NCBI GenBank assembly: GCA_029565735.1
Contig: JAKQNO010000038.1
Coordinates: 1 to 36,643 of the forward strand
DNA: 36,643 bases
Direction: 5' to 3'
Source: a bacterium
GTDB lineage: Bacteria > Oederibacteriota > PGYV01
The notes beneath the pieces are model-generated. The model did not search any database, was not told the DNA's origin, and saw only the letters and a list, made by a program, of their open reading frames with translations. Below, in pieces: positions 1 to 36,643 of the stretch (the stretch's first letter is position 1; every line of letters begins with the position of its first letter). The position numbers were made by a program, and so were the translations under genes.

Positions 1-3000
1 TAACCTGCCAATATTTTATCTGTTTCTACAGTTACGGGCGGTGAAACCTTATCTATAACAAAATATCCTTTTCCTTCACCCGTATTTCCAAGGTAATCTA
101 TACCTTTAACAAGGACTTCCGCCGTGCCTGACACAGTTCCGGGTACGCGTTCATCCACATCAAAAGAAGCCATGTATTCGTTTACAGGAGCGTACATAGT
201 CCACGACAAGGATTTCATAGAATCTGTGATAGTTACAGGAACACCATTTTGCAATAATTCAGCCGTTATGGTTGTGCCTGTTGCCTGGCTGCCATGAATT
301 TGGACATTGGAAAGTTTATACTTTTGTCCCGCCATATCTATCGTCTTGCCATTCCACCAGTTAACAGGCGGGAATGTTAATTGTTCCCCTGGAGCAGTGG
401 TTTGAAGAATAAGATTTCTTTTTACATCAGAAACATTAACATTAAGTATTTTTTTATTAAATAATTTATCACCGAATGACCAAGTGGTATTCTTAGTTGC
501 AAAAGTATGCATTTGTTTTTCATTAAACGTATTACCTGCCGTATCAACAACCGTTATCCACATCTTTGAAATCGGAGGTGCTTCAGTATAATCTGTATAT
601 ACACCAGCTCTATTAATCTTATACCCTTTATCATATATTAATTGCCCATTTTCAATTACATTTGACAGCCATATCGTTTTATTTGATATCAAATCTTTAT
701 TAATCACTCCGCCATTTGGAAGTAATTCAGGATTATCTAATGTTCCTAATATCAACTTATACCCATCCTCCAGCATTCCTGCCGTAGTTGTCGGGGACAG
801 CGCTTCCACAAACACATTTGCCGTGCCGTTCATATACTCTTTTTCCTGTGCTGTAAAAGTAAGCCACACAGGCGCGGGTGCGGGATTAATAAACGGCAGG
901 TTCACCCATCCGTTCAAAGCCCCGTTAAGCGGTTTTGACGGCCTTGCGTATATTGACACAACACTGCCAAGCCCTGCAGGGTTAGGCATTGCGGAAACTT
1001 CAAACAACGGCGGATTGGCGTTTGGTATAAGCTGAACCGTAGAGAATGACGTCATTTCCGCGGTTATTACTTTAGTATCAGTATCTATCATTGACGGAAC
1101 AAGTTTTAATTCTTCAACCCCGCTGTCTGTTAAGTGCAGTTTATAAAGGCTAAGCGAAGATTCAGGGAAATCGCCAAGCTGACGTTTATCATACAGCATT
1201 GTTAAAATGGCGGGCTTTGGTATGTTGTTCTTTGCGTCCATTTTAAAATCATCCTGACGCAGCCTGCCTGCTTCCGCAACACCCCTGTCCGATGCTTTAA
1301 AGTCATAAATCAACGCGGCAGGCACAGCCCCGCTTTCAAGCGCCGGAACTTCTTCGCGTTTTAACGGGGTTATTGTAATTGTCTTGTCTTTTCTTAACGA
1401 ATCTTTTGGGAAAGATAAAAACACCTGTTCATAAGCGTCTGCCGCAAATCCGCCGTTTGGCGTTATCACATGGCCAACTTCCCCGCCTGTCTGCGCTTTA
1501 TATGCGCTGCCATCCTTATTTATAACCGTCAGCAGTACATCATAAGCGCCAATTTTATCTTTTACAGGTATATACCCAAGCACGCCGGCCCTTGGCGTTA
1601 AATTTTCATACGACAAATGCCAAGAATCAGAATCATTACGCTTTTTGTAAGCTATCGTATAGTATTTGGCGGTTGTGGTATTAATATCCCCCGTTACTTT
1701 TATATACGTTTTGCTTTCATACGGTTCATAAGACGGGTCTCTTAAAACCGCATTAACCTTGTCAATTTCATATTCGTCATAGGTCATACCCGTGCCAAAC
1801 GATTCCGCGTCACCGAATGTCAGGCCGGTATCCCCTGCCGCATTCCCGTCAATTTCTTTTTTAAGTACTATATCTTCATGAAGAACGTCAGTATCAGGAT
1901 AATACGGCCCTTTTACCGTCCATACCGAAGAGTGAGGAACTTTGCCAGGGCCCAAATACAGGTTATAACCCATAAAATCATTTACTTTTTTATTCTCATC
2001 ATATGAAGGAAATGGTTTTACAAAAAGCTTCCCATAGTTATCATCTAAATCACTAAATATGTTAATACTCATACCCGTGTTACTATTATGTTCATATAAA
2101 GCAACATTATCCATAACTCTTGAGAGTTCTGACATTTCCCATGTTGAAGTAACAGCTTTTGTTTGAATTTCCGTTTGAAAATTCAACTTTCCATCAGCAA
2201 AGGTTATATTTTTAATATCAACACTGGCAAATTCATTTAAAACAACTGCTGCAGTAACAGTCGTCGGTACAGCTTTGTCACCCTTATAATCTGCAAACTC
2301 TATATATCCATCTCTGGTTTCATTTCGCCCATATTCAATTCCGTCATAATTTATTGTTTTATTCTCCGTCAACGAATTGTACATATGACACTCATAGGGC
2401 AAAGTAACCGTGCTGCCATATCCCAGTCCTATGCTGTATGTATTTCCGGCTTTAAGACAGTAAGTCTTTATATCATCCGTTTCAAAAACTTTTAAATCCG
2501 AACCCTGAAAATCCACATTTGCGCTACTTGTTACACAAAGCGAATCAAAAGGAGTATAACTAATTGTATCCATTCCGGATCTTGTTTGACCTATAACCTG
2601 GGTCAACATTGAAGGTTTATCGGCACCATAAACCACAAAAGTATTTATGCTGTTTCCGGTTGCGTTACCTTTAAAAATTCTTAACTTATAGGGAGCGCCA
2701 TTCTCATAAAGATTTACATATCTGCCGCCGCTACCCGTTCTGGAACTTATTGTTGTTCCGGCCTTATCAATTATCACGGCAAATGAGTTATAATAATACT
2801 TATCAAACTCCGCTCCAAAATAAACCCTTTCGTATCCATCCGCGTTATAGTCCGTTAAAGGTATAGCCGTTTCACTTACATACTTATAATTACCATATTC
2901 CGCCGGAGCTTCAAGATAAACAGACTTTTTGTATCTTTCAAAAATCTCATTAATTATAATGTTTATAACAAAATTCATACCCACATTGGATGTCGATTTT

Positions 3001-6000
3001 TTCATCGTAAGTCTGTACTCCACATCGGGTAAACACACATATGTGAATTGTGACATGTTTTTCTTATCCCAGACACCTGTATTCACATTGTACTCTTCAA
3101 GCGTTATATTAACCCAAGCTTGCGCAAAAACATCCATCGACAATGCAATCATTGTCTTTTGCCCGAACGAGAAACGTTCCACATATTCATTCGTAGTATT
3201 TATATTTATCGTTTTAACATTAGTTGTATTCAAAATTAAATCTTCTTTAACCTGAGCGGTATAATTTACCGATACAGAATTGTTCAGCCTGTTGGTAATA
3301 GTCCCCAGCTGTATCCCGTTTGTTATATCCATGCCATTTTTCGAGCACATTTCACAAGCATTTTCAGTTTCAAGGAAATATTTACCATTTTTATATATAT
3401 TTCCACCCCAGCCGGTTATCAATCCCGTAAATAACAAAGTACTGCCGTTTACTTCCGGCATCAAATCCAATGTTGTCCCGGGATACCTATAAAAAGGCGA
3501 TGATAAAGTTCCGTGTTCAGGCTTATTATTCCAATCAGATGAATTACGAGGTATTAAATTTATGTCAAAAGGCTGCACGCTTTCTCTGTGAGCAAATGAT
3601 ACTGCATTCAAATATCTCGTACCTTCTAATATAGGTAACATAACAGGATTATTTTGTATTTGCTTATATCTAAACGTAATACTTGTTGTAGAGGGTTGCC
3701 CGCAATTCCACGGTTTACTTGACCATGCATAAATGCGAACTTTATCCCCTCTGTTTAACTGTATGTTGGTCCATCCCTTATCTCTGTTCCAAGAATCTTT
3801 TTTTATATCATTTACCCACAGTTCCCAATTATGATTCTCATCATAACACCCTTCTACATTTGTCGTGTATCTTGAAGTTTGATTGTACGGAATGTAAAAA
3901 GTTCTGCTGTCACTGGTTCCACCTCCTTCGGTAGTTATATTTAAATGTTCTTCAACTTCATATTCGTCAAACCATTGTTCCGTCGCGTACCCTGTTATCG
4001 TAACTCCAAACGGAACAGGAACGTCATACTTACCGTGCCCTGACGCTTTAAAATCAAAATACGGCCTTGGAACCGCGTTTACTTCTATCTCGGCAGTGTA
4101 TGTAACAGGTGCGGCAAGAATTACAGGAATTCTTAGATTTTTCAAAATAGTAGTGTTTTTAATTAAATACAACTGCGCGATGTATTCGCCATCAACTAAA
4201 GCGTTGCCGCTATTTCCTTTACCATCCCATTTAAATACATGATTAATTCCCGATTTTTTATTAGCATCGTTAAACGTAAAGTTTTTTACCGCATTCGTAT
4301 TCTGATTCGTTATCCTTAACGAACCGTCAGTTACATCTTTATTAAAACTAAAACTTATATCCGTGCTGTCTGTTCCGTTGTTTATTACAACACCCGGAAC
4401 AACTTCAAACTTTGCGGCAAAACCTATATTTACAGTCCTAACCTCAGACTCAACCGTATTACCCGCATTGTCTTTTGCAATAACCTTAAAACTTACCGTG
4501 TCGCACTGAATTTCTGCGGCCTTAAACGTCTTAAACACACCATCATTTACAGGTGTGTCGCTTTTTCTTACGCTTTCCCACTCCCCGTTGTCCTGTTTCA
4601 TCAGCAATTCGTAATACGCAAGTTTTACAGGAATGGTCTGCCCTTCTGAATCCGCCACAAACGCGCTTCCTTTTACGTCAAATTCTTCTGTAAGAGTTGA
4701 ACCGGCATCGGGTGCTGTAATTTCAGCCTGTACCATATCCACAGCCACTTTTCTTATCTTACCTTCCGCGTATCTGTCAGCCGCAGTTACTGTAACGCCA
4801 TAATAACCGTCAGCCGCGCCATTTGCGGGCCAGTATGCGTTATATTTTACGCCTTCTCCCGGCTCGCCATACAGCGATTCCACAACATTGCCCGTTTCAT
4901 CCGTAATAGTAAACACAACATCGCCCGGTGATTCAAGGTTCACGTTTGCGGTTATTGTTACCCCATAAGAGAACGGATTCGGCTGTGCCTTTAAATTATA
5001 AATACCTTTTGGATTGTCAATGGTAATGCCGCTTACTACCGCCTTATCCATTGCCTTTACAGTACCGTCCATATCTTCGCTTAATATAAACAGCGCAAGG
5101 TCATAAACCCCGTTATATACGGACGTTATGTCCCAGTCAGCAAGCTCGCCGTCTATTATCTGCCTGTTCATGGCAGTTTTTGTAACAGCCGTGCCCGCGC
5201 TTAATAAAGGCAGGTCTATCATTGTAAATCCTTCTGTTATTTCTGCGTCTGTATCCTCTGATACAAATCCCGCCGCCCTGTAACCAACCATATAACCCTT
5301 ATAAACTTCCCCGCCTGTGGCTGTACCTGCTATTAAAACGTTTTCCCCGTCATCCGCCGCGTTTAAACCAAGCCCGTCCTGCGCGGCTTTTCCCGCTATC
5401 TGCGTTATAGACGGCACTATACGCCCTTTTACTATCATGCAGGTGCCGGTTGTGCTGTTTCCAAATACATCCATTACCGTTATATACGCCTTATAAACCC
5501 CGTCTTCCACAAATCCCGTTGACCCGTCTTCCCTTTGCCCTATTCCGTCCCATGTTATACCGTCAATGGGCGCATCCAGTATTCTGCGATAAGAAGCGGT
5601 ATCTTCCGTACTTTCCGCAAAATTATAGAACCAGTATTTGTTTCCCCTGTATTCGTCTATATCCCCGTATTTGCCCGCGTATTTAAGTTCTATTGCTTCT
5701 TTTTTATCTATGCCGTTATATAAATTTCTGACAACCCTGTCACCCTTAAAGGTCTTAATATCCACATTCGCGTAAACGTATTTTGAAGTGGCGGCCATAG
5801 GCTTAAAGTAAATGGCGGTTGTTGTTCTGCCTTTTGATTCCTCTTCCGGATTGAATATAAACGGCGACGCGTAAGGCGGTGTGCGCAATATCGGCGCCTT
5901 GTCTGCCGGAAGTACAAAATACTTGCCCGAAGCGTGCGCCACGCGCGTCATTACGGTGTATGTTCCTATCGGGTGCTGTGTGCCTATTAACAGCTCCCTT

Positions 6001-9000
6001 GCAGTTTTTGTCACATAAGAACCGTCGCCATACTTAACCGCATCCGCTTCCCTGTAAATGCCAAGATTCTCTTCTATTATATCCCTTGCCTTTTCTTTCT
6101 GGGCCGCATAATCAGCATCATTGGGATTAAGCCCGAATATAGCGTCAAAATTCGGTATATCAAGGTCAGAATCCGTGTATTTTATGGTTATCACAAGTTC
6201 AGACCCCGCGTTTATCCTGCTTTCATCCAGCGCAGGAAAAAGTCCGTATTTCGGGGTAAACATCCCATATAAACCGTTCATAAGCGGAAGTTTGGGTCCT
6301 GTATTTTCGGAGTACACGTTTACGTATTCTGTCTGCTTAACAGCGCTTTCCGGCACCAATAACTGAAACTTATAATATGGGTCAGCAACAATAGTCGCGG
6401 CTGTGTTAGAGACATCAATAGGCGTGCCGATGGTAAACAAGGCATTATCAAGTTCTTTTCTGTCATATTTTAAATTATCATCTGTTATTGTGGTTCTTAT
6501 CCTGTAAGGCCCGTATAATCTATTGCTCCATACATCCCATGCTGTCATTATCTGAAAAAGCGCCCCCTGCACAGGGGAATTGGACATTGTAATGCCATTA
6601 TTTAAAAAACATGTATCCCAACTAAATCCCTGGCTTGTCGTCAAATTATAATGCGACCCGCAATATTCAAGGCGCCATTCCTTAAACCTAAGCGCGTCTG
6701 CTCCGCCCATTACCGTTATAAAAGATTTTCCTGTGTACATGCTTTTTAACTTAAACCTGAACCTTCCGTTGTCAGGAACCCTGCCGTCTTTTACGTTTGC
6801 GGTATAGGTATTGCCGTCTTCATCCGCAAGCATAAGGTCAGGATTTGTTGTGTCGTCCGGGTAATATATCTTTAATGTTTTGCCGGCCGCCGCAGTTGCG
6901 GTAAATATGTCAGACATCGGCTCTTTGCCCGGGTCAACACCTATAAAATTAAGAATGCCTCCGCCCTGCGATACCACTTTATCTCCCGCGCCGAACAGCC
7001 CGTTGTCATAAGTGCGCCATATAAACGAACTTACAGGAACCGCCCTGCTACCTTCCTGCGGGAACGAAGTGCCGACAAGATAGGAAATAAAAGACGTTTC
7101 AACCCTGTGCCCGCCCGCGTTTACTGTCCATACATTTATTGTGTTTTTTCCCGCGTGCGGCAGCGGAACATCAAGCGCCCAGTCCGCCTTGCCCCTTTTG
7201 CCGTCTTCCGTGGTTACCAGTGTTGTATCCAGTTTTAAAACTGTTGTTACAATAGGCCCGTTGTCAGCCTGAGCGTATATCTGTAAAAACTGCGGAAGAT
7301 AATCGCTTGCCCACCCTTCCACGTGTACAAATGCTTTATTGGTTGTAACACCCACTATCCAGCCGTTATAGCTTTCAGCTGGTTTATCAGCCGTAGACAG
7401 GTATGGATAAAACACGCCAACTTCACCGGGTTCATCTATTTCAGATAATACCCTTGCAGGGTCTGCCTGCGCGCCTTTACCAAAAGACAAGCTGCTTAAT
7501 ACTTCATTAAACACTTCACCCATAAAAGGCACTGCGTCAAAACTTATAGGCAGATCTATCGGCAGTTTTGGCATCCCGCTTAAATCTATTTCACTGAAAG
7601 CAGCTTTACCTTTTGCTTCCAGGTCTTTTACTATCCCCGTGCTTATTCCAAGCTGGCTGTCCAAAGTTCCTATTAAATTACCCTCTGTGGAATTAAGTAC
7701 GCTTATTACTATAGGCCCTATGCTTGTAATGCTATTTACTATTGGTTCAGGAATATTTTTTAAAATATTAAGCACTTCAGATATAACAGTCAAAGAAGCA
7801 CTTTTAACTGTCAAATTGGCGCCCTTCTTGCCTGCAACCCCGCTTATTTTTACTTTATCAATATTGGCAAGCGCTTTTTCCACATCCGCTGTCCTGTTTG
7901 CCACATCTTTAAGCCAGCTGCTGTCTTCGCCTACGTCCTCTTTACTTTTGTAACTTTCAGTAAACTCCGCAACTTTTGAAGCAACTTCCCACCAGTCAAC
8001 TACGTTTATATTAAACCCTTCAAATGGCATATCCGCCGCGTCACACCCATATACCTTTTTATATACCTGCCTTGGATTTAACGAATCACCAAATCCCGGA
8101 AATTTATCACCGCCCGGAAGCCCTTTTACAAGTTCTTCCATTGCCGCAGTGTTATTTTCAAGAAAATTTTCTACAGCCGAAAAAGCAAGCGCCTTTACCG
8201 CGCTTTCACCCCAGCTTCTTGCGTAACCCATTGCGCCGTTGGCAAGGTATGCTGCGTAAACAGGGTTTCCAATTGCCATCTGAACCGCAGATACAAGCGC
8301 TATCCCAATACTTGCCTTATTTGCCACATCCTGCGCCTGCATAATCATATTTACGGCGTCCATATCCACTCCGCCAAGCTGCGCGCCTACAAGGCTTATT
8401 GACGCTATGCTTGACATACTGTTTGCGTTAGCCGTGTCAGACATATAATCCAACAGCGCATTGGCACCCATACCATGTCCGGATGCTTTTAAATTCCCAC
8501 CATGCGCATTAGGTTTATCTGCGTTAACTTTTAAATTGTTTTGTATATCATCAAATAAACTACCTACCATATCACACGGAGCTCCAATACCCGCAAGCTG
8601 TCCTGCAATACCGGAAATATCTACGCCCGTATCTATCTGTGGAATTATTATTTGCGGCCCTTTTATTCCCCTAAATGGGTTGTCAATTGAACCAAGCTTT
8701 GTCTGCAGAGCCCCCGCCGCGAAAGCCCATCCATTTTTTATTCCCTGTCCAACATCCGGCAATAACACAACACCAAATAAAGACCCGTCAAATCCCCACC
8801 GCGCCCCGTTTAAATCAGGCCGCGGTATGTTTATATCCAACCCCTGTATATTCATATCTATATTTAAATCAAGCCCGGGAAAACTGCCTTTAACTTCTTC
8901 CCCTGTCTGCACAACTTCCACTTCTTTATTCTTATACGCTGTTCCGTTATCTTCTTCTGATGCTTCTTCGTAATATACAAGGCTAAATACATTCGTCTCA

Positions 9001-11582
9001 TCCGATCCAAGAACGCTATCTTCATAACCAGTATAAGATGAATCGGTTGTTTGTTTTATCGCGGCAGACACAGGCAATTGATCGTTTTTCTTGAAATTAT
9101 ATCTGTCCGTAACATCAACCGCGATAACTACAGGTATCGTACCTGTTCCGGACTTATTGCCAAGCAATGCCTTTAATTGAACAGAAGAAATTTTCGCCTC
9201 TGTAACATAGCTGTATCCATCTAACTGTTTTATCTCTTTAATAATTATTTGCTGGCTGTTTTCTTTTGATTTTTCAGGTTTCAAAGTTATTATTTCCGTT
9301 CCCGTTTCCGCATCTGCCCCTAAAGCCTTTATGGTTGTAAGTTTGTCTGTAAAATATAATCTTAAAGTAGCAGATTCGTTAAAATTCACATCTTTTGCTT
9401 TATTTATAACTATTTCTCTTTCCACACCATTGTTGCCGTCTTTACTTAATCTACATTTACCCCATTGTAAAAGGTACTTGGTTGAATCTTTTTGGGTTAT
9501 TTCTATCTTATTCATTAAAACCGGTGCCCAGTGGTAAAATCTTTTTAGTATATTTTCCGGGCTGAATTCCTGGGTGCTCATGTACATCGCAGCCCACGCG
9601 CTCATACCACACTTCGAACCGGATTTTAAGCCCACAGGAACCGCTACATCCGCTTCGTCACACATCGTTTCCCTAAGATAAGTTCTTGTCTCGCCTAAAA
9701 CATTCAACCCGCTTTGAATTATGACATTTTTTGCATTTTGTCCTTCCGCATAACTGAAAATATTTGTTAAAACATTTGGTATTATGGCATTGTCTGTTGA
9801 TCGTTTTTTTGTAAAATCCTCTTTACCAAATAACACAGAATCAAACCAAAATGCTTTTATATAGTTTTTCTCGTACTCAATACCAGCCTCATTGGTTTTT
9901 ACAGTTACAGTAATACCTGCGTATGCACGATCAATTGCTTTTTTCAAATCACTTGAAACTCCTGAATAATCCTTGTACTGTATAAAATGCTTTTGCTTGT
10001 CAGAATAACCGTTTACCAAGACATCAAATTCAGAGTTACTGCCGGACTCTCTCAACAAAAGCGTATATGCTGCAATCCCGATAGCCTGAAATCCATTGTC
10101 ATATTTTTTATCTTTAAAATCCGCCGATCCAACAGCCGCATACATTACCCCTTTAATATAATCGTGAATATTGACACTTTTGATTTCAGGAACAGGTGTT
10201 TCTGTCGCAACCGGTGTCGCCACAGGCGTCATATCATCAACTGGTTCGGTAGGCTGTTCTGTAGGTTCAGATTTTAAATCTTTTACTATTACAGTATCAA
10301 AATGTGCAAAAGGATTCGGAGTTCCGCCCGGAGTGGGCGTAGGCATTGCAGTCGTCCCGCTGCGATATAAAACATAGTCATCCGGTATGATTAAAAATTC
10401 TCTTTTAACTAATGCCGTTGAATATCCATTAACATCCGTGACATTAACAGCAAAAGCATGCTTCCCCGGAGGTAATTTCAAATCATCAAGTTTTTGATAA
10501 TAGTAAAATCTATCATGTCCCGGAGTCGAACTCACAGGTTCAATTTTATTCTGGTCCCCTGATAATGATGTAGTACAATAACTAATTGGGTCTAAATTTG
10601 GAATACCGCCCAAATTAAAGGTCCCATAATTTCCACCATCAGGCATTGGCGTTGGATTGGGCGGAAATGATATACGGTTTTCTTCTTTGTCACTACCAAA
10701 CTTATTTACATAAAATCCGACCCTGTTCAAATCCAGTCCGGAATTGCTACCCAGACTTGAATCAATAAGAACTTTAAAGGGATAGGGTTTAAGTAATTCT
10801 TCTTTAGTAAAACGATGTAAATCAGGCGGATTTTCTATTGTTATTAAAGGTAAACCGTCAGGGCTATGTTTTAAATATCTTAACGGGTTGTCTTTTCCCT
10901 CGTTGACACCAAGATGTAAGTGCTCCGGATACGTAGTACCACTGGGACTTGACCCGGAATTCCCCGACGGAGCAAAAGGCTTCTGCAATTCCACAGATGA
11001 TTGCGTTTCTGTTCGATTTGTAGCGTCTGACATTAGGAATTTATTATTGATTTTTATATATCTACCACTATCTTCTTCAGTGCAAAATACTTTTACGGCA
11101 AAATTGCCATTCCATCGAATTATAACAATCCGTTTTTTAATATTATTGGTATTACTTGGTAATATCAATTCCGCCTCTGTTAATTCCCACTCTCTATTAT
11201 CAACAGAAGAACAATTACCATCAGAACACGAGTATGCAGGCAAAGTATTTGAGTTACCATTAAACGTATGCAAATAGTGCCAAGTTCTATCACTATTATT
11301 TGCATTAATTACTATATTCCAACCACTAAGATTCTTGTATTCAATATTTGTTATAACACCATTCTCAACAGGCAACAAAGGCGTGTTTGCCGGCATACTG
11401 TAATCAATTCCTCTATGAAACCAAGTACCTACAACTCTCGGCCCGAAATCTGATGATATCATGTGTGTCCAAGGCGTATTAAAACACCCATTACAGTCAT
11501 CTTTCGAATAAGTATTAACACTTATTAGCAAAATAAAAACAATACAAAGAATATTCTTTAATAACAACTTTATATCACACAT
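1..11582 (-). CDS. Giant secreted M23 peptidase / SpoIID-domain multidomain protein (3' end outside window)
   Basis: One uninterrupted frame runs from ATG at 11582 past position 1, at least 3,860 codons; frame checks on many lines found no stop. AAGG lies 9 nt before the ATG. Residues 1-26 form a signal peptide. Residues about 40-230 are an M23/LytM zinc peptidase domain: FGPR near residue 46, HRGID (H56, D60) and HLH (H221, H223) are the metal and catalytic motifs. Pro/Thr-rich spacers lie at about 310-320 and 410-465. Residues about 470-685 resemble SpoIID/LytB (YIKGV start, CGMSAWAA at 658, ILKRFYHWAP end). Two FlgD-type Ig domains lie at about 2205-2280 and 2405-2480; most of the rest reads as beta-sandwich-like sequence. 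Both N-terminal domain types act on peptidoglycan in known families, so a cell-wall remodelling or surface role is inferred. The C-terminus, and any anchor or sorting signal, is not visible. It starts 6 nt after the upstream gene's stop, so the two are probably co-translated. Confidence 0.9.
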   Translation of the reverse strand, partial: MCDIKLLLKNILCIVFILLISVNTYSKDDCNGCFNTPWTHMISSDFGPRVVGTWFHRGIDYSMPANTPLLPVENGVITNIEYKNLSGWNIVINANNSDRTWHYLHTFNGNSNTLPAYSCSDGNCSSVDNREWELTEAELILPSNTNNIKKRIVIIRWNGNFAVKVFCTEEDSGRYIKINNKFLMSDATNRTETQSSVELQKPFAPSGNSGSSPSGTTYPEHLHLGVNEGKDNPLRYLKHSPDGLPLITIENPPDLHRFTKEELLKPYPFKVLIDSSLGSNSGLDLNRVGFYVNKFGSDKEENRISFPPNPTPMPDGGNYGTFNLGGIPNLDPISYCTTSLSGDQNKIEPVSSTPGHDRFYYYQKLDDLKLPPGKHAFAVNVTDVNGYSTALVKREFLIIPDDYVLYRSGTTAMPTPTPGGTPNPFAHFDTVIVKDLKSEPTEQPTEPVDDMTPVATPVATETPVPEIKSVNIHDYIKGVMYAAVGSADFKDKKYDNGFQAIGIAAYTLLLRESGSNSEFDVLVNGYSDKQKHFIQYKDYSGVSSDLKKAIDRAYAGITVTVKTNEAGIEYEKNYIKAFWFDSVLFGKEDFTKKRSTDNAIIPNVLTNIFSYAEGQNAKNVIIQSGLNVLGETRTYLRETMCDEADVAVPVGLKSGSKCGMSAWAAMYMSTQEFSPENILKRFYHWAPVLMNKIEITQKDSTKYLLQWGKCRLSKDGNNGVEREIVINKAKDVNFNESATLRLYFTDKLTTIKALGADAETGTEIITLKPEKSKENSQQIIIKEIKQLDGYSYVTEAKISSVQLKALLGNKSGTGTIPVVIAVDVTDRYNFKKNDQLPVSAAIKQTTDSSYTGYEDSVLGSDETNVFSLVYYEEASEEDNGTAYKNKEVEVVQTGEEVKGSFPGLDLNIDMNIQGLDINIPRPDLNGARWGFDGSLFGVVLLPDVGQGIKNGWAFAAGALQTKLGSIDNPFRGIKGPQIIIPQIDTGVDISGIAGQLAGIGAPCDMVGSLFDDIQNNLKVNADKPNAHGGNLKASGHGMGANALLDYMSDTANANSMSSIASISLVGAQLGGVDMDAVNMIMQAQDVANKASIGIALVSAVQMAIGNPVYAAYLANGAMGYARSWGESAVKALAFSAVENFLENNTAAMEELVKGLPGGDKFPGFGDSLNPRQVYKKVYGCDAADMPFEGFNINVVDWWEVASKVAEFTESYKSKEDVGEDSSWLKDVANRTADVEKALANIDKVKISGVAGKKGANLTVKSASLTVISEVLNILKNIPEPIVNSITSIGPIVISVLNSTEGNLIGTLDSQLGISTGIVKDLEAKGKAAFSEIDLSGMPKLPIDLPISFDAVPFMGEVFNEVLSSLSFGKGAQADPARVLSEIDEPGEVGVFYPYLSTADKPAESYNGWIVGVTTNKAFVHVEGWASDYLPQFLQIYAQADNGPIVTTVLKLDTTLVTTEDGKRGKADWALDVPLPHAGKNTINVWTVNAGGHRVETSFISYLVGTSFPQEGSRAVPVSSFIWRTYDNGLFGAGDKVVSQGGGILNFIGVDPGKEPMSDIFTATAAAGKTLKIYYPDDTTNPDLMLADEDGNTYTANVKDGRVPDNGRFRFKLKSMYTGKSFITVMGGADALRFKEWRLEYCGSHYNLTTSQGFSWDTCFLNNGITMSNSPVQGALFQIMTAWDVWSNRLYGPYRIRTTITDDNLKYDRKELDNALFTIGTPIDVSNTAATIVADPYYKFQLLVPESAVKQTEYVNVYSENTGPKLPLMNGLYGMFTPKYGLFPALDESRINAGSELVITIKYTDSDLDIPNFDAIFGLNPNDADYAAQKEKARDIIEENLGIYREADAVKYGDGSYVTKTARELLIGTQHPIGTYTVMTRVAHASGKYFVLPADKAPILRTPPYASPFIFNPEEESKGRTTTAIYFKPMAATSKYVYANVDIKTFKGDRVVRNLYNGIDKKEAIELKYAGKYGDIDEYRGNKYWFYNFAESTEDTASYRRILDAPIDGITWDGIGQREDGSTGFVEDGVYKAYITVMDVFGNSTTGTCMIVKGRIVPSITQIAGKAAQDGLGLNAADDGENVLIAGTATGGEVYKGYMVGYRAAGFVSEDTDAEITEGFTMIDLPLLSAGTAVTKTAMNRQIIDGELADWDITSVYNGVYDLALFILSEDMDGTVKAMDKAVVSGITIDNPKGIYNLKAQPNPFSYGVTITANVNLESPGDVVFTITDETGNVVESLYGEPGEGVKYNAYWPANGAADGYYGVTVTAADRYAEGKIRKVAVDMVQAEITAPDAGSTLTEEFDVKGSAFVADSEGQTIPVKLAYYELLMKQDNGEWESVRKSDTPVNDGVFKTFKAAEIQCDTVSFKVIAKDNAGNTVESEVRTVNIGFAAKFEVVPGVVINNGTDSTDISFSFNKDVTDGSLRITNQNTNAVKNFTFNDANKKSGINHVFKWDGKGNSGNALVDGEYIAQLYLIKNTTILKNLRIPVILAAPVTYTAEIEVNAVPRPYFDFKASGHGKYDVPVPFGVTITGYATEQWFDEYEVEEHLNITTEGGGTSDSRTFYIPYNQTSRYTTNVEGCYDENHNWELWVNDIKKDSWNRDKGWTNIQLNRGDKVRIYAWSSKPWNCGQPSTTSITFRYKQIQNNPVMLPILEGTRYLNAVSFAHRESVQPFDINLIPRNSSDWNNKPEHGTLSSPFYRYPGTTLDLMPEVNGSTLLFTGLITGWGGNIYKNGKYFLETENACEMCSKNGMDITNGIQLGTITNRLNNSVSVNYTAQVKEDLILNTTNVKTININTTNEYVERFSFGQKTMIALSMDVFAQAWVNITLEEYNVNTGVWDKKNMSQFTYVCLPDVEYRLTMKKSTSNVGMNFVINIIINEIFERYKKSVYLEAPAEYGNYKYVSETAIPLTDYNADGYERVYFGAEFDKYYYNSFAVIIDKAGTTISSRTGSGGRYVNLYENGAPYKLRIFKGNATGNSINTFVVYGADKPSMLTQVIGQTRSGMDTISYTPFDSLCVTSSANVDFQGSDLKVFETDDIKTYCLKAGNTYSIGLGYGSTVTLPYECHMYNSLTENKTINYDGIEYGRNETRDGYIEFADYKGDKAVPTTVTAAVVLNEFASVDIKNITFADGKLNFQTEIQTKAVTSTWEMSELSRVMDNVALYEHNSNTGMSINIFSDLDDNYGKLFVKPFPSYDENKKVNDFMGYNLYLGPGKVPHSSVWTVKGPYYPDTDVLHEDIVLKKEIDGNAAGDTGLTFGDAESFGTGMTYDEYEIDKVNAVLRDPSYEPYESKTYIKVTGDINTTTAKYYTIAYKKRNDSDSWHLSYENLTPRAGVLGYIPVKDKIGAYDVLLTVINKDGSAYKAQTGGEVGHVITPNGGFAADAYEQVFLSFPKDSLRKDKTITITPLKREEVPALESGAVPAALIYDFKASDRGVAEAGRLRQDDFKMDAKNNIPKPAILTMLYDKRQLGDFPESSLSLYKLHLTDSGVEELKLVPSMIDTDTKVITAEMTSFSTVQLIPNANPPLFEVSAMPNPAGLGSVVSIYARPSKPLNGALNGWVNLPFINPAPAPVWLTFTAQEKEYMNGTANVFVEALSPTTTAGMLEDGYKLILGTLDNPELLPNGGVINKDLISNKTIWLSNVIENGQLIYDKGYKINRAGVYTDYTEAPPISKMWITVVDTAGNTFNEKQMHTFATKNTTWSFGDKLFNKKILNVNVSDVKRNLILQTTAPGEQLTFPPVNWWNGKTIDMAGQKYKLSNVQIHGSQATGTTITAELLQNGVPVTITDSMKSLSWTMYAPVNEYMASFDVDERVPGTVSGTAEVLVKGIDYLGNTGEGKGYFVIDKVSPPVTVETDKILAG

Positions 11583-11588
11583 ATTATT

Positions 11589-12446
11589 TTACCTTTTTTC
11601 ATTTAAATCAATTTTTTTAGTTTTGCTTTTGAAGTACAAGTTAATTATGCCGTTATCCGAGATGCTATCAATCGCCCACTTTTCATCTACATCCCAACTT
11701 TTTCCATTTTCCAGATCAAAAAAAACAACGGAACTTTTTTTACCACGATATTCAATTCCAAGATATCTGCCGTTTGGCGAAATTTGATATCTGTTTATTA
11801 TCTTATCCGCTCTATCATCACTATTATCCGGATAACAAAGAATTTCTTTACCTGAAGAATCATATACATAAATAGCAGCGTTTGATTCATATTCATCATT
11901 ATCTCCTACTAAAAATACTATAAAACCATTATTCGCAACTTCTAATTTCCTGCCTTTATCACTTCCTAAAACTCTATTTGCTCCAATTTCTTTTTTCCAT
12001 TTCTTTTCTCCATTTTCATCTAAACGTTCAACTTCCAATACATTATCATCTTCTATATTGTAAGAAAGTTTATGCTTCGCGATTACCGCACCGCTTCCAT
12101 CTTTAAAAACATCTCCGGTAACATTTTCGATAACATTAACTTCTTCAACTGCACCATTTTCACTTTTCAACTTTCTTTTCCCTAAAGAAATATGACCCAA
12201 CTTAATACTTTTAATTTTATTACCTTTTTTGTCTTCAAAATAGATTTCTCTTACATCATCTTTCCCCGCAATTCCCACTCTGTTATGTTTTTTTTCTTTA
12301 TCTACAATTACACTTTTTGCAGTTTGAGTAACATGTTCCTGACTCTTATACTCCTCATTCGCAGTCTGTGTTACGCCGTTTTTACCCTGTGCATAAACAA
12401 ATACCGCAAACAAAATAACCGCAGAAGTCATTAAAGTTTTCTTCAT
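11589..12446 (-). CDS. Secreted protein of unknown function, possible beta-propeller-like repeats
   Basis: A 285-residue protein with a clear signal peptide (MKK start, hydrophobic run, cleavage probably after VYAQ). An AGGAGGG ribosome site sits just upstream. I do not recognise the family. Residues about 150-285 contain short strand-like units of the type found in propellers, such as AAIYVYDSSGKEIL and YQISPNGRYLGIEYRGK, where 'SPNGRYL' resembles WD40/TolB-type blades. Residues 30-120 are rich in Lys and Glu and also strand-like. It probably acts in the periplasm or at the surface. Its stop is 6 nt before the giant M23/SpoIID gene, which suggests co-expression and perhaps a shared task, but the sequence does not show what that task is. 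Confidence 0.75.
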   Translation of the reverse strand: MKKTLMTSAVILFAVFVYAQGKNGVTQTANEEYKSQEHVTQTAKSVIVDKEKKHNRVGIAGKDDVREIYFEDKKGNKIKSIKLGHISLGKRKLKSENGAVEEVNVIENVTGDVFKDGSGAVIAKHKLSYNIEDDNVLEVERLDENGEKKWKKEIGANRVLGSDKGRKLEVANNGFIVFLVGDNDEYESNAAIYVYDSSGKEILCYPDNSDDRADKIINRYQISPNGRYLGIEYRGKKSSVVFFDLENGKSWDVDEKWAIDSISDNGIINLYFKSKTKKIDLNEKR

Positions 12447-12483
12447 AAACCCTCCTATTTTTTAATATTTATTAATCAAATAC

Positions 12484-12505
12484 GAGACACAATATATTGT
12501 GTCTC
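12484..12505. repeat. Perfect 22-bp palindrome of the GAGACRCAA family
   Basis: The half-site GAGACACAATA is followed directly by its exact reverse complement and then by TAC. The same design (GAG-RCGCAA ... TTGCGYCTC, often followed by TAC) recurs at 13981, 29826 and 36578. It is a REP-like or small mobile palindrome in the leader of the 285-residue secreted-protein gene, and could fold in RNA. Confidence 0.75.
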
Positions 12506-12529
12506 TACATTATCAGAACAAACCAAAAT

Positions 12530-12597
12530 CCGCGGGCTGCCATCTCCGCCAAAGCATTTTTTTTGCTGCGGCGGCCGGGAAAGACCCGCGTCTACCA
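12530..12597. repeat. CCGCGGGCTG...AGACCCGCGTCTACCA element interrupted by a nested stem-loop
   Basis: Its left end (CCGCGGGCTG, 12530-12539) and right end (AGACCCGCG then TCTACCA, 12582-12597) match the compact element at 14028-14053. Here about 42 extra bases separate the two halves. The extra piece contains its own arms (CCGCC near 12546 and GGCGG near 12570) around a T8 run. It looks like an element carrying a second hairpin. It lies between two secreted-protein genes in 12447-12627. Confidence 0.6.
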
Positions 12598-12627
12598 CGG
12601 CACGAACAATATAGCAAATCAAACATC

Positions 12628-13611
12628 CTATTTTTTTGTCTTTACCCATTCAAACTTCACATCCTCATTAACCTTCACGTTGTTCATTATTATATTGGTC
12701 TTTGTCTTCCCCTGGGGGGATGACATTTCCACTTCTGATTCCACGGGCATTTCAAAACTGCGCGCGGGTGCTTCTTTTACTCCTGGTTTTCTTGTTTCTA
12801 TCCTTTTATTACGTTTAACCTTCATAAACCCAAGCTTTTCCCCTGCTTCGTTATAAAATTCCTGTTCTTCTGTTATCCCGGAATCAAGATTAACCTTTTC
12901 CACCCTTTTGGCTATCATATGCCTTTTTATATTCTCTTTTTCATCCCTTAACTTTTGCAGATACTTCTTCTTTATCTTTCTGTCCTTACCGTTCTTTGCC
13001 GGGGTTTCTTCCGCTATCATGATATTCCTGTCAAATCCCTCTTTCATCAGCGCCATTTTCTTATTTTCATATTCCACAACCGCTTTATTTCCAAAAAACT
13101 CTTTTTTCACCCTTACCTTATAATCAGCGGTTTCAGCTTCTTTTACCCTTAAATCTTTAAAATGTTTGGCGTCAGATGCTTTATTGCCGTCTTTGTCCGC
13201 AAACATTGTATTAAGCGAAGACCCGCCAAAACTTCCCAGCCCCGCGTACTGCGACATAATAGCGTCTTTTTCTTCCGGGCTTAGCGTGAATGTTTTTGTT
13301 GTCCCATTGGCCATTAAGTAAGTAACCGAACCCGCCGCAGTATCCACCAAAAACTGCATCTGCAAAGCTCCTGTGCCGGTTATCATAACTTTACTGTCGC
13401 CGTTTTCATTGGTCTGCATAATATAATCATAAGTAAGTGTTTTCTTGTCCCCGTTAAATTCGGTTTCAGAAGACACAGACGCGGCAAATGTCTGCACGCT
13501 GTCCTGATACCCCTGCTGTGCCGCCGCCACATCCGCAATAGTCAAATCTTCCGCGTATAAAAAAACGGAAAATATAAAAAAAGACATGAATAGTACCAAA
13601 AGTTTTTTCAT
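12628..13611 (-). CDS. Secreted protein of unknown function, possibly LolA-like fold
   Basis: The start was set at ATG 13611, not the TTG 15 nt upstream, because GGGAGT lies 8 nt before this ATG and MKKLLVLFMSFFIFSVFLYAE is a normal signal peptide. The mature protein (about 305 residues) begins with a helix-like segment (DVAAAQQGYQDSVQTFAAS), followed by strand-like repeats describing a conversion of the type seen in LolA/outer-membrane lipoprotein-sorting proteins. That family link rests on overall pattern only. Residues about 205-300 are very basic and Lys/Arg-rich, which is unusual for a periplasmic carrier. No catalytic motif is evident. It is flanked on both sides by repeat-rich intergenic DNA, so it is probably its own transcription unit. 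Confidence 0.7.
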   Translation of the reverse strand: MKKLLVLFMSFFIFSVFLYAEDLTIADVAAAQQGYQDSVQTFAASVSSETEFNGDKKTLTYDYIMQTNENGDSKVMITGTGALQMQFLVDTAAGSVTYLMANGTTKTFTLSPEEKDAIMSQYAGLGSFGGSSLNTMFADKDGNKASDAKHFKDLRVKEAETADYKVRVKKEFFGNKAVVEYENKKMALMKEGFDRNIMIAEETPAKNGKDRKIKKKYLQKLRDEKENIKRHMIAKRVEKVNLDSGITEEQEFYNEAGEKLGFMKVKRNKRIETRKPGVKEAPARSFEMPVESEVEMSSPQGKTKTNIIMNNVKVNEDVKFEWVKTKK

Positions 13612-13790
13612 ATTTTTTACTCCCAAATTATTTTGTGCGAACTACGGTTTACAAACAGCCCCTCCGCCGTGTACCCTCCGCATAATTTCAATTATTCTAA
13701 ACCATTATCGTATATTGTCAACGGTAAAAAATATTTAACCCATAAACTTTTATCCCATATCCCATAGATAAAAACAGAGGGACGGAAAGT

Positions 13791-13818
13791 TTGGCAGACG
13801 CGGGTCTTTAGCCCGCGG
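13791..13818. repeat. CGCGGG/CCCGCG hairpin element, inverted copy
   Basis: CGCGGG (13799-13804) and CCCGCG (13812-13817) form a 6-bp GC stem around a 7-nt loop. The flank TGGCAGA is close to the reverse complement of the TCTACCA tail seen at 12591 and 14048, so this is the same element in the opposite orientation. Confidence 0.65.
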
Positions 13819-13846
13819 AAGTTTGTGTTATTCATCTAGTTTTGGT

Positions 13847-13964
13847 AGGCGCACCTTTTTAATACCGAGCCTATTATGGAATTGCTCGGTATTATGTGCG
13901 GCAGTTGGTTTTATAGATTGTATTTAAATCAAAAGAACACGCGCCTTAAAAGGCGCGGCTACCA
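13847..13964. repeat. Composite palindromic element, copy 1 (118 bp)
   Basis: The left end is AGGCGCACCTTTTT. A 10-bp perfect stem follows (AATACCGAGC 13861-13870 with GCTCGGTATT 13884-13893), then GTGCGGCAGTTG (13896-13907), an A/T-rich spacer, and an 8-bp stem CGCGCCTT/AAGGCGCG (13940-13957) ending in GCTACCA. The same order and nearly the same spacing occur at 34288-34408. Confidence 0.65.
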
Positions 13965-13980
13965 GAACAAAATCAAAGGC

Positions 13981-14002
13981 GAGGCGCAACATGTTGCGCC
14001 TC
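13981..14002. repeat. Perfect 22-bp palindrome, GAGGCGCAAC half-site
   Basis: GAGGCGCAACA is followed directly by its exact reverse complement and then by TAC. It belongs to the same family as the palindromes at 12484, 29826 and 36578. Confidence 0.75.
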
Positions 14003-14027
14003 TACGATAAAAAATTAAATTCAAAAT

Positions 14028-14053
14028 CCGCGGGCTGAAGACCCGCGTCTACC
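14028..14053. repeat. CGCGGGCTGAAGACCCGCG hairpin with TCTACCA tail
   Basis: CGCGGG (14029-14034) and CCCGCG (14042-14047) enclose CTGAAGA, followed by TCTACCA. It is the compact form of the element that is interrupted at 12530-12597. It lies 29 nt downstream of the LysM/DUF3108 gene stop and could fold in the end of that transcript, but it has no T-run. Confidence 0.65.
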
Positions 14054-14082
14054 AAGGCAATTACAGAAGCAACAACAAAATT

Positions 14083-15195
14083 CTACCTTGCCTGAACTAC
14101 TGTTGCTTTCTGAAGTTCCGCGTAAATCGCGCCGATGGGTATTTTGCTTTCCACTTTCACAGGCACTTTATTCGCGTCATTTGTCATCCAGATTACAACA
14201 TCGCCCGCCTGTTTAAAAATACCTTCAAATTTTAAAAAGGGCTGGACCACAACACAGTCAAAAGTCCCGGCGTCAACAGTCACAGTTTCATATCTTAATT
14301 TTTTTACGACAATCTGATAAGACTTGCCGTCATCCGCGCATACGTCAATATAAACCTCGTCATTTTTCCCGGGCGAAAGGTCAAACGTGCGGTAATAATA
14401 AAGTTCCGACAGGACGTCCTGGGTAAAAGGGACTATTTTATAAGTCTCGCCTGTATGTTTTGTGGCAATTGATTTTTCGTGGTCAAATTCTATGGCAGTG
14501 TTTGCCCTGTATGTGCCTTCTTCAAGCTTTTTGCTGTACTTCCACGAGAACAATCCTACAACATCTATATACGATTCTATCCTGTCGCGGACACGGAAAA
14601 AACTTTCAAAGAACGGCGCTGTCTGAGCAAGCGCGCCAAGTTTGTAAACCTTTCTGCCGTGTATTTCCACCATATTTTCAATTTCCAAAACGCCTATGCC
14701 CGCGGTGACATTAAAATATTTTACCGCGTAAGAAAGTTTCTCACCGACGCCAAAAGCCCTTGTGTTGGAAGATACCCTGTATTCAAAACCGCTTTTTGAC
14801 TTTACATTTGCGGGTATTGACTTTTTAGTTTCCGGCAGGCCTGCGTCTTTAACAGCAGGAATTAAAAGTTTTTTCCCTTCAAAAATTAAGTCCGGATTAT
14901 TAACAGCGTTGGTATCAGCAATTGAAGGATACAGCGCGCCTTTGCCATAATAATTCCTGGATATTTTCCATAAAGAGTCGCCTTTTTGTATTAAATATTC
15001 GCTTAATTTACTTTCTTCAGCGGGCGCTGCTGTTACAACAGTAGGCGAAGGCACGGGCGTTTCTTCAACCTGGTCCCTTATAATTTGTTCTTCATCTGTG
15101 GCTTTTACAACTGATATTTTCTTAACAACAGACGCGCAGGAAACCATAAAAAAGCACGCCGCAGCGGTTAAGAGTATAATTCCGGTTTTTTTCAT
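14083..15195 (-). CDS. Lipoprotein with LysM domain and DUF3108-like C-terminal region
   Basis: I place the start at ATG 15195, preceded by AAGGGG; the frame also opens at a TTG 21 nt upstream, but that would bury the signal peptide. Residues 1-20 form a lipoprotein signal with MVSC (Cys20 lipidated). A Pro/Thr/Ala spacer follows (residues 44-60). Residues about 67-115 are a LysM domain (YLIQKGDSLWKISRNYYG ... NPDLIFEGKKLLIP), which binds peptidoglycan glycans in known proteins. The remaining ~240 residues match the pattern of DUF3108 (VGEKLSYAVKYFNVTAGIGVLEI near its start, DVVIWMTNDANKVPVKVESK near its end), a periplasmic domain of unclear role. It is probably anchored in a membrane with the LysM in contact with the wall. 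It is the last gene of the heptose operon and overlaps the stop region of the glycosyltransferase gene, so its job may concern envelope assembly. Confidence 0.85.
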   Translation of the reverse strand: MKKTGIILLTAAACFFMVSCASVVKKISVVKATDEEQIIRDQVEETPVPSPTVVTAAPAEESKLSEYLIQKGDSLWKISRNYYGKGALYPSIADTNAVNNPDLIFEGKKLLIPAVKDAGLPETKKSIPANVKSKSGFEYRVSSNTRAFGVGEKLSYAVKYFNVTAGIGVLEIENMVEIHGRKVYKLGALAQTAPFFESFFRVRDRIESYIDVVGLFSWKYSKKLEEGTYRANTAIEFDHEKSIATKHTGETYKIVPFTQDVLSELYYYRTFDLSPGKNDEVYIDVCADDGKSYQIVVKKLRYETVTVDAGTFDCVVVQPFLKFEGIFKQAGDVVIWMTNDANKVPVKVESKIPIGAIYAELQKATVVQAR

Positions 15196-15205
15196 CTTCC
15201 CCTTC

Positions 15206-16165
15206 TTATAACTCAAGCAGGCTTTTAATTGCAGCCTTTATTTTATCCATATCCGGCGTTTCCCCGTCCGGATTCAATTCCATTATAACACTTTTATTGC
15301 CCAAAGCGCCCCATCTTACGGCGCTGATGTGGCGTATTTCCTTTGGCGGAAAAAAACTAAACGTTTTAACTTTCTGCGCCGCGGCTATATGCATTGGGCC
15401 TGTGCTGCAGCTTACCACCAGCGATGACATCCCTATTAAAGCTGCAAAATCCCTTACCGCCAGGGATTCATCAAGAACCTTTATCCTTTTATCCGCGGCA
15501 GAACCCGCTGCCGCTTTTGCCATAATCTCTTTTTCTGACGCCGCGCCTGTTATTAACACATCCGCCCCTGTTTCAGCGGCAGTCACAGATGCAATTTCCG
15601 CGTATTTTTCCGGGCTTAAATTCCATGCCGAACCCTTGCTTCCGGGATGCACTATTACAAATCTTTCATTTAACCCAAGTTTTTTGATTATATCAGCGGC
15701 CCTGCTTTTCTCTTCTTCCGTTGGAAAGTAAAAATAACCTGACGCTTTTTTATTGCCAATAAACGGCGCCAGCATAAGGTTGTAATCAGCTTCGTGATTT
15801 TCTGATTTTTTTCTGCTGATGTTAACCCTTTTACTAAAAAACAGCGGAGAATACCACCGCCTTGAAGTCCCGTAAATTTCCCTTATGCCGCATTTTTTCA
15901 GCATGGCGGCAATTTCATAACGCGGATAGGCGCACACAGCCGCGTCAAAACCGCGCTCTTTTACTGACTTCTGAACAAACTTAATATTTTCTTTATTATA
16001 ATAAATTATCCCTTTTACATCAGGATTGTTTTCCAGAAGGGTTCCCGCGTAAAGGCCGGCAAGAACGTAAACTTCATTGCCTGCCAGCGCAAGTTCGTGC
16101 ATTAAAGGAGTAGTCAGTAATAAATCCCCTATCCCGTCCGTTCTGCAAACCAGTACTTTTTTCAT
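15206..16165 (-). CDS. Glycosyltransferase family 9 (heptosyltransferase-like)
   Basis: A 319-residue protein starting at ATG 16165 with GGGG 5 nt upstream (a GTG directly before it is possible). It shows the GT9 two-lobe pattern: an N-terminal RTDGIGDLLLTTPLM loop, then VIVHPGSKGSAWNLSPEKY at about 170-190 (the HPG segment binding the nucleotide in WaaF/WaaC), and SCSTGPMHIAAAQKVKTFSFF near 250-270, which contacts the donor. Family members transfer ADP-heptose to LPS inner core. The gene sits directly behind three ADP-heptose synthesis genes, so a heptosyltransferase role is likely. Whether it is a WaaC, WaaF or WaaQ equivalent cannot be told from the sequence. Confidence 0.9.
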   Translation of the reverse strand: MKKVLVCRTDGIGDLLLTTPLMHELALAGNEVYVLAGLYAGTLLENNPDVKGIIYYNKENIKFVQKSVKERGFDAAVCAYPRYEIAAMLKKCGIREIYGTSRRWYSPLFFSKRVNISRKKSENHEADYNLMLAPFIGNKKASGYFYFPTEEEKSRAADIIKKLGLNERFVIVHPGSKGSAWNLSPEKYAEIASVTAAETGADVLITGAASEKEIMAKAAAGSAADKRIKVLDESLAVRDFAALIGMSSLVVSCSTGPMHIAAAQKVKTFSFFPPKEIRHISAVRWGALGNKSVIMELNPDGETPDMDKIKAAIKSLLEL

Positions 16166-16202
16166 CACAGCCCCATATTCATTTACGGAATCATCCCGGG
16201 CG

Positions 16203-16691
16203 TTATTTCGCGCACCCGTATCTTTCCGTTATTGTCTTTATAATATCCTTTGTGGAATGGTTCTTTTTATCGCCCACTATTGCTATCTTTATCCCCAGTT
16301 CTTTTGCTATTCCTTTTTCCGGAACTGTATCTTTTGTATAATCAGTGCCTTTAGCGTGATAATCAGGTTTGATTATCCTTAAGGTCTTTTCCACGGTCTG
16401 CTCGCCGAATACGGTCACATAATCCACAAATTCAAAAGCGGCCATTAATTCCGCCCTGTCGCGCTGATTCACAAGCGGCCTTCCTTTGCCTTTTAGCTTT
16501 CTTACTGACGCGTCTGAATTTAAGCCCAGCACGAGGATATCGCCCTTTGCCTTTGCGCCTTTTAAAAACCGCACATGGCCCACATGAAGTATGTCAAAAC
16601 AGCCGTTGGCAAAAACCACTTTTTTGCCTTTCTTTTTAAGTTTCGCTGCAACAGCGCCAATTTTTTCCCTTGTCATTATCTTATTTGGCAT
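16203..16691 (-). CDS. rfaE2: D-glycero-beta-D-manno-heptose 1-phosphate adenylyltransferase (RfaE domain II)
   Basis: A 162-residue cytidylyltransferase-fold enzyme. FANGCFDILHVGHVRFL carries the nucleotide-binding HxGH motif (H36-H39), and residues 82-95 and 128-150 contain the typical RPLVNQRDRAELM and late ISTTK-like (NHSTKDII) segments. It joins heptose 1-phosphate to AMP, giving the ADP-heptose used for LPS core. In E. coli this is the C-terminal half of the bifunctional HldE; here it is a separate gene, as in organisms with HldA/HldC. The ATG at 16691 follows GGGAG by 8 nt and overlaps the kinase gene by 11 nt, so the two halves remain translationally linked. Confidence 0.92.
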   Translation of the reverse strand: MPNKIMTREKIGAVAAKLKKKGKKVVFANGCFDILHVGHVRFLKGAKAKGDILVLGLNSDASVRKLKGKGRPLVNQRDRAELMAAFEFVDYVTVFGEQTVEKTLRIIKPDYHAKGTDYTKDTVPEKGIAKELGIKIAIVGDKKNHSTKDIIKTITERYGCAK

Positions 16692-17667
16692 TAGTAAGCT
16701 CCCTTTTTAATTCCGCGGCGGTGATTGTGGCTGTGCCGCGTTTCATAACAACCACGCCGCCTGCCACATTCGCGGTCTTTGCCGCGTCCACAAGAGGCGC
16801 GTTGCACCCAAGTGATAAAGCCACAACCGAAGACACCGTATCCCCTGCGCCGGATACATCAACAATTTCATCCGTGCCGTGCGCCGGAATTGATATGATT
16901 TTACCTTTTTCAAAAATCATCATGCCCTTGCTTCCCCTTGTAATTATCATGCCCTTTGCCTTCATCGCGGAAGCCAGCCTGCGGATGGTCTTTTCAACGC
17001 TTTTGTCGTCATACTTTTCAATTTCAACCGCGGGGCCCGCCTCTGTTTCATTCGGAGTCGCGGCCGCGATATATTTATACTTGCGCAGCGCGTATCTTGA
17101 ATCCACAATAACTTTCGCGCCGGCTTTTGCGGCACCGTTTATGAACTTTATTATTCCGTCGGTTATAACGCCGCCGCCGTAATCCGATACTATTACCGCG
17201 CATACTGACGGCAGGATGCGTTTAAGATTATTTATAACATGCTTTTCCAGCTCTTTGTTTATGCCGGCGTCGCTGTACCTGTCTATCCTTACAACCTGCT
17301 GTTTTACAGTGTGCACGCTTCCTGCCATAACCCTTGCCTTTACAGGAACGGAATAATCGGCGCTTCTGACAATGCCGGATATATCAATCCCTTTTTCTTT
17401 CATAAGGTCCAAAAGTATATCCGAATACCTGTCAGTGCCGGCCACAGAGACAGGCACAGGCACCGCGCCAAGGTCGTGAATGTTCATTACGGGATTCGCG
17501 CCGCCGCCGGCAACGTAATCGCTTTTTGTGTGTTTAAGAATAAGCACCGGAGCTTCCCTTGATATGCGCTCTGTTTCGCCGTAAATATATTCATCAAGGA
17601 TAAAATCCCCAAGCACTAAAACCCGCTTACCGCGGAATTTGTCAACAAGTCCCGTGTATTTTTTCAT
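16681..17667 (-). CDS. rfaE1: D-glycero-beta-D-manno-heptose 7-phosphate kinase (RfaE domain I)
   Basis: A 328-residue PfkB/ribokinase-family kinase. The VLVLGDFILDEYIYGETERIS region near the start and GGGANPVMNIHDLGA (about 53-67) are substrate-binding. The DVSGAGDTVSSVVALSLG motif (about 270-287) holds the anion hole and the catalytic Asp of the GAGD sequence. It phosphorylates heptose 7-phosphate at C1 in ADP-heptose synthesis. It begins by overlapping the GmhB stop (ATGA) and has GGAGG 5 nt upstream. The isomerase GmhA and epimerase HldD that complete the pathway are not in the window and should lie elsewhere. Confidence 0.93.
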   Translation of the reverse strand: MKKYTGLVDKFRGKRVLVLGDFILDEYIYGETERISREAPVLILKHTKSDYVAGGGANPVMNIHDLGAVPVPVSVAGTDRYSDILLDLMKEKGIDISGIVRSADYSVPVKARVMAGSVHTVKQQVVRIDRYSDAGINKELEKHVINNLKRILPSVCAVIVSDYGGGVITDGIIKFINGAAKAGAKVIVDSRYALRKYKYIAAATPNETEAGPAVEIEKYDDKSVEKTIRRLASAMKAKGMIITRGSKGMMIFEKGKIISIPAHGTDEIVDVSGAGDTVSSVVALSLGCNAPLVDAAKTANVAGGVVVMKRGTATITAAELKRELTNAK

Positions 17668-18242
17668 TTTGCCTCCGACTTTAATCCGGCTGTTATCTTT
17701 TTAGCCGCGGAATAAAGGTTTGCCGAAACAATATCCGGCTTAGTTTTTGCGTCTATTTTTCTTTCCTGCTTTTTGCCTTTGCCGGTCAGCACAAGCGCCG
17801 TCTTTGTGCCGGCGTTCTTTCCAAGTTTCACGTCTGTTAATTTATCGCCTATTGACCAGCTTTTTTTCAGGTCAATTTTAAATTTTTTAACGGCCATATC
17901 TATCATGCCGGTTTTGGGTTTGCGGCATTCGCAGTCTTTTTTATATCTTTCAACCGAAGCATCAACATGGTGCGGGCAGTAGTAATACGCGTCTATTTTT
18001 ACGCCCTGCTTTTCAAGCAGGCCGCTCATATACTTATGGGTCGCCTTTACAAAATCCTCGCCGTAAAACCCGCGCGCGACCCCGGACTGATTTGTAAGCA
18101 CAACAAGCTTAAACCCGCTGTCCTGCAGAAGTTTTAAACCTTTAACGCTGTTTTTATAAAAACGGAATTTTTTAAGGTCGCTTAAATAACCCGGATCGTG
18201 AATTATGTTTCCGTCCCTGTCAAGAAAAACCGCTTTGTTCAT
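17664..18242 (-). CDS. gmhB: D-glycero-D-manno-heptose 1,7-bisphosphate 7-phosphatase
   Basis: A HAD-superfamily phosphatase of 192 residues when started at ATG 18242 (GGAG 5 nt upstream); an in-frame GTG two codons earlier is less well placed. FLDRDGNI gives the nucleophile and acid Asp pair (D8, D10). VVLTNQSGVARGFY is the second HAD motif and KPKTGM the Lys motif. The zinc loop typical of GmhB is present as CPHH ... CEC. The enzyme removes the 7-phosphate between the kinase and nucleotidyltransferase steps. It is the first gene of the five-gene envelope operon running down to 14083. Confidence 0.93.
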   Translation of the reverse strand: MNKAVFLDRDGNIIHDPGYLSDLKKFRFYKNSVKGLKLLQDSGFKLVVLTNQSGVARGFYGEDFVKATHKYMSGLLEKQGVKIDAYYYCPHHVDASVERYKKDCECRKPKTGMIDMAVKKFKIDLKKSWSIGDKLTDVKLGKNAGTKTALVLTGKGKKQERKIDAKTKPDIVSANLYSAAKKITAGLKSEAK

Positions 18243-18546
18243 AAGCACTCCTGAAAATAAATATTAAGCATAAGCTATACACATTAAGCAATTAAGCTAT
18301 AGCATAACTTCACTAAGCAAAAGCATATTAAGCATTTAATCCATAGCGGAAAACCGTATATGCATCGCTTATGTCCCCTAACACTTTCGCTCGTAAACTC
18401 GCTACAGCCCGGGGATTTCCGCTTCGCAAGCTCGCTCCAACTTAACTGCTTATAGCTTAATACGCTATGTTTTTATGCTTTCGCTTATGCTTAACTGCTT
18501 ATAGCTTATAGCTTAAACCTAACTGCCGAGCCGCCGAGCCGCCGCC
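18243..18546. repeat. Dense inverted-repeat region between gmhB and the flippase gene
   Basis: No gene is visible in these 304 bp. The left half (18265-18340) repeats TTAAGC and TAAGCTATA-type words. The right half (18440-18515) repeats the inverse, TGCTTATAGCTTA-type words. An inner pair, AGCGGAAA (18345-18352) and TTTCCGCT (18416-18423), has the same symmetry. The whole stretch could therefore form one large imperfect hairpin. The gmhB ribosome site (AGGAG near 18250) is at its low-coordinate edge, and GCCGAGCC repeats (18534-18546) are at the other. Confidence 0.6.
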
Positions 18547-20286
18547 TTACTCGTGCAGTTTAAACTGCAGATTATAAAGCTTTGTATATATTCCGTTTTT
18601 GGCAAGCAGGTCTTCATGCCTGCCTTCTTCAACAATTAATCCGCCGTCAATTACCACAATTTTATCCGCGTTTCTTACTGTTGATAATCTGTGCGCTATG
18701 ACAAACGTGGTCCTGTTTTTCATAAGGTTGTTTATGGCTTCCTGTACAAGTATTTCAGATTCGCTGTCCAGCGACGAAGTGGCTTCATCCAGTATTAAAA
18801 TCGGCGGATTTTTAAAAATAGCCCTGGCAATAGCGATACGCTGCCTCTGCCCTCCGGAAAGCCTTACACCCCTGTCACCTATCATTGTCTGGTAAGCTTC
18901 AGGCTGTTTAATAATAAACTCATGCGCGTTGGCAGCCTTTGCGGCTTCAATAACTTTTGATTCATTTATATCATCATGTCCGTAAGCTATGTTTGCTTTA
19001 ATCGTATCATTAAAAAGTATGGTCTCCTGCGTCACTATTCCTATAAGCCTGCGCAGCGCTTCCTGTTTTATGTGCCTGATATCAGTACCGTCTATTTTTA
19101 TCTCGCCTTCGTGCGGGTCATAAAAACGCGCAAGAAGGTCGGCAGTTGTACTTTTTCCCGAACCCGACGGCCCTACAACAGCGAAAACCTGGCCTTTTTT
19201 TATCTCAAGATTAATCCCTTTTAATACATTTTCACCGGGATTGTAGGCAAATTTTATATTGTCAAAAGTTATGTTGTTTTTGAATTCAGGATATTCCTTT
19301 GCACCGGGAATGTCATTTATTGCGGGCTTTGTATCAAGAATTTCAAACACGCGCTCCGCAGCGGACAAAGCCTGCTGTATGACATTGTTCATATCGTTTA
19401 ATTTTTTCACCTGCGGATACAAACCGGTAATGGCGGCTATAAAGGCAAAAAATGTACCTGCCGTAAGCGTGCCTTTTACCACAGCCGAGCCCGCCACAAA
19501 AATTATGGCCGCGATGCCAATGGCGCCTATGGTTTCCATCATTGGCGACGACATGGAAGAAGCGCGTACGCCCCTCATTGTATAGTCAAAAAACCTCTGC
19601 AGGTCGGAATTAAACCTTTTGCGTTCATACTCTTCCATACCAAACGCTTTTACTATCCTGATTCCGTTAAAACTTTCATTTAAAACAGCGGTGATATCTC
19701 CCATTTTTTCCTGGGTGCCGCGCGCCGCGGCTTTCATCTTTTTGCCAAATTGTATTATAGGAAGAACCGCTATGGGAAAAACAATAATAGCCAATAAAGC
19801 CAGAAACCAGTCCAAATAAAAAAGAAGGCTCACAAGCCCTATTATATTAAGAACGCTCCCGATAAGGTTGCCAAGCACATTGGCAACCGCGCCCTGCATA
19901 AGCGTGACATCATTGGTGATACGCGATATAAGGACACCCATCTTCTGATTGTTAAAGAACCTCATTGAAAGGTTTGTGATATGCCTGTAAAGCGTATTGC
20001 GCATATCCCATATGATTTTATTACCTATCCAGTTTATTAAATACCCCTGAATGTAGGTAAAAATACCTTTCATCGCGTATATCACTATTACCGCAATCGG
20101 AAGAAGGCGTATGTATTTTAAAGCCTCCACTTTATCCGAATTGGCAAATATTTTATCCATAACCGGCTTTATAACGTAAAAAGAAGCGGCTGTAAGCCCC
20201 GCCGTACATACCATAACGCACAAAGCTATGATAATTCGCGCAAGATAAGGTTTTACATATTGCAACATTCTAAGGTATGTTTTCAT
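18547..20286 (-). CDS. msbA: MsbA-type lipid A/phospholipid export ABC transporter (fused permease-ATPase)
   Basis: A 579-residue half-transporter. Residues 1-310 hold six membrane helices with the exporter coupling pattern (NQKMGVLISRITNDVTLMQGAV, ESFNGIRIVKAFGMEEYE). The C-terminal ATPase has Walker A GPSGSGKST, the Q-loop in IVTQETILFNDTI, the signature LSGGQRQRIAIARAI, Walker B ILILDEATSSLD and the switch His in IAHRLST. MsbA homodimers flip the lipid A core across the inner membrane. The position next to the heptose/LPS genes supports that substrate, though related half-transporters carry other lipids or drugs. GGAG lies 4 nt before the ATG. Repeat-rich spacers on both sides suggest it is transcribed alone. 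Confidence 0.85.
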   Translation of the reverse strand: MKTYLRMLQYVKPYLARIIIALCVMVCTAGLTAASFYVIKPVMDKIFANSDKVEALKYIRLLPIAVIVIYAMKGIFTYIQGYLINWIGNKIIWDMRNTLYRHITNLSMRFFNNQKMGVLISRITNDVTLMQGAVANVLGNLIGSVLNIIGLVSLLFYLDWFLALLAIIVFPIAVLPIIQFGKKMKAAARGTQEKMGDITAVLNESFNGIRIVKAFGMEEYERKRFNSDLQRFFDYTMRGVRASSMSSPMMETIGAIGIAAIIFVAGSAVVKGTLTAGTFFAFIAAITGLYPQVKKLNDMNNVIQQALSAAERVFEILDTKPAINDIPGAKEYPEFKNNITFDNIKFAYNPGENVLKGINLEIKKGQVFAVVGPSGSGKSTTADLLARFYDPHEGEIKIDGTDIRHIKQEALRRLIGIVTQETILFNDTIKANIAYGHDDINESKVIEAAKAANAHEFIIKQPEAYQTMIGDRGVRLSGGQRQRIAIARAIFKNPPILILDEATSSLDSESEILVQEAINNLMKNRTTFVIAHRLSTVRNADKIVVIDGGLIVEEGRHEDLLAKNGIYTKLYNLQFKLHE

Positions 20287-20380
20287 ACGTCTCCAATAGG
20301 TAAATTAATATAAAACAAGCAATAATGTTATTATTTTATATGATTTTATGGCTGTAAGCAAGAAATATAAGACCCGAGAA

Positions 20381-20433
20381 AGGAGAAAGGAGAAAGGTGA
20401 CAGAAATCGTTTGTCTCCTTTCTCCTATCTCCT
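20381..20433. repeat. Long purine/pyrimidine hairpin between two ABC-transporter genes
   Basis: The arm 20381-20402 (AGGAGAAAGG repeats ending in TGACA) pairs with 20412-20433 over about 22 bp with two mismatches, leaving a 9-nt loop. It starts 15 nt after the stop of the ATPase gene at 20448, so it can form at the end of that transcript. There is no T-run, so it is a hairpin or REP-type element rather than a clear intrinsic terminator. Confidence 0.6.
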
Positions 20434-20447
20434 GTCTGAATTACTTC

Positions 20448-21137
20448 TCAGCAGACCGTATCCTTTGTCACAACGCCGTCTTCCAATACAACCACCCTTT
20501 TGGCGTGTTCCATAACGCGCTGATCGTGAGTGGAAAACACAAACGTCACGCCGTGTTCTTCGTTCATGTGTTTCATGATACGTAGGATATTAAGGCCGTT
20601 TTCCTTGTCAAGGTTTGCCGTGGGTTCGTCAGCAAGCACAAGCTTGGGGTTTGTTATAAGAGCGCGCGCCACAGCTATACGCTGGCGCTGCCCGCCGGAG
20701 AGTTCATCCGGCTTATGCCCCACAAATTCCTGTAAGCCCACATCTTCTATGATTTCCGCCACCCTTTTCTTTCTTTCTTCGGGTTTAATACCCTGTATAA
20801 TAAGCGGGAATTCAATATTCTCCGATACATTTAATACCGGTATTAAGTTAAACGTCTGAAATATAAAACCTATCCTGTCGCGCCTTAAAATTGTCGCCTG
20901 TTTGTCAGTAAGGCCTGACACATCGTGGTCTCCAAAAAGTTTTACAAGCCCGCTTGTGGGCGTATCAAGGCAGCCAATAAGATTTAAAAGCGTTGTCTTG
21001 CCGGAACCTGACGGCCCCACAATAGACATAAACTCCCCTTCTTTGACATTAAGATTAACGCCTTTAAGCGCGGATACTGTGGTCTTGCCCAGTTTGTAAT
21101 CTTTTTTTGCCCCTTTAATTTCAATTATATTTCCCAT
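20448..21137 (-). CDS. LolD/MacB-type ABC transporter ATPase
   Basis: A 229-residue ATPase: Walker A GPSGSGKT (41-48), a Q-loop in IGFIFQTFNLIPVLN, the signature LSGGQRQRIAVARAL, Walker B LVLADEPTANLD and switch His in FSTHDQRV. The FQTFNLIP segment is typical of the LolD/MacB/FtsE group that works with FtsX-like permeases. It is the last gene of the TetR-headed operon and should power the two permeases at 24349 and 25578. The separation of the ATPase from the permeases by a LolA-like carrier and a barrel gene supports one envelope-spanning system. Confidence 0.88.
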   Translation of the reverse strand: MGNIIEIKGAKKDYKLGKTTVSALKGVNLNVKEGEFMSIVGPSGSGKTTLLNLIGCLDTPTSGLVKLFGDHDVSGLTDKQATILRRDRIGFIFQTFNLIPVLNVSENIEFPLIIQGIKPEERKKRVAEIIEDVGLQEFVGHKPDELSGGQRQRIAVARALITNPKLVLADEPTANLDKENGLNILRIMKHMNEEHGVTFVFSTHDQRVMEHAKRVVVLEDGVVTKDTVC

Positions 21138-21148
21138 TTTTTCACCTC

Positions 21149-22303
21149 TTAGAAGTATGCGTTAAATTTCAGATTTAAAACCGAACGCACCGGGTTTAAT
21201 AAAACACCCTGCGCGCTTCTTGAATCGCAGAAATTATACAAAAACTCCGCGGTAAAACCGTAATTTTCGGAAGGGTTCCATGCAAGCGCGGGAAAAGCAT
21301 AAAACGCCCCGTCATCCGCTCCATAAATCCCGGTGGCCGTTAAAGTAATTGTATCAAGCCACGTATAGCTTAAACTTGCCCCGGCATAATTGCGCTTTGG
21401 CCACGCCATAAGCCCGCGGGAAACTGACATATATGAATCTATATCCTGAACCTGTGCCGCGGCTTCGGCATAATCCGCGTTATTCAATCCCCAGCCGTTG
21501 TAATAATATTCAGCAGAGATGAAAAACGAATCAGACAGTCTCTTTGAAAGCCCGGCAGTTATGCCGGGAAGTATTTTTCCGGAATCAGACGGTTTTAAAA
21601 CGTACATAATATTGGGCGCGTTTGACCGGTATCTTATTGCCGCGCCTTCCAGATTAACAACAAAAATATCCGCGTCCCAGGATATTGCCGCGCCTATGCT
21701 TTCCACGTAATCTTTCAGGTACGCGCCGTTAATAAAGATATCCGCGGTCCCCACAAGTTTATAAAGCTGAAAAGCATACGATACAGTATTTGGCAGTTCT
21801 CCTTCATCGTCAGCAGACACTGCCGATACTATTACCGACGGCGTAAAAAATTCGTCCGAATATTCAAACCTTGCGCTGTACGTGCCTTCCACCGTACCTT
21901 CAGGGTCAAGGGCGTTCTTGGGAAGCTGCAGGACATCTGACGGATTCCACATATAGCCGGTGCCCCATCTTACCCGCTGTTTCCCGAATGAAGCGGTAAA
22001 CGGCCCGTTTGACAAAACCGCGTAAGCATAATTTATAACTGTACTTACACCGTTTTCATTAAGTTTAATTTTGCCGTTAAAATTCAGTTTAATATCATCA
22101 AGTTCTTTTGTAAGGGTAAGTTCAGCTTTCTGTTCCACAGCAGAGGCAGGGCCCCCGGGTATAACATAAGGGCCGCTTATTAAAGCCTGCCTGTAATAAC
22201 CCCTTAAATATGAACTTTCCAGCTCTAAAGACATATCATAATCAGCGGCATACAAACCCGATACTAATAAAAACACCGCCGGCAATAAAAGTACCCTTTT
22301 CAT
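21149..22303 (-). CDS. Outer-membrane beta-barrel protein of the TetR-headed export operon
   Basis: The start was set at ATG 22303: an ATG four codons upstream is itself part of the GGAGG ribosome site, which lies 5 nt before this start. A signal peptide (MKRVLLLPAVFLLVSGLYA) is followed by about 365 residues of alternating strands with aromatic ends, finishing in FNAYF, a barrel-type C-terminus. The segment FGKQRVRWGTGYMWNPSDVL near residue 100 resembles a motif of DUF1302- and alginate-export-like barrels; I would not name a family beyond that. Lying between the LolA-like gene and the ATPase gene, it may be the outer-membrane end of the system. Confidence 0.75.
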   Translation of the reverse strand: MKRVLLLPAVFLLVSGLYAADYDMSLELESSYLRGYYRQALISGPYVIPGGPASAVEQKAELTLTKELDDIKLNFNGKIKLNENGVSTVINYAYAVLSNGPFTASFGKQRVRWGTGYMWNPSDVLQLPKNALDPEGTVEGTYSARFEYSDEFFTPSVIVSAVSADDEGELPNTVSYAFQLYKLVGTADIFINGAYLKDYVESIGAAISWDADIFVVNLEGAAIRYRSNAPNIMYVLKPSDSGKILPGITAGLSKRLSDSFFISAEYYYNGWGLNNADYAEAAAQVQDIDSYMSVSRGLMAWPKRNYAGASLSYTWLDTITLTATGIYGADDGAFYAFPALAWNPSENYGFTAEFLYNFCDSRSAQGVLLNPVRSVLNLKFNAYF

Positions 22304-22335
22304 TATATCCTCCATAAAACCAAGTGTTTTAACTG

Positions 22336-23070
22336 CTATTTCGACATCTGTGTCTGGTCAAATTTATAATCAGGCAGCGACTTTAATTCTTCCATGGATA
22401 TAAAATCCACTTCTGTATACGCCCCTTTTTCAAGGATATCTTCCATCTTCATGTGAAGCGGCCTTTTTAAACCCGCCATCTCGCCCACTTTATCAAAGAC
22501 CATTTTTTTCATAAGCTTGCCGGATATCCCGTAATATGAAGCCTCTGTCGGCACCAAAAGCGGCCTGTTTACCCATATCTCAATTTTCGCGTAAGCCACA
22601 TCCGGCCTTTTTGCCGTCAGTTCAAGCAGATATAAATCCCCTTTATTATCCTTTATAACAGGTTCATAATCATCCGCCATGGTGGAATTCATAAGGTCTT
22701 CATTGCTGAAAGAACTGCCCATAAAGGAATCTTTCTTGCTTAAGCGCACGGGTTTGGAAACCGCCGGTACATACATCCATAAATTATTGCCTGTCATAAG
22801 TATTTTCTTGCCTTTATCCCTTGCAGGCGAGGTGATTTCCATCAGCGCCTTATCAGTCCCTTTTGAATGAATCAGATAAGTATATGACAGCGGCTTTCTT
22901 CCCGGCCTTATCGTCTTCATGCTCATTACCGATTTGAAAATCTGCGGATACATGGAATCATCCGTCGATTTTAAAAGTTCATTTGCAAGTTCCTTTGAAT
23001 ACTTTGCTTCAGCGGCAAAAAGCCCGGCCGCAGCAAGAACCATTGCCATAACAAACATTATTTTTTTCAT
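22336..23070 (-). CDS. LolA-like outer-membrane lipoprotein-sorting family protein
   Basis: A 244-residue protein with a signal peptide (MKKIMFVMAMVLAAAGLFAA), preceded by GGAGG. Residues 50-240 follow the 'outer membrane lipoprotein-sorting protein' pattern (PF17131-like): SPARDKGKKILMTGNNLWMYVPAV, then SKKDSFMGSSFSNEDLMNS, LLELTAKRPDVAYAKIEIWV and a late KKMVFDKVG. Family members have a LolA-like half-barrel that shields hydrophobic cargo in the periplasm. They are often encoded next to MacB/LolCDE-like ABC genes or RND transporters, as here. It probably carries a lipid or lipoprotein from the two permeases to the outer membrane; the cargo is unknown. Confidence 0.85.
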   Translation of the reverse strand: MKKIMFVMAMVLAAAGLFAAEAKYSKELANELLKSTDDSMYPQIFKSVMSMKTIRPGRKPLSYTYLIHSKGTDKALMEITSPARDKGKKILMTGNNLWMYVPAVSKPVRLSKKDSFMGSSFSNEDLMNSTMADDYEPVIKDNKGDLYLLELTAKRPDVAYAKIEIWVNRPLLVPTEASYYGISGKLMKKMVFDKVGEMAGLKRPLHMKMEDILEKGAYTEVDFISMEELKSLPDYKFDQTQMSK

Positions 23071-23104
23071 AAATTCCTCCGTGAATTTTTAATTTATCCT
23101 TAAA

Positions 23105-24349
23105 CTACTTTACGCCCCTCTTTAAGGCGTTAATGATATCTGTTTTTGCCGCGTTTCCCGCGGGGAACCACGCGCCTAATGCAGCTGAAATCATGCAGAT
23201 AATGCCTGATATCAGCCAGTCCACAGGCCTGTTTATGGATTTCATAACCGGTTCAAAAGGCACACCGATATCCTCAACTCCGGTTGCCGCTATGTCTATA
23301 CCATGCACGTTCATATAGTAAACCAAAGGCAGCACTAAAAGCCCGCCAAGTATAACGCCAATCAAACCAAGAACAGCGCCTTCAGTTAAAAACATCTTGC
23401 GTATATCGTCCTTCTGCATCCCAATGGCGCGAAGCGTGCCTATTTCAGCCGTCCTTTCAAAAACGCTTATAGTAAGCGTGTTAACAATAATAAAGAAAGC
23501 AAGAAATAACAGTATTGCGAATATAATGCCGTACGTCACCATGTCCATCTGTATGGCATAAATAATTTCGGGGGCTTCCTCTATCCAGTCCCTTACAATT
23601 AAATCCGGATATTTTTCCGACAGTATCTTTTGCACGCCCTGTTTTACCAAACCCGTGTTTTTTTTGTCATCAAGCGCTATTTTTATTTCAGTTGCGGCGC
23701 CGTCCATGGATAAGAACCATGACGCGTAATCAAACGGAACTACGGCTATGCTTTTTTCCATAAACTCAAAACCCGCGGTATAAACGCCCTTTATCTCCGC
23801 GTCCACAAGGTTATTGGCATTGTCTTTTGTCCTTGCGTATATCATAAGCATCGCGCCCGGCTCCACAGACATCAACTGTGATAATTTATTGCCTATCAGA
23901 ATCTCCCCGCCGCCATCCGAAAGCGCCGTTCCCGACACTTTGTTAAATGCCGTGGTGACGGTTTTCTCTTTTTCCATATCAATACCATAAAACATCATTC
24001 CGGTTTTTTTAGAGCCGCTGCTTAATGTTCCGGTTGTAACGATATGCTTTGCCGCGCCTTTAACATGGTGCAATTTCATGACATCCGCGATTACAGCGTC
24101 CGGATTGCTTATATTTATTTCCAAAGGCATGCGTTTTTTCTCTTCCACATACCCCTTTTTGTAAATTTTAAGGTGTCCTACCTGCAGGTCTATTGTCTTG
24201 TCTATCATCATATTATACTGCCCCCTTATCATGCCAAGCAGCAGGACAAGGGCAAACATATTAATGGCAAAAGTCATGGCATTAAAAAAAGTCCTTCTTT
24301 TATGTTTAAAAACATTAAAAACCGCAATTTTAAAATTTTTGTTTTTCAT
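23105..24349 (-). CDS. FtsX/LolC-like ABC transporter permease, second copy
   Basis: A 414-residue permease with one membrane helix near residues 18-40 (TFAINMFALVLLLGMI), a large periplasmic MacB-like domain (about 45-270) and three C-terminal helices with the FtsX pattern (IIVNTLTISVFERTAEIGTLRAIGMQKDDIRKMFLTEG). 'ERTAEIGTLRAIGM' is the coupling-helix motif that meets the ATPase. Its ATG overlaps the stop of the preceding permease by 4 nt. The two permeases are different in sequence and may form a heterodimer, as LolC and LolE do. Confidence 0.88.
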   Translation of the reverse strand: MKNKNFKIAVFNVFKHKRRTFFNAMTFAINMFALVLLLGMIRGQYNMMIDKTIDLQVGHLKIYKKGYVEEKKRMPLEINISNPDAVIADVMKLHHVKGAAKHIVTTGTLSSGSKKTGMMFYGIDMEKEKTVTTAFNKVSGTALSDGGGEILIGNKLSQLMSVEPGAMLMIYARTKDNANNLVDAEIKGVYTAGFEFMEKSIAVVPFDYASWFLSMDGAATEIKIALDDKKNTGLVKQGVQKILSEKYPDLIVRDWIEEAPEIIYAIQMDMVTYGIIFAILLFLAFFIIVNTLTISVFERTAEIGTLRAIGMQKDDIRKMFLTEGAVLGLIGVILGGLLVLPLVYYMNVHGIDIAATGVEDIGVPFEPVMKSINRPVDWLISGIICMISAALGAWFPAGNAAKTDIINALKRGVK

Positions 24350-25578
24350 TCAAGCACCCTTAAGATATCAACAGTTTTTTTACGCGCCGCGGAAAAAGCC
24401 GGATACAGCGAAGCCAGGACAGATATCAGGACTCCGGTTACAAATACTGTAATATACGAAGAAGGAACAAGCGCAGTGCCTATTAATGCGTCTATCCCCC
24501 CCATGCTTTCCATCATATCGCCCATTTTTTCATAACTGATGGGATTCTGCTGAAAAAACCACACAAGCCAGGTGCTTGGCAGCATACCCGCAATCGTCCC
24601 TATAAGCCCAAGCACAAATGACTCCGATATTATCATCATTATCAGCTGGCTTTTTGAAACGCCCATGGCGCGCAGCACGCCGAATTCCGGCATCCTTCCC
24701 ATAATATTCATCAAAAACGAATTTACTATGCCAAAAGCAGCGGCTAATAATATTATCGCGCATATTATGAATGTGGCGACATCCATCATCGTAAACGCGT
24801 ATACAAGCATGGGCTGTTCATCCTGCCACGGCAGCGCAATGTAATCTTCAGGCAGGTTCTTTTTTATGTACTCTGCCGCGGCCACGGAACCTTCGGCTGT
24901 TTGTGTGTTTATAAATATTTCGGTTGCCGTGCCTTCAATTCCAAGAAGGCTCTGCGCAAGGCCAAGCGAACACAATACAAGTTTTTCATCTTCCGGCGGG
25001 TTAAAATTATTAAATATTCCTGTAACAACCCCTTCCACGGCATTCATGCTGCCGTAGCTGTCCAGCCCGAACATAACAATAGAATCGCCCGTCTTTACAT
25101 TAAGTACCTTTGCCATTTTGTAGCCGACCGCAATTTCATTATCCTTTTGCGGGTAACTGCCCTCTATGATATTTTTTACCCTTGCGGCGTAAACACCGTC
25201 TTTTTTTGATAAGTCAACCGCTTTTACCAGGGTTTCCTGGCTTAAATCCCCTGTGCCGGCAATGACCCCAAAATTTATCTCCGCCCTGCTGTCTTTGTAT
25301 CCGGGCGCCGCTTTTATAACATCAAACACTTCTTTATCCAGCGGGACATTATATTCTATGGGTGAAAAATCCATATTTTCCTTGTACAGTTTATTGTATA
25401 TTTTAACATGCCCCGCAACATCAAGACCTTCTTTTAACAGTTTTAACTTAAATCCGTCCATGTATCCTGTTGTAATTTCCATAAAGAAAACGCTTATAAA
25501 AACAGCTATAAGTATGGTAAGCGAATTTCTTCTGTTTTTTATTATATTTCCAAAAGCAAGCCGCAAAAAGAAAAACAT
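24346..25578 (-). CDS. FtsX/LolC-like ABC transporter permease, first copy
   Basis: A 410-residue permease with the same plan as its neighbour: an N-terminal helix (NSLTILIAVFISVFFMEI), a periplasmic domain (about 45-270) and three C-terminal helices. The coupling motif reads MGRMPEFGVLRAMGVSKSQLIMMIISES. The start codon overlaps the TetR stop (TAATG), so translation is probably coupled to the regulator. It belongs to the family that pulls lipoproteins or other amphiphiles from the inner membrane. The ATPase is encoded four genes downstream, at 20448. Confidence 0.88.
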   Translation of the reverse strand: MFFFLRLAFGNIIKNRRNSLTILIAVFISVFFMEITTGYMDGFKLKLLKEGLDVAGHVKIYNKLYKENMDFSPIEYNVPLDKEVFDVIKAAPGYKDSRAEINFGVIAGTGDLSQETLVKAVDLSKKDGVYAARVKNIIEGSYPQKDNEIAVGYKMAKVLNVKTGDSIVMFGLDSYGSMNAVEGVVTGIFNNFNPPEDEKLVLCSLGLAQSLLGIEGTATEIFINTQTAEGSVAAAEYIKKNLPEDYIALPWQDEQPMLVYAFTMMDVATFIICAIILLAAAFGIVNSFLMNIMGRMPEFGVLRAMGVSKSQLIMMIISESFVLGLIGTIAGMLPSTWLVWFFQQNPISYEKMGDMMESMGGIDALIGTALVPSSYITVFVTGVLISVLASLYPAFSAARKKTVDILRVLE

Positions 25579-26225
25579 TATTTTTTCTCCTTTTTGTATA
25601 TTCCATTCTTAAGAACCCTGTGAATAAGCCCAAGCCTGTTTTCATACGCCGCTTCCAGGTCATCCATTGAAAACTCGCCGTTTAGTTCAGACAGCACTTC
25701 GGAATCAATCGCGTAATCTATCAGGTTCCAGAGCTTAATAAACTCTTCCTGCGTTAAAGCCAGATTTGAAAAATCAACGCCTGAAAAAAACCTTCCGTAA
25801 AAAAACGCGACCTTTGGTTCCCACCGTTCTTTTAACTGTTCCATAACATTCATTTTTCCTTCTGTCTTTACCCGCATAAGCACTTTAAACAGGCTTGTCT
25901 TTTTTCTAAAAAACGAATATGTCTCCTTTGTTACCAGCTTAAGCCTTTCAAGTATGTCTTTTTCTTCCAGGTAGTGGTCCTTGGACTGTACGTAGCCAAA
26001 AAAATCCTCCAGAATATGGTCAATGACTTCCACATACAGTTCTTTCTTGCTTGAAAAATACTTAAACAGGCTGCCTTTTGATATTCCCGCCGCCTTTGCC
26101 ATCTTATTTGTTGAAGCGTTGATATAACCCGCCCTGGCAAATTCTTCTATACAGGCGTGCATTATGCGTTCCTGCTTTTCAGCGCTTAACCTGTTAAATA
26201 AGTGCTTTTCCTGTGTCTTTGGCAA
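25578..26225 (-). CDS. TetR-family transcriptional regulator
   Basis: A 215-residue regulator. Residues about 15-65 form the TetR DNA-binding domain, with the helix-turn-helix in STNKMAKAAGISKGSLFKYFSSKKELY. The rest is helical and should bind a ligand and dimerise; the ligand cannot be predicted. It is the first gene of an operon with two permeases, a LolA-like carrier, a barrel and an ATPase. Two palindromes with the pattern TGACC-N4-GGTCA bracket its promoter, which is strong evidence for autoregulation and for control of the whole export operon. Confidence 0.93.
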   Translation of the reverse strand: MPKTQEKHLFNRLSAEKQERIMHACIEEFARAGYINASTNKMAKAAGISKGSLFKYFSSKKELYVEVIDHILEDFFGYVQSKDHYLEEKDILERLKLVTKETYSFFRKKTSLFKVLMRVKTEGKMNVMEQLKERWEPKVAFFYGRFFSGVDFSNLALTQEEFIKLWNLIDYAIDSEVLSELNGEFSMDDLEAAYENRLGLIHRVLKNGIYKKEKK

Positions 26226-26236
26226 CTAATCCTCCG

Positions 26237-26252
26237 ATGACCACGTGGTCAT
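26237..26252. promoter_or_regulatory. Operator 1, perfect 16-bp palindrome ATGACCACGTGGTCAT
   Basis: A perfect palindrome centred between 26244 and 26245, 11 nt upstream of the tetR start codon and just past the predicted -10 box, so it covers the likely transcription start. It shares TGACC-N4-GGTCA with the site at 26299. The best candidate for its ligand is the TetR protein encoded immediately downstream. Confidence 0.85.
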
Positions 26253-26260
26253 TAAATAAA

Positions 26261-26289
26261 TATATACATTATACGATATAGAAAGTCAA
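26261..26289 (-). promoter_or_regulatory. Predicted sigma70-type promoter of the tetR operon
   Basis: On the minus strand TTGACT (26289-26284) is followed after 17 nt by TATATA (26266-26261). It is flanked by the two operator palindromes, and transcription would begin near 26254 inside or beside operator 1. An off-register TATAAT at 26273-26268 leaves only a 10-nt spacer, so I prefer TATATA. Confidence 0.7.
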
Positions 26290-26298
26290 GAAAAAAAG

Positions 26299-26312
26299 TG
26301 ACCACCCGGTCA
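26299..26312. promoter_or_regulatory. Operator 2, TGACCACCCGGTCA
   Basis: The outer half-sites TGACC and GGTCA are perfect inverted repeats around ACCC. It lies 9 nt upstream of the -35 box, 61 bp from operator 1 (about six helical turns), so bound dimers would be on the same face of the DNA. Confidence 0.8.
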
Positions 26313-26337
26313 TATATTTACCCCAAAAAGATAAGAA

Positions 26338-27450
26338 CTACTTTAAACAGCCAATAAAATCCCTTACGCTTTTTGTAATATTATCACTGTGTTTAAACAG
26401 GCCGCCGCCTATAAGAAATACGGCATCATTACCGTAGAATGACTTAAGTTCAGACGCGCGCTCCACCGTCATTCCGCCGCCCGGCGCCGGCAGAATAGCC
26501 TTTGCTTTGCCGAATTTATCAGCACACCCCTTAACAATACTTTTGCATTCCTCTTTTGAAAATGAAAATCTGCCGCCGTAATTCGGGAAAATCGCGGCGT
26601 CCGCGCCTGACAGCCTTGTAAGCTGCCCGTACAGCGCGTAATGGCTTATCCCGGAATTCTTACATGATGTAAAACTGCCGGCAAAAGCCGGATGAAAAAA
26701 TACCGGCACGTTTACTTTATTGTCGCGCGATGCTTCAAGTATGGAAGCAAAGCCGGAAAGCGCGCCGGAAATTATTACAGCGCCGGCGCCGCATGATGCC
26801 GCAAAGCGCGCCCTTTTTAAAGTTTCAGACCCGTCCGCCGTGACATTGGGCATATACAGTGTATTAAAGCCGGTTTCTTTATTTGCTTTGCGGACGGCTT
26901 CAGCGCATCTTTTTACCCTTTCATTAAAAGGGGAAAACTTCTGGTCCGCAAGGCCATGGTCATCTTTAATTATATCTATGCCGCCAATGGCAAATTTGTA
27001 GGCAAGTACCGACAGTTCTTTGGCGCTTAAGCCCATTGGTTTTAGCGCGGAACACACAAGGGGGCGTTTTTTATTCCATGTTATCTTTTTAATCCCCTCC
27101 GCTCCAAAACGCGGCCCTTTAAAACATAAAGCCATACCCGGCGTAAGATCAAACCGCTCCAGCCTTATCCCCGGTTTAATGCTGATATTCCCAAACAATA
27201 CATTTAACATCTGTGATAACTCGCTGCCGGCCGCAGCCGACGGAAAAAGTATATCAGCCGAAAAATAACCCTTACTAACCTGCTTTAAGTTTTTTATTTT
27301 TCCGACTATGTTGTCCCTGATGCTTTTCTTTTTTATAAGGCTGTATGGAAATTCAACGGTCTGCTCCACGCAGATATCAAAGGCGCGTTCCTGCGCCTCT
27401 TTTATATTGTCAGCGGCTATTGTATATTGCGCCTTAAACCAGCCGGCCAT
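26338..27450 (-). CDS. RuBisCO-like protein (form IV), probably not a carboxylase
   Basis: A 370-residue member of the RuBisCO large-subunit family. Family landmarks: GN at 87-88 (Asn123 region), KPMGLS at 137-142 (Lys175 region), GGIDIIKDDHGLADQ at 156-170 (the carbamylated Lys and metal ligands), FHPAF with H253, loop-6 region GGRFSFS at 292-298, and phosphate loops APGGGM (322-327) and IGGGLF (347-352). The metal Glu of KDDE is His165, the GTW motif near Glu60 is replaced by QTVEFP, and the loop-6 Lys is missing. CO2 fixation is therefore unlikely. Known form IV proteins isomerise, enolise or decarboxylate sugar phosphates. Its ATG overlaps the exporter stop (TAATG), and it ends a four-gene operon with split transketolase, so a sugar-phosphate step is likely; the substrate is unknown. 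Confidence 0.88.
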   Translation of the reverse strand: MAGWFKAQYTIAADNIKEAQERAFDICVEQTVEFPYSLIKKKSIRDNIVGKIKNLKQVSKGYFSADILFPSAAAGSELSQMLNVLFGNISIKPGIRLERFDLTPGMALCFKGPRFGAEGIKKITWNKKRPLVCSALKPMGLSAKELSVLAYKFAIGGIDIIKDDHGLADQKFSPFNERVKRCAEAVRKANKETGFNTLYMPNVTADGSETLKRARFAASCGAGAVIISGALSGFASILEASRDNKVNVPVFFHPAFAGSFTSCKNSGISHYALYGQLTRLSGADAAIFPNYGGRFSFSKEECKSIVKGCADKFGKAKAILPAPGGGMTVERASELKSFYGNDAVFLIGGGLFKHSDNITKSVRDFIGCLK

Positions 27451-27767
27451 TATTTACCCGCCAGCCTTAAGCCGGCAACTCCCGCAACCACCAACAGCAG
27501 GCTTATAATCCTGATTGCATTTGCAGGTTCCGCCAGAAATATTATGCCGATAATTGCCACGCCAAACGCCCCTATTCCCGTCCACACCGCGTAAGCAGTC
27601 CCCACAGGAATGGTCTTTAAAGCGTACGACAGAAGAAAAAAACTTATCACCATAAAAATTACAGTAATTACGCTGAATAAAGGTTTTGTAAAACCCTGCG
27701 TGTATTTAAGCGTGACAGCCCAGGCTGTTTCAAATATCCCGGCTATAAATAAAATTATCCAGTCCAT
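27450..27767 (-). CDS. sugE: SMR-family exporter of the SugE/Gdx (guanidinium) type
   Basis: A 105-residue protein with four membrane helices. The conserved proton-coupling Glu lies in helix 1 (AGIFETAWAVTLKYTQGFTK, E13). The segment GTAYAVWTGIGAFGVAIIGI is the signature of the SugE/Gdx subtype rather than of the EmrE multidrug subtype. Known Gdx proteins export guanidinium as dimers. It is placed 31 nt behind the transketolase genes and overlaps the RuBisCO-like gene by one base, which is unusual company for a guanidinium exporter; another small substrate from the same pathway is possible. Confidence 0.9.
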   Translation of the reverse strand: MDWIILFIAGIFETAWAVTLKYTQGFTKPLFSVITVIFMVISFFLLSYALKTIPVGTAYAVWTGIGAFGVAIIGIIFLAEPANAIRIISLLLVVAGVAGLRLAGK

Positions 27768-27798
27768 AATATTCTCCTGATTGTTTTTTACGGATTGA

Positions 27799-28806
27799 TT
27801 AAAGGCCTTCGGCTTTGGCTTCGGAATGGACAGCCTCTATCCTTACTTTTGAAAGTTCGTCATCGGAAATATTAAGCTTGTTTCCCGACAGTTTCTCCAC
27901 GGCATGTATTATAGAAGCAGCGTCAAAGCCGTGCTCTTTCATAAGGTACGCCCTGCTTGCGCCGTGGGTGAAAGTGTCGCGCAGACCAAGCCTTGCCATC
28001 CTTTTATTTATTCCGCACGCCACGGCTTTTTCCGCGACTATAGTGCCAAGGCCGCCTGTGGTTGTATGATTTTCAACTGTTATCACGCCGTATTTTCCCG
28101 TATTTATTATATCGGCATATACCTTATTATTAAACGGTTTTAAAGTGGAAACATGCACGTGATTTACAGACACGCCTTTTTTCTTCATCGCGGAGGCGGC
28201 GCGCAGGGTTTCTTCCGTGCAGATACCGGAAGATATTATGGTGACGTCCGTGCCTTTGCTTAATATCCTTGGAGTGTCAAGCTTCATGGGTTCTGCCGCG
28301 TCAAACAGCCGTGGAACCTCTCCCCTTAGCATCCTGATATATACCGGTCCGTTGACTGCGCGCATTACATCAAGGACGCTTTCCACATCTGTGGCGTCGC
28401 CGGTTTCAAGTATTGTCATATTAGGCAGCGCCCTCATAACAGAGACGTCTTCAATCGCCTGATGAGTGGCACCGCCCGGCGTTACAACACCCGGAAGAAA
28501 GCCGAACATTTTAACAGGCAAATTTGGATAAGCAACCGACATGGCAATCTGGTCATAAGCCCTTCTGTATATAAAAACCGCAAAGGTGTGGACCAAAGGT
28601 ATAAAACCTTCCCTTGCAAGGCCGCCTGCAACCGACATCATATTCTGTTCCGCTATTCCGCAGGATATAAACCTTGAAGGGTATGTATCCCTGAAAAGGT
28701 CGGCTTCACAGGAACCGGTTAAATCCGCCGACAATACAAGAATATTTTCCCTGTCCCTTGCCCAGGACACAAGATTTTTCTGATGAACGCGCGACAGTAT
28801 TTCCAT
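27799..28806 (-). CDS. Transketolase, C-terminal subunit
   Basis: A 335-residue protein matching the pyrimidine-binding and C-terminal domains of transketolase. FISCGIAEQNMMSVAGGLAREG holds the Glu that activates thiamine diphosphate. The segment LPVKMFGFLPGVVTPGGATHQAIEDVSVMRALPNMTI follows the family closely. Together with the N-terminal subunit 2 nt upstream it forms a full enzyme of the split type that archaea and many anaerobes have. It moves two-carbon units between sugar phosphates; related split enzymes also act on apulose 4-phosphate, so the specificity should not be assumed. GGGAG lies before the ATG. Confidence 0.92.
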   Translation of the reverse strand: MEILSRVHQKNLVSWARDRENILVLSADLTGSCEADLFRDTYPSRFISCGIAEQNMMSVAGGLAREGFIPLVHTFAVFIYRRAYDQIAMSVAYPNLPVKMFGFLPGVVTPGGATHQAIEDVSVMRALPNMTILETGDATDVESVLDVMRAVNGPVYIRMLRGEVPRLFDAAEPMKLDTPRILSKGTDVTIISSGICTEETLRAASAMKKKGVSVNHVHVSTLKPFNNKVYADIINTGKYGVITVENHTTTGGLGTIVAEKAVACGINKRMARLGLRDTFTHGASRAYLMKEHGFDAASIIHAVEKLSGNKLNISDDELSKVRIEAVHSEAKAEGL

Positions 28807-28808
28807 TA

Positions 28809-29723
28809 TTAAACCATCTCCCTTAACGCCTTTTCATACATCGCTTTTTCCGCGTCATTTTTAAACCTTAGATAATGAAGTTTTGGGGCGTTGGCGCTTA
28901 GAATGTGCAGCCCCTGGCACGGGTCCGTTTCAGCCAGAATTACAAGCGGCCTTCCGTCGGGCCTTAATTCCGCCCTGGACGCAAGTTCGTTAATATTATG
29001 GCCGTAAAGTTTAAAAACCCTTGCGCCGAAAGCTTCCAGCCTTTTATCCAGCGGGTCTATTTTCATGACGGAGTTTACCGTGCCGTCGCACTGCTGTTTA
29101 TTTACGTCAACAATTATGACGATATTATCAAGCTTATGGTGGGATATAAACTGCATTGATTCCCAGGTCATCCCTATCTGGAATTCACCGTCAGACATCA
29201 TAACAACCACCCTGCCCTCTTCTTTTTTCATTTTTCTGGCAAGGGCTATACCCGCGGCCTGGCCAAGTCCCTGCCCCAGAGAGCCGGTCATTACTTCCAT
29301 TCCGGGCGAATGTTCCGCGCCTATCATTTCAACCGATGAACCGTCTTTGTTAATCTGTTCAAGGGCGTTTTCCGCCATCCTTCCGGATTCTATAAGCGCG
29401 GCATAAAGCACAAGGGAATAATGCGTGGGCGACAGGATAAACCTGTCATATTCGGGCTTTTTGGCGCCGTTCATATAAGCGCCGGTGGAATATTTTTCAT
29501 TAGACACAGATGGAACGCCGGTGTATGGTTTGGGGTCAGCAGGCCCTTTGGAAGGTTCAAGTTTTAATATTCTGCAGTAAAGCGCGGCAAATATTTCCGC
29601 CGAGGAGCACGCCTGGCTCATATATCCGCCGTTATTCTTTATGGTATGCTCAAGCACCCGTTTTCGTATTCCGGCTGCCATTTGTTTCGCTTTTTCCTGC
29701 CAGCTTAATTCAGGCTTTGACAT
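28809..29723 (-). CDS. Transketolase, N-terminal (thiamine diphosphate-binding) subunit
   Basis: The start was set at ATG 29723 because GGAGG lies 5 nt before it; the frame extends 19 codons further upstream without a ribosome site. The protein has 304 residues. GSLGQGLGQAAGIALARKM and the MSDGEFQIGMTWESM ... VDVNKQQCDG segment form the magnesium/diphosphate-binding motif (GDG-type, here SDGE, ending in VN). It is the first gene of the operon with the C-terminal subunit, the SMR exporter and the RuBisCO-like protein. A terminator lies about 100 nt upstream, so the promoter must sit in 29724-29820, but I cannot name a clear -10/-35 pair. Confidence 0.92.
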   Translation of the reverse strand: MSKPELSWQEKAKQMAAGIRKRVLEHTIKNNGGYMSQACSSAEIFAALYCRILKLEPSKGPADPKPYTGVPSVSNEKYSTGAYMNGAKKPEYDRFILSPTHYSLVLYAALIESGRMAENALEQINKDGSSVEMIGAEHSPGMEVMTGSLGQGLGQAAGIALARKMKKEEGRVVVMMSDGEFQIGMTWESMQFISHHKLDNIVIIVDVNKQQCDGTVNSVMKIDPLDKRLEAFGARVFKLYGHNINELASRAELRPDGRPLVILAETDPCQGLHILSANAPKLHYLRFKNDAEKAMYEKALREMV

Positions 29724-29820
29724 TGTATCCTCCGTGTTAATAAGTAATATTAACAGATTAACGGCAAAGGATAAAGCCAAAAATCAGCTTTTGATAATTT
29801 CCGCATCCGCAGGCGAAAAT

Positions 29821-29852
29821 AAAAAGAGACGCAATAAATTGCGTCTCTTTTT
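29821..29852. terminator. Bidirectional intrinsic terminator built on a GAGACGCAA palindrome
   Basis: A 14-bp perfect stem (AAAAAGAGACGCAA with TTGCGTCTCTTTTT) around the loop TAAA, with five T residues at the 3' end on either strand. It lies 21 nt downstream of the chemotaxis-receptor stop (minus strand) and separates it from the transketolase operon. The stem core belongs to the same palindrome family as 12484, 13981 and 36578. Confidence 0.88.
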
Positions 29853-29873
29853 ATAAATATTTTAACAATAACT

Positions 29874-30992
29874 TTATGCGGTTTTTTTATCCTTGTTTAA
29901 GTCAAGAAAAGCGTACAACGCGGCCACCATTCCGTTAAGTTCCACCACCTGGGCGGATAACTCTTCAGCTGCCGCTGCTGTTTCTTCCGCGTTTGCAGAA
30001 TTGCTCTGCGTGGCGGTATCAACCTGCGATACGGCTGTGTTTACTTCCTTAATTCCCGCAAGCTGTTCATTGGAAGACGTGCCCACACCCGCAACCGCCA
30101 GCGCCGTCTGATTGATTCCGGCTTTCATTTTTTCAAGTACTTCTTTTACCTCTTCGGTAATCACGGTTCCTTTGTCAACGTTTTTCCTTACGCCCTGTAT
30201 AAGATCGGTCGTGCTTTTTGCGGCTTCAGCTGAACGTTTGGCAAGATTTCTTACCTCTTCCGCGACAACAGCGAATCCTTTGCCCGCCTCACCGGCGCGC
30301 GCGGCTTCAACCGCTGCATTTAACGCAAGAAGGTTTGTCTGGAAAGCAATATCATCTATAGTTTTTATGATTTTCGCGGTTTCATCAGAAGACTGTTTTA
30401 TAGCTGTAATAGCTTCCTGCATCCTTACTATAGATACAGAACCCCTTGCCGCCTCTTCACCGGCCTGTTCGGACGCTTTTCCCGCGCTTCCCGCAAGCGC
30501 GTTATTCTTATTTGTGCTTTCCATTATATCCGCAAGGGTGGCGGATGTTTCCGTTACGGCAGCCGACTGTTCCGAAGCGCTCTGGGCAAGGTCCTGGCTT
30601 GCCGACGCTATATGTACTGAAACAGACGCAACCTCGTCCGCGGCATTTTTCATCTTTTTAATATTATGTTCAATGGAGTTTTCAAAATACCTTCCGGTTA
30701 AAAAGAATACGAATATTAAAATGCTGCTTGCGACGCCCAATGCGCCCAACTCCGCTAAAAGCTTATTCATGCCCGGCACATGTACAATATTGGAAACAAA
30801 ATTAGTGGTTAACATCATTAATATAATTGCCGGAAACAGCCTTATCCACATTTTAAATATCATCCTGTTCTTAAAAATCATATACAAACAAATACTTATA
30901 ATAATAAATCCAAGAACACATAACACACCTGTGTTTCTAAGTGAAACTAACACATCGGACATTGTTAAAAACCTTAAAGCCGCTTCTTCCAT
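29874..30992 (-). CDS. Methyl-accepting chemotaxis protein without evident sensor domain
   Basis: A 372-residue receptor. Residues 21-40, 51-71 and 82-100 look like three membrane helices with only short connecting loops. The rest is a cytoplasmic coiled coil; its tip at about 211-250 ([20 protein letters not shown], then EEVRNLA) is the conserved site that binds CheA/CheW. No HAMP, PAS or periplasmic ligand domain is seen, and there is no C-terminal receptor-tether peptide. It may sense membrane state or pair with another receptor. GGGG lies upstream of the ATG, and the gene has its own terminator, so it is probably a single-gene unit. No other chemotaxis gene is nearby. Confidence 0.9.
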
Positions 30993-31120
30993 AAGGCACC
31001 CCGCTTTTTTTGGTTTATTATTTCTTCGATATGATAATTAGCATATTGCATGCCACAACATCAAACAATAATATTGATGTTTTTAAAGGTTATTTTTCAA
31101 GGTCCCCGGAACGGTTGTAG

Positions 31121-31160
31121 CATAAATGACACACCACAATATTCACGTGTATCATTTATG
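31121..31160. terminator. Hairpin just downstream of the amidohydrolase operon
   Basis: CATAAATGA (31121-31129) pairs with TCATTTATG (31152-31160), with three further pairs inside. It starts 3 nt after the stop of the last amidohydrolase gene, so it can fold at the end of that mRNA. There is no T-run, so it may act in 3'-end stability rather than as a classic terminator. Confidence 0.5.
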
Positions 31161-31163
31161 AGA

Positions 31164-31973
31164 TTAGTCTATCCCCAATAATTTACAGGCGTTTTCATAA
31201 AATATCATCTTCTTTTCACTACTATCCTTAATGCAGCCGTCAAGTTTGTTTGCTATATCTTTGGCCCTTACCCACGGGAAATCCGAACCAAACATTATTT
31301 TATCCGCTCCGTGACATTTTACAATTTCAGAAAGCAAATTGCTTTCCATAACAGTGCAGTAAGCCGTGTCAAACAGGACATTTTTACCGCACAGAAATTT
31401 CATGGCTTCATCCCACATATTAAGCCCGCCCATATGCGCTATTACCAGTTTTAAATCCGGATGCGCCTGAATTACGTTTTTAAATGACTCCGGCAGGCCC
31501 TTTATCTTTGCGCGGTCAAAATCCGGCTCCGCGCCGGCGCCGGCGTGCTGCAGCATATAAAGTCCGTTTTTTTCACACGCTTCATAAATATCCTTCATAT
31601 TATTATCATCAGGGTAAAAATTCTGTATCTGCGGGTGCATCTTGACACCTTTTACCCTGTTTTGCGCCAAAAATTCAGCTTCCTCAAACGCGGCCCTTCC
31701 CATTGAAGGATGCATTGTACCAAGGCATATGACTTCTTTTTGGCGTTTATTATATTCAACCATCATCCTGTTTACTTTTAAACACGCCTTTTCGGATAAA
31801 GCAACGGGAGCGTTTACAGAAACAGACACGCCGTCTTCTTTCATGAATTTTTTAAGGCCTTCAAGCTCCCCGTCATCTCCGTCAAGCATCATGCCGGTTT
31901 TTTTAAGGTAATTTTTATCCGCGTCCGTCCTGTCATCGGTAAAAAAATGGGTGTGAGTGTCAATTATTCGCAT
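31164..31973 (-). CDS. Amidohydrolase-family metal hydrolase, second tandem copy
   Basis: A 269-residue protein of the amidohydrolase-2 (PF04909) type. The metal motif HTH (H7, H9) lies in IIDTHTHFF; GVKMHPQIQNFYPDD, the LQHAG histidine, VIAHMGG and GSDFPW (the Asp ligand) follow in the family order. It acts as a cytoplasmic TIM-barrel hydrolase or decarboxylase; the substrate is unknown. It abuts the first copy (TAA then ATG) and is clearly its paralogue: the FYPDD, HAGA, AHMGG and FGSDFPW stretches are shared. No signal peptide is present. Confidence 0.88.
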   Translation of the reverse strand: MRIIDTHTHFFTDDRTDADKNYLKKTGMMLDGDDGELEGLKKFMKEDGVSVSVNAPVALSEKACLKVNRMMVEYNKRQKEVICLGTMHPSMGRAAFEEAEFLAQNRVKGVKMHPQIQNFYPDDNNMKDIYEACEKNGLYMLQHAGAGAEPDFDRAKIKGLPESFKNVIQAHPDLKLVIAHMGGLNMWDEAMKFLCGKNVLFDTAYCTVMESNLLSEIVKCHGADKIMFGSDFPWVRAKDIANKLDGCIKDSSEKKMIFYENACKLLGID

Positions 31974-32786
31974 TTAAATTTTTATTCCAAGAAGCCTTTC
32001 AGCGTTTGTATGGTAAATTTTTTCTTTTATATCTCCCTGCGGAAAACACTTTTCAATCTTGGAAATTATCTTCGCGGGGCGTTCCCACGGAAAGTCCGAA
32101 CCAAAAAGTATTTTATCCGCGCCGTGGTCTTTTATAATATTGGTAAAAGCCGTGTCATCCATTTCATCGCAAAATGCCGTGTCAAAAAAAACATTTTTGC
32201 CGGCTAAATACCTGTAAGCGTCATCCCACAGCCGGTAACCGCCCATATGCGCAAGAATCATTTTAAGATTTGGATACGCTTCGGCGACTGCAGCAAAACG
32301 CTGCGGGGTGCCTTTTACGTCATCTTCATCAAACGCGCTGTCAGCCCCGGCGTGAAAAAGTATTATCATTCCCAATTCAGCGCAGGTTTTATATACTTTT
32401 TTCACCCTTCCGTCATCGGGATAAAACTGCTGGTATTCGGGGTGCATTTTTATGCCCTTTATCCCGTTATCGTAAAGATACTTAATCTCGTCTTCAAAAT
32501 TACCTATTGTATTAAAATACGGGTGCATGGCGCCAAAACAAATTACATCTTTATTCCCCGCCCTGTTAAATTCAACCATACGCCTGTTAATCCCAATCAC
32601 CTGCTGCGGTTTTGTCGCGGCCGGCACATTCACGGATAAATCAACCCCGTCTTCTTTCATATACTGCCGCAGGGACAATAAGTCCCCGTTGCCATAAGCT
32701 TTAACGCCTGCAAGGCCTTCCAGATGCCTTATTGTTTTTTCGGCCATTTCATCAGGAAAAAAATGGGTATGAATATCAATTATCAC
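31974..32786 (-). CDS. Amidohydrolase-family metal hydrolase, first tandem copy
   Basis: A 270-residue protein that begins with GTG at 32786, just behind crcB (5 nt gap), with AAAGGG upstream. HTH (H6, H8), GIKMHPEYQQFYPDDGR, FHAGAD, ILAHMGGYRLWDDAYRYL and FGSDFPWERP give the amidohydrolase-2 metal site and active-site order. The HPxxQxFYPDD segment near residue 135 is shared with its paralogue and is not a general family motif, so it may define their common substrate. The pair could form a heteromer or act on related substrates. The link with metF and the fluoride channel is by position only. Confidence 0.88.
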   Translation of the reverse strand: MIIDIHTHFFPDEMAEKTIRHLEGLAGVKAYGNGDLLSLRQYMKEDGVDLSVNVPAATKPQQVIGINRRMVEFNRAGNKDVICFGAMHPYFNTIGNFEDEIKYLYDNGIKGIKMHPEYQQFYPDDGRVKKVYKTCAELGMIILFHAGADSAFDEDDVKGTPQRFAAVAEAYPNLKMILAHMGGYRLWDDAYRYLAGKNVFFDTAFCDEMDDTAFTNIIKDHGADKILFGSDFPWERPAKIISKIEKCFPQGDIKEKIYHTNAERLLGIKI

Positions 32787-32791
32787 GGCGA

Positions 32792-33178
32792 TTATCCCTT
32801 TATCATCTTTACCAGAAATATCCCGGCAAAAACCATGACAACCGCCCCGATATTATTAAGCAGAAAATTAAGCGCGGCATCCTTATAAATTCCGGCCGCC
32901 AGCTGGTTGTGCATTTCCAGGGCATACGACGAGAATGTGGTAAACGCGCCCATAAATCCGACCGCGAAAAACAGCCACAGGTGGTTAAAATGCGGAACTC
33001 CCTGCACTGTGGAAAATAAAATACCGATTAAAAAAGAACCCGCCAGGTTTACCGTAAGCGTGCCCCAGTGCGATACAACAGTGCCCGGAAACGCAAGGTT
33101 TACAAAGTGCGTAACCGCATACCTTGATACGGCGCCAAGGCTTCCCCCGAACGCCACCATTAAAATCCTGCCTAACAT
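32792..33178 (-). CDS. crcB: CrcB/Fluc-type fluoride channel
   Basis: A 128-residue protein with four membrane helices. Family motifs: GGSLGAVSRY near the start, GTLTVNLAGSFLIG (the pore Asn) and GFMGAFTTFSSYALE (the central sodium site and the phenylalanine 'box' residues). Fluc channels work as antiparallel dimers that let fluoride leave the cell; a single gene implies a homodimer. It starts 2 nt after the metF stop without a strong ribosome site, so it relies on coupled translation. No crcB-type riboswitch can sit directly in front of it here. Confidence 0.94.
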   Translation of the reverse strand: MLGRILMVAFGGSLGAVSRYAVTHFVNLAFPGTVVSHWGTLTVNLAGSFLIGILFSTVQGVPHFNHLWLFFAVGFMGAFTTFSSYALEMHNQLAAGIYKDAALNFLLNNIGAVVMVFAGIFLVKMIKG

Positions 33179-33180
33179 AA

Positions 33181-34047
33181 TTATTGCCTCATTTTTGAAA
33201 TATCAGACTCTTCGTATATATGCCTGTTCTGTTCCACACGATTCATCGTATAAAGGTGAATTCCCGGCACGCCGTTTTTTATAAGATGGTTTATCTGCCC
33301 AACGGTATACTTTACGGTTTCATCACATACAGGATTGTCAATCGCGCAGGTTGAAGTGGCTGTTTTAAAACGCTCCGGAATCTCCACGCCGCACATCTTT
33401 GTCATTCTTTCAATGCTTGATAATTTTGTGGCAGTCATAATACCCGGCAAAACAGGCACCGTGATTCCGGCTTCCCTTACCATTTTCACGTAATTAAAGT
33501 AGTGGTCGTTGTTCAGAAACAGCTGAGTTGTTATAAAAGAAGCGCCGGCTTTTACTTTTTCTTTCAGGTGCTTTAAGTCACGTTTCATATCTTTGGCCTG
33601 CGGGTGTTTTTCCGGATACCCGGCAACGCCCACGCAGAAATCCCACTTCTTTTTGATAAATTTCACAAGGTCTGCGGCGTATTTAAAGTCCTTTAAAGGA
33701 TTTTTAACGCCTTCGGGAAGGTCTCCCCTTAGCGCCATTATGTTCTGAATGTTTTTAGCCTTAAGTTCATTTAATATTTCCGTTATGGATGCTTTTGTCG
33801 CGCCTATGCAGGTAAGATGCGCCATACACGGTATTTTATAGTGGTTTTCAATGCGCTCGGCTATTTCAACAGTCCTTGTGCGCGTGCCGCCGCCGGCTCC
33901 GAATGTGATACTTATAAAATCCGGCTTTAAATCCTTCAGCCCGTCCAGAGTGTTATATATAACCGAAATATCCGAATCAGGTTTTGGCGGAAATATCTCC
34001 ATTGAAAAAACAAATTTCTTATCCCTTAATATGTCGGCTATTTTCAA
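33181..34047 (-). CDS. metF: 5,10-methylenetetrahydrofolate reductase
   Basis: A 288-residue flavin TIM-barrel enzyme. SMEIFPPK (catalytic Glu), FGAGGGTRTRTVEIA, MALRGDLP (the RGD segment around the conserved Asp) and TTQLFLNNDHYFNYV (the Gln that contacts folate) match MetF. It makes 5-methyltetrahydrofolate for methionine synthesis. The start is TTG at 34047: AAGGGG lies 7 nt before it and the ATG a little upstream is out of frame with an early stop. It is first of a four-gene unit with crcB and two amidohydrolases and has a well-formed promoter 33 nt upstream. Confidence 0.94.
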   Translation of the reverse strand: MKIADILRDKKFVFSMEIFPPKPDSDISVIYNTLDGLKDLKPDFISITFGAGGGTRTRTVEIAERIENHYKIPCMAHLTCIGATKASITEILNELKAKNIQNIMALRGDLPEGVKNPLKDFKYAADLVKFIKKKWDFCVGVAGYPEKHPQAKDMKRDLKHLKEKVKAGASFITTQLFLNNDHYFNYVKMVREAGITVPVLPGIMTATKLSSIERMTKMCGVEIPERFKTATSTCAIDNPVCDETVKYTVGQINHLIKNGVPGIHLYTMNRVEQNRHIYEESDISKMRQ

Positions 34048-34079
34048 ATTATTACCCCTTTCATCTTTATTTTGGACTT

Positions 34080-34107
34080 ATTATATAACAAGCGGGAATT
34101 TTTACAA
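34080..34107 (-). promoter_or_regulatory. Predicted sigma70-type promoter of the metF operon
   Basis: On the minus strand TTGTAA (34107-34102) is followed after 16 nt by a perfect TATAAT (34085-34080). Transcription would start near 34073, leaving a leader of about 26 nt before the TTG start, which is too short for a large riboswitch. Confidence 0.65.
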
Positions 34108-34160
34108 ATCAAATTTTAACATTTTGGAGGGACGGAAGTAGAAAAATATAAACAAACGCT

Positions 34161-34184
34161 GAAGATTTGAAGATTCGAAGATTC
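34161..34184. repeat. Three tandem 8-bp units GAAGATTY
   Basis: GAAGATTT, GAAGATTC and GAAGATTC follow each other without gaps. It is a short microsatellite-like repeat upstream of the metF promoter; no function is evident. Confidence 0.7.
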
Positions 34185-34287
34185 GATAAAAACCTATAGG
34201 GGTTGGGTGTGTTTTTTTCAGAAGCGCCGGTATAAGGCCGCGGCTCGGCGGCTCAGCAGCACGAATATGTATGGTTTACGCCATGAC

Positions 34288-34408
34288 AGGCGCGCTTTTT
34301 CCACGCTGCAGCAATATTGCTGCTATGACACAGGAGGCAAGGTGCGGCAGTTGATGTGCTATCTAAATACTTTATTTAAAACCCGCGCCCTAAAGGGCGC
34401 GGCTACCA
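34288..34408. repeat. Composite palindromic element, copy 2 (121 bp)
   Basis: The left end is AGGCGCGCTTTTT. A different 16-bp palindrome, GCAGCAATATTGCTGC (34308-34323), follows, then GTGCGGCAGTTG (34342-34353), an A/T-rich spacer, and CGCGCCCT/AGGGCGCG (34384-34401) ending in GCTACCA. It matches the order and spacing of copy 1 at 13847-13964, while the middle palindrome differs. Confidence 0.65.
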
Positions 34409-34481
34409 AATCCAAACCACGAAAACACAATATAAATTAAATATGAAATAACGATTGTCATTATAAATCTGTTAAACATTT

Positions 34482-35498
34482 CTACGGTATCTGGAACCTG
34501 ATGCCTGTTATAAGGCTGTAAACTTCGCCCGCCCATTCATATGTCACATTCCATTTAAAAACCGAAACGCCTATTTCAAATCCTGCTATAAGGCGCGCTT
34601 CAAGCAGCGAAGGTTCGCTTGAATATGGTGACTTAATTTCCGCGTATTTAGACGCGGTATTTGAAGGCACACCTGATTGTGTGATTGTTATGTCGCTTTC
34701 AATTCCGGCCGTAGTTGTATAATTCCCAAAATTAAAGTTAAGCCCCAGGCCGGCAAAGGGATTAAAGAAAAAGAGTTCTTTGTTCAAAATAAGCTTTGCG
34801 CCTATTGTCTGCACATTCCACTCTGACAGGACCGAAACCCTTCCGTCAGATACAATGTCATATACTGTGCCGTTAATTTCCGATGTGCCTGTTTCGCTCT
34901 GTTTAAGCGCCAGCTTTACCCTTCCGGATAAAAAATCAAGGCTTAAAGCGCCAAGAAGCCCGAACGGCACCGCTTCATTTTCTTTTATAAGCAGAAAACG
35001 CTGTTCCAGCCCGAAAATATAGTGCTGCGCGCGCAGGGATACATCTTCCTGATTAATTCCAAAATCAAGAGCCAAAAACCTTAATCCCAAATCCGTATTT
35101 TTTCCCAAAACAGGAAAAAAACCTGATTTTAAGTGAAATGATCCCGCAGGCAGCGGAATCTGCTTTGGGATATCCGCGCTTTGCGTGTCAATAGCCGGCA
35201 GGTATTCATATTTAAGCGAGCTTAATCCTTCCACGTTAAACTTTCCCGCCGAAATACCGATACCGCCCCCGAATTCCACGCCCGGAAAACCGCATATGGC
35301 GGAAGGGAAAACCGCGCCTGCTGTGCCGTTTAATATTATCTGTTTTGTAAGCTCTGAATTTATGAAGCCTGATATTTTACCGATATCATTTTTTAACAGG
35401 CCTGTTTCGGCCGTCAATTCATCAAGGTCGCTGTAAATGTCGGCAAACACCGGCAACGAAAAAATAAATATTGCAGCGGCAAATACAATTCTTTTCAT
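34482..35498 (-). CDS. Predicted outer-membrane beta-barrel protein of unknown function
   Basis: A 338-residue protein with a signal peptide (MKRIVFAAAIFIFSLPVFA). The mature part opens with a short helical stretch (SDLDELTAETGLLKNDIGKI) and then alternates strands and turns (GVEFGGGIGISAGKFNVEGL, FFNPFAGLGLNFNFGNY), ending ITGIRFQIP. Glycine- and aromatic-rich strands of this kind form barrels. I recognise no specific family. AAGGAG lies before its ATG and only 17 nt separate it from the upstream PorV-like gene, so the two are co-transcribed and may form one surface system. Confidence 0.75.
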   Translation of the reverse strand: MKRIVFAAAIFIFSLPVFADIYSDLDELTAETGLLKNDIGKISGFINSELTKQIILNGTAGAVFPSAICGFPGVEFGGGIGISAGKFNVEGLSSLKYEYLPAIDTQSADIPKQIPLPAGSFHLKSGFFPVLGKNTDLGLRFLALDFGINQEDVSLRAQHYIFGLEQRFLLIKENEAVPFGLLGALSLDFLSGRVKLALKQSETGTSEINGTVYDIVSDGRVSVLSEWNVQTIGAKLILNKELFFFNPFAGLGLNFNFGNYTTTAGIESDITITQSGVPSNTASKYAEIKSPYSSEPSLLEARLIAGFEIGVSVFKWNVTYEWAGEVYSLITGIRFQIP

Positions 35499-35515
35499 TT
35501 AAGGCTCCTTTATTA

Positions 35516-36421
35516 TTATTTAAACCTGAAACCCGCCTGTATTTTAAAAGTGTTATCAAGCCTTTCAAAGCCATAGGAAAAATCAAGCGACGCTGACATT
35601 GACCTGTCCGGCCCGAAAACAAACCTTGAAAGCCCGAAACCCACAAAGTATTCCTTGTATGATTCCGTATCAAGCACCTGCGTATACCCGCCGCGAAGGT
35701 CAAGGTGGGTAAAGAAGGTCTTTTCAATGCCAATTTTAATAATCCCCAAATCCGCTATTTCACCGGAAATCATGAATTCCGGCATCCTGTAGCTTACGCC
35801 GAAAGAGGATGTCAGCGGTATTCCCTCTGAATATGTTTCATACTGGTTCTTCCAGGAGAGCCATGAAAAAGAATCCCTTAACATAACGCCCGCCCTTATA
35901 TTTTCATTAACCTGCCACATGGAAGACAAATCCAGCCCTATCCCCCACGCGCTTCCTTTAATACGTTCTTCTCCGCCTGATGTGTTCTTATCGCCGTAAC
36001 CGGCAAAGAGAAATTTTAAATTGGCGCCAAGGGAAAATCCGGACAGCATCCTGTGAACCCACCCGAAGTTTTCGGCATATGATAAAAAGAATGTTTTTTC
36101 GTCAAAAATTTCATCACCGGAAATTATCATGCCTGCGCCGCATCCGCGCATTTTGTTTATCGGGTAAATGAAAGAGGCGTAATTATAAGGTATGATTCCC
36201 TTCTGCCTGAAGTGCAGAAAAGAAAAGTCCTTATAATCCGACAGCACAATGCCGGCCGGATTGTAAAAAACGGCGTTGCTGTCATCCGCGACAGCGGTAA
36301 ACGCGCCGCCCATAGCGGACGGCCTTGCGGTGCCCACATCGGTAAACGCGCCCGAAACGCCGGGATTGGCGTATGCCGCGCCCGCTGAAAGAATAAGTAA
36401 TATACATAAAAATTTTTTCAT
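35516..36421 (-). CDS. PorV/UPF0164-like outer-membrane barrel protein
   Basis: The start was set at the ATG at 36421: GGAGG lies 5 nt before it, while two ATG codons further upstream overlap or crowd that site. A signal peptide (MKKFLCILLILSAGAAYA) is followed by the motif TDVGTARPSAMGGAFTAVADDSNAVFYNPAGI, with the conserved ARPxxMGGA and NPAG pieces of the PorV/PorQ/UPF0164 group. The remaining ~250 residues are barrel-like strands ending in QAGFRFK. In Bacteroidetes, PorV works with type IX secretion; in other phyla relatives of this group occur without it, and nothing else of that system is seen here. Confidence 0.82.
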   Translation of the reverse strand: MKKFLCILLILSAGAAYANPGVSGAFTDVGTARPSAMGGAFTAVADDSNAVFYNPAGIVLSDYKDFSFLHFRQKGIIPYNYASFIYPINKMRGCGAGMIISGDEIFDEKTFFLSYAENFGWVHRMLSGFSLGANLKFLFAGYGDKNTSGGEERIKGSAWGIGLDLSSMWQVNENIRAGVMLRDSFSWLSWKNQYETYSEGIPLTSSFGVSYRMPEFMISGEIADLGIIKIGIEKTFFTHLDLRGGYTQVLDTESYKEYFVGFGLSRFVFGPDRSMSASLDFSYGFERLDNTFKIQAGFRFK

Positions 36422-36577
36422 CATAACCTCCATAAAAACTCAAAGTGACCGAGGGACGGATGCACAGATGTTCGGATGTTCGGCAAAACCATCTGCCCTT
36501 CCAACCTTCTGCCTTGTCCTTCGCGTATGTTTATTATTTTGCCTATGTCTGTCATTTCATATTACATTTTTAAAACC

Positions 36578-36597
36578 AGGCGCAATATATTGCACCT
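36578..36597. repeat. 20-bp palindrome of the GCGCAA family, one mismatch
   Basis: AGGCGCAATA pairs with TATTGCACCT with a single mismatch, and TAC follows. It is the fourth member of the family at 12484, 13981 and 29826. It lies in the leader of the PorV-like gene (36422-36643), together with a GAGGGACGG motif at 36451-36459. Confidence 0.65.
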
Positions 36598-36643
36598 CTA
36601 CATTTAAAAACATGTTTCAACTTCTGTCCCTCCGACCCTCCGT

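Follow-up and report, generated by a model that had tools for sequence, protein, structure and literature searches.

What kind of protein is encoded by the giant open reading frame that fills one end of this locus, and on what might the enzyme at its front act? The DNA analysed here (the window, 36,643 nucleotides), from an uncultured bacterium of candidate phylum FCPU426, is the entire contig C136 of genome G000, an assembly of 163 contigs and 2.47 Mb. On the minus strand, which carries all features of the giant and its operon given below, a frame at 3..11582 starts with ATG and continues for 3,860 codons to the contig end without meeting a stop, leaving its 3′ end incomplete. Its translation begins with a signal peptide recognised by inspection (residues 1-26, MCDIKLLLKNILCIVFILLISVNTYS; 11505..11582), and the giant secreted protein of the original prediction is thus borne out. 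Homologous frames were found in L019, L018, L024 and genome G001, those of L024 (5,100 aa) and G001 (7,010 aa) being complete. The original prediction had allowed for an assembly error that joins separate genes; independent FCPU426 genomes encode relatives arranged in the same way, one of them with the same M23-SpoIID order, and this rules out such a chimera. The contig of a paralogue in the same genome (C54) stops near the site homologous to the window end, residue 3924 of its 3938 aligning with residue 3860, a coincidence that points to a break at a repeat common to both. Elsewhere in the window, 26338-27450 encodes a protein of the RuBisCO large-chain family (Pfam E 4e-33), adjoined by two split transketolase halves (27799-28806 and 28809-29780).

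Directly behind the signal peptide lies an M23 peptidase head with an insert (residues 28-250; 10833..11501). The Pfam M23 model scores the window copy at 21-26 bits against a gathering score of 28.7, and the relative L025 at 33.2 bits, above the cut-off. A profile built from four heads matches ShyA, LytM, lysostaphin and other M23 structures (best E 6e-6, ShyA). H56 and D60 of the HxxxD zinc motif and H221 and H223 of the HxH motif are in place as originally described, and so is the catalytic His, H105. Judged by its sequence, the head is securely a member of the M23 peptidase family; an AlphaFold model (pLDDT 36) was not used. HxxxD, HxH and the catalytic His are common to the window head and ShyA, LytM and lysostaphin, whereas in the window head some 85 extra residues separate the two halves of its M23 motif, and the head fronts a giant modular protein and has a linked partner gene.

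An Ig-like module and a Pro/Thr-rich linker follow (residues 251-460; 10203..10832), recognised by inspection and comparable to a module behind other heads. Behind them lies a SpoIID-like domain (residues 466-691; 9510..10187). Pfam gave no SpoIID match in the window copy, and a PDB profile search with the SpoIID-like alignment gave none either. An AlphaFold model of the region has modest confidence (pLDDT 52); two chains of the SpoIID structure 4rwr were its best PDB matches in Foldseek (E 0.21 and 0.59, probability 0.77 and 0.51) and the only listed matches above probability 0.5. By hhalign, the internal domain matches the genome's own SpoIID proteins at E 8e-4 and the SpoIID-type heads of relatives at E 1.6e-10, and one such head matches 4rwr directly (E 0.003). 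Structure and profile comparison support the predicted SpoIID-like region, with a putative SpoIID fold. It resembles 4rwr in a helical motif at the active-site region and in a C-terminal GM...A..M motif; it differs from SpoIID in lacking the catalytic Glu and the Cys/His motif of two of the genome's own SpoIIDs. In an alignment of seven family sequences of the internal domain (A1), the Glu position holds A, L, L, L, A, M and G, the window having Ala, and Glu is kept in five comparison sequences, namely three ordinary SpoIIDs and two SpoIID-type heads. Because this position is substituted, the internal domain is probably not an active enzyme; most likely it would hold or bind peptidoglycan. The two different wall activities first proposed for the polypeptide are not supported: the Glu is absent from all seven members examined, and on this ground we rejected the idea of a single polypeptide with a pair of working wall enzymes.

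The rest of the giant alternates between conserved and variable stretches. A conserved body (residues 820-2500; 4083..9125) is mostly 82-99% identical in amino acids to the C54 paralogue, and a second conserved region (residues 3200-3860; 3..1985) is 80-99% identical. The middle region between them (residues 2500-3200; 1983..4085) is hypervariable, with about 19-32% amino acid identity among paralogues over most of its length; lying between two near-identical regions, it is a possible receptor-binding part. An FlgD-type Ig domain (residues 2402-2468; 4179..4379; PF13860, E 5.6e-11) and the sub-threshold M23 head are the sole Pfam matches in the giant. Of the thousands of beta-sandwich-like residues once suggested, this domain and further Ig-like repeats seen by inspection account for a part. 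Within the body, 7413..8750 can tentatively be called a lipase-like domain, with Gly in place of the nucleophile Ser (GHGMG at 8460-8480). A PDB profile search with the alignment of this domain gave no match. The homologous position in genome G022 (L066:10396-14082) is an N-terminal lipase-like head with GFSAG, and the window domain is possibly the relic of an older head.

Is the M23 head a fixed part of this protein? A first scan of genome contigs with the plain protein gave no match, and an alignment-based scan found three FCPU426-type loci. Those relatives that bear a name are MAGs, assigned to candidate division FCPU426 (bog_1181) and to SpSt-1175. No member of the family was found outside this phylum, and seven of the 45 phylum genomes encode a body homologous to residues 820-2400. 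On homologous carriers we distinguished five types of N-terminal head: M23, NlpC/P60-like, SpoIID with Glu, lipase-like and subtilase. Wherever the N-terminus is complete, the window included, the enzyme stands directly behind the signal peptide. M23 heads are found in the window, in L023, whose contig ends at the SpoIID-like domain, and in L025, a short protein. The NlpC/P60-like heads (L019, L020, L022 and L024) carry GIDCSGFV with the conserved Cys, and a conserved His; their Pfam NlpC/P60 scores are below the cut-off, and a PDB profile search with the NlpC alignment found no match. Each of the remaining classes is represented by one or two members: SpoIID with Glu in L021 (G001) and, on another giant protein, in L070 (G027); lipase-like with GFSAG in L066; and subtilase in L067 (Pfam E 7e-7). 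In G001 (C86), the SpoIID head (L021 2174-3100) and the 7,010-aa frame (3064 onward) overlap in different frames, either by a real frameshift or by a sequencing error.

The exchange of heads can be seen within the window's own genome. Paralogues there are mostly 82-99% identical in the body and last region and differ in their heads. Against C54, a segment at 9030..12465 is exchanged: its flanks match at 86-89% DNA identity and between them only short patches match, at 70-82%. The SpoIID-like domain of this pair is 34-70% identical. Mosaic paralogues therefore coexist in one genome, and the body is not co-inherited with the head.

The exchanged segment reaches beyond the giant. Upstream lies a partner gene (11589..12446) for a 285-aa protein with a signal peptide, ending 6 bases ahead of the giant's ATG, and before it the first gene of the operon (12628..13626), for a 332-aa secreted protein. 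This first gene is constant and present in eight genomes. Pfam has no family for the window's partner, for the L023 partner or for the constant gene; likeness of the constant gene to LolA and of the L023 partner to HEAT proteins are impressions by eye only. The partner gene of the window contains a 13-base tandem repeat (11977-12015). The type of partner varies with the head. In ten of ten classifiable loci partner type tracks head type: the window-type partner and its close relatives (A7) stand beside an M23 head at three of three loci, and the NHL-type partner (A8), an NHL propeller by PDB profile, beside an NlpC head or its stub at seven of seven. Simple counting gives 1 in 120 for this linkage, with loci that are not fully independent. 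Heads of other types carry other partners. Because partner genes of different types share their start, the block that is exchanged begins within the gene. NlpC-type partners diverge fast: they are 45% identical where the adjoining constant gene is 95% identical. Proteins more distantly related to the window's partner occur on their own (G000:C90, G001:C5 and G018:C146), so the partner fold is used elsewhere too.

Partner and head could be co-inherited neighbours in recombination blocks that form no functional pair. Such mere linkage gains from the sample, about ten classifiable loci with several from one genome, and loses from two observations: one head type keeps one partner type in genomes of different families, and the downstream body does not travel with the head. 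We regard it as highly improbable.

A sister species of the same genus provides the orthologous locus. Contig C15 of G002 is collinear with window 12632-29784 at 80-86% identity, and the match breaks off at 12632, where the constant gene ends. Past this point the window genome has an M23-type pair and G002 an NlpC-type pair, comprising an NHL-type partner of 416 aa and an 80-aa NlpC head stub, followed by a transposase. As the collinear flanks stop where partner and head begin and a different pair stands there, both were replaced together.

At this locus the giant is gone and its partner is not. The partner frame is intact at all four loci with a broken or truncated giant or head (G002:C15, G000:C62, G000:C92 and G003:C63). 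Heads are cut after 80 codons in G002:C15 and after 86 codons in G000:C62, and the interrupting sequences have one element end in common. This end, AAACTGACACCGTGCCTTGACTC, stands behind both head stubs (L126 6490-6620 and L127 6690-6860) and precedes the transposase gene in G002. G000:C92 has a transposase inserted in the SpoIID-like domain of its giant, and in G003:C63 homology to the M23 head is lost after about 92 residues. An intact head with a broken partner was not seen among the loci examined. Retention of the partner after loss of the giant matches the behaviour of an immunity gene; a generally useful protein could behave likewise. Codon-position divergence of the orphan partners cannot date selection, because the divergence may precede the loss of the giant.

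These loci also bear on the proposal that the giants serve the producer's own envelope, remodelling its wall for the passage or anchoring of very large surface proteins, with the partner regulating the enzyme. M23, NlpC/P60 and SpoIID proteins are ordinary house-keeping wall enzymes, the SpoIID-like domain is conserved across the family, and the products of the constant gene and the partner gene are secreted as well, all of which would suit that role. Lipase-like and subtilase heads suit it less, as do paralogues with different heads in one genome and different heads at one orthologous locus; moreover, we found no giant in G002, a genome rated 100% complete. We consider a self-directed role rather unlikely.

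How would such proteins reach the cell surface? In two complete relatives (L024 and L064) the C-terminal end bears CBM_3 together with a T9SS type A sorting domain, each scoring above its curated cut-off. The two complete C-termini of the window's genus, L020 and the 7,010-aa protein of G001, have CBM3-like ends and no T9SS tail. The window's genome encodes 16 T9SS tails above cut-off. SprA-like translocon matches occur in 44 of the 45 phylum genomes; in the window's genome the Pfam SprA_N model gave no match, and an SprA-like protein query found a gene fragment, a 254-codon frame on C80. The same search met a 10,753-codon open frame in another FCPU426 genome (G016:C40, around 167808). At least some giants probably use a type IX-like system to cross the outer membrane; the export route of the window copy, whose 3′ end lies beyond the contig, we infer. 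Directly after the giant of G001 (C86 24330-34906, L021/L027) stand two more very large proteins of 1,550 and 1,860 aa, GH8-like by inspection, with Thr-rich linkers and ends that resemble sorting tails.

CBM3 modules and these GH8-like neighbours also fit attachment to, or degradation of, polysaccharide. The giant might then be a surface adhesin or digestive fibre, in which CBM3 binds plant polysaccharide or microbes, the heads digest food in predation or scavenging and the partner protects during export only. The CBM_3 ends of L020, L024 and L064 and the two large proteins beside the G001 giant speak for this, and yet by itself it leaves the co-exchange of head and partner, and the retention of partners where the giant is lost, without explanation. 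We think it unlikely.

The reading that we prefer, and to which we give an even chance, is a polymorphic-toxin-like system with an N-terminal toxin, an upstream immunity-like gene and a giant stalk linked to type IX secretion. FCPU426 bacteria would express a three-gene operon for the constant secreted protein, the partner and the giant. The giant would be exported by Sec and, in some members, then cross the outer membrane by the type IX-like system. It would form a long stalk, rich in Ig domains and able to bind polysaccharide, whose N-terminus carries an exchangeable enzyme that attacks the envelope. In the window this would be an M23 endopeptidase acting on the envelope of target cells, presumably with an antibacterial function, and the secreted partner would protect the producer from the cognate enzyme; equally, the partner could be a chaperone, an activator or an inhibitor that makes export safe. 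Recombination between constant flanks would swap head and partner together, as in polymorphic toxins with the order reversed. Less likely than not is the fuller picture of mirror-image antibacterial toxins in an uncultured phylum, in which giant polysaccharide-bound T9SS stalks present N-terminal envelope-attacking enzymes, with immunity encoded upstream and SpoIID-like and lipase-like domains persisting as dead relics behind the active head. Among the roles first suggested, a secreted toxin is best supported, specifically as an antibacterial toxin, and the giant could still be a structural wall organiser. The exchangeable heads, the upstream gene that varies with them and the CBM3/T9SS ends of some complete relatives are not visible from the window alone.

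For other phyla, too, giant genes have come up in connection with wall degradation. If the toxin reading is true, giant genes of candidate phyla gain one concrete function, and a poorly known candidate phylum gains a weapon that depends on a link with type IX secretion. Toxin-immunity cassettes could then sit at the front of a protein instead of the back, and the head-partner pairs would form a direct test set, usable in laboratory E. coli, for immunity against wall hydrolases.

In polymorphic toxin systems, the immunity gene as a rule lies downstream of the toxin gene. In FCPU426, by contrast, the linked gene is upstream and the enzyme is N-terminal, right after the signal peptide; the toxin domain of polymorphic toxins is C-terminal (Zhang et al, 2012, PMC3482391). 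Both have a constant carrier, an exchangeable enzyme domain, a variable linked neighbour and mosaic paralogues, and NlpC/P60 is among the toxin domains there (PMC3482391) as among the heads here. The TANFOR polymorphic toxins of Bacteroidetes, with an N-terminal TANFOR domain and a C-terminal toxin, are suspected T9SS substrates (PMC7073777). They are likewise large, with beta-domain repeats and antibacterial domains including wall hydrolases, whereas some FCPU426 members themselves carry a T9SS tail. An NCBIfam scan of the whole window protein gave no TANFOR match (TIGR02542), which rules out membership of the window giant in that family. Searches of the open-access literature turned up nothing closer to this combination, most subscription papers and preprints being outside its scope. 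Systems of this kind are already known (PMC3482391, PMC7073777); in the present case the order is reversed, the carrier is a giant linked to T9SS and the phylum is a different one.
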